Of a stretch of 39,758 nucleotides of DNA, positions 1 through 39,758 are shown one piece after another. The stretch comes from Spirochaetota bacterium (GTDB lineage Bacteria > Spirochaetota > Spirochaetia > Treponematales > UBA12059). Both the position numbers and the translations under genes were made by a program. Below the pieces are notes generated by a model, which saw nothing but the letters and a program-made list of their open reading frames with translations, searched no databases and was not told the DNA's origin. Position 1 is the first letter of the stretch. Each line of letters begins with the position of its first letter. The stretch is from contig QKAK01000166.1 of NCBI GenBank assembly GCA_003247225.1, forward strand, positions 1 through 39,758. The letters are read 5' to 3'.

Positions 1-9
1 CGGCGATGG

Positions 10-15
10 TATAAT
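10..15 (+). promoter_or_regulatory. -10 box of a possible dedicated 5S rRNA promoter
   Basis: A perfect TATAAT lies 12 bases before the first base of the 5S rRNA, the right distance for a start at or just before the mature 5' end. The -35 element would lie outside the window, so only half the promoter can be seen. It suggests 5S may be transcribed separately from, or in addition to, an upstream 23S gene. Confidence 0.4.
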
Positions 16-27
16 CTTGTTAATTAT

Positions 28-139
<112 letters not shown>

Positions 140-260
140 TTTTTTTTATGACGCGCGATCTGCGGCGTCAAAACGCCCGATGTTCCTCTTGACGTGCAAT
201 AGCACGCCTGCGAGGCCCATCGGGCGTTTTTTCTTGCATCTCATCGCGTCATAAAAAAAA
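140..260. repeat. Nested inverted repeat behind 5S rRNA, probable bidirectional terminator
   Basis: Three inverted repeats sit one inside another. The outer arms 140-155 and 245-260 are perfect complements over 16 bp (T8 ATGACGCG against CGCGTCAT A8). The middle arms 170-182 and 218-230 are perfect over 13 bp, carrying AAAACGCCCGATG and its complement followed by T6. The inner arms 193-197 and 202-206 form a 5-bp hairpin with an AATA loop. The middle stem with its A and T flanks has the form of a two-way intrinsic terminator. The outer pair uses the T tract of the 5S terminator and a mirrored A tract, which ordinary terminators do not need. No coding potential is seen. Confidence 0.75.
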
Positions 261-406
261 CCGAGGTACAGGCGCGCCGTTAGCGCTTCGCGTCTATGCT
301 CGTGGGAAAAAGAAAAAGGATCGTTTAGGGCCCGATAGGGTACCGCGACGGGAGGTCGCGGGTAGTCCGAGGCGCGGTTCCGCGACGCGGAGCCGCTACG
401 GCTGCG
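261..406. other. Intergenic region with two GC-rich hairpins, no gene seen
   Basis: No credible reading frame was found. Two hairpins stand out: 343-349 with 355-361 (7 bp perfect, 5-nt loop), and 374-383 with 387-396 (10 bp including one G-T, 3-nt loop). The second lies immediately behind the stop of the minus-strand pseudogene and could be the remains of its terminator, although no T tract follows on that strand. Confidence 0.4.
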
Positions 407-905
407 TTATAAGGCGAGATACATGAAGGGTATCTCCATCTCCTTGCTGCTCAAGCCTCCGTGGTTGCCGAGGTTCTTGACTTCGAACCTTCCCGGCACG
501 CGCCACCAGACCGTCTCGCCTTCGAACGGCAGCGCTACCAGGTCGCCCGCCCGCGTTGGTCGAGTGCAAGACGGTGGTCGACGGCGGTCGACGGGAACCG
601 GCTCGTGATGCACGAGACGACCCCGTCCCGCTCGAACCTCGCCACGCCCGGAAACCCGATCCGAGCGCGGACTCTATCTTGTCCCATCCGAGCCCGTCTA
701 TGAGGACGAAGACGACGTGGGGCAGCCCGTCCTCGGGCACCGCTAGCGTAGGCAGTGACGGGAAGGCGGCGCCCTCGTTCCCGGACAGGAGCCTGTAGGC
801 GCTCCCCGGGATGCGCGAGAAGCCGTACGACTCATAGAGGGGCAGGGTCCTCCCATGGCCGATCCGGGCGTTCCGGACCGCTTCGATCGAAGCGTCATTG
901 ATCAT
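407..905 (-). pseudogene. Degraded type I phosphodiesterase/alkaline phosphatase superfamily gene
   Basis: The remains of a hydrolase that would cleave phosphate esters or diesters with two metal ions. The intact 5' part (905 to about 650) encodes an N-terminus with HVVFVLIDGLGWDKIE, whose Asp is a metal ligand in this superfamily. Homologous protein then continues in a second frame (VARFERDGVVSCITSRFPST). It jumps back to the first frame for STTVLHSTNAG, the nucleophile PSTT region, and ends in the third frame (from about 545 down to 407) with GNHGGLSSKEMEIPF, the C-terminal His metal-ligand region. About 45 residues of C-terminus follow the nucleophile directly, so most of the catalytic domain is deleted as well as frameshifted. 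It cannot make a working enzyme. Confidence 0.8.
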
Positions 906-920
906 GGTACGCCTACTATG

Positions 921-944
921 CAGCGGATCCAGCGGATCCAGCGG
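921..944. repeat. Short tandem repeat CAGCGGATC, 2.7 copies
   Basis: The nonamer CAGCGGATC occurs twice in full and once in part, between the start of the phosphatase pseudogene and ktrB. It may be simple slippage. No regulatory role can be read from it. Confidence 0.5.
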
Positions 945-1015
945 GGATGGGCCCGCCGTCCGTTCCGGCGCCGCGCCTTGAAGGTAGCCGCCCCGCCGTG
1001 CTACAGTTCTCCGCG

Positions 1016-2338
1016 ATGAAGCTGAGCATCAGCAGCGATAAGTTCAACATACTTGCGTATTTCATCTCGGTGATACTCGCCGGGGCGGTACTGCTCTCGT
1101 TGCCGGCGGCCTGGGCCGGCGAGGGCGGGCTCGGGCCGCTCGACTCGCTGTTCACGGCGACGAGCGCCGTATGCGTGACCGGCCTCATCGTCGTCGATAC
1201 CGCGGGCTTCAGCCTGTTCGGCCAGGTCGTCATCATCCTGCTCATACAGTTCGGCGGCCTAGGCATCGTAGCGTTCGCCACCCTCTACGTGGCGCTCCCG
1301 CGCCGTAAGGTGTCGCTGGTCAATCGGGGCATCATCAAGGAAATGTACATGGACGAGGTCGAGTCCAATCCTCGCCATATAGTCTTTAACATCGTGGCCG
1401 TAACCCTAGGCGTCGAGGCTATCGGATTCGCGGTACTGCTGGCGCACTTCAAGTCGATCGGCGTCGACGGCGCCGTCTTCTCGGCCGCCTTCCACGCTAT
1501 CTCCGCGTTCTGCAACGCCGGTTTCTCGACCTTCAGCGACAGCCTCAACCGTTTCGCCGGGGACCGGGTCGTCAACCTCGTCGTCATGGCGCTGATCGTA
1601 TCGGGCGGCATAGGCTTCGTGGTGATGCAGGACGTCGGCCGCGTGTTCATGCGCTCCAAGCGCCGGCTCAGCTACCATTCGCGCATAACGCTGTCGATAA
1701 CGGCGACGCTGATCGCGTTCGGCGCCGCGCTGTACTACGCGCTGGAGCGCGACGGCGCCTTCTCCGGCATGGGCTTGGGCGAGGGGCTGCTCGCCGCGCT
1801 GTTCGAGTCGGTGACGACGAGGACGGCAGGCTTCGATACCGTGCCCCAGTCGGCGTTCGGCCCAGCCTCGTCGGTGCTCACTATCTTCCTGATGTTCACG
1901 GGCGGCTCTCCCGGTTCTACCGCTGGCGGCGTAAAGACGACGACGATATTCATGGCGTTCGCCGCGGCCTTCCGCGGCGCCGAGGACGACGGGTCGATCT
2001 CGTATCGCGGCGGCGCGCTCTCGACGACGTCGGTGTCGCGGGCCTTCTCGATACTGGCCAGGGCGATCCTGATCGTCGGCGCGTGCCTGCTCACGCTCCT
2101 CGCGCTCGAGGGAAGCAAGTTCGCCTTCGTCGACCTGTTCTTCGAGGTCGTCTCGGCCTTCGGCACCGTAGGCCTGAGCCGAGGCGTCACGGCCGGGCTG
2201 GGCTCCTGGGGCAAGCTCGTCATCATCGCGGCGATGTTCATGGGAAGGGTCGGCGTGTTCGCGATGGCCGTTTCGCGCTCGTCCGACAGGGTCGAGCGCT
2301 TCGCCGCGTATCCGCGCGAGAACCTGCTGCTGGGTTAG
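1016..2338 (+). CDS. ktrB: TrkH/KtrB-family potassium channel subunit
   Basis: Membrane-spanning pore subunit of a Ktr/Trk potassium uptake system; it moves K+ (often with Na+ coupling) across the inner membrane and is gated by the cytoplasmic RCK protein encoded next. The four selectivity-filter P-loops of the family are visible in order: TSAVCVTGLIVVD, SAFCNAGFSTFSD, TTRTAGFDTVP and SAFGTVGLSRG, each with the central glycine, between paired hydrophobic helices. At 440 residues from the chosen ATG it has KtrB length. An in-frame ATG at 947 would add 23 residues unlike any KtrB N-terminus, so I prefer 1016, where MKLSISSDKFNILAYF leads into the first helix. The stop codon overlaps the ribosome-binding site of ktrA, showing a two-gene operon. 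Confidence 0.92.
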   Translation: MKLSISSDKFNILAYFISVILAGAVLLSLPAAWAGEGGLGPLDSLFTATSAVCVTGLIVVDTAGFSLFGQVVIILLIQFGGLGIVAFATLYVALPRRKVSLVNRGIIKEMYMDEVESNPRHIVFNIVAVTLGVEAIGFAVLLAHFKSIGVDGAVFSAAFHAISAFCNAGFSTFSDSLNRFAGDRVVNLVVMALIVSGGIGFVVMQDVGRVFMRSKRRLSYHSRITLSITATLIAFGAALYYALERDGAFSGMGLGEGLLAALFESVTTRTAGFDTVPQSAFGPASSVLTIFLMFTGGSPGSTAGGVKTTTIFMAFAAAFRGAEDDGSISYRGGALSTTSVSRAFSILARAILIVGACLLTLLALEGSKFAFVDLFFEVVSAFGTVGLSRGVTAGLGSWGKLVIIAAMFMGRVGVFAMAVSRSSDRVERFAAYPRENLLLG

Positions 2339-2347
2339 GAGGGAATG

Positions 2348-3085
2348 ATGGCCAGGCAATTCGCTATCGTCGGTCTCGGGAGCTTCGGGCTGAGCGTCCT
2401 CGAGAAGCTCGCCGACGCGACCGACCAGATAATCATAGTCGACAAGGAAAAGTCGGTAATAGAGAAGCACAAGGACCTGGCGGCCAAGTCGTACATAAGC
2501 GACGCGCTGAACGAGGAAGCCCTGCGCCGCATCGTCCCGGAGGGGGTCGACGTCGCGATCGTCGACGTGGGCGACCACCTCGAGGCGGCCATCATCGTCA
2601 CGAACGCCCTCAAGAAGCTCGGGGCCAAGCAGATCATCGTGCGGGCAGATAACGAGGACCGCGGCGAGATACTAGAGATGGTCGGCGCGACCAGGATCAT
2701 CTACCCGGCCAAGGAGGCCGCCTACAGGATCGTGCCGATGCTCGTGTCGAGCACGCTGTTCTCCTTCATGCCGATCAGCGCGAGCATGGTGCTGGCCGAA
2801 TTCCAGGTACCCGACCGATACGTCGGCATGACGCTGATCGAGGCTAACCTCCGCCAGACCAAGGGCATCAACGTCGTCGCCCTGCGCAAGACCGACGAGG
2901 ACGACTACGTCTTCTTCGATCCCAAGTACCGGATGCGCGAGGGCGACGTCCTCCTATGCGCCGGTACGGAGAAGGACGTCACGGCCTTCACCGGAGCGAG
3001 GGTCGTCGCCAGGAAGAACCTGGTGAGCGACATGTTCCGCGGCATCTTCGGCAAGTCGCGCAAGCAGGCCGAGGGCGAGGCGTAG
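2348..3085 (+). CDS. ktrA: KtrA/TrkA potassium uptake regulatory subunit (RCK protein)
   Basis: Cytoplasmic gating ring of the potassium transporter encoded just upstream. The RCK_N Rossmann domain (about residues 1-120) starts with the nucleotide-binding motif IVGLGSFG and has the acidic end of strand 2 in IIIVDKEK. An RCK_C ligand-binding domain follows (about 135-220). KtrA proteins bind ATP/ADP or NAD(H) and often c-di-AMP in the RCK_C domain. AGGAGGG at 2337-2343 overlaps the ktrB stop. Spacing favours the ATG at 2348 over the one at 2345, a difference of one residue. Length (245 aa) is typical. The last 15 residues are charged and probably disordered. Confidence 0.93.
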   Translation: MARQFAIVGLGSFGLSVLEKLADATDQIIIVDKEKSVIEKHKDLAAKSYISDALNEEALRRIVPEGVDVAIVDVGDHLEAAIIVTNALKKLGAKQIIVRADNEDRGEILEMVGATRIIYPAKEAAYRIVPMLVSSTLFSFMPISASMVLAEFQVPDRYVGMTLIEANLRQTKGINVVALRKTDEDDYVFFDPKYRMREGDVLLCAGTEKDVTAFTGARVVARKNLVSDMFRGIFGKSRKQAEGEA

Positions 3086-3087
3086 CG

Positions 3088-3112
3088 GCCGGCGCCCGGA
3101 AGGGGTGCCGGC
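3088..3112. terminator. Hairpin between convergent ktrA and amt
   Basis: GCCGGC at 3088-3093 pairs with GCCGGC at 3107-3112 and continues through a G-T and three C-G pairs to a purine-rich loop. It lies 3 bases after the ktrA stop. No T tract follows on either strand, so it may act as a strong pause or Rho-type end rather than a classical intrinsic terminator. Confidence 0.4.
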
Positions 3113-3187
3113 TCCGGTCCCGCGCCCGCCCGGGGCCGCGCCGCGAGGGAGCGGCCCGCGCTAGCCTCGGCCGGCTATCGGCCGGGG

Positions 3188-4432
3188 TCAGTCGTAGGCG
3201 ACCTCGCCGTGCTCGGCCAGGTCGAGGCCGGACGCCTCCGCGTTCTCGGAGACGCGGACCGGGGTGACGCGGTTGATCAGCGCCAGCATGGCGAGGGTGA
3301 AGGCGAACGCGTAGACGGCGGCGCCGGTCGCGGCCGCGGCCTGCTTCAGGATGAACGTCCCGTTGCCGTCGACCAGGCCAGAGGCGAGCGCCGCCGGGTC
3401 GCGCCCCGGGTAGCTGATGGCCGCGGTGCCGAAGACGCCGAGCAGGATGGTGCCGAGGAAGCCGCCTATGCCGTGCACGCCGAACACGTCCAGGGCGTCG
3501 TCGAGTCCGCTCCGGTTCTTCAGGTGGATGGCGAAGTAGCCCGCCGCCGCGGCGACGATGCCGATGATGACCGCCGCCTGGCTGCTCACGTATCCGGCCG
3601 CCGGCGTGATGGTCGCGAGCCCGGCGACCGCCCCGGTCAGGAAACCGAGGAATTTGGGTTTCCTCGTGAATATCCAGTCGAGCAGGAGCCAGGTCGGCCC
3701 GGCGAAGGACGCGGCTAGGTCGGTATTGAGGAAGGCCTGGGCCGTGACCCGGTCGACCCCGAATTCGGAGCCGGCGTTGAAGCCGTACCAGCCGAACCAT
3801 AGGATCGCGGTGCCGATGGCCACGAGCGGGATGGAGTGCATGCCCTTCTCGACGGTCTTGCGCTTGCCGATGTACAGGACCGAGGCGAGCGCGGCGAAGC
3901 CCGCGGTGGTATGCACCACGATGCCGCCGGCGAAGTCCTTGACGCCCCAGTCGGCCAGGACGCCGCCGCCCCATACCATGTGGACGGCCGGGAAGTAGAC
4001 GAGCGTGAGCCACGCGACGAGGAATAGCAGGTAGGCGGGGAAGCGCACGCGGTTGGCGAAGGCTCCCGTGATCAGGGCGGGGGTGATGATGGCGAACATC
4101 ATCTGGTAGACGACGAACACGAGCAGCGGGACCTCGGGGTTCACGGGGCTCGCGCCGAGGATGTCCACCCCGCGGAACAGCGCCATGTCCAGGTTCCCGA
4201 CCAGGCCCATGAAATCGCCGTGGCCGAGGCTACCCGAGAAGCACAGCGAGAAGCCGTAGAGGTACCAGATGATGGTGGTGATCCCGAGCGATACGAAGCT
4301 CTGGAACATTATGGTTAGCACGTTCTTGCGGCTCACGAGGCCGCCGTAGAAGAAGGCGAGCCCGGGCGTCATGAACATGACGAGCGAGGTGGCGAGGAGC
4401 ATGAAAGCGGTGCTTCCCGTATTGATTGGCAT
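3188..4432 (-). CDS. amt: Ammonium transporter (Amt/MEP family)
   Basis: Trimeric inner-membrane channel that takes up ammonium. The 414 residues hold about eleven hydrophobic helices without a cleaved signal peptide. Family landmarks: FMTPGLAFFYGGLVS in the first helix, the conserved Asp and first pore histidine in DFAGGIVVHTTAG, and the second pore histidine in FGVHGIGG. The start is supported by GGAGG five bases before the ATG. Amt genes are usually paired with a PII gene (glnK/glnB) that plugs the channel; none is seen here. The gene faces ktrA, and an unknown small ORF lies upstream on the same strand. Confidence 0.95.
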   Translation of the reverse strand: MPINTGSTAFMLLATSLVMFMTPGLAFFYGGLVSRKNVLTIMFQSFVSLGITTIIWYLYGFSLCFSGSLGHGDFMGLVGNLDMALFRGVDILGASPVNPEVPLLVFVVYQMMFAIITPALITGAFANRVRFPAYLLFLVAWLTLVYFPAVHMVWGGGVLADWGVKDFAGGIVVHTTAGFAALASVLYIGKRKTVEKGMHSIPLVAIGTAILWFGWYGFNAGSEFGVDRVTAQAFLNTDLAASFAGPTWLLLDWIFTRKPKFLGFLTGAVAGLATITPAAGYVSSQAAVIIGIVAAAAGYFAIHLKNRSGLDDALDVFGVHGIGGFLGTILLGVFGTAAISYPGRDPAALASGLVDGNGTFILKQAAAATGAAVYAFAFTLAMLALINRVTPVRVSENAEASGLDLAEHGEVAYD

Positions 4433-4478
4433 GAGAACCTCCGGTATAGGCTGATAGGTGACGCGGCGCCGCCCTTAG

Positions 4479-4506
4479 CGGGCCGCCTGCGCGATCAGGC
4501 GGCCCG
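4479..4506. repeat. Perfect 11-bp hairpin upstream of amt
   Basis: CGGGCCGCCTG (4479-4489) and CAGGCGGCCCG (4496-4506) are perfect complements around a 6-nt loop. The hairpin sits 47 bases before the amt start and contains the stop codon of the small minus-strand ORF in its loop. There is no T tract after it in the direction of amt, so it could shape the amt leader or end the upstream transcript weakly. Confidence 0.55.
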
Positions 4507-4890
4507 GGGAGGCCCTCGCCAGCAGCGGTAACCGTGGACGCGGCTATGCGCATAGGGCGGCAGAGACGGCTCGACGCTCGGCCCGCCTCGGGCGGCGGCG
4601 TATACGGCGCCGAGCCTGGCGGGCACGTCCATCTCGAAGAACCAGCGCGGCGGTTCCTCCGATTGCGGCGAGAGCGGCCCGTTACCGTCCCCGGTCGCCG
4701 GGGAGCAGGTGGAGAGACCCCGGAGCAGGGAGGCGGCGATCGTGCCGAGCGCCGGCCCGGCGCCGAATTCTATTATTAGCGACGACGCCAGCGAGAAGCA
4801 GAGGACCGTCAAGAGAATCAACGGCTCGCCCCGGGGGCGTGGGGAGGGAGGAATTATTGATGGTCTTTCGTCGTCGGATAGAGCGAACAT
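4495..4890 (-). CDS. Possible small membrane or secreted protein of unknown function
   Basis: A 131-codon frame on the amt strand. It has one hydrophobic segment (LILLTVLCFSLASSLIIEFG, about residues 25-44) that could be a signal anchor, and a proline-rich tail with no family I recognise. Third codon positions are strongly GC-rich from the hydrophobic segment on, as in neighbouring real genes. However, there is no clear ribosome-binding site before the ATG at 4890, and the true start may be a downstream TTG. The alternative is that this is non-coding spacer between radC and amt. Confidence 0.35.
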   Translation of the reverse strand: MFALSDDERPSIIPPSPRPRGEPLILLTVLCFSLASSLIIEFGAGPALGTIAASLLRGLSTCSPATGDGNGPLSPQSEEPPRWFFEMDVPARLGAVYAAARGGPSVEPSLPPYAHSRVHGYRCWRGPPRAA

Positions 4891-5024
4891 CGGGAACCCG
4901 CGCCACTGTATTCCTAAATAGCGAAATGATCTAGGTGCGCGGCCGCTAGCGGCGGACTACCGGCTCGGGCTACCGGCCGCGCTATCGGCCTTCCTATCGA
5001 GCCATCCGTAGCGCGGCCTCCCCG

Positions 5025-5723
5025 CTACGCCTTGTCCGGCACGAGCAGGCCGCTCTCGACCAGGCTCGTGTAGCCGGCGTGCGAGAAGACCAGGTGGTCG
5101 AGGAGGGGGATGCCGAGCACCGCGCCGGCCTCCTTGAGGCGGGCGGTGATGTCGAGGTCCTCCGGCGACGGCTCGAGCCTGCCTGACGGGTGGTTGTGGG
5201 CGACGAAGATGGCGCAGGCGCGGTCGGCCACCGCCTCGGCGTATATCTCCCGAGGATGGACTATGGTCCTGTTGACGAGGCCGACGGTGATGACGCGGAC
5301 GGCTATCACGTCGTGGGCGCCGTTCAGCGTGCAGCAGAGGAATCGCTCCTGCTTCCGGTCGTCGAAGTGGCGCACGAGCTGCCACGCGTCGTCCGGCGAC
5401 GCGATACGGCGCTCCCTGGTCCCGTAGAAGCGCTTACCTAGCTCGAAGGCCGCGGCTACGCGGCAGGCGCGGGCGTCGCCCATGCCCGGGATGGCCGATA
5501 TGCTCGAGACGCTCGGGACGCCGGCGCTGAAGTCGCATCCGGCCAGCACCTCGGTCGATAGCGTGCGCACGTCCTTGCCCCTCGAGCCGGCGCCTATGAT
5601 GGCCGCGACCAGTTCGTAATCGGCGACCGACGGCGTACCCGACGCGATGAGCCTCTCCCTGATATCGGGCCTGTCGCCCGAGGCCTCGCCCGCCCATCCG
5701 TATGAACCCAGCGCGTGTTTCAT
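5025..5723 (-). CDS. radC: RadC-family JAB/MPN-domain protein
   Basis: Member of the RadC family. Despite the name its cellular role is unsettled: the original E. coli radC phenotype was traced to recG, and the fold is a JAB/MPN metalloprotease-like domain. The 232-aa protein has a helix-hairpin-helix-like N-terminal part (about residues 20-100, with IPGMGDARACRVAAAFELG) and the C-terminal JAB domain. The zinc signature is HNHPSGRLEPSPEDLDIT, fitting the family pattern HxHPSG...SxxD. The start is set by GGAGG five bases before the ATG, and length is normal. It diverges from the rubrerythrin operon, sharing a 168-bp intergenic region. Confidence 0.92.
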   Translation of the reverse strand: MKHALGSYGWAGEASGDRPDIRERLIASGTPSVADYELVAAIIGAGSRGKDVRTLSTEVLAGCDFSAGVPSVSSISAIPGMGDARACRVAAAFELGKRFYGTRERRIASPDDAWQLVRHFDDRKQERFLCCTLNGAHDVIAVRVITVGLVNRTIVHPREIYAEAVADRACAIFVAHNHPSGRLEPSPEDLDITARLKEAGAVLGIPLLDHLVFSHAGYTSLVESGLLVPDKA

Positions 5724-5799
5724 CGATGCCTCCGACGCCGGTACGCTCCGCCGAGCCGCGGCGCTTTCGAGCGGAACGCGTCGAAAATGGATACTATAT

Positions 5800-5828
5800 T
5801 TGCTTCCGCTGATATTTAATTGTATACT
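5800..5828 (+). promoter_or_regulatory. Sigma-70-type promoter of the rubrerythrin operon
   Basis: TTGCTT at 5800-5805 and TATACT at 5823-5828 are separated by exactly 17 bases, in a markedly AT-rich patch of otherwise GC-rich DNA. The predicted start near 5835 gives a leader of about 57 nt. The spacer and -10 contain an imperfect AT-rich dyad (TATTTAATTGTATA region). In related peroxide-defence operons PerR often binds such a site, but no Fur/PerR gene is visible, so this is only a suggestion. Confidence 0.65.
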
Positions 5829-5891
5829 TCGATGCGCTGGTGTACGCGTCCCGGCGTCTGCCGGGAGAAAATCGTGAGGATCGGGGGCAAG

Positions 5892-6467
5892 ATGAAAAGC
5901 GTCAAGGGAACCCAGACGGAGAAGAACCTGATGGCGGCTTTCGCCGGCGAGTCGCAGGCGAGGAATCGTTATACCTATTTCGCGAGCAAGGCGCGCGACG
6001 AGGGCTATATGCAGATAGCCGCGGTATTCGAGGAGACCGCGAACCAGGAGAAGGAGCACGCGAAGCGCCTGTTCAAGCTGATGGACGGCGGCGAGATAAG
6101 CATAAGCGGCACCTTCCCCGCAGGCCCGGTCGGGACGACCTCCGAGAACCTGCTCGAGGCCGCCAACGGCGAGGACTATGAGTGGAAGGAGATGTACCCG
6201 GGCTTCGCCAAGGTAGCCCGCGACGAGGGCTTCGACGCCGTCGCTACCATCTTCGAGGCTATAGCCGTGGCCGAGAGGCAGCATTCGAAGCGATATACCG
6301 GCCTCAAGGCGAACGTCGACGGCGGCGCGGCCTTCAAGCGACCCGCTCCCGTCGTCTGGCAATGCAGGAATTGCGGCTACATCGTCGAGGCCGCGGTCGC
6401 TCCGCAGGCCTGCCCCGCCTGCGCCCATCCCCAGTCGTATTTCGAGCTGCTCGGCGAGAACTGGTAA
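5892..6467 (+). CDS. rbr: Rubrerythrin (NADH peroxidase of anaerobes)
   Basis: Reduces hydrogen peroxide to water in the cytoplasm with electrons from rubredoxin. The N-terminal four-helix diiron domain (about residues 1-145) shows paired ExxH-type ligands in AFAGESQARNRY, ETANQEKEHAKR, GFAKVARDEGF and EAIAVAERQHSKRY. The C-terminal rubredoxin-like domain has CRNCGY and CPACAHP, which bind one iron. Its 191 residues match the family. The frame is open upstream, but homology begins at MKSVKGTQTEKNL and a G-rich GGGGGC precedes that ATG. It is the first gene of a tight operon with superoxide reductase (12-nt gap) and rubredoxin. Confidence 0.95.
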   Translation: MKSVKGTQTEKNLMAAFAGESQARNRYTYFASKARDEGYMQIAAVFEETANQEKEHAKRLFKLMDGGEISISGTFPAGPVGTTSENLLEAANGEDYEWKEMYPGFAKVARDEGFDAVATIFEAIAVAERQHSKRYTGLKANVDGGAAFKRPAPVVWQCRNCGYIVEAAVAPQACPACAHPQSYFELLGENW

Positions 6468-6479
6468 GGAGGAAACGAG

Positions 6480-6860
6480 ATGACTACGGGAAACAAGGTG
6501 TACCGCTGCGCCAAGTGCGGCAACATCGTCGAACTGCTCCACGAGGGCGGCGGCGAGCTCGTCTGCTGCGGGGAGCCGATGAAGCTGCTCGCCGAGAACA
6601 CGAGCGACGGCGCCAAGGAGAAGCACGTGCCGGCCATCGAGCGGATCGCCGACGGCTTCCGCGTCACGGTCGGCGCCGTGGCCCATCCGATGGAGGAGAA
6701 GCACTACATCCAGTGGATCGAGCTGATAGCCGACGGCGTTTCGTACAAGGCCTACCTGAAGCCTGGCGATAAGCCCGAGGCCGTCTTCAAGGTATCGGCG
6801 ACCCGCGCGGTCGCCCGCGAATACTGCAACCTGCACGGCCTCTGGAAGGCCGAGGCATAG
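6480..6860 (+). CDS. dfx: Superoxide reductase, two-iron desulfoferrodoxin type
   Basis: Reduces superoxide to peroxide without making oxygen; the peroxide then goes to rubrerythrin upstream. The N-terminal desulforedoxin-like centre has four cysteines (YRCAKCGN and LVCCGEP). The catalytic centre ligands are recognisable in [19 protein letters not shown] and the C-terminal CNLHGLW, giving the Fe(His)4(Cys) site with the conserved EKH glutamate and lysine. At 126 aa it has class I desulfoferrodoxin length. An AAGGAGG ribosome-binding site overlaps the rubrerythrin stop region. Confidence 0.96.
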
Positions 6861-6875
6861 GAAGAGGAGAGCATC

Positions 6876-7034
6876 ATGGAGAAGTACATCTGCGACGTAT
6901 GCGGCTACATCTACGATCCGGCTGTCGGCGACCCGGACGCCGGCGTCGCCGCCGGCACCCCGTTCGCCAAGCTGCCCGAGGATTGGGTCTGCCCGATGTG
7001 CGGGGCCGGCAAGGATAGCTTCAGCCTGGCGTAA
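6876..7034 (+). CDS. rub: Rubredoxin
   Basis: A 52-residue one-iron electron carrier. It has the two cysteine loops [11 protein letters not shown] and [12 protein letters not shown], the conserved aromatic core residues, and the family spacing of PEDW before the second loop. It probably feeds electrons to both rubrerythrin and superoxide reductase encoded upstream. Start is by GAGGAG seven bases ahead of the ATG. The gene ends just before the operon terminator. Its shortness means many gene finders would skip it. Confidence 0.95.
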
Positions 7035-7071
7035 CCCGTTGCGCCGCCTCCGCGCGGCGCGTTATCATCGA

Positions 7072-7111
7072 AGCCGGAAGCCAGCCAGAGCGCTGGTTCC
7101 GGCTTTTTTTT
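7072..7111 (+). terminator. Intrinsic terminator of the rbr-dfx-rub operon
   Basis: AGCCGGAA (7072-7079) pairs perfectly with TTCCGGCT (7097-7104), with an inner CCAG/CTGG helix, followed by eight T residues to 7111. It is a textbook Rho-independent terminator 38 bases after the rubredoxin stop. Confidence 0.93.
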
Positions 7112-7121
7112 CGGAGGCGTG

Positions 7122-7412
7122 ATGATATCCAGGGAAGACTTCATGTTCACGATCGGCTACGACGGCGATACGGCCGTCGTCGACGGCAAGGCAAAGGCCG
7201 AGTACGGCAAGCTCGATACGCTGTCGCTGGCGCGCCGCGGGCTGTTCAGGTCCGCCTTCGCCTCGGCCCTGTATTCCGGATCCAAGGAAGAGCTGGCGGC
7301 CTTCGCCGAGGTATACAACGCGGCGGCCGGCACGTCGTACTCCACCGCGGAGGAATTCCAGCGCCTGTTCGGCGTCAAGCAGGAGACCATCAAGAAGGTC
7401 ATGGCGCTCTAG
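7122..7412 (+). CDS. Small protein of unknown function
   Basis: A 96-residue soluble protein with no family I can name. It starts ISREDFMFTIGYDGDTAVVDGK, has a helical middle (LARRGLFRSAFASALYSGS) and ends in a helix-rich tail with KQETIKKVMAL. There is no signal peptide or membrane segment. GGAGG at 7113-7117 lies just behind the upstream terminator and supports the ATG at 7122 (a GTG at 7119 is also in frame). Codon use matches its neighbours. It sits alone between the operon terminator and a 133-bp gap, so it may be transcribed from readthrough or from a promoter within the terminator region. Confidence 0.7.
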   Translation: MISREDFMFTIGYDGDTAVVDGKAKAEYGKLDTLSLARRGLFRSAFASALYSGSKEELAAFAEVYNAAAGTSYSTAEEFQRLFGVKQETIKKVMAL

Positions 7413-7545
7413 CCCGTCTTTCGTTCTAGAAGATGAGCCGTCGCGGAGTTTCCGGTCGGCTTATCCGGGCCATGATAGGGTCGGCCGGCGCGCGACTCGT
7501 CCGGGCCCGGAGCATATAAGGCTTGCTCGTTACGAGGAGTATCGC

Positions 7546-8307
7546 ATGAACAAGGTTTTCTTACTCGCCATCGCGGTCGCCAGCGCCTCCTGCGCGTTCG
7601 GCCTGGCCGGAAACGGCGACGTCGAGGCCGTCGAGCGCGAGGCGCGGGGTTTCTCGTCTATAGAGGTCAGCGGTTCCGCCGTCGTGCGCGTCCGTAGGGC
7701 GCCCTCTACGCGGGTCGTAGTCACGACCGACTCCAATCTCCAATCCGCGTTCGGCGTCTCCGTCCGCGGTTCGGCGCTCCGCCTCGGCTGGAAGCCCGGT
7801 ACCATGATAGGCAAGGTCACGCGAATCGAGGTCGACGTGTACCTGCCTGAGCTTGAGGGCATTTCGCTATCCGGTTCATGCGAGCTCGAGACGATGGACG
7901 GATTCTCCGGCGATTCCCTCTCGATCTCGCAGAGCGGCGGCTGCTCCATCGCGGCGACGCGCCTATCGTACCGGCGCGTCGAGGTAGGCCTGTCGGGATC
8001 CGGCGACACCTCGCTCTCCGGCGTAATGGACTCGATCATCGTTAAGTCCTCCGGTTCCGGGGAGGCACGGCTCGGCGGCGAGGGGGATAGCGCCTTCTTC
8101 GAGATATCGGGATCCGGCGTCGTCGACGCGGAGGGCTTCGCGTGCGACGAGGTCCGTATCACCGTATCCGGCTCCTGCAAGGCGTCGGTCTACGCCCGGA
8201 GGACCCTGGACGTGAATGCGTCCGGCTCCGGGACCGTACTGTACGGGGGCGATCCGCGCGTAAACGCGAAGACGAGCGGTACTGCGACGGTGCGTCCCGT
8301 CGATTGA
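7546..8307 (+). CDS. Head-GIN domain (DUF2807) exported protein
   Basis: A 253-aa protein with an N-terminal signal peptide (MNKVFLLAIAVASASCAFGLA). After it comes a repetitive beta-rich body with recurring SGSG/SGS turns (SLSGSCELE, GLSGSGDTSL, KSSGSGEARL, EISGSGVV, TVSGSCKA, NASGSGTV), the hallmark of the DUF2807 putative adhesin or beta-helix family. Such proteins are secreted or surface-exposed; their molecular role is unknown. A cysteine near the end of the hydrophobic stretch makes a lipoprotein possible but not clear. An AGGAG site precedes the ATG. It lies directly upstream of the VWA lipoprotein (43-bp gap), so the two may be co-expressed envelope proteins. Confidence 0.8.
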   Translation: MNKVFLLAIAVASASCAFGLAGNGDVEAVEREARGFSSIEVSGSAVVRVRRAPSTRVVVTTDSNLQSAFGVSVRGSALRLGWKPGTMIGKVTRIEVDVYLPELEGISLSGSCELETMDGFSGDSLSISQSGGCSIAATRLSYRRVEVGLSGSGDTSLSGVMDSIIVKSSGSGEARLGGEGDSAFFEISGSGVVDAEGFACDEVRITVSGSCKASVYARRTLDVNASGSGTVLYGGDPRVNAKTSGTATVRPVD

Positions 8308-8350
8308 TCCCGTGCGCTATACTGAGAACAAGGATTCGAGGAGGCAAGGC

Positions 8351-10147
8351 ATGAAGCGCTCGTTAACGGTATCGCTCGCGGCGTTGTTGCTATCGCTCTA
8401 TTCAGTATCATGTTCCAGCGCGCCCGATGCCGGGAGGGCGACTGACGCTGACGGCTTCGCCGATGAGTCCGTCGTCGCTCCCGCGCTAGCCGAGGCCGGC
8501 CGGGCCGAGACCGGCGCCCCGAAGGAGGCGAGGGGAGAGGCCGCGCCCGCGCCCGCGGTCATGTACGACTACGGCGCCTCGAAGTCGCTGTCCGGTACGT
8601 CGGTCCCGCGCGGCGGCGCGCCGTCGTCGTCCGGCCTCAAGGCCGGCTTCTCCGACGATAACGAGCAGTTCAACTATTTCGTCGGCTTCCTCGAGAAGTA
8701 TTCCGACGTGCCGCACTACGGCTACGACATATCGGAGCGAATAACCGCGCGGGTGCTCGACTCGGCCGGCAAGCCGGTGGCCAACGCGGCGGTATCGGTA
8801 CGGGCGGACGGGAAGGTCCTGGCCTCCGGCCTGAGCTACGCCGACGGATCCTTCCGCTTCTATCCCGCGGCCGTCGGCGCGAGGTCCGGGAGCCTCGAGC
8901 TGAGGGCCTCGGCGGGCGGGATGGGCGCGAGCGCGACGACGAGGCGGGACGGCCCGCGCGTCGTCGAGCTCCGGCTTCAGGGCCCGCGGACGCTGCCCGA
9001 CCCGCTACCCCTGGACCTGCTGTTCGTGATGGACACGACCGGGTCGATGGGCGAGGAGATCGAGCGGCTCAAGGCGACCATCGAGATCATCCACGACAAC
9101 CTGGCGGCGCTGCGGCCCCGTCCGCTGATACGCCTCGGCCTCGTGCTGTACAAGGACCTCGGGGACGAGTACGTGACGAGCGTATCGCCGTTCACCGACG
9201 ACCTGGACGCGTTCAGGGCCGCCCTCGACCCGGTCGTCGCGTCCGGGGGAGGCGACGGCCCCGAGGACCTCGAGTCGGCGCTGGACGACGCGGTCAACCG
9301 CATGGACTGGAACCGAGGCGGCCTCAGGCTTGCCTTCGTCGTTACCGACGCCGAGGCTCACCTGGACTACGGCCGGCGGTACACCTACGTGGACGCCGCC
9401 AACGACGCCAGGGCCCGGGCTATCAAGCTGTACACGATAGGCACCGGCGGCCTGCCGCTCGAGGGGGAGTACCTGCTCAGGCAGGTGTCCCAGCTGACCG
9501 ACGCCAGGTACATCTTCCTTACCTACGGCGAGTCCGGCGAGTCCGAGGGAGGCGCCGAGGGCTCGGTGAGCCACCATACCGGCTCGAACTACCAGACCGA
9601 TAAGCTCGAGGCCATAGTCATCCGCTTCGTCAAGGAGGAGGTGGCCTGGCTGTCCGATACGCCCGCGTCGGTCGACGAGGACTACTTCAGCGCGAGGCCG
9701 GTCGGCGAGGAGAGCCGCGACGAGACGCTCGGCAAGCTGTTCGTCGAGGCGGTGGGCAACCTGGCCGACTACTCGACCTTCCGCTTCGGCCCCGAGGCGC
9801 CGTGCGTCATACTGCCCGTGTCGGCTACCGGCGACGGCCTCGGGCCGAGCGCCGAGTACTTCGGCGAGCGGCTCGTCCTGGCCGCGTCCGAGGCCGGCCG
9901 CTGGAAACCGGTCGAGCGCAAGGAACTGCAGCGGGTGCTCGCCGAGCTGGAGCTGCAGCTGTCCGGCCTGGCCGATCCGGCGACCGCGGCCCGCGCCGGG
10001 GAGCTGCTCGGCGCCGACCTGGCCGTGGCGTCGTCGCTGTACCTGCGGGACGGCCGCTACGAGCTATTCCTACGCCTCGTGCGCGTGTCGACCGCCGAGG
10101 TGCTCGCCGTAGCCAGGGCCAAGATCGACAAGGACCTGGGCCTATGA
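8351..10147 (+). CDS. Lipoprotein with regulatory-like, VWA and FlgO/CsgG-like domains
   Basis: A 598-aa predicted lipoprotein: basic start, hydrophobic segment and the lipobox YSVSC, with residue variation allowed in spirochaetes. A low-complexity Ala/Gly/Glu linker follows. A carboxypeptidase-regulatory-like beta sandwich comes next (about 130-205, ITARVLDSAGKPVANAAVSV). A VWA domain (about 222-420) has a complete MIDAS start DTTGSMG at Asp228, plus GGGDGPEDLESAL and FVVTDAEAH. The C-terminal domain (about 455-598, CVILPVSATGDGLG to VRVSTAEVLAVARAKI) resembles the FlgO/CsgG-like fold of outer-membrane-associated proteins. The role is unknown; metal-dependent protein binding at the envelope is likely. 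An in-frame ATG at 8312 is less likely as it precedes the signal sequence. Its TGA overlaps the radA ATG. Confidence 0.78.
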   Translation: MKRSLTVSLAALLLSLYSVSCSSAPDAGRATDADGFADESVVAPALAEAGRAETGAPKEARGEAAPAPAVMYDYGASKSLSGTSVPRGGAPSSSGLKAGFSDDNEQFNYFVGFLEKYSDVPHYGYDISERITARVLDSAGKPVANAAVSVRADGKVLASGLSYADGSFRFYPAAVGARSGSLELRASAGGMGASATTRRDGPRVVELRLQGPRTLPDPLPLDLLFVMDTTGSMGEEIERLKATIEIIHDNLAALRPRPLIRLGLVLYKDLGDEYVTSVSPFTDDLDAFRAALDPVVASGGGDGPEDLESALDDAVNRMDWNRGGLRLAFVVTDAEAHLDYGRRYTYVDAANDARARAIKLYTIGTGGLPLEGEYLLRQVSQLTDARYIFLTYGESGESEGGAEGSVSHHTGSNYQTDKLEAIVIRFVKEEVAWLSDTPASVDEDYFSARPVGEESRDETLGKLFVEAVGNLADYSTFRFGPEAPCVILPVSATGDGLGPSAEYFGERLVLAASEAGRWKPVERKELQRVLAELELQLSGLADPATAARAGELLGADLAVASSLYLRDGRYELFLRLVRVSTAEVLAVARAKIDKDLGL

Positions 10148-11556
10148 GCCCCGCGGGGCGGCCCGCCGCCGGCAAGGCCGCCAAGACGGGCTACGAGTGC
10201 TCCGCCTGCGGGCACCGCGAGGCTAAGTGGCTCGGGCGCTGCCCCGCCTGCGGGGAGTGGAACGCGATGCGCGAGACGAGCGCGCCGGCGGCCGAAGGAT
10301 CGGCTAGGCGCGAGGCGCGGTTCTCGGTGCCGCTCGAGTCGGTCGACCCGGCCGAGGGCGCCCGCGCCCCGTCCGGCTCGGCCGAGGTGGACCGCGTGCT
10401 CGGGGGCGGCATCATGCGCGGCTCGAGCGTGCTGATAGGCGGCGAGCCGGGCATAGGCAAGAGCACGCTGCTCCTGCAGCTCGCCGCCAGGGCCGGCGTG
10501 CAGGGCCGCGTCCTGTACGTGTCCGCCGAGGAGAGCGCCGCCCAGATTCGGCTGCGCGCCGATAGGCTCGGGCTTAAGCGCGGCGGGCTCGAGCTCCTGT
10601 GCACCGGCGACCTGTCCGAGGCGATGCGGGCGCTCGACCGGGTCAAGCCGGCCCTGTTCGTCGTCGACTCGCTCCAGACGATAGCCTCGGCCGAGGCCGG
10701 CGCCGTGCCGGGCACCGCGAACCAGGTCAAGTACTGCGCCCTCGAGCTGGCCGACTGGGCCAGGGAGCACGGCAGCGCCTGCTTCCTCGTCGCCCACGTG
10801 ACCAAGGACGGCATGATAGCCGGCCCCAAGGCCGCCGAGCATACCGTCGACGTGGTGCTGATGTTCGAGCAGAGCGAGACCGACGCGCGCTTCCTGCGCT
10901 CTGCGAAGAACCGCTTCGGCTCTACCGACGAGGTGGGGCTGTTCACTATGACCGAGCGCGGGCTCGAGGAGCTGTCCGACCCGTCGGAGCTGTTCCTGGT
11001 GCGGCGATCCGGCGAGGCGCCGGCGGGCGCGGCGGTGGCGGCCACCTGGGAGGGGACCCGCGCCTTGCTGGTCGAGATCCAGGCGCTGACCGTGCCGGGC
11101 AAGGCGTCGCTGTCGCGCGTCTATTCCGAGCGCGTCGAGCCGGCGCGGGTGGCTCGCGTGGCGGCGGTGCTCGAGAAGCACGCTGGCCTCGGCCTGTCCG
11201 ACCAGGACCTCTACGTCAACGTCTCCGGCGGCATCCGCCTATCCGAGCCGGGCATAGACCTGGCGCTCGCGGCCGCTATCTACTCGGCGCGCACGGGGCT
11301 GTCGCTGCCGCCGTCCACGGCGCTCGCCGGAGAGCTGTCGCTCGCCGGCGAGGTCCGGCCGGTGCGGCGCATGGCCGGCCGGGTCCGGGCCGCCAAGGCG
11401 ATGGGGCTCGACCGCGTGGTCGGCGCCGCCTCGGCACGAGGCGAGGACTCGGCGCGAGGCGAGGCCGACGATTCGGACTCATGGGATCGCGTCGCGACGA
11501 TAGGCGCGACGATACGGGCCCTATTCGGCGCCGGCGCCAAGAACGGAGGACGATGA
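10144..11556 (+). CDS. radA: DNA repair protein RadA (branch-migration ATPase)
   Basis: RecA-like ATPase that drives branch migration of recombination intermediates in the cytoplasm. The 470-aa protein has all family parts in order. A C4 zinc finger (CSACG and CPACGEWN, residues about 19-40) comes first. A RecA core follows, with Walker A GGEPGIGKST, Walker B LFVVDSLQT and the diagnostic KNRFGSTDE motif. A Lon-protease-like C-terminal domain completes it (LSDQDLYVNVSGGIRLSEPG onward). It starts in an ATGA overlap with the VWA lipoprotein gene and ends in a similar overlap region with malQ, so translation of the three is probably coupled. Confidence 0.95.
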   Translation: MSPAGRPAAGKAAKTGYECSACGHREAKWLGRCPACGEWNAMRETSAPAAEGSARREARFSVPLESVDPAEGARAPSGSAEVDRVLGGGIMRGSSVLIGGEPGIGKSTLLLQLAARAGVQGRVLYVSAEESAAQIRLRADRLGLKRGGLELLCTGDLSEAMRALDRVKPALFVVDSLQTIASAEAGAVPGTANQVKYCALELADWAREHGSACFLVAHVTKDGMIAGPKAAEHTVDVVLMFEQSETDARFLRSAKNRFGSTDEVGLFTMTERGLEELSDPSELFLVRRSGEAPAGAAVAATWEGTRALLVEIQALTVPGKASLSRVYSERVEPARVARVAAVLEKHAGLGLSDQDLYVNVSGGIRLSEPGIDLALAAAIYSARTGLSLPPSTALAGELSLAGEVRPVRRMAGRVRAAKAMGLDRVVGAASARGEDSARGEADDSDSWDRVATIGATIRALFGAGAKNGGR

Positions 11557-13514
11557 TGCGCTACGCGGCGGGCGATCGGCGATTGTTCGGGATAGCGGTT
11601 CCGCTCGGATCGATCAGGGTCGAGGGCGGCTGGCGGGTCGGCGAGTATCCCGACCTCGCGCCGTTCGCCCGCCTGTGCGAGGGGCTCGGCGCGGGGCTGC
11701 TCCAGCTGCTGCCGCTCAACGACACGGGCGGCCAGAGCTCGCCATACTCGGCGCTGTCGGCGTTCGCGCTCCACCCGCTGTACATCCGGGTGCGCGACCT
11801 GCCCGAGGCGGCCGCGGCGCCCCGGGCCGTCGAGGCGCTCGAGTCCTTCGCCGCCGAGGCGCGCCCCGGAGAGCGATTCCCGTACGGCGAATGCCTCGAA
11901 GCCAAGCTGGCGGCGCTCAGGGCCGTCTACGAGGCGTCGGCCGATAGCATCGCCGCCGACGAGGGCCTGGCCGCCTTCGAGCGCGGGCGCCCGTGGCTAC
12001 GCGCCTACGCCGTCTATCGGCGGCTCAAGTCGTCGTACGGCGAGCGGGCCTGGCGCTCGTGGCCGGGACATAGGGATCCGACCCGCGACGAGATCGACGC
12101 GATGTGGGACGATCCGGCCGCCAGGCGGGAGCAGCTCTTCCACGCCTGGATGCAGATGCGGGCCGCCGAGCAGTTCGGCGCGGCCGCCGAGGCGGTCGCC
12201 GGGACTGGCCTCGTCCTGCTCGGCGACATACCCATACTGATGAACGACGACTCGGCCGACGTCTGGGCCGACCGCCGCTTCTTCGACGAGTCGCTCCGGG
12301 CCGGCGCGCCGCCCGATATGTACTCGTCGGTCGGCCAGAACTGGGGCTTCCCGATCTACGACTGGGACGCGATGGCCGAGGACGGCTACTCGTTCTGGCG
12401 GGCGCGCGTCGCCGAGGCGGCGAGGTACTACTCGGCCTACCGCATCGACCACGTGCTCGGCTTCTTCAGGATCTGGGCGCTCGGCGACCGCGACGAGACC
12501 GGCTGCCTGGGCCGTTTCGTCCCCGGGGCCGAGCTCGGCGCCGACGAGCTGTCGCGGGCCGGCTTCTCGCAGGAGCGGCTGCGCTGGCTGTCCGAGCCGC
12601 ACATACCCGGCGTCGAGCTCAGGGCCGCCGTGCCCGCGCCCGAGGCGGCCCTCGCCGTCGACGCGGCGCTCGAGCGGATAGGCGGCGAGGACCTGTACCT
12701 GTTCAAGCGCTCGGTACGGGGCGAGGCCGACCTGAGCGAGCTGCCGCTGAGCGGCGCCGCTCTCGAATTCCTTAAGGCGCGCTGGCGCGATCGGGCTTTG
12801 CTGCCGATCGGCGGCGGACGATTCTCTCCGACCTGGTCGTACCGCGGCGCCCGGGCCTGGGCGACCCTCTCGGACGGCGAGCGGTCGGCTCTCGAGGCCA
12901 TGATCGGCTCCGCGTCGGCGTCGGCGGAGCTCGGCTGGGAGGATCGAGGCCGCAGGCTCCTATCGATGCTGGGCTCGGCCTCCGATATGCTGCCCTGCGC
13001 CGAGGACCTCGGCGCCGTGCCGGACTGCGTGCCGAGGGTGCTCGCCGAGCTCGGGATCCCGGGCCTGCGGGTGCCGCGCTGGATGAGGCGTTGGGACGAG
13101 GCCGGGCAGCCGTTCAAGCCGCTGTCGGAATACGGGGAGCTATCGGCCTGCACGCCGAGCGTCCACGACACCTCGACCCTGCGCGGCTGGTGGGAGCTGG
13201 AGGACGGCCGGGACGGCTTCGTCGAGGCGTATTGCCCCGAGCTGAGGCCGGCGCCGGCGCTGCTCGGCCCCGACGCCGAGGGCGCCGTGCTGTCCGCCCT
13301 GGCCAAGGCCCCGTCCAGGCTGTTCGTCGTCCAGCTCCAGGACCTGCTCGACCTGTCCGCCCGCTATAGGTCGGGCGATCCGAGCGGCGATAGGATAAAC
13401 GTGCCGGGCAGCGTGGACGGCTTCAACTGGACCTGGCGCATGGGACCGGGGACGGAAGAGCTCGGGCGAGACGCCGCGTGGACCGCTCGCGTCCGGGCCC
13501 GCTGCGGCCGATAA
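11556..13514 (+). CDS. malQ: 4-alpha-glucanotransferase (GH77, DPE2-like length)
   Basis: Transfers alpha-1,4-glucan segments between maltooligosaccharides in the cytoplasm. GH77 landmarks are present: QLLPLNDTG and SSPYSALSAFALHPLYI near the N-terminus, then the nucleophile Asp298 in YRIDHVLGFFR. The acid/base Glu483 lies in CAEDLGAVP and the third carboxylate Asp538 in VHDTSTLRGWW. At 652 aa it exceeds the usual 500 or so. The extra length is an insertion of roughly 130 residues between the nucleophile and acid/base segments, as in plant DPE2-type enzymes. No N-terminal starch-binding domains are present. GGAGG at 11545-11549 favours the ATG at 11556 over 11553. Confidence 0.9.
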   Translation: MRYAAGDRRLFGIAVPLGSIRVEGGWRVGEYPDLAPFARLCEGLGAGLLQLLPLNDTGGQSSPYSALSAFALHPLYIRVRDLPEAAAAPRAVEALESFAAEARPGERFPYGECLEAKLAALRAVYEASADSIAADEGLAAFERGRPWLRAYAVYRRLKSSYGERAWRSWPGHRDPTRDEIDAMWDDPAARREQLFHAWMQMRAAEQFGAAAEAVAGTGLVLLGDIPILMNDDSADVWADRRFFDESLRAGAPPDMYSSVGQNWGFPIYDWDAMAEDGYSFWRARVAEAARYYSAYRIDHVLGFFRIWALGDRDETGCLGRFVPGAELGADELSRAGFSQERLRWLSEPHIPGVELRAAVPAPEAALAVDAALERIGGEDLYLFKRSVRGEADLSELPLSGAALEFLKARWRDRALLPIGGGRFSPTWSYRGARAWATLSDGERSALEAMIGSASASAELGWEDRGRRLLSMLGSASDMLPCAEDLGAVPDCVPRVLAELGIPGLRVPRWMRRWDEAGQPFKPLSEYGELSACTPSVHDTSTLRGWWELEDGRDGFVEAYCPELRPAPALLGPDAEGAVLSALAKAPSRLFVVQLQDLLDLSARYRSGDPSGDRINVPGSVDGFNWTWRMGPGTEELGRDAAWTARVRARCGR

Positions 13515-13520
13515 AGTAGT

Positions 13521-16235
13521 ATGGCTCAAAGTACAAAAGATACTACGCGTCCGATCGTCGCCATAGCGGTAAGGAACCCCGTCGTTCTCGAGCACGTCTC
13601 GCGCGAGCTGCGCTCGAGGGTGACGGGCGCTGAGGTGACGACCATCGTGGGAGACCGGGCTTTCCGCGAGACGATAGCGCGCGGCGCCGCCGCGTCCATC
13701 GACGCGCTCGTCGCGGACGCCGAGTGCGCAGAGCTGATCGCCGCGCTGTCGAGGCCCGAGGACCTGCCGCTGGTCGGGGTCATCGCGAGCGAGACCGGCG
13801 GTACCGGCCTCCCCCAGGCGATCGCCGCCGCCGGTTTCCCCCTGCTGCGCCAGTGCTCGGAGCCCAGGCCCTACGCCGAGGTCGCGGCCTGGGTGAACGG
13901 CGCCGTCGCGTCGCTGTCGAGGGCCGGCTACCGCCGCCGCGACTCGGTCGATTACGGCCGGCGCTACGAGGACCTGGTCCAGGCCTTGCCGGACATCGTC
14001 TACGAGCTCGACGTCGACGGCGTCATCACCTTCATAAACGACTCGGTCTCCATGCTCGGGTACGTCCCCGGAGACCTGATCGGCAAGCACTACTCGGTGC
14101 TGCTCCACGACGAGGACGCCGCGGCCGTCGACCGCGACAGGGTCCTGGTCGACTACGTCGGCTACCGGACCGGCGTCGCCCTCAGCCCGAAGCTGTTCAA
14201 CGAGCGCCGCAGCATCGAGCGTCGCACGACCGACCTCGAGGTCAGGCTGAAGCGCAAGCGCGGCGCCAAGAACGGCCCTCCCGAGCTGATAGGCAGCGTC
14301 ATCTCGTACGGCGAGATATCGTCGGCCGGCGAGTACGGCCGCGACGGCGCCAAGGAATTCAAGGGCTCGGTCGGCATCATCCGCGACGTCACGCTACGGC
14401 GCAAGTCGGAGGAGACGCTCCGCAAGCTGTACCAGGCCATAGACCAGCTCGGCTCGTGCGTCTTCGTCCTCAACCACGCGTTCGAGGTGGAGTACGTCAA
14501 CCCGGCGTTCTTCATGCTCACGGGCTTCGCTCCGCCCGACGTGATCGGCGGCAACGTCTTCAGGTTCCTGGCCTTCCTGCCGGACAAGGTCGACGCCATC
14601 CGCAAGCGGGTCCAGGACGGCTTCGAGGCGCGCGACGAGGTCCTCGTCCCGCGCATGGGCGGGGGGCAATTCTGGGCGTCATTGTCGCTGGCGCCGGTCA
14701 GGACGCCGTCCGGGGCGATCACCCACGCGATCGCCGTCATGGAGGACATCAGCTCGAGGCGCTCGATGGACGAGCTGCTGCAGGGCGCCCGGCGCGAGGC
14801 CGAGGAGGCGAGCCGGGCGAAGTCTCGCTTCATCTCGAGCATGACGCACGAGCTGCATACGCCGATCGCCGCCATCATGGCGGCGGCGCGGTCTCTGCAG
14901 GGCCGCGGAGGCCAGGGCGATCCCGCCGAGCTCATCCTCGATAGCGCCCAGCGGCTCCTCGATATACTGAGCGGCATACTCGATTACGTCCGCTCAGAGA
15001 GCGACGACCTGGCCGTGCGGCGCGTATCCTTCCAGCTCGGCCCGTTCATGGAACGGGCCTGCGGCCCCCATCGGGCCGCGGCCGAGGGCAAGGGCCTGTC
15101 CTTCTCGGTCGAGGCCGACTCGGGCGAGTCCGTCGAGAGCGACCCCGACCGGCTCGGCCGCGTCGTCGAGATACTGCTCGATAACGCGGTGCGCTACACC
15201 GGCTCGGGCTCGATACGTGTGACCGCCAGGATCGAGCGGCTCGAGGGCAACGTACCCCACCTGATCGTCCACGTGGCCGATACGGGGCCGGGAATCGCGG
15301 ACCAGGATAGGGAGCGCGTCTTCAAGCCCTTCTCGAAGACGGAACGGGCGCTTCGCGACGCGTCGGGCGGCTCGGGCGTCGGCCTCGCGCTCGCCAGGAA
15401 CATCATGCAGGTGCTCGGCGGGGAGGTGCGCCTCGATAGCCGCCGCGGGGCCGGCTGCGATTTCTCGCTGATCCTGCCGACCGCCTCCCCGGTCAGGGCC
15501 GAGCCCGCGGGGGCCGCCGATTATACGCTGCTCCTCGTCGACGATAACGAGGTGAACCTCGAGTACATGAGGACCCTGGTCGAGAACCGCGGCTATCGCG
15601 TGCTCAGCGCGGAGAGCGCCGCCGAGGCCTTCAGGGCGCTGGAGGCGCATTACGTAGACGCCTGTATCCTCGATATCCAGATGCCCGGCTATTCCGGCAT
15701 CGAGCTGGCCAAGGCCATCCGGGCCTACGCCGGCCCCCGGTACTCCCCCGACATGCCCCTGTTCGCGATGACCGCCCACGATACGGCAGCCCTCGGCGAG
15801 GACGCGGGCCTGTTCGCCGCCGTGTTCCCGAAGCCGACCGACATCGCCAGGCTGTCGGACGCCGTCGTCGCCACGATGGCGGAGCAGGATCGGGCCGCCA
15901 GCGCCGCCTTCCCCATGGCGTTCTGCGCGACCGGCTTCGGCCGTACGGCGGCCGTCGCGAGGATGCGCCTCGAGGTGGAATCGGCCATGACGGCCTTGAC
16001 CCTGGCCTTGTCGGGCACGAGCGACGCGAGGGTGGATATACGCGCCGAGGCGGCCTCGCTATCGTCGGTCTTCAATCGCTTCTCGTGCAAGCCGGGCCAG
16101 GCTAAGGTCAGGCAGTTCATCGAGCATTATTCTGACGACGACAGGGACGTCCTGCGATGCCTGCTCGAGCGGATAGGGCGCATACTGAAGGAGGGCATAG
16201 ACGCGATCGCGAACCTGCCCGGCGGGCGCGAATGA
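13521..16235 (+). CDS. Cytoplasmic hybrid sensor histidine kinase with PAS domains
   Basis: A 904-aa signalling kinase with no membrane segments. In order: an N-terminal receiver-like domain (1-135) without a clear phospho-Asp pocket; a PAS domain (about 147-290) with a 50-residue charged insert; and a second PAS (about 303-412). HisKA follows with His443 in MTHELHTPIAAIM, then a complete HATPase (N-box ILLDNAVRYT, G1 VADTGPGIAD, G2 GSGVGLALA). Next is a receiver domain with acidic pocket LLLVDDNE, phospho-Asp in CILDIQMPG and Lys in FPKPTD. A helical C-terminal tail (800-904) has HPt size but no obvious phosphorylatable histidine. The start has only a weak ribosome-binding site. The ATGA overlap with a response regulator makes them a likely phosphorelay pair. 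Confidence 0.88.
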   Translation: MAQSTKDTTRPIVAIAVRNPVVLEHVSRELRSRVTGAEVTTIVGDRAFRETIARGAAASIDALVADAECAELIAALSRPEDLPLVGVIASETGGTGLPQAIAAAGFPLLRQCSEPRPYAEVAAWVNGAVASLSRAGYRRRDSVDYGRRYEDLVQALPDIVYELDVDGVITFINDSVSMLGYVPGDLIGKHYSVLLHDEDAAAVDRDRVLVDYVGYRTGVALSPKLFNERRSIERRTTDLEVRLKRKRGAKNGPPELIGSVISYGEISSAGEYGRDGAKEFKGSVGIIRDVTLRRKSEETLRKLYQAIDQLGSCVFVLNHAFEVEYVNPAFFMLTGFAPPDVIGGNVFRFLAFLPDKVDAIRKRVQDGFEARDEVLVPRMGGGQFWASLSLAPVRTPSGAITHAIAVMEDISSRRSMDELLQGARREAEEASRAKSRFISSMTHELHTPIAAIMAAARSLQGRGGQGDPAELILDSAQRLLDILSGILDYVRSESDDLAVRRVSFQLGPFMERACGPHRAAAEGKGLSFSVEADSGESVESDPDRLGRVVEILLDNAVRYTGSGSIRVTARIERLEGNVPHLIVHVADTGPGIADQDRERVFKPFSKTERALRDASGGSGVGLALARNIMQVLGGEVRLDSRRGAGCDFSLILPTASPVRAEPAGAADYTLLLVDDNEVNLEYMRTLVENRGYRVLSAESAAEAFRALEAHYVDACILDIQMPGYSGIELAKAIRAYAGPRYSPDMPLFAMTAHDTAALGEDAGLFAAVFPKPTDIARLSDAVVATMAEQDRAASAAFPMAFCATGFGRTAAVARMRLEVESAMTALTLALSGTSDARVDIRAEAASLSSVFNRFSCKPGQAKVRQFIEHYSDDDRDVLRCLLERIGRILKEGIDAIANLPGGRE

Positions 16236-16582
16236 GGGCGCTGATCGTCGACGACGACGCCCTGAACAGGGATATACTGCGCAGGTTCCTCGGCAGGCTC
16301 GGCTACGATAGCGAAGAGGCGGCGAGCGGGCTCGAGGGCCTGGCCGCCTGCCGGAACGCCCGCTACGACGTCGCCCTGATCGACCTCGTGCTGCCGGACC
16401 TGGACGGCGCCGATGCCGCGACGGCGATCCGCGAGGCCTGCGCGGCGCGGGATACGCCCATCCGGCTGATCGCCGTCACCGGCGCGCGTAGCGACGAGCG
16501 GGTCAGGCGCGCGTTCGACGCGGTCGTCGAGAAGCCGTATACGCTCGATGAACTGTCGGCGGCTATTTCAGCGCTATCCTAG
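16232..16582 (+). CDS. Single-domain response regulator
   Basis: A 116-aa receiver domain with no output domain. The acidic pocket is ALIVDDDAL, the phospho-acceptor Asp is in VALIDLVLPDLDG, the conserved Thr in LIAVTGARS and the Lys in VVEKPYTLDEL. All functional receiver residues are present. Its ATG overlaps the stop of the hybrid kinase gene (ATGA), so it is probably that kinase's phosphorelay partner, acting like CheY or Spo0F. The downstream target is unknown. Confidence 0.88.
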   Translation: MRALIVDDDALNRDILRRFLGRLGYDSEEAASGLEGLAACRNARYDVALIDLVLPDLDGADAATAIREACAARDTPIRLIAVTGARSDERVRRAFDAVVEKPYTLDELSAAISALS

Positions 16583-16613
16583 CCGTTATCGAGAGTTCAA
16601 ATCGTGTAGTCTA

Positions 16614-16642
16614 TTGACATTCTTTATCGTTTTCTGTATGTT
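16614..16642 (+). promoter_or_regulatory. Promoter of the initiator tRNA gene
   Basis: A perfect TTGACA at 16614-16619 and TATGTT at 16637-16642 are separated by 17 bases in an AT-rich patch. The predicted start near 16649 lies a few bases before the mature tRNA 5' end at 16657. Confidence 0.8.
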
Positions 16643-16656
16643 AGTCCCAACATCGA

Positions 16657-16729
16657 CGCAGGGTAGAGCAGTTGGCAGCTCGTCGGGCTCATAACCCGGA
16701 GGTCGTAGGTTCGAGTCCTACCCCTGCTA
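16657..16729 (+). tRNA. Initiator tRNA-fMet (anticodon CAT)
   Basis: A complete cloverleaf: acceptor 16657-16663 with 16722-16728, D stem GAGC/GCTC, anticodon stem 16683-16687 with 16695-16699, T stem GTAGG/CCTAC. The anticodon CAT is at 16690-16692. Two features mark it as initiator, not elongator: three consecutive G-C pairs at the base of the anticodon stem (GGG CTCATAA CCC), and a mismatch at the end of the acceptor stem (C1 against T72). The discriminator is A73. CCA is not encoded, so it must be added after processing. Confidence 0.95.
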
Positions 16730-16736
16730 AAAAAAA

Positions 16737-16767
16737 GAACCGATCCTACTGGATCGGTTCTTTTTTT
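16737..16767 (+). terminator. Intrinsic terminator of the tRNA-fMet transcript
   Basis: GAACCGATCC (16737-16746) and GGATCGGTTC (16751-16760) form a perfect 10-bp stem with a TACT loop, followed by T7. The stem is preceded by an A8 tract, so it can also work on the opposite strand. Confidence 0.93.
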
Positions 16768-16771
16768 AACC

Positions 16772-16791
16772 AGCGGGGTAGGACTCGAACC
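16772..16791 (-). repeat. Inverted partial copy of the tRNA-fMet 3' end
   Basis: Read on the minus strand this segment begins GGTTCGAGTCCTACCCC, identical to tRNA positions 16708-16724. It continues GCT where the tRNA has TGCT, a single-base gap. It lies just beyond the tRNA terminator, so the tRNA T arm, acceptor end, terminator and this copy form one long imperfect palindrome (16708-16791). There is no full second tRNA: the flanks lack anticodon and D arms. It could be a remnant of integration at the tRNA or of an inverted duplication. Confidence 0.75.
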
Positions 16792-16846
16792 GTAGTGAGC
16801 GCCGAGCGCCGAGCGGCAGCGGAATCCCGGTACCGCCTGGATAAAC

Positions 16847-16882
16847 AGCAGGGGCTACCCGATATCCCGGGTAGCCCCTGCT
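16847..16882 (-). terminator. Strong hairpin, terminator of the flavoprotein gene
   Basis: AGCAGGGGCTACCCG (16847-16861) and its perfect complement (16868-16882) form a 15-bp stem with a 6-nt loop. It lies 33 bases past the minus-strand flavoprotein stop, with GTTTATCC behind it on that strand. The T tract is short, so strength comes mainly from the stem. The stem end AGCAGGGG repeats the complement of the tRNA-fMet acceptor end. Confidence 0.7.
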
Positions 16883-16915
16883 TCAAGACGCATTGTCCGT
16901 TATCGAACGATCGGG

Positions 16916-18988
16916 CTATTTAGCGGCGTTGACGCCTGCTATGCGGCCGAAGGTAAAGATGTCGGCGATCGCGTTGCCGCCTAGCCGGTTGCCGGCATGG
17001 ATGCCGCCCGTTACCTCGCCCGCTGCCCAGAGCCCAGGTATCGGCGCGCCCTTGACGTCGAGGACGCGGGTCTCGGTGTCGATGCGCACGCCGCCCATGG
17101 TGTGGTGCAGCGACGCCTTGCGGGGGCTGATGCAGATACCCACGTCGTCGTGGGATTCTATGTACGCGAGGTCGATCGCTCCGGCCAGTACTTCCTTGCC
17201 GAAATCAGGGTCCTTCTGGGCGGCGACGGCCGCGTTATACCGTTCGATGGTCTCCCGCAGCTGACGCTCCGTGAAGCGCGGCGTACAGCCGGCGGCGGCC
17301 TTATTGCTGGCCTCGGCCAGCTCGGCGAGGGTGGAGCCGTACCAGATATGGTTCCCCTCGACCATCGCGCCGACGCGGGCGTCCTTAGGCGTACCCTTGA
17401 TCATCATTCCGGGATTGCCCGGATCGCCGCGGCCGGCGTAGATGATATAGAAGACGCCCCGATCCAGGGCGAGCGACGCCTTGGCGAGGACGTCCCTCTC
17501 GGCGTACTCGTTGACGAAGCGATTGCCCGCCCCGTCTATCCAGATCTGCTCCGCGGCGTCCGCCCATATTCCGTCGGTCATCGTGCCCTTGGTCGGGGAG
17601 GACGACGGCATCATCTGGGCCACCTGTAGGCCGGTCGCGCCGGCGCCTACGCTCATCGCCATGACGATGCCGTCGCCGGTATTGGTTCCCATGTTCGTCG
17701 ATAGGGTACGATCGGACAGGTCGTCGCCCCAGTACTTGTCGTACTTCTTGACCATGACAGGATTGGCGCAGTATCCGCCGGTCGCCAGCACCACGCCCTT
17801 GGCAGTCTTTATCGATATGGCCGTGCCGTCCGCTTGGACCGCCTTGGCCCCTACGATCCGGCCTGTCGCGTCGGCTACGAGCTCGGTACCGCGGGTCTCG
17901 GTATAGATCTTCACGCCGAACTCGAGCGCCTTCTTCTCGAGCTGGGGGATACGGTCCGCTCCGGACATGAAGCTATGCGTCCGCGGCCACATCGCGCCGA
18001 GGACCGTTCCGAGGCCGGGGTTGGCGCCGTAGTTGGACTTGCCTCCGTACGACGCGTTCAGCCCGACGCTATCCATCCATATGAACGTGTCGAGGGCGCT
18101 GGAAGCCAGCTTCCTAGCCAGGTCGAGCTGGGGCGCTATCCACGAGCCGTCGTTCATCTGCCGGAGGCCGCCCGTATAGATATGCCACATATGCAAGGCG
18201 ACGGAATCGAACCCTGGCATGTCGACGCCCGCCGACTTGCCCTTGTTCTTGTCGTAGAAGGAGTTAATATCGGACTTGAGCTCGCTGAGAACGCTCTTCC
18301 ATTCAGGGAAGCTGTCGAACTTCAGGCTCGGATTGGATGGATCGAGGGCCAAATAGCCGTCCATCGCCTGTTTCTGGGCCTTGCTAAGCGTCATGACGGC
18401 CTGCGCCGCCGGGTCGACGGCGTTATAGGCGGCTCCGGCCATCATGGTGTTCCCGCCGAGGACCGATCCCTTCTCTATCAGTATTACCGACGCGCCGGCT
18501 TGGGCCGCGCTGATGGCCGCGGTTAGACCGGCTCCGCCGGCTCCCATGACCAGTACGTCGGCAGACCATGTCTGAGGCGCCTTGGGCTGAGGCTTATAGG
18601 TCTTCTCGCGAAGCGCGGCCGCGTCCATGCCGGCCTTCTTGACCGCGTCGGCGACGGCGTTCTTGATGCCGTTGCTCGCCAGCGTCGCTCCGCAGACCGC
18701 GTCCAAGCCGAGCGCCTGGTGCTCCACTATCTGGGCGGGGATGCGTTCGAACGCTACCTTCGTGACGTTCGGCGTTTCCTTACTGCTTAGGATCTTGACG
18801 GCGCTTATCCTACCGCCGTCAACCGTGACCTGCACCTTGATGGGGCCCTGCATGCCGTAGCCGACGCCCTCGTAGGATCCCGATACCGCCGCTCCGACGT
18901 TCCTGGCCGTCCCGGTGGCGCATCCGCCGATGACCGCCAGTATAGCCGCCGCTAGTAGCGCGAACAGCGTTACCCTTCTTTTATTCAT
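16916..18988 (-). CDS. FMN/FAD fumarate-reductase-like flavoprotein, exported lipoprotein
   Basis: A 690-aa reductase of the fumarate reductase/urocanate reductase group, predicted outside the cytoplasmic membrane: lipoprotein signal with Cys23 in LAVIGGC. An FMN-binding domain follows (about 40-120), carrying the flavin-transferase motif DAVCGAT, where FMN is attached to the Thr by ApbE. The FAD_binding_2/fumarate reductase domain (about 140-690) has GAGGAGLTAAISAAQAG, EKGSVLGGNT, RFVNEYAERD and the active-site HHTMGGVRI. The family reduces C=C bonds of fumarate, urocanate, acrylates and similar acceptors; the substrate here cannot be told from sequence. GGAGG nine bases before 18988 decides the start over the upstream ATG at 19003. 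Neither ApbE nor a cytochrome partner is nearby. It diverges from a MerR-family gene. Confidence 0.88.
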   Translation of the reverse strand: MNKRRVTLFALLAAAILAVIGGCATGTARNVGAAVSGSYEGVGYGMQGPIKVQVTVDGGRISAVKILSSKETPNVTKVAFERIPAQIVEHQALGLDAVCGATLASNGIKNAVADAVKKAGMDAAALREKTYKPQPKAPQTWSADVLVMGAGGAGLTAAISAAQAGASVILIEKGSVLGGNTMMAGAAYNAVDPAAQAVMTLSKAQKQAMDGYLALDPSNPSLKFDSFPEWKSVLSELKSDINSFYDKNKGKSAGVDMPGFDSVALHMWHIYTGGLRQMNDGSWIAPQLDLARKLASSALDTFIWMDSVGLNASYGGKSNYGANPGLGTVLGAMWPRTHSFMSGADRIPQLEKKALEFGVKIYTETRGTELVADATGRIVGAKAVQADGTAISIKTAKGVVLATGGYCANPVMVKKYDKYWGDDLSDRTLSTNMGTNTGDGIVMAMSVGAGATGLQVAQMMPSSSPTKGTMTDGIWADAAEQIWIDGAGNRFVNEYAERDVLAKASLALDRGVFYIIYAGRGDPGNPGMMIKGTPKDARVGAMVEGNHIWYGSTLAELAEASNKAAAGCTPRFTERQLRETIERYNAAVAAQKDPDFGKEVLAGAIDLAYIESHDDVGICISPRKASLHHTMGGVRIDTETRVLDVKGAPIPGLWAAGEVTGGIHAGNRLGGNAIADIFTFGRIAGVNAAK

Positions 18989-19022
18989 CGCACCTTCCTC
19001 CATATGGGGAACTCCCTGAAAA

Positions 19023-19053
19023 ACCCTACACCCGGTAGTTGCTGTAGGGTCAA
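19023..19053 (-). promoter_or_regulatory. MerR-type operator-promoter of the flavoprotein gene
   Basis: On the minus strand TTGACC (19053-19048) is followed after 19 bases by TAGGGT (19028-19023). ACCCTACA (19023-19030) and TGTAGGGT (19043-19050) form a perfect 8-bp dyad lying between and overlapping the two hexamers. A long 19-bp spacer centred on a dyad is the defining layout of promoters activated by MerR-family proteins, and a MerR-family gene lies divergently next to it. The predicted start is about 28 bases before the ribosome-binding site. Confidence 0.75.
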
Positions 19054-19358
19054 TGTCTTATTTTTTTATAAATATATGTTTATCCAAGACCATGCTATGC
19101 TGTCGATCTGTCATAAGGATTAAGGGCAGGAGGCAAGCCACGTTCCTTGTATGGTGCTCAAAACGCAAAGCTTTATGATATATATAAATGCTTATCGGAA
19201 TCGCTTGTTGTCCCACAGGCGTATCCGAGGCTCTCGATTCGTTCGGGGCTATGGCCCGTTCATAGGCGCGAACGTTCAAGCGGGTACGGGGTTATATCAC
19301 CCGGCTCGCGTCTCTATCCCGGCTTCGAGCCGTTGAACTTAGTTTCTGGAGTGACGCG
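19054..19358. other. AT-rich intergenic region before the MerR-family gene
   Basis: About 300 bases without a credible gene. The first half is unusually AT-rich (a T8 run at 19060-19068 and ATATATAAATG near 19180), against the GC-rich background. This suggests promoters for the MerR-family gene or a horizontally acquired stretch. I see several TATA-like hexamers but no -35/-10 pair that I would defend. Short frames here lack ribosome-binding sites and family similarity. Confidence 0.4.
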
Positions 19359-20168
19359 ATGAAGCACAAGATCGGATCATTCCGACGATGGACCGGATTG
19401 GGCGAAGGGGCGCTACGGTATTACGAGGATATGGGCTTGATACGCCCGTTCCGTGACGCCGGCAACGATTATCGGTACTATGACGAGCGTAGCTTCCTTC
19501 AGCTGGTTCAAGTCCGGCAGTTGAGCGGCTTCGATATCCAGCTCGGCGAGCTTCCGCGGAACGATAGCGTCGTGACTATCGAGGGCATGCACTCGATACT
19601 GGCTCGGAGGCGAAAGGCCCTGGAGTCGGAGATCGACGAGCTGTACGACCGCCTTGCCAGGATTAAGCTGCACGAGACCTTCTTCGGCCAGGCATATCCG
19701 GACGTCTCGGGCATACAGAAGTCCAACATCCGCGGGATCTATAGACTGTTCATCTCCGATCCGGAGGTGGCGGACCATCCTGAGACGGCTGGAATCGTTA
19801 GCAACTGGATATCGAGGATGCCCTACGCGCACGCGACGCTGCGCGTCCCCCTTAGCGCGCTGCTCGAGCGCGGCGACGGCCCCTACTCGGCCCAGGTGGG
19901 AATCGGGATGCTCGAACGCTATTTCAACGATATCGGCGACACGTTCCGCGAGCCGATGCAGTATACGGCTCCCAATACCTCTGTGTCGGGCAACATACTC
20001 GTCGACGACCCGTATGGCATCCGCCGCTCCGATCTCGAGCCGATGCTCGCCTATATGGACGAGCGCAGCCTCGTCCCCTGCGACGATATGTTCGGTTGGA
20101 TCGTGTACATATCGAGCGCCGGGGAAGAGGCCAAGTATTATATCAGCCTGAGAGTAGCGGTCGCCTGA
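19359..20168 (+). CDS. MerR-family transcriptional regulator with C-terminal effector domain
   Basis: A 269-aa DNA-binding regulator. The N-terminal MerR winged helix (residues 1-70) reads FRRWTGLGEGALRYYEDMGLI and DYRYYDERSFLQLVQVRQL, the classic helix-turn-helix and wing. A coiled-coil dimer helix follows (about 80-105, ILARRRKALESEIDELYDRLARI). The C-terminal half (115-269) resembles the GyrI-like/BmrR effector-binding type that senses small organic molecules, not metals; no cysteine cluster is present. It is divergent from the flavoprotein gene and probably activates it at the 19-bp-spacer site, perhaps in answer to the reductase substrate. GGAG precedes the ATG. It is convergent with the amidase gene, with a 5-bp gap. 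Confidence 0.85.
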   Translation: MKHKIGSFRRWTGLGEGALRYYEDMGLIRPFRDAGNDYRYYDERSFLQLVQVRQLSGFDIQLGELPRNDSVVTIEGMHSILARRRKALESEIDELYDRLARIKLHETFFGQAYPDVSGIQKSNIRGIYRLFISDPEVADHPETAGIVSNWISRMPYAHATLRVPLSALLERGDGPYSAQVGIGMLERYFNDIGDTFREPMQYTAPNTSVSGNILVDDPYGIRRSDLEPMLAYMDERSLVPCDDMFGWIVYISSAGEEAKYYISLRVAVA

Positions 20169-20173
20169 GCTCC

Positions 20174-21526
20174 TTACCTGGGAGCGCTTAGGACGGTCTC
20201 GACGCCGACGCCCAGGGCCAGCAGCGCCTCGTCGGCCCCGAACGGCGCGGCGAGCTGGAGCCCCATCGGCATGCCGTCGACCGACTGGCAGGTCGGCAGG
20301 GCCAGGGTCGGCAGGCCGGCGTTCGTCCAGGGCAGGTTCATCAGCGGACTGCCGGTCGAGTCGAGGCCGACGCTCGCCGGGCCGGTGGCGGCCGGACTGA
20401 GCCAGTAGTCGGCGCCGGCCTCCTCGAGCAGGCGCTCGAGCGCCGTCCTGAGCGACGCGCGCCCGCTCCTGTCCAGTTCCAGCTCGTTGTCGTCGATCAG
20501 CGCGCCCTTCTCTATCAGCTCCGCCGTCGACGGGGCGTAGAGGCCGCCGTACTCCGGCGTGCGGCCGCGGTGCGTCCGCTCCATCTCGGCGGCGGCGATG
20601 CGGCGGTGGCGCGCGTTTATGTCGTCTATGTCGTCGAGGGCCGCGACCCTGATGACCGAGTAGCCGGCGCCCTGCAGCCGCGCCACGGTGGCGTCGAAGG
20701 CGGCCAGCGCTGACGAGTCCGCCTGGGCGAGGTAGCGCCCGTCGGGGACGGCGAGTATCGGCCGCATCCTGGCGTACCTGGCCAGCGCGGCGCCGTAGGC
20801 CGCGGCGTCCCAGCCGGAGGCGATCAGCGCCGCCGCTACGGCTATGTCCGCCGCGCGCGGGGCGAGCAGGCCGACGTGGTCGAGCGACGGGCTGAACGGT
20901 ACGACGCCGTCGCGGCTCGTGCGGTCGTAGCTCGGCTTCCAGCCGGCTATGCCGCAGTACGCCGCGGGCCTCGAGATCGAGCCGATGGTCTGGGTGCCGA
21001 GGGCGAGCGAGCAGAACCCGGCCGCGACCGCGGCGGCGGAGCCGGAGCTCGAGCCTCCCGGGGTCCTCGATAGGTCCCACGGGTTGGCCGTCGGGCCTGG
21101 CGCGAAGTACGCGAACTCGGTGGTGACGGTCTTGCCGACCACGATGGCGCCGGCGGCCCGCAGCGCCGTTACGACCGGCCCCTGCGGCATCGCGAACGAC
21201 TCGGGGGGCAGGCGGGAGCCGGCCCTCGTCTCGAAGCCGTCGGCCGCGAAGATGTCCTTGACGCCGAGGAGCGCGCCGTAGAGGGGCGGCCTGGACGCCG
21301 GGTCGGGCCACGCGGCCTCGAGCGCCGCCGCCTCGGCTAGCACGCGTTCCCTCCTGCCGGGCTCGGGCAGGAGCGCGCGGATACGGCCGTCGTACCGGTC
21401 TATCCGGTCGAGCGCCGCCTCGACGTAGTCCCGCAGGGCGATCGAGCCGTCGCGCAGCCCGGCCGTCAGTGCCGCGAGCGGCGTCGGGGATACGGTCTCG
21501 GGTCGCTTGCCGTTCAGGGCGCTCAT
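20174..21526 (-). CDS. Amidase-signature family hydrolase
   Basis: A 450-aa cytoplasmic amidase, last gene of the minus-strand catabolic block. The Ser-cisSer-Lys triad is visible: Lys90 in GVKDIFAADG, the cis-Ser in PGGSSSGSAAAVAAG (about 160), and the nucleophile Ser183 in GTQTIGSISRPAAYCG. The family hydrolyses primary amides and carbamoyl-acids; the substrate is not evident. From context I infer an amic acid such as oxamate or malonamate released by the FdrA-type complex upstream. Its ATG overlaps the stop of the CoA-transferase gene (ATGA), so the two are translationally coupled. The frame is open further upstream, but only inside that gene. Confidence 0.88.
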   Translation of the reverse strand: MSALNGKRPETVSPTPLAALTAGLRDGSIALRDYVEAALDRIDRYDGRIRALLPEPGRRERVLAEAAALEAAWPDPASRPPLYGALLGVKDIFAADGFETRAGSRLPPESFAMPQGPVVTALRAAGAIVVGKTVTTEFAYFAPGPTANPWDLSRTPGGSSSGSAAAVAAGFCSLALGTQTIGSISRPAAYCGIAGWKPSYDRTSRDGVVPFSPSLDHVGLLAPRAADIAVAAALIASGWDAAAYGAALARYARMRPILAVPDGRYLAQADSSALAAFDATVARLQGAGYSVIRVAALDDIDDINARHRRIAAAEMERTHRGRTPEYGGLYAPSTAELIEKGALIDDNELELDRSGRASLRTALERLLEEAGADYWLSPAATGPASVGLDSTGSPLMNLPWTNAGLPTLALPTCQSVDGMPMGLQLAAPFGADEALLALGVGVETVLSAPR

Positions 21527-22716
21527 ACGACGACGCCCTGGGCGCGCAGCGACGCCACCGCCGCGTCGTCGAGGCCGAGCAGGTCGCGCAGCACGAGGTC
21601 GGTGTGCTCGCCGATGGCGGGCGCCTTGGGCCGGTCCGGGCTCTCGGGCACGCTCTCCATCTTGATCGGGTTGCCTGGTACGGTCAGCGTGCCGGCCCTG
21701 TCGTCCTCGACGGTGACGAACATGTTGCGCGCGGCGAGCTGGCGGTCGGCCATCACGTCCTTGACCGAGTTCACCGGGGCGCAGGGTACGCCGGCCTTCT
21801 CGAGCGTCTCGAGCCAGACGGCGCGGTCCTTCGCCTCGAAGATCCGCTCCAGCTCGGGGATGAGCTCCTCGTAGTGCCTGGTACGGTCCCCGTTGGTCGC
21901 GAAGCGTGGATCCTCGAGCAGGTCGCGCCGCCCCATCGCGTCGCAGAATTTCTTCCAGAGCGCGTCGTTGCCGACCGCTATGACGAACCAGCCGTCGGCG
22001 GCGTGGAAGGCCTGGAACGGCGTGATCGTGGGGTGGCGGGTGCCGAGCGGCGACGGGGAGCGGCCGTCGACCTGGAAGCGCGACAGCGCGTTCTCGAGGA
22101 TGGACAGCTGGCAATCGAGCATCGACACGTCGATCTTCTGCCCGAGGCCGGTCCGCTGGCGCTGGTAGAGGGCCGCGTTGACGCCGACCGCGCAGAACAC
22201 GGCGGCCGTGATGTCGCCCATCGACAGCCCGACGCGCGTGGGCGGGGAATCCGGCCAGCCGGTGATGCTCATCACGCCGCCCATCGCCTGCACGAGTATG
22301 TCGTAGGCCGGCCGGAGCGAGTCCGGGCCCGTGTGGCCGAAGCCCGAGACGGCGGCGTAGATCAGCCGCGGGTTGGCCGCCTTGAGGACGTCCCATCCCA
22401 GCCCGAGCTTCTCCATCGTCCCCGGCCTGAAGTTCTCGACGATCACGTCGCATTCCTTGGCCAGGTCGACGAGCAGCTTCTTGCCGGCGTCGGTCTTCAG
22501 GTCGATCGCGACGCTCTTCTTACCGCGGTTGATGTTGACGAAATACAGGCTCTGGCCGTTCTTGAACGGCCCGAAGGCGCGCGAATCGTCGCCCGTGCCC
22601 GGGACCTCGACCTTGATGATCTCCGCGCCCAGGTCGGACAGCACCATCGTGCAGAACGGGCCGGCGAGTACCCGGGTGAGATCGAGGACGCGTACGCCCT
22701 CCAGCGGCTTTGCCAT
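21523..22716 (-). CDS. Family III CoA-transferase (CaiB/BaiF)
   Basis: Moves CoA between carboxylic acids. The 397-aa protein has the family N-terminus (GVRVLDLTRVLAGPFCTM, DLGAEIIKVE). The catalytic Asp139 lies in RPAYDILVQAMGG, the residue that forms the aspartyl-CoA intermediate. ENFRPGTMEKLGLG is typical of dicarboxylate-active members. It lacks the glycine loop GGGGQ of formyl-CoA:oxalate transferase, so a succinyl-CoA:dicarboxylate type is more likely than Frc proper. AGGAG precedes the ATG. It lies downstream of the cyclase gene across a 152-bp gap that holds an inverted-repeat element, and overlaps the amidase gene. Confidence 0.9.
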   Translation of the reverse strand: MAKPLEGVRVLDLTRVLAGPFCTMVLSDLGAEIIKVEVPGTGDDSRAFGPFKNGQSLYFVNINRGKKSVAIDLKTDAGKKLLVDLAKECDVIVENFRPGTMEKLGLGWDVLKAANPRLIYAAVSGFGHTGPDSLRPAYDILVQAMGGVMSITGWPDSPPTRVGLSMGDITAAVFCAVGVNAALYQRQRTGLGQKIDVSMLDCQLSILENALSRFQVDGRSPSPLGTRHPTITPFQAFHAADGWFVIAVGNDALWKKFCDAMGRRDLLEDPRFATNGDRTRHYEELIPELERIFEAKDRAVWLETLEKAGVPCAPVNSVKDVMADRQLAARNMFVTVEDDRAGTLTVPGNPIKMESVPESPDRPKAPAIGEHTDLVLRDLLGLDDAAVASLRAQGVVV

Positions 22717-22750
22717 ACGTGCTCCTGGTCATTGATAACCGATAAAGAAT

Positions 22751-22858
22751 ACCACGGAGACACGGAGGCACGGAGAATGATAAGAAAAGATAAGGACCAG
22801 GTTTTTCCTAGCCTATTCTTGAATCCTTCTTATCTCCGCGTCTCCGTGCCTCCGTGGT
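22751..22858. repeat. MITE-like palindromic element, copy 1
   Basis: A 108-bp element with 26-bp inverted ends (22751-22776 and 22833-22858) that match at 23 of 26 positions. Each end consists of three tandem 8-mers of the form CACGGAGR behind ACC. The AT-rich core includes a further partial inverted ATAAGAA. It has no coding capacity. A near relative lies at 23775-23898 on the other side of the cyclase gene. Elements with CACGGAG-repeat ends occur dispersed in several bacterial groups; how they move is not known to me. Confidence 0.85.
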
Positions 22859-22868
22859 CATATTCGCC

Positions 22869-23741
22869 TTAGCGCTTGCGGGCTTCCTCGTGGAGCCAGG
22901 CGGCCTTGGCGCCGGCGATATCGCCGAAGCGGGTCAGCTCGCACTTGGCCTTCTTCGCCATCAGCTTCTCGTAGCGGTCGTCCTCGACCATCGCGACGAT
23001 GCGGGAGATGCTCGACTCGCCGTCGACGAAGCGCCACGGGAAGCAGCCTATCGTCGCCCTCTGGTTCAGGAGCAGGTCCATGTCGCCGCCGAGGCACTCG
23101 GCGTGGATGATGCCGACGTTGAACATCTCGATATGCATCAGCTGGTACTTGTCGTCGGCGAATATCTCCGATAGGCCCTTGCCGTACTTCTTCTTCATGT
23201 GCGCGTCGCACTCGGCGGCCTGCTTCGGCATCCAGTCGCGGATCTTCGTGTTCATCGGGTGGTCGGCCGAGCCGCAGTCGACGCCTATCCAGCGCAGCTT
23301 CTTCTTCTTGGCCCACTCGGCGAACTCGCGGTCCGGCCCCGGGTGCTTGATCATGTAGCGGATCTCGTCGCCGGTAGGCTGGTCCCAGCCGTAGTGGTGG
23401 AAGCCGGTGTGGATGATCAGGATGTCCCCTTCCTTGACCTCGACGCGGTCCTCGACCATCTTGGACGTGTACACGTCGTAGTCTCCGGCGATGTCGGACA
23501 GGTCGACGATGGCGCCCTCGTGGACGAGGAAGTCCATGTCCAGGCTCGCGATGTCCTTGCCGGGCGTATAGAAGTGTATCTCGCCGTCCAGGTGCGTGCC
23601 GATGTGGTTCGAGTGGGTGACGAGCTGGCCGTTGGCGCCGTTCGGCGCGAGGCGCTTGAAGTACTTGACCTCGAGCGGCTCGTAGGTGGGCCAGGGCGGC
23701 GTGCCGATGCCGAGCGGAATCGTCAAATCGATCATCTTCAT
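22869..23741 (-). CDS. Cyclase-family metal-dependent hydrolase (PF04199 type)
   Basis: A 290-aa member of the cyclase family, which includes kynurenine formamidase and isatin hydrolase: Mn- or Zn-dependent enzymes that open cyclic amides or cleave formamides. The metal-site motif HxGTHxDxxxHF is present as His46, His50, Asp52 and His56 (NHIGTHLDGEIHF), with Glu in place of the usual Pro. GGDMDLLLNQRATIGCFPWRF and the conserved IHAECLGG lie near the C-terminus. It is somewhat longer than bacterial kynurenine formamidases (about 210 aa). AGGAGG six bases ahead sets the start at 23741. The gene is bracketed on both sides by copies of the same inverted-repeat element. From context I infer ring opening of a cyclic ureide. 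Confidence 0.85.
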   Translation of the reverse strand: MKMIDLTIPLGIGTPPWPTYEPLEVKYFKRLAPNGANGQLVTHSNHIGTHLDGEIHFYTPGKDIASLDMDFLVHEGAIVDLSDIAGDYDVYTSKMVEDRVEVKEGDILIIHTGFHHYGWDQPTGDEIRYMIKHPGPDREFAEWAKKKKLRWIGVDCGSADHPMNTKIRDWMPKQAAECDAHMKKKYGKGLSEIFADDKYQLMHIEMFNVGIIHAECLGGDMDLLLNQRATIGCFPWRFVDGESSISRIVAMVEDDRYEKLMAKKAKCELTRFGDIAGAKAAWLHEEARKR

Positions 23742-23774
23742 AAGAACCTCCTGTAGATTATAAGAAAGAATCAG

Positions 23775-23898
23775 ACCACGGAGGCACGGAGCCACGGAGT
23801 TCCAGAATAGGTAAAGATCCAAGTAATGAAGAGTATTATCATCTTCCTCTTTTCTCTCTTCCTATTTTACCGACTCCGTGCCTCCGTGCCTCCGTGGT
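23775..23898. repeat. MITE-like palindromic element, copy 2
   Basis: A 124-bp element whose 26-bp inverted ends (23775-23800 and 23873-23898) match at 25 of 26 positions and again carry tandem CACGGAG units. The inner flanks repeat AATAGG in inverted orientation, which also appears in copy 1. The core differs from copy 1 in length and sequence, so only the ends are conserved. It sits in the 168-bp gap between the DUF1116 and cyclase genes, where the operon transcript would fold it into a long hairpin. Confidence 0.87.
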
Positions 23899-23909
23899 TC
23901 TCTTGTCGG

Positions 23910-25343
23910 TTACAGCCTCTTCGCGTACTTCTCGGCGAACGCGACGAGGGCGTCCCGGAACGCGTTCTCGGGCGGCTTGACGAGGCCGGCGCCGACCATG
24001 CCGACGCCCGGGTCCTTGTGGGCTATGCCGGTGTTGATCGCCGGCAGTATGCCCGTCTCGACCACCTTGCGCACGTCGATGCCGGTCGGGGTGCCCCTGA
24101 AGTCGAGCGCCGGGATGCGGTAATTCTCGCTCTCGGCGTTCGTTATCTCGTACATCCGCATCGTCACGTCGATCGCGTCCTTAGGCGAGCCGCCGACGAA
24201 TTTGACTATGGCCGGGGCGGCCGCCATAGCGAAGCCGCCGATGCCGGAGGTCTCGGTGATGACGGAGTCGCCGATGTCGCGGGACGCGTGCTCGGGGCCG
24301 AAGCCGGGCAGGTACAGGCCGTCGATGACGCCGGCAGGGCCGGTGAACCAGCGACCGGGCAGGCCGGACAGCTTGATACCGAATTCGGTCCCGTTACGGG
24401 CCATCGTCGTAATGATCGTCGAGCCCTCGATGCCCGCCGCCGCGTCGACCGTGCACTTCGCGCTCGGCATGGTCAGGTTCAGGAAGAAGTGGTCGTTGGC
24501 GTTCAGGAATGCGAGCGCCCTCGATAGCTTCTCCTTGGGGTAGTCGAGCATGACGATGTGGGGCGCCAGCTCACGGATGATGATCGAGGTGCCGGCGCGG
24601 TTGCGGTTGTGGCCCTCGTCGCCCATCTGCAGTATCTGGGCGATCACGCTCTTCATGTCGATGGGGCCGTGGAGCGCCAGGGCCTTCGATAGGATCGGCG
24701 CGAGCTCGTCGCGCATCCATGTCAGGCGGTCTATGACCTCGGAGGAGTACGCGCCGTAGCGGAGCACCTTGCCCAGGCCCTCGTTGAGGGTGCAGTAGGC
24801 CTTGTTGCCGAAGGCCTTGTTCTCGAGTATCCAGACCGGCATGTTCGCGGTCATGATGCCGGCCATCGGGCCGACCGCGTCGTGATGGTGACAGGGGTCG
24901 AAGCGGATCCTACCGGAAGCGGCGAGCTTCTCGGCTTCCTCGGGCGTCTTGGCCAGGCCCTCGAAGATCAGCCCGCCGATCACGGCGCCGCGCATCGGGC
25001 CGCACATCCTGTCCCAGGTCACCGGGGGGCCGGCGTGCAGGATGAGGTCCGGCTCCATGCCCGGCACGACGTCCTTGGCGACGCCGATGCCGATGACGGT
25101 AGGCTCGGCGGCCAGTATGCGGCGCACGGCCTCGGCGTTGGCCTTCTCGACGTCGACCTTCGTCCCGGCGGCGATGGCGTCAAGGGCGGCTATGGCCTTG
25201 ACGTCGCCGCCGGCCGGCGGCCGCCAGTCGACCTGGATGGCCTTCGCGCCCTCGCGGTCGAGGTTGGCCGCGAAGGAGTCGAGGCCCAGGTTGATCGCGC
25301 GCAGCTCGGCGTTGAATAAGGCTAGTACTGGCTTGGCGTTCAT
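23910..25343 (-). CDS. allG: DUF1116 protein, AllG/YlbE subunit of an oxamate-carbamoyltransferase-like complex
   Basis: A 477-aa soluble protein of the DUF1116 (YlbE) family. In E. coli the FdrA-YlbE-YlbF set (AllFGH) has been reported to convert oxalurate and phosphate to oxamate and carbamoyl phosphate. Conserved stretches here include DPCHHHDAVGPMAGI, LNEGLGKVLRYGA, GDEGHNRNRAG, MARNGTEFGIKLSG and ETSGIGGFAMAAAPAI. The length matches the family. The ATG overlaps the fdrA stop by four bases, with GGAGG six bases ahead, so AllF and AllG are made together. Which subunit holds the active site is not clear to me. The carbamate kinase that would use the carbamoyl phosphate is not in the window. 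Confidence 0.88.
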   Translation of the reverse strand: MNAKPVLALFNAELRAINLGLDSFAANLDREGAKAIQVDWRPPAGGDVKAIAALDAIAAGTKVDVEKANAEAVRRILAAEPTVIGIGVAKDVVPGMEPDLILHAGPPVTWDRMCGPMRGAVIGGLIFEGLAKTPEEAEKLAASGRIRFDPCHHHDAVGPMAGIMTANMPVWILENKAFGNKAYCTLNEGLGKVLRYGAYSSEVIDRLTWMRDELAPILSKALALHGPIDMKSVIAQILQMGDEGHNRNRAGTSIIIRELAPHIVMLDYPKEKLSRALAFLNANDHFFLNLTMPSAKCTVDAAAGIEGSTIITTMARNGTEFGIKLSGLPGRWFTGPAGVIDGLYLPGFGPEHASRDIGDSVITETSGIGGFAMAAAPAIVKFVGGSPKDAIDVTMRMYEITNAESENYRIPALDFRGTPTGIDVRKVVETGILPAINTGIAHKDPGVGMVGAGLVKPPENAFRDALVAFAEKYAKRL

Positions 25344-26950
25344 CGGGCGCCTCCTTTCGCGGCGATCCTGGCGATCTCTATCGCGACGAGGGCGGCGCGG
25401 TAGTTGGACGGCATCACGACGACGCCCTCGGCCTCGAGGGCCGCTATCTGCCCGGCGTAGCCCTGCGGGTCGGCGGGCGTGCCGGTCACCGAGGCGATGA
25501 CCGGAAGGTAGCCGCCCCGGGCGGCGGCGGCCGCCTTGGCCGCGCGTATCGCCGGGACGCAGGCGCCCGCCGGGTCGTCGTGCGAGCCGTAGCCGAGCAC
25601 CACGTCGATCAGGACGACCGCGGTCTCGGGGTCGGAGCCTTCCCTCTCGAGGCGCTCGGCCCTGGCGGCCGGGTCGATCATCGGGTGGGGCTTGCCGGCG
25701 GTGAAGAAGTCGTCGCCCAGGTCGATGACAGCGTGGCCCTCGGACCGCAGCGGATCCGCCATCGTCCAGGCCGGGTCGGTCTGGTTGTTCGACCTGACGC
25801 CGCCGAGGGCCGCGTGGGCCAGGAACAGGGCCTCGTCGCAGAGCGTGCCGCCGGTATAGAGGCCGCGCAGGAAGCGCTGCCCCTCGCCGAGCCGTTCCGC
25901 CTCGGCGACCGCGATCGCCTCGATGGCCCGCTTGCTCGGCCTGTTGTAGCGGTCGTTGCCGGAATCGTCGCGGATACGGGTCCTGGCCGTCGCGGGATCG
26001 TTCGATCCGTCCGCGAGCAGGGTCGCGAGCAGGGCGGCTTCTTCCAGGTCGGACGCGTAGGCTATGGTCGCCTCGTCGGCCGGGACCGGCGCGCCGAGGA
26101 AATGGGCCACGGCCGGCTTACCCGAAGCGCGCAGCGCCGCGACGACCTTGGCGGCGACCTCCGGGGCCGGCGGCTTGCCGACGACCAGGATCACGCGCGT
26201 GGCGGGGTCGGCCGCGAGCGCCTCGATGGCCAGCAGGCTGGTCATGCCGCCTACGGCCGCGTTCTTCATGTCGCGGCCGCCGGTGCCTATGGCCTGGCTG
26301 ATTCCTGAACCGTAGCGGTCTATCAGGCAGGTCGTCTCCTGGAGGCCGGTGCCCGAGGCCGCTACCACGCCGATCGGCCCGCGCCTGACCGCGTTCGCGA
26401 AGCACAGCGGCTTGCCGTTGACGATCGCGGTGCCGCAGTCCGGGCCCATCATCAGGAGCCCCTTCGAGACCGCCAGCTTCTTGAGCGCTATCTCGTCTTC
26501 CAGCGAGACGTTGTCCGAGAACACCATCGCGTGCAGGCCGGCCTCGAGCGCCTTCCCGGCCTCCCTGGCGGCGTAGGCGCCCGGTACGGATATCACCGCG
26601 ACGTTGGCGTCGGGATCGCGCGCCAGGGCGGCGGAGAGCGAGCCTACCTTGGCCACGCCGCCCGCGGCCTCGGCGGCCTTCTTCTTCGTAAGCGACTCGA
26701 AGGCTTCCTTTACCGCGGCTTCGGCGGCCTGGTCGCCCTCCGCGTCTACGGCGACGACGAGGTCGTTCGGGCCGAGGCCGTCCAGTTCGGCCGACGGGAA
26801 GCCCATGTCGCCGAGGAGCTCTACGTTCATCGGCGTGGCCATCGCGACGATGGCGTCGCGTACGCCCGCGAGGCCCTTGAGGCCGCGCGTCGCGAGCATG
26901 AGGAACACGGAGTCGTAGTAGGCGCCGCGCTTGACAGTAATTCGTTTCAT
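25340..26950 (-). CDS. fdrA: FdrA/AllF, acyl-CoA-synthetase-like subunit of carbamoyltransferase complex
   Basis: A 536-aa protein of the FdrA family, built from domains related to the alpha subunit of succinyl-CoA synthetase. Visible landmarks are ISVPGAYAAREAGKALEAG, MMGPDCGTAIVNG, GVVAASGTGLQETTCLIDRYG and AIGTGGRDMKNAAVGG. A C-terminal half ends IASVTGTPADPQGYAGQ. It is thought to be the AllF subunit of the complex that takes a carbamoyl group from a ureido acid to phosphate. It lies between the AllH and AllG genes, 26 bp after the former and overlapping the latter, so all three subunits are encoded in one run. The N-terminal residues KRITVKRGAYYDSVFLM are typical. Confidence 0.9.
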   Translation of the reverse strand: MKRITVKRGAYYDSVFLMLATRGLKGLAGVRDAIVAMATPMNVELLGDMGFPSAELDGLGPNDLVVAVDAEGDQAAEAAVKEAFESLTKKKAAEAAGGVAKVGSLSAALARDPDANVAVISVPGAYAAREAGKALEAGLHAMVFSDNVSLEDEIALKKLAVSKGLLMMGPDCGTAIVNGKPLCFANAVRRGPIGVVAASGTGLQETTCLIDRYGSGISQAIGTGGRDMKNAAVGGMTSLLAIEALAADPATRVILVVGKPPAPEVAAKVVAALRASGKPAVAHFLGAPVPADEATIAYASDLEEAALLATLLADGSNDPATARTRIRDDSGNDRYNRPSKRAIEAIAVAEAERLGEGQRFLRGLYTGGTLCDEALFLAHAALGGVRSNNQTDPAWTMADPLRSEGHAVIDLGDDFFTAGKPHPMIDPAARAERLEREGSDPETAVVLIDVVLGYGSHDDPAGACVPAIRAAKAAAAARGGYLPVIASVTGTPADPQGYAGQIAALEAEGVVVMPSNYRAALVAIEIARIAAKGGAR

Positions 26951-26976
26951 CGCATCACCGGATCCTTCCGTTCATA

Positions 26977-27867
26977 TCATAGCGCATCGCCGTATTTAGG
27001 GCGATGCCTCAACGCCTCCGCGAAGCCCGCCAACGCGTCCCGGCCGGAGCTGGCGCCCTTGCCTAGGGCGGCCCGGACCGCCCCGGGCAGCCCGGGGGCG
27101 GTTCCGCCGCGGGATCGGCCGGCGCCCGCGACCTCCAGGGCCAGGTCGGTCAGGTAGGCCGGCGGCGCGCCGGCCAGGGCTCCGGCCAGCAGGGCCCGTC
27201 CGGCCGGCGTCGTCCGCCCGAGGGCCGTGGCGAGCGCGGCCCTGAGCTCCGGCCAGGCCGCCCCGGGGCCGCCGGCGACCAGGTCCCCGGCGGCCAGGTA
27301 TCCGGCCAGCCAGTCGTCTCCGGCCGGCGTCGAGCCGGGCCCGAAGCCGACGATGTTCGCCGGGAACGACGCGTCGCCCCGCAGCCGGGCGAAGGCGGCC
27401 GCGAAGGGCCCGCCGCCGTGGACGCTCACCTCGTCGGCCGGCCCTTCGGCGACCGCCGCGGCTATCGCGTCGGCCGCCGCCGCGAGCGCGGCCCGATCCC
27501 CATCGGCGGCGAGGCTCGCCGCCGCGTTCGCCAGCCCGGGGCGGGGGTCCCAGCGCGTCGCGCCGTCCGCCGGGACCGCGAGCAGGTCGACGCCGCCGGC
27601 CGAGAGCGTAACCGCGGCCTCGTCGAGCCGGACGGAGGCCTCGGCGTCGCCGAGGGCCGAGGCCTCGATGGCGGCGGCCCTGAAATCGGCGAATCCCCTG
27701 TCGAGCAGTATCGCCCTGGCGTCCATATCCCGGACGTCCCCGATTATCGCCACGGCGGCGCCGTCGGCGTGGATCAGGGCCACGGCCCTCGACGCGACCC
27801 ACGCCAGGGACGCCGTCCAGGGCGCCCGCGGCGCGAGGCAGCCAATAGCGCCCACCGTCATCGTCAT
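26977..27867 (-). CDS. allH: DUF2877 protein, AllH/YlbF subunit
   Basis: A 296-aa alanine-rich protein of the DUF2877 family, third partner of FdrA and DUF1116. The signature GFGPGSTPAGDDWLAGYL lies at about residues 192-209, and VSVHGGGPFAAAFARLRG before it. GAGG precedes the ATG at 27867; a second in-frame ATG at 27861 has equally good spacing. The gene follows the permease across a terminator-like hairpin, so its level may be set by partial termination. The three-gene order allH-fdrA-allG differs from E. coli fdrA-ylbE-ylbF, but the gene content is the same. Confidence 0.85.
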   Translation of the reverse strand: MTMTVGAIGCLAPRAPWTASLAWVASRAVALIHADGAAVAIIGDVRDMDARAILLDRGFADFRAAAIEASALGDAEASVRLDEAAVTLSAGGVDLLAVPADGATRWDPRPGLANAAASLAADGDRAALAAAADAIAAAVAEGPADEVSVHGGGPFAAAFARLRGDASFPANIVGFGPGSTPAGDDWLAGYLAAGDLVAGGPGAAWPELRAALATALGRTTPAGRALLAGALAGAPPAYLTDLALEVAGAGRSRGGTAPGLPGAVRAALGKGASSGRDALAGFAEALRHRPKYGDAL

Positions 27868-27886
27868 GCTCCTCGCCAGAAGAAGA

Positions 27887-27910
27887 GGGCCGCCCCGGAA
27901 GGGGCGGCCC
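27887..27910 (-). terminator. Hairpin between permease and allH
   Basis: GGGCCGCCCC (27887-27896) and GGGGCGGCCC (27901-27910) form a perfect 10-bp stem closed by a four-base loop, GGAA on the plus strand. On the coding (minus) strand it is followed by TCTTCTTCT, only 26 bases after the permease stop. It could end part of the transcripts from the xdh-permease genes or protect the upstream mRNA's 3' end. Confidence 0.6.
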
Positions 27911-27935
27911 GTGTCATCGTCCCCTTAGGAATGCG

Positions 27936-29195
27936 TCAGTCGCAGTCCGCCTTCGTGACGTCCTTCGGCCTGAGTATCAGGTTGAGGACGATGCCGAAGA
28001 TCGCGGCGAGGCCGAGGCCGGAGAGCTTCACGTTGCCGACGGCGAAGCTGGCGCCTCCGAGGCCGAGCACCAGCATCGTGGCCGTGATGATGAGCAGCTT
28101 CGAGTTGCCGAGGTTGAGCCTGGCGTCGACCATGTTCTTGATGCCGATCGACGAGATCATGCCGAACAGCAGGATAGAGATGCCGCCGATGACCGGGCCC
28201 GGTATGGTGCCGATCAGCGCGGTGAACTTCGGGATCATCGCGAGCACGATAGCGAAGCACGCGGCGATGCGCATGACGACCGGGTTGCGAACGCCGGTAA
28301 GGGCGACGGCGCCGGTGTTCTCGGAATAGGTCGTGTTGGCCGGGCCGCCGATGAGGGCGGACAGCGAGGTCGCGAGGCCGTCGCCGATCAGCGTGCGGTG
28401 GATGCCCGGGTCCTTGATGAAGTCCTTGCCGACCACGTTGCCGATGGCGAGGACGTCGCCGAAGTGCTCTACCATCGTGACGATGGCGATGGGCAGCATG
28501 ATCGTGATGCCCTCGACCGAGAACTTGGGCAGCGTGAATTTCGGTATGCCTATCCAGGCGGCTTCCCTCACCGAGCCGAAGTCGACGATGCCGATGATGA
28601 TCGCGAGCACGTATCCGGCCACCAGCGCTATCAGCACCGGCAGGTTGGACAGGAACTTCCAACCGAATTTCGGGAACGCCACCTTGACGAAGATGCCGAC
28701 CGCGAAGGTGAACAGGGCTACCAGCCAGCAGCCGTTGACGCCGATGGCCTCGGCGATCGCCGGGGAGTTCGTACCGTTGGCGTTCTGGATCGCTACCGGG
28801 GCCAGGATGAGACCGATCAGGATGATCATCGGGCCGGTGACCTGCGGCGGCAGGATCTTGTGCAGGTTCTCGTACGGGACGAATTTGAAGATGATCGCGA
28901 CCACCACGTACAGGAGGCCCGCGACGACGATGCCGCCGAGCGCGTAGGGCAGGCCCTGGCTGGCGCCGACCGCGGCGATGCCGGGTATGAACGCGAAGGA
29001 GCTGCCGAGGAACACCGGCACCTTGAATTTGGTGACGATGTGGAACAGCCAGGTTCCGATTCCGGCCGCGAACAGCGTCACGCCCACGTCGAGGCCAGTT
29101 AAGATAGGCACGAGCACGGTCGCCCCGAACATGACGAACGTGTGCTGGAGCCCCATCACGACGTTCCTGCCGGTCAGATCTTTCTCTTTATCCAC
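27936..29195 (-). CDS. Uracil/xanthine permease (NCS2 family)
   Basis: A 419-aa inner-membrane nucleobase:cation symporter with about 14 hydrophobic segments. It has family motifs near the N-terminus (GLQHTFVMFGATVLVPILTGLD), in the middle (TMVEHFGDVLAIGNVVGKD, with the conserved Glu and His) and GGPANTTYSENTGAVALTGVRNP, the NCS2 signature. The NxG-type ending favours uracil-type (UraA) permeases. I would not separate uracil from xanthine transport on sequence alone. The start is GTG, decided by AAGGAG seven bases ahead. It stands between the molybdenum hydroxylase genes and the AllFGH genes, so it probably imports the pathway's starting base. Confidence 0.9.
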   Translation of the reverse strand: MDKEKDLTGRNVVMGLQHTFVMFGATVLVPILTGLDVGVTLFAAGIGTWLFHIVTKFKVPVFLGSSFAFIPGIAAVGASQGLPYALGGIVVAGLLYVVVAIIFKFVPYENLHKILPPQVTGPMIILIGLILAPVAIQNANGTNSPAIAEAIGVNGCWLVALFTFAVGIFVKVAFPKFGWKFLSNLPVLIALVAGYVLAIIIGIVDFGSVREAAWIGIPKFTLPKFSVEGITIMLPIAIVTMVEHFGDVLAIGNVVGKDFIKDPGIHRTLIGDGLATSLSALIGGPANTTYSENTGAVALTGVRNPVVMRIAACFAIVLAMIPKFTALIGTIPGPVIGGISILLFGMISSIGIKNMVDARLNLGNSKLLIITATMLVLGLGGASFAVGNVKLSGLGLAAIFGIVLNLILRPKDVTKADCD

Positions 29196-29335
29196 GGCCT
29201 ACTCCTTCCGCGGGCGGCGTTCTCGGCCCTCCGCCCGCGCTCTATCGGCGGTAGCCTCCCCAGCGGCCGACGGCCGCCTTCCGGGGGGCCCCGCGACGGT
29301 CGCCCATAGGGCTGACCGGTCGGTCCCGGGTCGCC

Positions 29336-31771
29336 TCAGTTCCTCTGCCTCGCCTCCGGCGCGGAGCGGCACGAGCCTATCGGCGACTTGGTGATCCAGT
29401 TGTCGATAGGCTCCTTGTCGCGTATCGCGCGCCAGACGTCCTCGAAGCGCATCGGCATGTGCGTGATCTCGGCGCCGGTCGCCTTCTGGATCGCGTTGCC
29501 GAGCGCCGCGGCCACCGATATCATCGAGTGCTCGCCGACGCCGCGCGCCCCGTAGGGGCCGTCCACCTGCGGCGTCTCGACGACGGCGCACTCCACCTCG
29601 AGCGGCAGGTCCTTGGCCGTCGGTATCTTGTTGTCGGTGAACGACGGGTTGAGCAGCCGGCCCTGCTGGTCGTAGATGTAGCCCTCGCAGATCGCGGTGC
29701 CCAGGCCCTGCATCATGCCGCCTATCGCCTGCCCCCGGACGATGTCCGGGTTGATCGCGCGGCCGACGTCGTAGATGCTCGCTATCTTGAGCACGCGGTA
29801 CTCGCCGGTCTCCTCGTTTACCTCGACGACCATGCCGTGGGCGCCGAAGGTCCAGTCGAGCGCCGGGTTGCCCTCGCCGGTCTCCTTGTTCAGGTTGGAC
29901 AGGCCCTGGGCTATGTAGCGGCCGACGCCGATCAGCGGCCCGCCGACGCCCGACCCGTTCGGCAGCGCGAAGCCGACCGCCATCGACGCGAAGCTGACGC
30001 CCTGGTCGGCGCGGTGCCTGACGAAGACCCTGGCCCCGTCGTGGGCCAGGTCGCGCGGGTTGGCGTGGAGCACCTCGGCGGCCACCGCGTAGGCGTTCTT
30101 GAGCAGGTCCTCGGCGGCAAGGATAGCCGCGTTGCCCGACAGCAGCAGGCCCTTGGACGCGACCGTCTGCCAGTCGTAGGGGTCCCGGTCGGTATCGTTC
30201 TCGAAGGCTACCTTGATCTTCTCGATCGGGAACCCGAGCCGCTCCGCGACGATCTGCCGTATCGAGGCGTAGGTTCCCTGGCCGTAGTCGGTCAGGGCCA
30301 GGTTGACGAGGACCGAGCCGTCCTCGTTCATCTTGAGCACGACCGCGGTCGCCGTGTACGACGGCATCGCCGGCGCCTTCTGGAGCGCCGCGACTCCCTT
30401 GCCTATCTTCCAGCCGGTCGCCTTCTCGCGGGCCTTCTCCGCCTCGGTCAGGCTGCCGTAGCCTACGCGGCGCGCGGCTTCCTCGATGCACTTGACCACG
30501 TTACCGGTGTGCTCGACGATCTTCTCCCCGGTCAGGGTGACCGAGCCGGGCCTGAGCGCGTTCTTGAGCCTGAACTCGAGCGGGTCCATGCCGATCGCGG
30601 TCGCGACCAGCTCCATGTGGCGCTCGATGGCCCAGTGGAACTCGACGTGGCCGAAGCCGCGGTACGCGGTGCCGTAGGGCTTGTTCGTGTAGATCGTGTA
30701 CGCGTCGATCCAGGCGTTCGGTATCTCGTAGGGTCCCGAGGCCGAGTAGCCGGACGCCCTCGTCACGTTGACGGCGTAGTCCGCGTAGGCGCCGGAGTCC
30801 CAGTACATCGTCATGTGCTGGGCCAGGATCTTGCCCTCGGCCGAGACGCCGGTCTTGATGCGGTAGGTGAGCGCCGAGCGGCAGGGCAGGAGGCTGAATT
30901 CCTCCTCGCGGCTGGCCTGGAACTTGACCGGCTTGCCGCCGGCCTTGCGCGACAGCACCGCGCAGAGCGGCTCGACGCCGATGCCCGCCTTGCCGCCGAA
31001 GCCTCCTCCGACGTAGGGGATCTGCACGCGCACGTTTATGTGCGGTAGCCCGAAGGCGTGGCAGAACAGGTTGCGCACGGTGAACGGCGACTGGGCGCTC
31101 GTCCAGATCGACACCTTGTCGCCCCGGCCCCATTGCACGATGGCCACGTGGGTCTCCATCGGCACGTGCTGCACCGACGGGCAGGAATACTCGCGCTCGA
31201 CGACGTAGGCCGACTCGGCGAAGCCCCGCTCGACGTCGCCCTTGCGCAGCTTGGTATGGTTGGCGATGTTCGTGCCCGGCTTGGGCGTGAAGACGGCCTC
31301 GATGTACGAGTACGAGCCGAGGTCCGGGTGGACGAGCGGCGCGTCGGGCTTGAGAGCGTCCATATGGTGGAGCACCGGGGGCAACGGCTCGTAGTCGACC
31401 TCGATCGCCTCGACCGCGGCCCTGGCCTGCTCGAGGGTCTCGGCGGCGACCGCCGCCACGGCCTCGCCGTAATGCCTGACCTCGCCCTTGGCCAGGATGT
31501 ACTTGTCGACGATATACAGGCCGATGTGGTAGTCGAGCTCGTCTCCCGTGACGATGGCGCGTACTCCCGGCATCGCGGCCGCCTTGGAGACGTCGATGCC
31601 CTTGATGCGCGCGCGCGCGTGGGGGCTCTTCTTGAGCTGCACGTGGAGCATGCCGGGAAGCTCCATGTCGCTGACGAAGGTCGCCTCGCCGGTGAGCTTC
31701 TCGACCATGTCCGGCCGGCCCGCCTTCTTGCCGACGTACTCGAGGTCGTCGGGGCTGATATCGTCAAACAT
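29336..31771 (-). CDS. xdhA: Molybdenum-cofactor subunit of a xanthine-dehydrogenase-family hydroxylase
   Basis: An 811-aa catalytic subunit that hydroxylates N-heterocycles or aldehydes with water as the oxygen source. It shows the family N-terminal domain (RPDMVEKLTGEATFVSDM). The Mo-binding segments follow: IPYVGGGFGGKAGIGVEP, YRGFGHVEFHWAIERHMEL and DYGQGTYASIRQI. The catalytic Glu is in GARGVGEHS, and a full C-terminal domain is present. The substrate-determining pocket cannot be assigned by eye, so xanthine is only one option; uracil- or hydantoin-type substrates are also possible from context. It overlaps the iron-sulfur subunit gene by eight bases. A 140-bp gap with a GCGGCC/GGCCGC hairpin (near 29262) separates it from the permease. 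Confidence 0.92.
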   Translation of the reverse strand: MFDDISPDDLEYVGKKAGRPDMVEKLTGEATFVSDMELPGMLHVQLKKSPHARARIKGIDVSKAAAMPGVRAIVTGDELDYHIGLYIVDKYILAKGEVRHYGEAVAAVAAETLEQARAAVEAIEVDYEPLPPVLHHMDALKPDAPLVHPDLGSYSYIEAVFTPKPGTNIANHTKLRKGDVERGFAESAYVVEREYSCPSVQHVPMETHVAIVQWGRGDKVSIWTSAQSPFTVRNLFCHAFGLPHINVRVQIPYVGGGFGGKAGIGVEPLCAVLSRKAGGKPVKFQASREEEFSLLPCRSALTYRIKTGVSAEGKILAQHMTMYWDSGAYADYAVNVTRASGYSASGPYEIPNAWIDAYTIYTNKPYGTAYRGFGHVEFHWAIERHMELVATAIGMDPLEFRLKNALRPGSVTLTGEKIVEHTGNVVKCIEEAARRVGYGSLTEAEKAREKATGWKIGKGVAALQKAPAMPSYTATAVVLKMNEDGSVLVNLALTDYGQGTYASIRQIVAERLGFPIEKIKVAFENDTDRDPYDWQTVASKGLLLSGNAAILAAEDLLKNAYAVAAEVLHANPRDLAHDGARVFVRHRADQGVSFASMAVGFALPNGSGVGGPLIGVGRYIAQGLSNLNKETGEGNPALDWTFGAHGMVVEVNEETGEYRVLKIASIYDVGRAINPDIVRGQAIGGMMQGLGTAICEGYIYDQQGRLLNPSFTDNKIPTAKDLPLEVECAVVETPQVDGPYGARGVGEHSMISVAAALGNAIQKATGAEITHMPMRFEDVWRAIRDKEPIDNWITKSPIGSCRSAPEARQRN

Positions 31772-32249
31772 GCTCGAGCTCTCCCTTCTTCTCGGGGCTG
31801 CCGGTCAGGTCGAGCACGGCCTCGACTATCTGGGTATAGCCGGTGCATCGGCAGAAGTTGCCCTCGATGGCCTCCTTGACCTGGTCGGCGCTCGGCTTCG
31901 GGTGCTCTGAGAGCAGCTCCTTGACCGACATCACCATGCCGGCGGTGCAGAAGCCGCACTGCACGGCGTGGTTGCGCTCGAAGGCCTTCTGTATGTCCGA
32001 CAGCGACGGGCCGTCGGCCTCGCCCTCGATGGTCCGTATCGTCGCCCCGTCCGCCTCGACCGCGAGCACCATGCACGAGTTGACCGCGCGCCCGTTCATG
32101 ATCACGGTGCACGCGCCGCACTCGCCCATGCCGCAGCCTTCCTTGGTGCCCATGAGGCCGAGATCCTCGCGCAGGAAGCGGAGCAGCGTCCTGTGCTCGG
32201 CGCAGTCGCGCTCGTATCCGAGCCCGTTGACCGTTAGCTGTATCCTCAT
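31764..32249 (-). CDS. xdhC: 2Fe-2S subunit of the molybdenum hydroxylase
   Basis: A 161-aa electron-transfer subunit. The N-terminal plant-type ferredoxin cluster is ligated in GCGMGECGACTV plus NSC. The C-terminal helical domain holds the second 2Fe-2S cluster in QCGFCTAGM and GNFCRCTGY. All eight cysteines are present. GGAGG nine bases before the ATG sets the start. It is the middle gene of the three-subunit enzyme, passing electrons from the Mo subunit to the FAD subunit. Confidence 0.95.
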   Translation of the reverse strand: MRIQLTVNGLGYERDCAEHRTLLRFLREDLGLMGTKEGCGMGECGACTVIMNGRAVNSCMVLAVEADGATIRTIEGEADGPSLSDIQKAFERNHAVQCGFCTAGMVMSVKELLSEHPKPSADQVKEAIEGNFCRCTGYTQIVEAVLDLTGSPEKKGELEHV

Positions 32250-32250
32250 G

Positions 32251-33063
32251 TCACTTAACCTCCGTGAACAGGCGCCGGGCGTAGACGCCTATCATGTGCT
32301 CGCGGTACTCCTTGGTCCCGCGGACGTCGCTGATCGGCGATACCGACGCGAGCACCTTACGCGCGGCCTCGTCCGCCGAGTCCTTCACCGTTACCGAGTC
32401 GACGAGGACCGGCGTCGGGGCGGCCGAGCTGACCGCGAAGCGCAGCTCGCCGTCGCGCCTGGTCATGAGCACGCCGACGATGCCGAGGTCGTGGCCGGCT
32501 ATGCGCTTGAGCTTGAGGTAGCGGCCGCGCGCCCCGGCCGACTCGGCCGGTACGACTATGGCCGATAGGAATTCGCCCGGGGCCAGCACCGTCTTCTTGA
32601 CGCCGGCGAAGAACTGCGAGAACGGCACGACCCGCTCGCCGGTCGCCGAGCGGATCACCGCCTTCGCGCCGAGGCACAGCAGCGCGGGCGCCATGTCGGA
32701 GCAGGGCGACGCGTTGACCACGTTGCCGGCCACGGTCGCGCGGTTGCGTATCTGGTGGCTGGCGAGCTCGTGCGCGCAGTCGCAGAGGACCGGATAGCGC
32801 TCGCGCGCGTCCTTCGACCGCAGGATGTCGTTGATGGTGACGGCCGGGCCGATCGAGAGGCCGTCGGCGCCGTACGACAGCCTGTCCGCCCCGCTATACT
32901 TCTTCAGGTCGATGACGACCTTCGGCTTCATTATGCCGTTGCGTATGCTCGGGATGAGGTCGGTCCCTCCCGCCAATAGCTTGCCGTCGTCCTTATGGCC
33001 GTCGAGCACCGCGGCTAATTCAGCCGCCGTCCTCGGGGCCAGGTACCTGAACTCGTAGACCAT
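32251..33063 (-). CDS. xdhB: FAD subunit of the molybdenum hydroxylase
   Basis: A 270-aa FAD-binding subunit of the xanthine dehydrogenase/CO dehydrogenase type and first gene of the minus-strand operon. It shows the pyrophosphate-binding LLAGGTDLIPSIRNG and the second FAD motif TVAGNVVNASPCSDMAPALLCLG, followed by the CO_deh_flav_C domain (about 165-265). It passes electrons to NAD+ or another acceptor. The start is preceded by an AAAGG element. Its leader, 33064 to about 33146, contains an intrinsic-terminator structure. Confidence 0.93.
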   Translation of the reverse strand: MVYEFRYLAPRTAAELAAVLDGHKDDGKLLAGGTDLIPSIRNGIMKPKVVIDLKKYSGADRLSYGADGLSIGPAVTINDILRSKDARERYPVLCDCAHELASHQIRNRATVAGNVVNASPCSDMAPALLCLGAKAVIRSATGERVVPFSQFFAGVKKTVLAPGEFLSAIVVPAESAGARGRYLKLKRIAGHDLGIVGVLMTRRDGELRFAVSSAAPTPVLVDSVTVKDSADEAARKVLASVSPISDVRGTKEYREHMIGVYARRLFTEVK

Positions 33064-33091
33064 GTGTGCTGCCTTTCGCGCGTACCCTATG

Positions 33092-33120
33092 AAACAAAAA
33101 CCCGGATCGTTCGAACCGGG
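33092..33120 (-). terminator. Leader terminator (putative attenuator) of the xdh operon
   Basis: On the minus strand CCCGG (33120-33116) pairs with CCGGG (33105-33101), with an inner TCG/CGA after a T-T mismatch. TTTTTGTTT (33100-33092) follows. This is an intrinsic terminator that lies after the operon's likely promoter but 28 bases before the xdhB start codon. No upstream minus-strand gene needs it. A small TTCC TTCA GGAA hairpin (33133-33122 on this strand) directly precedes it. The arrangement suggests conditional readthrough. Confidence 0.7.
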
Positions 33121-33152
33121 CTTCCTGAAGGAAATACTACTAGCTTGCCTTA

Positions 33153-33182
33153 AGTTAAGACACCGTTCTAGTAAGGTGTCAA
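33153..33182 (-). promoter_or_regulatory. Promoter and overlapping dyad operator of the xdh-all operon
   Basis: On the minus strand a perfect TTGACA (33182-33177) is followed after 18 bases by TTAACT (33158-33153), or after 17 by CTTAAC. GACACC at 33159-33164 and GGTGTC at 33175-33180 form an inverted repeat around a CTAG centre that covers the -35 end and the spacer. A second small dyad, CTTAA-G-TTAAG (33149-33159), overlaps the -10. The layout suggests a repressor binding over the promoter. No regulator gene lies next to it except the CBS/ATPase gene, which is not DNA-binding. Confidence 0.6.
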
Positions 33183-33205
33183 GGAAAATGTACCCCGGCG
33201 TCGGC

Positions 33206-33234
33206 TTGTGGTCGATACGGTTTCATGAGACAAT
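33206..33234 (+). promoter_or_regulatory. Possible promoter of the CBS/DRTGG/PHP/kinase operon
   Basis: TTGTGG (33206-33211) and GACAAT (33229-33234) are spaced by 17 bases. The start would fall at about 33241, right before the ATG at 33242, giving a leaderless message. Both hexamers are only partial matches, so this is tentative. The alternative is a promoter in the AT-rich stretch shared with the divergent xdh operon, with translation from the ATG at 33188. Confidence 0.3.
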
Positions 33235-33241
33235 CGGCCCG

Positions 33242-34198
33242 ATGGTCTCGTTCCCTATCGATACCGAGGGCGGTCCGCAGGTCGTCCTGGAGCTCATCTA
33301 CCGCCTCAAGGTCAAGGACGTGATGAAGCGCGACGTCATAACCGCCTCCGCCTCGTCGAGCCTGCGGGACATCCAGCTCTCGATGCGCGACCGCGGCATC
33401 ACCGGCGTGCCGATCGTCGACGGCGACAGGCTGCTCGGCATCGTGTCCATCGGGGACGTCATCCAGGCCCTCGACGGCGGCTGGATACACGAGCTGGCGG
33501 CCGACCGCATGAGCACCGCGATCATCGTGCTCGAGGACGACATGCCGCTGTCGTTCGCCATCACCTATTTCAACCGCTACGGGTATCGGCGCTTCCCCGT
33601 GCTCGATAAGAACGCCTCGCTGGTCGGCATCGTCACCGCGGCGGACGTGCTGCGCGCGCTGCTCATCGAGATGAACCGCGAGGTGGAGAAGCTCGAGGAG
33701 GGCCTGGCCGGCCGGGCGGCCGCGGCGAGGGACGCAGCGGCGCCGGCGGCGGCCGGGGACGCGGGCGGGGCCGGCCTGACGATGAGCTTCGTCTCGCGGC
33801 GCTTCGACTTCGAGAACGCGGGCAAGGCGTCCGCCGAGCTCAAGAAGGCCCTCCGGGGGCTCGGCGTCGACGCGGCGTCCATACGCCGGGCGGCCATCGT
33901 CAGCTACGAGCTGGAGATGAACCAGGTCATACATTCCGACGGGGGCGTCATGGAATTCTCCGTGGCGCCCGGCTCGGTCAGGATAGTCGCGCGGGACGAG
34001 GGGCCGGGCATCGCCGACGTCGAGGCCGCGCTGACCGAGGGATTCTCCACCGCCAACGAGTGGATACGCTCGCTCGGCTTCGGCGCCGGCCTAGGCCTGC
34101 CGAACGCCAAGCGATCGTCGGACCGATTCGAGCTTTCGTCGAGCGCGGGCGCGGGAACGACCGTGCTCGCCGTCATTACGTACCAGGAGCGATCATGA
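33242..34198 (+). CDS. CBS-domain pair fused to a GHKL (anti-sigma-like) ATPase
   Basis: A 318-aa cytoplasmic protein. Two CBS motifs (about residues 20-135, with KVKDVMKRDVITASASSSLRDI, GVPIVDGDRLLGIVSIGDVI and RRFPVLDKNASLVGIVTAADVLRAL) form a module that usually binds adenine nucleotides. An Ala/Gly linker leads to a GHKL ATPase of RsbT/RsbW type (about 180-318), with N-box MNQVIHSDGG, ARDEGPGIADVE and GFGAGLGLPNAK. Such fusions are seen beside DRTGG, PHP and [FeFe]-hydrogenase genes, where they are thought to sense the energy state. The frame is open upstream to 33062. I choose 33242 because similarity begins there, but ATG 33188 with AAGG ahead of it is possible. Its stop overlaps the DRTGG gene start. 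Confidence 0.78.
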   Translation: MVSFPIDTEGGPQVVLELIYRLKVKDVMKRDVITASASSSLRDIQLSMRDRGITGVPIVDGDRLLGIVSIGDVIQALDGGWIHELAADRMSTAIIVLEDDMPLSFAITYFNRYGYRRFPVLDKNASLVGIVTAADVLRALLIEMNREVEKLEEGLAGRAAAARDAAAPAAAGDAGGAGLTMSFVSRRFDFENAGKASAELKKALRGLGVDAASIRRAAIVSYELEMNQVIHSDGGVMEFSVAPGSVRIVARDEGPGIADVEAALTEGFSTANEWIRSLGFGAGLGLPNAKRSSDRFELSSSAGAGTTVLAVITYQERS

Positions 34199-34527
34199 AG
34201 GTAAGCGATCTATCGACCCGCCTCGGCTTCGAGGCCATCTGCGCGCCGGCGGGGGACGCCGACGTCACCGACGGCTACGCGTCGGACCTCTTGTCGGACG
34301 TCATGGCCAAGGCCGGGGACGGCTCGGTGCTCATCACCATCCAGGCGCATAAGAATACCGTCGCCGTCGCCTCGCTGATAGGCATCCCCGCGGTCATCAT
34401 CTGCAACGACCGCCCGGTGCCGAGCGACATGATCGAGGCCGCCGAGGCCGAGGGCGTCGCGCTGCTCCGGACGCCTAAGACGCAGTTCGAGGTCGCCGGA
34501 ACGCTCTATCCGGAGCTACGGGGCTAG
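34195..34527 (+). CDS. DRTGG-domain protein
   Basis: A 110-aa stand-alone DRTGG domain, the fold that precedes kinase or transacylase domains in HPr kinase and Pta but here lacks any catalytic partner. It contains DVTDGYASDLLSDVMAKA, ITIQAHKNTVAVASLIGIPAVIICNDRP and ALLRTPKTQFEVAGTLYPEL. These are typical of the small DRTGG proteins found near redox enzyme operons of anaerobes. Probably a small-ligand sensor. GGAG precedes the ATG, which overlaps the stop of the CBS/ATPase gene (ATGA). Confidence 0.83.
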   Translation: MKVSDLSTRLGFEAICAPAGDADVTDGYASDLLSDVMAKAGDGSVLITIQAHKNTVAVASLIGIPAVIICNDRPVPSDMIEAAEAEGVALLRTPKTQFEVAGTLYPELRG

Positions 34528-34547
34528 GCGGGACCCGGGGCCTAGGC

Positions 34548-35282
34548 ATGCTCGTCGCCTGCGACTTCCATAACCACTCGTGCCTATCGCCGTGCGGCAG
34601 CCTGGAGCAGTCGCCGTCCGTCCTCGCAAGGCTGGCCCGCGAGCGCGGCCTCGGCCTCGTCGCGCTGACCGACCACAACAGCGCCCTCAATACCCCGGCC
34701 TTCGCGGAGCGCGCCGCGGCCGAGGGCGTCGCTGCGCTCTACGGTATAGAGGCGACGAGCGCCGAGGAGGTGCACGTGCTCTGCCTGTTCGCCGAGGTGC
34801 GCGCGGCCCTCGATTTCGGCCGCTTCCTGGAGGGGCGATTGCCTCGGCTCGCCTACGATCCGGATAAGCTCGGCGACCAGGTGGTGGTCGACGCCGACGA
34901 GAACGTGCTGGACCTGCCCGAGCTGTACTTCGGGGCCGCCCTCGAGCTCGATTACGGGGAGCTGTGCGAGTCGGCGGCCGAGCGGGGCGCCCTCGTCGTC
35001 CCGGCGCACATCGACCGCCCGATGTTCGGCGCTATATCGCAGCTCGGCTTCCTGCCCGACGGCCCGTACGCGGCGGTCGAGGCGGTCAGGCCGCTGCCCG
35101 ACGGCGCGGCCAGGGGATACGCGGTCATAACCGGCTCGGACGCCCATTATCCGGAGCACGTGGCGCGGCGTCCGTTCGGGCTCGAGCTCGCCGACGGCTG
35201 GGACTCAGGCGGCGAGGTGGACCTGGAGGCCGTCCGCGCCGCTCTGGCCGAGGGGCGGGTGCGCCTGCCGTTCGCCACGTGA
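34548..35282 (+). CDS. PHP-domain metal-dependent phosphoesterase
   Basis: A 244-aa PHP hydrolase, trinuclear-metal phosphoesterase fold related to histidinol phosphatase and DNA polymerase X/III PHP domains. Metal-ligand motifs are all visible: DFHNHSCLSPCG at the N-terminus, LTDHNS, GIEATSAEEVHVLCLF, PAHIDR and ITGSDAHY. The substrate is unknown; a phosphate ester or nucleotide is likely. It follows the DRTGG gene by 20 bp and overlaps the start of the large kinase gene, so it belongs to the same operon. PHP genes of this type recur in the hydrogenase-linked regulatory cluster of anaerobes. Confidence 0.87.
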   Translation: MLVACDFHNHSCLSPCGSLEQSPSVLARLARERGLGLVALTDHNSALNTPAFAERAAAEGVAALYGIEATSAEEVHVLCLFAEVRAALDFGRFLEGRLPRLAYDPDKLGDQVVVDADENVLDLPELYFGAALELDYGELCESAAERGALVVPAHIDRPMFGAISQLGFLPDGPYAAVEAVRPLPDGAARGYAVITGSDAHYPEHVARRPFGLELADGWDSGGEVDLEAVRAALAEGRVRLPFAT

Positions 35283-38200
35283 GGCCGGCCGCGCTTGCGG
35301 CGATCCTCCTCCTCGCGCTCGGGCCGTGCGCCGGCCGTCCGGCCGCGCTCGGCGCCGCCGACGTCGACGACGCCGCGGTACCGACGGCCCCTCCGCCGCG
35401 CGTCGCCGGCAGCGAGGCCGACTATACCATCGTCCTGGCCGGAGACGCGGCTTCGCTGTCGGACCGCCTGCTCGTGCACGTCGAGGGGCCGAGGGGCCTG
35501 CCCCTGACGGCGTTCGGCGCCGAGCCGGATAGGACGCTGTTCTCGCGGCTGCCCGAGAGCGGCAGGCGCGGCGTCGGGAGCGCCCTGAGCGAGGACCCGC
35601 TCGCCTCGTCGACCCTGTGGCTATGCTTCAGGCTCGATAACCGCTCGCGCGAAGCGGCGTGGACCATCGTCGCCGACGGAGCCGGTTTCAGGCCCCTTTC
35701 GATGGTGATCGTCGATGGCGACGGCCGGATCCAGCATTACGGCGGCGAGGCGCTCGACTCCATGCGCATAGAGTCGAGCCTGGCCGACCTGTCGGCGTAC
35801 GCGCTAAGCGCGCCGCCTGAATCGGAGAGGACCGTCTACCTGCGCCTGCCCGCGGGCTCCCGCTTCGGGCCGAGCGTCGGCGTCTGGTCGCACGGGGCCT
35901 TCATGGAGCGCTCGGAAGCCAGGCTCGCGCTCATGGACGGCATAGCCGGATTCGCCGCGGCCGTCTGCGCGATCTACCTGCTCCTGTCATCCCGTCATTG
36001 GCCCTCGGCGTACACGGGCCTCTCGCGGCGCGCCGACCGGGCGCTCTCCTACGCCATGCCGATCCTCGCCTGCGCGTCGGTGCTGCTCGGCCGGACCGGC
36101 GGCGTTACGACGCTGGCCTCCATCGGCGGCGGGGCCAGGTACGCCCTCGCCCTGGCCCTCGGCGTCGCGGCGGCGGCGACGGAGTGCGTCCTGGCGGCTC
36201 GGCGGACCTCCGCGTCGCGGTCGGAAGGCGGGCTCGACTCGCGCCGGGTCGCCGCGGTCATGGCGACGAGGGCCGCGGCCGCCCTGGCCTTCGCCTCCGC
36301 GGCGGCTTTCGGCCCGCTGACCGTCGCCTCGCTGGCGCTTCCGGCCTGGCTGACCCTTACCGTCAGCCTGGCCGCGGGCTCGAGGCTCTCGTCCATCGCC
36401 GGCGGCTCGCGCGCCTCGCACGTCGAGTCGAAGCGCTTACTGGCTAGGCTCGAATCGGAGACGAGGGGCGGCATCGACTTCATGACGGCGACCGCGGCCG
36501 CGCTCCGCGGGCCTCTCCACGGCATGATCGGCATGCTCGAGGACTTGGACGCCTTGGTCCAGGACGCGCCGCGATCGGCCCGGGCTTCGTCCGACCTCGC
36601 GTTCGCGCGGGCCGAGGCCGCGCGCCTCGATATACTCGTATCGAATATCCTCAGCTATTCGGGCATGGGGCCGTCCAGGCTCGCGGCCGAGAACGTCGAC
36701 CTGGCGTCCGTGGCCAGGTCGGCGGCGAGCCTCCTGCGCGTGTCCATCGCCGGCAAGGGCGTCCGAGTCGCCGTCGACGCGCCCGTCGTCGAGATCCGCG
36801 GCGATATCGGCGTATCCCACCGGCTGCTCTATACGGCGATGAGCCACGCCTCGAGGGTAGCCGGCGCGTCGACGGTCAGGGTCACGGCGTCGTCCGACGA
36901 GAGCAGGGTCAGGGTACTCGTCCAGGACGACGGCGCGGCGCTGGACTCGCCGTCGGGGGCCGTCGTCGACAAGGGCGCGTTCAGCCAGGAACGCCTAGAG
37001 CTCGATATCGACTCGATCGTGCTGGGCCGGCTGGCCGGCCTGCTCGGCGGCTCCTACCGCATCGAGCGGCGGGCCGGCATGAACGTACGCGTGTTCGACC
37101 TGCCCCGGCAGGCTCCGTTCGGCGAGTCCGTCACGGGGCCGCGCGCCCTATCGGAGTTCCCGTCCGCGGCGGGCGCGGACCGCGACGGCCATGGCGAGCC
37201 GGCGCGACCGGCCGGGCGGGTCCTCGTCGCGGGCAACGAGCCGGTAGCCCTCCTGTCGATCAAGCGCCGGCTCGAGTCCTCGGGCTGGTCGGTCCGCGCT
37301 ACGGTGTCGTCCGCCGACGCGCTCGAGATGGCGCTCGGGAAGCCCGCTCAGTCGGCCCAGGCCTCCGACGGCCAGCCGTACGACATCGTCATCATAGACT
37401 CGTCGATGCCCGGCATGAGCGGCTTCGAGTTCTGCGAGTCGGTGCGCCGCGGCAAGTCGCCCGAGGCGCTCCCGATCATCCTGCTGCTCGAGCCGGGCCG
37501 GGTCGACGAGGTGGAGCGGGCCTTCCGCGCCGGCGCGAACGACTATATCGTCCGCCCGGCCTCGGGCATCGAGCTGGCCGCCAGGGTCAAGACCCTCGTC
37601 GACCTGTCGTCGAGCGTCAGGCGGGAGCTGAGGCATGCCACCCGCCTGGCCGAATTCGACAAGTACCGGACCCTGGCGATGCTGTCGGCCGGCGTCGCGC
37701 ACGAGATCAATACCCCGAATAACGCGGTGCTGCGTACCGTGCCCATGCTCAAGGAGATCTGGAACGGCATCGAGCCGGTCGTCGAGCGCCTGAGCCGCGA
37801 GGAGGACGGCTTCAGCCTGGGCGGCTTCGGGTACGACGACCTGAGGCGCGACGTGCCCGACATGCTCAACGACCTCTATATGGGCGCCCAGGACATAAAG
37901 AAGATAGTCGAGGGGCTCAAGGACTACGCCAGGTCCCCGTCGGAGAGCTCCAGCCTGGCGATCGTCGACGCGAACGAGGCCATCCTCTACGCCGCGCGCC
38001 TGCTCAAGCATACGATCGCCGTGTCCACCGACCGCTTCTCGATGACGCTGGCCGATAGCCTGCCCAAGGTCAAGGCCGACAGGCTCAAGCTGACCCAGGT
38101 GATCGTCAACGCGCTCGAGAACGCCCTCCAGGCCATCACGGGCAGGTCGGACGGCGTCTCCGTACGCAGCGAGTCGGTCGACGACCCCGAGCTCGGCCGC

Positions 38201-38434
38201 TCGGTCGCCATCAGCATCGCCGACGAGGGCGTCGGCATGGAGCCGGGGGTCCTGGCCTCGGTCTTCTCGCCGTTCTTCACCACGAAGCGCGACCGCGGCG
38301 GCTCGGGGCTCGGCATGCCGGTCGCCCTCGGCCTGGTCCAGGACATGCGCGGCACCATCGATATACAATCGGAGAAGGGAGCCGGCACTACCGTGACGAT
38401 ACGCATCCCGGTATGGCAAGGCGCGGAGGGCTGA
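35279..38434 (+). CDS. Membrane hybrid kinase with inactive first kinase module and active second one
   Basis: A 1051-aa sensor. A signal peptide leads to an extracytoplasmic beta-rich domain of the 7TMR-DISM type (about 30-215) and several membrane helices (about 218-385). A first HisKA/HATPase unit follows (395-610) in which the phospho-His is Ala407 (TATAAALRGPL in place of SHEIRTPL), the N-box Asn is missing and G1 reads DDGAAL. A degenerate receiver comes next (about 645-765): no acidic pocket (VLVAGNEP) and Arg for Lys (YIVRPAS), though an Asp remains in IIDSSMPG. A complete kinase ends the protein (795-1051): His808 in GVAHEINTPNN, N-box NALENALQAI, G1 IADEGVGM, and GGSGLGMPVALGL. The GTG start overlaps the PHP stop. 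Confidence 0.85.
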   Translation: MRPAALAAILLLALGPCAGRPAALGAADVDDAAVPTAPPPRVAGSEADYTIVLAGDAASLSDRLLVHVEGPRGLPLTAFGAEPDRTLFSRLPESGRRGVGSALSEDPLASSTLWLCFRLDNRSREAAWTIVADGAGFRPLSMVIVDGDGRIQHYGGEALDSMRIESSLADLSAYALSAPPESERTVYLRLPAGSRFGPSVGVWSHGAFMERSEARLALMDGIAGFAAAVCAIYLLLSSRHWPSAYTGLSRRADRALSYAMPILACASVLLGRTGGVTTLASIGGGARYALALALGVAAAATECVLAARRTSASRSEGGLDSRRVAAVMATRAAAALAFASAAAFGPLTVASLALPAWLTLTVSLAAGSRLSSIAGGSRASHVESKRLLARLESETRGGIDFMTATAAALRGPLHGMIGMLEDLDALVQDAPRSARASSDLAFARAEAARLDILVSNILSYSGMGPSRLAAENVDLASVARSAASLLRVSIAGKGVRVAVDAPVVEIRGDIGVSHRLLYTAMSHASRVAGASTVRVTASSDESRVRVLVQDDGAALDSPSGAVVDKGAFSQERLELDIDSIVLGRLAGLLGGSYRIERRAGMNVRVFDLPRQAPFGESVTGPRALSEFPSAAGADRDGHGEPARPAGRVLVAGNEPVALLSIKRRLESSGWSVRATVSSADALEMALGKPAQSAQASDGQPYDIVIIDSSMPGMSGFEFCESVRRGKSPEALPIILLLEPGRVDEVERAFRAGANDYIVRPASGIELAARVKTLVDLSSSVRRELRHATRLAEFDKYRTLAMLSAGVAHEINTPNNAVLRTVPMLKEIWNGIEPVVERLSREEDGFSLGGFGYDDLRRDVPDMLNDLYMGAQDIKKIVEGLKDYARSPSESSSLAIVDANEAILYAARLLKHTIAVSTDRFSMTLADSLPKVKADRLKLTQVIVNALENALQAITGRSDGVSVRSESVDDPELGRSVAISIADEGVGMEPGVLASVFSPFFTTKRDRGGSGLGMPVALGLVQDMRGTIDIQSEKGAGTTVTIRIPVWQGAEG

Positions 38435-38439
38435 CCATC

Positions 38440-39758
38440 ATGGACGAGAAACGCGGTTCGGTCATAGTCGTCGACGACGACGTCGGGGTGCTGAGGCGGC
38501 TGGATCGCCTGCTGCGCTTCGAGGGCTACGGCGAGGTGGTCATGTGCGAGCGGGCCGACGACGCCTGGCCGGCGCTGCGCTCGTCGCGGCCGGTGGCCAT
38601 GATACTCGACCTGATGATGCCCGGCGTCGACGGCTACGCGACGCTCGAGCGCATGAGGACCGAGCGGCCCGACGTGCCGGTCATCGTCGCCACCGCGATC
38701 GACGACCTGGATACCGTCGTCCGCTGCATGAAGGCGGGCGCCTTCGACTACGTGCCCAAGTCGGCCGAGACCTCGAGGCTGCTGGCGAGCCTCGAGCACG
38801 CCGCCATGATAGGCAGGCTGCTCGACGACAACAAGGCCCTGCGCGACAGCCTGCTCCAGGACGACCGCAGCTCCCTCGGCTTCTTCGAGGGCATCATCAC
38901 GCGCAACAAGAAGATGACCGACATCTTCAGGTACCTGGCGGCGATCGCCAAGAGCGACAAGCCGATACTGATCTGCGGCGAGTCCGGCACCGGCAAGGAG
39001 CTGTTCGCGTCGGCGGCCCACGCCGCCTCCGGACGCTCGGGAGAGCTCGTGACGGTCAACATCGCCGGCCTGGACGACGCGATGTTCAGCGACACGCTAT
39101 TCGGGCACAAGCGCGGGGCCTTCACCGGCGCCGATACCGATAGGCTCGGCCTGATCGAGCGGGCCAAGGGCGGCACGCTGTTCCTCGACGAGATAGGCGA
39201 CCTGCCGCAGCAGAGCCAGGTCAAGCTGCTCAGGCTGATAGAGCAGCGCAGGTACTACCCGCTCGGCGCCGACATGACCCGCTCGTCCGACGCCCTGATC
39301 GTCGCCGCGACCAACCGCGACCTCGAGCGGGCCTGCGCCGAGGGATCGTTCAGGCCGGACCTGTACTTCAGGCTGGAGACGCACCTGGTACGCCTGCCCC
39401 CGCTCCGCGAGCGCCGCGACGACCTGCCGCCGCTGGTCGAGGCCTTCGTCGCCAGGGCCGCCGAGAAATTCGGCAAGCCGGCGCCGGGCGTGCCGGCCGA
39501 GCTCTACGACCTGCTCGGCGCCTACGATTTCCCCGGTAACGTGCGCGAGCTCGAGTCTATGGTGCACGACGCCGTCGGACGGGCGGACGGCAGGACGCTG
39601 TCGCTCGATTCGTTCCGGCGCCGGGTGTTCAAGCCGGGAGCGCGGCCGGTCGCCGCGTCTCCGGTCGCCAAGAACGTGTTCTCCGCGCTGACCACCCTGC
39701 CGACCATCCGCGAGGCCTCCGACGCGCTGATCGAGGAGGCCTTGGCGCGCTCGGGCGG
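38440..39758 (+). CDS. Sigma-54-dependent NtrC-type response regulator (3' end outside window)
   Basis: The first 439 residues of an enhancer-binding activator. The receiver domain (1-120) has acidic pocket VIVVDDDV, phospho-Asp in MILDLMMPGVDG and Lys in YVPKSAE. The AAA+ domain (about 147-385) has Walker A GESGTGKE, the sigma-54 contact loop RGAFTGA, Walker B GGTLFLDEIGDL, and the sensor-type segment FRPDLYFRLETHLVRLPPLRERRDDL. The window ends as the Fis-type helix-turn-helix begins (TIREASDALIEEALARSG). It starts 5 bp after the hybrid kinase stop and is surely its output partner. It implies the genome has RpoN. Targets are unknown. Confidence 0.93.
   Translation, partial: MDEKRGSVIVVDDDVGVLRRLDRLLRFEGYGEVVMCERADDAWPALRSSRPVAMILDLMMPGVDGYATLERMRTERPDVPVIVATAIDDLDTVVRCMKAGAFDYVPKSAETSRLLASLEHAAMIGRLLDDNKALRDSLLQDDRSSLGFFEGIITRNKKMTDIFRYLAAIAKSDKPILICGESGTGKELFASAAHAASGRSGELVTVNIAGLDDAMFSDTLFGHKRGAFTGADTDRLGLIERAKGGTLFLDEIGDLPQQSQVKLLRLIEQRRYYPLGADMTRSSDALIVAATNRDLERACAEGSFRPDLYFRLETHLVRLPPLRERRDDLPPLVEAFVARAAEKFGKPAPGVPAELYDLLGAYDFPGNVRELESMVHDAVGRADGRTLSLDSFRRRVFKPGARPVAASPVAKNVFSALTTLPTIREASDALIEEALARSG

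Follow-up and report, generated by a model that had tools for sequence, protein, structure and literature searches.

The locus and its predicted output

The window, i.e. the whole 39,758-nt stretch analyzed here, carries an open frame with homologues (35279..38434; this and all other features given with coordinates lie on the + strand) that encodes a hybrid kinase of 1,051 aa. Its GTG start codon overlaps the stop of the gene for a PHP-domain phosphoesterase (34548..35282), which is preceded by genes for a CBS-pair + HATPase (SpoIIAB-like) protein (33062..34198) and a DRTGG/HPr-kinase-N-like protein (34060..34527, start uncertain). All three are conserved neighbors. A hydrogenase role for them was dropped: several [FeFe]-hydrogenases occur in the genomes, but none was seen in the sequence read on either side of the locus, and searching the literature yielded nothing. 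A divergent xanthine-dehydrogenase operon was likewise dropped as a general target, being adjacent in the window's genus only.

Downstream lies the gene for a sigma54 response regulator (RR) of the REC-AAA-Fis type (38440..39758, cut by the contig end), the probable cognate of the kinase. Its last ~30 residues were found on contig C217 of genome G000 (L184), along with a palindrome, a sigma54 promoter, a predicted small RNA and an HlyIII-like gene. Kinase and RR genes are adjacent in 17/17 loci. In 16/16 loci (0.03 expected) the sigma54 promoter follows the RR stop at a distance of 205–275 bp, and in the same number (16/16) an enhancer-like palindrome was seen 187–239 bp upstream of it; sigma54 elements within the window itself were at chance level. 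An RNA of ~120–200 nt with tandem GGUAAAA motifs is predicted after the promoter in 16/16 loci, and an Rfam search of nine loci, including the RNA region, gave no match. It appears that a small RNA not listed before is switched on by the kinase/RR system; the link between RR and promoter is inferred from the position and the motif of the latter. Provided that the predicted RNA exists, the locus would represent an entire sensor-to-RNA circuit in compact form, conserved across two families.

According to our analysis, the domain order of the protein is HK1-REC-HK2, as in LvrA and TodS. The best PDB match of the full model is LvrB, a REC-DHp-CA kinase (structure 8vc9), and the LvrB model of NCBIfam also matches the protein. 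The AlphaFold monomer had a pTM of 0.39, so that its inter-domain geometry is not informative.

The initial annotation described the sensor as 7TM-DISM. This label holds by descent, as 7TMR-DISM_7TM is matched in six relatives (with a best E of 5e-35), but not by helix number: the membrane domain of the window copy (residues 205–372, 35891..36394), delimited by hydropathy and the model, is shortened to about five TM helices, as in the window's genus generally, compared with 5–7 in relatives with a full-length region by the same hydropathy count. The DISMED2-like periplasmic sensor domain (residues 105–210, 35591..35908) has a beta fold in the model and matches Pfam PF07696 weakly (17.0 bits versus a cut-off of 22); the match is clear in some relatives, and 11/19 members have it.

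The first kinase module and its conservation

HK1 consists of a DHp1 without the phospho-His (residues 387–462, 36437..36664), recognized by alignment, profile match and predicted fold, and a degenerate CA1 (residues 471–610, 36689..37108), which according to the alignment and the model retains its fold with the N, G1 and G2 boxes gone. The H-box reads TAAALRGPL versus SHELRTPL, and sequence and homologue alignment place Ala407 (codon GCC, 36497..36499) in the His slot, in agreement with the initial annotation. The latter was also correct about the loss of the N-box Asn, replaced by His523 here and still present in HK1 of one relative (G071), and of the G1 glycine: the second Gly is Ala554, though Asp551-Gly552 remain. 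No recognizable F/G2 box was found in CA1. For HK1 of the window copy, Pfam reported a sub-threshold HisKA at 408–461 and no HATPase. The family profile matches solved kinases across DHp and CA in full (best E 1.7e-23; DivL 1.8e-21, RetS 9e-19), and the predicted fold is a DHp hairpin plus CA. By homology and fold HK1 belongs to the HisKA/HATPase core, of which it lacks the phospho-His and the N/G1/F/G2 boxes. Judged by its motifs, it would be a pseudo-histidine kinase, its essential activity lost and the module kept. Among HisKA domains, the His is missing from about 0.9% (PMC12632262).

The phospho-His column of HK1 holds a residue other than His in 20/20 homologues from two bacterial families, the column being uncertain in three very diverged ones (G010, G020, and G021), whereas HK2 has His in 20/20. 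This excludes an isolated decayed allele, the alternative raised in the initial annotation. The residue itself varies (Ala in six, Leu in five, Arg in two, Glu, Ser, Asp and Phe in one each, and Arg, Lys or a gap in three). The draft state of the genome (224 contigs) might suggest an assembly or reading-frame artefact, or a misassigned H-box; we consider the probability of this negligible, since the frame is intact, independent genomes show the same loss and the profile matches solved kinases over their full length.

A single-protein query against the genome contigs retrieved distant kinases only. The family profile scored 275–305 bits, while no other kinase of these genomes exceeded 93 bits, and HK1 formed a single clade (97/99), separate from 25 further kinases that were sampled. 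Relatives combining a live HK1 with the same REC-HK2 half were not found in the sample of the phylum. The comparison supports the loss of the phospho-His and the ATP-site motifs of HK1 before the two families split.

The dN/dS values, calculated for one pair, were 0.15 for DHp1+CA1 (95% CI 0.09–0.24), 0.19 for REC, 0.21 for HK2, and 1.05 for the HK1-REC linker, the last with a wide interval (0.42–2.97). HK1 is under purifying selection, near the level of the live kinase HK2. This result contradicts the assumption that HK1 and REC are functionless decaying remnants. Such decay would fit the loss of all the catalytic motifs of HK1 and the status of CA1 as the most variable folded cytoplasmic domain; however, the module has been kept across two families and its framework residues are conserved (Pro412, Glu471, Glu505, Asp509, and Gly590-Gly591), which makes this explanation very improbable. 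The retention of HK1 as a non-catalytic module, proposed in the initial annotation, is strongly supported, because the His is absent from all 20 homologues, HK1 forms one clade apart from the other kinases sampled, and its dN/dS is far below that of the near-neutral linker.

DivL and RetS, which rank among the top matches of HK1 by sequence and fold, resemble it in having the kinase fold without the normal output, and DivL also lacks the His. They are separate proteins acting in trans, and DivL retains all the ATP-site boxes that HK1 does not. DivL, a sensor of DivK~P, has Tyr at this position, or Ala in the case of Magnetospirillum (PMC4211667). HK1 might similarly act in trans, with its DHp docking another kinase or a phosphorylated RR and thus providing a second sensory input rather than a link in cis. 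A docking face would fit the proportion of positions invariant within the genus, which is 57–62% in DHp1 and 26% in CA1. However, HK2 has the same pattern (69–89% in DHp, 45% in CA), so it is not specific to docking; furthermore, the residue at position 407 varies by lineage, unlike a specific reader site, and the locus encodes no further partner. We therefore regard action in trans as rather unlikely.

The receiver, the linker, and the live kinase

The pseudo-receiver (residues 646–775, 37214..37603; Pfam and alignment) has Gly652-Asn653 in place of the Asp-Asp acid pair, Leu737 in place of Thr/Ser and Arg759 in place of Lys. The initial annotation thus rightly noted the loss of the acidic pocket and the lysine, but the phospho-acceptor Asp707 is still there. 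The domain is a pseudo-receiver in the sense of a REC fold without the full catalytic set; since Asp707 is retained, the stricter definition by a missing Asp does not apply. Most catalytic residues are present in REC of the sister family, several members of which have an acid residue, Asp, Thr and Lys, whereas the window's genus has Gly-Asn for the acid pair and Arg for Lys and has mostly lost Thr, indicating a stepwise catalytic loss.

The acceptor Asp is kept in 16/20 homologues, with Glu instead in G014, G020, and G021. Its retention, together with the fuller residue set in the sister family, could mean that REC is still a phosphorylated input (Asp707 being served by HK2, another kinase or acetyl-phosphate) and HK1 a mere tether; REC of LvrB, for instance, is phosphorylated in trans by LvrA (PMC5863495). 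The substitutions in the window's genus and the Glu in three homologues speak against this, and selection on HK1 as strong as that on HK2 would not be expected of a tether. We find this scenario quite improbable. HK1 itself, with its His and ATP-site motifs absent, would not be able to phosphorylate REC.

The linker between HK1 and REC (residues 612–645, 37112..37213; alignment, dN/dS, and model) is disordered, has low model confidence and ranges from 31 to 56 residues across the homologues. The initial annotation suggested that HK1 was a transmitter or a dimer switch. Transmission finds partial support in two predicted continuous helices, one comprising the last TM helix and DHp1 (347–427) and the other REC alpha5/the signaling helix into DHp2 (residues 763–808, 37565..37702; model and alignment). 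A rigid transmitter rod through the protein is nevertheless unlikely because the disordered, length-variable and near-neutral linker breaks the path; HK1 would more probably act by dimer switching, or by docking onto REC/HK2, than pass the signal on linearly.

HK2 comprises DHp2 (37679..37936; alignment), with His808 at 37700..37702, and CA2 (residues 896–1045, 37964..38413; Pfam HATPase_c 1.5e-24, alignment). It was described initially as complete, and indeed all of the His, N, G1, F, and G2 motifs are present (His808, Glu809, Thr812, Asn944/Asn948, Asp982-x-Gly984-x-Gly986, Phe1000, and Gly1008/1010/1012). Residues 766–808, from REC alpha5 to His808, show no length change in 19/19 complete homologues. 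This fixed spacing and the model suggest that REC alpha5 continues into the signaling helix and DHp as in LvrB, the best structural match of the REC-HK2 half, for which the mechanism of REC-to-kinase control via alpha5/alphaS has been solved (PMC13269768). LvrB is switched by phospho-Asp56, whereas REC of the window lacks the acid pair and Lys.

Proposed signaling route and comparison with known systems

In our opinion, the protein is probably derived from an LvrA/TodS-like HK1-REC-HK2 phosphorelay, the front half of which has turned into a non-catalytic allosteric coupler of HK2, with the sigma54 RR and a small RNA as output. The ancestor would have been a membrane 7TM-DISM hybrid kinase (HK1-REC) fused to a REC-controlled kinase (HK2). 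HK1, kept by selection, presumably as a dimeric non-catalytic DHp-CA module, would receive the signal when the periplasmic sensor shifts the TM-DHp1 helix, and its dimer state would alter the seating of the REC dimer. Since REC alpha5 runs straight into DHp2, this seating would determine the state of the coiled coil and how HK2 is balanced between kinase and phosphatase activity. The coupling may resemble that by REC in LvrB, although REC phosphorylation would not be needed in the window's genus. HK2 would then autophosphorylate on His808 and pass the phosphate to the downstream RR, as suggested by motifs, adjacency and conserved pairing, and the phosphorylated RR is predicted to activate the promoter just beyond its gene.

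It is possible, though somewhat short of probable, that in one clade the front half has turned into a coupler that works purely mechanically and without phosphate, the steps of this change still being visible in relatives, and that the dedicated output of the system consists of a new sigma54-driven small-RNA family, the tandem GGUAAAA motifs of which serve as decoy or multi-target RNA. The clade combines a His loss common to every member found, a receiver that later decayed in steps and a live kinase in the same chain; together with measurable selection, this makes phosphate-free signaling by a histidine kinase module directly testable.

The likeness to LvrA of Leptospira lies in the HK1-REC-HK2 layout in one chain and the LvrB-related matches. 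LvrA is cytosolic and has both His (218 and 616) and REC Asp524 (PMC5863495), whereas the protein studied here is membrane-bound, with a dead HK1 and a degenerate REC. TodS of Pseudomonas putida shares the domain order and the separate response regulator; it has PAS sensors and operates a His190-Asp500-His760 phosphorelay (PMC4861429), the first His of which is missing here. In ShkA, a degenerate receiver controls the kinase core in cis (PMC12632262), but there the pseudo-receiver follows the live core, whereas here it precedes the live core and a dead kinase comes first.

On the output side, response regulators drive small RNAs in LuxO-Qrr, GlrR-GlmY, and GacA-RsmY,Z, the first two being of the sigma54 type. 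The RNA predicted here is a different one, with GGUAAAA rather than GGA as its repeat.

An inactive first kinase module shared by all homologues

The hybrid kinase gene (35279-38434, forward strand; its GTG start overlaps the stop codon of the preceding PHP gene) encodes a protein of 1,051 aa. The residue claims of the initial annotation all hold: in the first kinase module (HK1, comprising DHp1 and CA1), Ala407 occupies the place of the phospho-histidine, His523 that of the N-box Asn and Ala554 that of the second G1 glycine; the receiver (REC) has Gly652-Asn653 in place of its acid pair and Arg759 in place of the Lys; and the second module (HK2, DHp2 and CA2) is complete around His808. To this account we add that Asp707, the REC acceptor, is still present. 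HK1 of the window copy falls under Pfam thresholds. The family profile nevertheless matches DHp-CA structures over their whole length (DivL, 1.8e-21; RetS, 9e-19), and a separate HK1 model (CA mostly pLDDT > 90) adopts the DHp-CA fold; its best Foldseek matches include DivL and RetS.

When 23 genomes of the family and 294 of the order were searched, 20 homologues emerged, spread over two bacterial families, f1 (including the window's genus) and f4. The possibility that the window copy is an isolated decayed allele, whose orthologues keep the His, is contradicted by this set: HK1 lacks the His in 20/20 homologues, and HK2 has it in 20/20. The HK1 position is Ala in all six gene-carrying species of the window's genus, Glu, Arg, Arg, Ser or Asp in other f1 genera, Arg, Lys or a gap in three very diverged f1 members, and Phe or Leu in six f4 members. 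The family scored 275-305 bits in 11 genomes, vs. at most 93 for the next kinase, and the H-box of these next-best kinases was normal in most cases. In the tree, a 97/99 branch separates every inactive HK1 from the other kinases. One ancestral loss of the HK1 His is the simplest reading of these sequences; no relative with a live HK1 that could root the loss was found in the genomes searched.

Loss of catalytic residues was stepwise. All six f4 members retain Asp and Thr in REC, and 4/6 retain Lys; in f1, Lys is replaced by Arg in all but one member with sequence there, the acid pair is Gly-Asn in the window's genus, and Asp has become Glu in three genomes (G014, G020, and G021). The membrane region shrank in parallel: its length is about 222-229 residues in f4 as well as in several f1 members, and 164-177 residues, predicted to form 4-5 helices, in the window's genus. 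The seven-TM sensor of the initial annotation must be corrected to about five predicted helices. This shortening from the ~225-residue form was seen in L015, L019, and the window (35891-36394), and reaches a single predicted helix in G008; with an odd number of helices the kinase would stay in the cytoplasm.

A second, unrelated hybrid-kinase family of the same bacterial family (HisKA-HATPase-REC; L087, L109, which is the same gene as L088, and L110) has Ala or Ser in place of the phospho-His (SAELRSPL), with a cyclase-like region after REC in at least one copy. In L078, a similarly built protein of another family, the His is kept.

Constraint and putative signal transfer

For the one pair measured, the window and G019 as its closest relative, omega was 0.14 in DHp1, 0.16 in CA1, 0.19 in REC, 0.21 in HK2, 0.38 in the sensor/TM part and 1.05 (CI 0.42-2.97) in the 33-residue HK1-REC linker. 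Constraint on the inactive HK1 is thus about as strong as that on the live HK2, which, together with the His loss common to all homologues, bears out its proposed retention.

In the full-length model (mean pLDDT 75, pTM 0.39, hence usable for single domains only), a single helix joins the last TM segment to DHp1 (residues 347-427), and another joins REC alpha5 to DHp2 (residues 763-808); the length of 766-808 is constant in 19/19 complete homologues. The suggested role of HK1 as a transmitter between sensor and active kinase is supported only in part: the continuous helices favor it, but the flexible HK1-REC linker (31 to 56 residues across homologues) speaks against a rigid rod. The main rival is that HK1 acts in trans, in the manner of RetS or DivL. 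Within the window's genus, conservation is higher in DHp1 than in CA1, which alone cannot separate docking from dimerization, because HK2 follows the same trend.

For the whole model, LvrB gave the best structural match; in this REC-DHp-CA kinase the REC dimer rearranges, thereby forming the alphaS coiled coil and releasing the CA domains (PMC13269768). LvrA and TodS share the HK1-REC-HK2 order of the window protein, but LvrA has both His residues (PMC5863495) and TodS its own relay, His190-Asp500-His760 (PMC4861429). With transmission within the protein as the preferred reading, a relay of the LvrA/TodS type would have been converted to phosphate-free HK1-to-REC coupling, with HK2 as the presumed sole catalytic unit. 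The protein is a variant among known pseudo-histidine kinases and HK1-REC-HK2 hybrids.

Operon neighbors and a predicted small RNA

The PHP gene, the kinase and the REC-AAA-Fis sigma54 response regulator (RR) occur together in 17/17 loci, a CBS-HATPase gene in 15 of 17, and a DRTGG gene in every locus but one, which ends early. Similar sigma54 regulators also adjoin more distant HK2 relatives (HEINNPN kinases with other input domains), which supports HK2 and RR as the older pair. Beside the kinase operon, at 19359-33063, lie purine/allantoin catabolism genes (xanthine dehydrogenase subunits, xanthine/uracil permease, AllG, CoA-ligase, cyclase, amidase) and a MerR regulator; xanthine dehydrogenase is divergent from and adjacent to the kinase operon in 5/5 genus relatives read, and not adjacent in other genera.

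The window contig stops inside the RR gene; the remainder is carried by another contig of this draft genome, C217, which overlaps that end (window 39612-39758 = L184:2656-2802, the C217 end). Beyond the RR end, C217 holds, at L184:2128-2340 on the reverse strand, a palindrome, a sigma54 promoter (TGGCACGTTTCTTGCA) and a predicted RNA, then a HlyIII-like gene, so named from sequence reading. Palindrome, promoter and predicted RNA also follow the RR gene in L127-L143. TGGCAY-N6-TGCW occurs on the same strand 205-275 bp past the RR stop in 16/16 loci (0.03 loci expected from shuffles), with an enhancer-like palindrome of the TGTGCA-N4-TGCACA type 187-239 bp upstream of it; the palindrome is the best match in each region and individually exceeds shuffles (P < 0.03) in 13/16.

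From the promoter, transcription of a small RNA is predicted. The stretch of ~120-200 nt contains GUAAA repeats (48 vs. about 16 in shuffles, summed over loci), including tandem GGUAAAA, and ends in a terminator-like hairpin in 14/15 loci scanned; the script found none in G010. Eight f1 sequences have a CCC/GGG stem around the repeats, and the few two-sided changes in stem and terminator are a modest signal. No Rfam family matched in nine loci. A covariance model found exactly one copy in 10/23 family genomes, all kinase-carrying; among these 10 are G020 and G021, which were not used in building it and have their copy at the syntenic place.

Among sigma54 RRs of a more distant kind, 4/11 (L163, L166, L168, and L169) have TGGCAY-N6-TGCW 150-274 bp past the stop, with GUAAA repeats absent from these four; sigma54-driven transcription downstream of the gene may be more widespread among regulators of this group.
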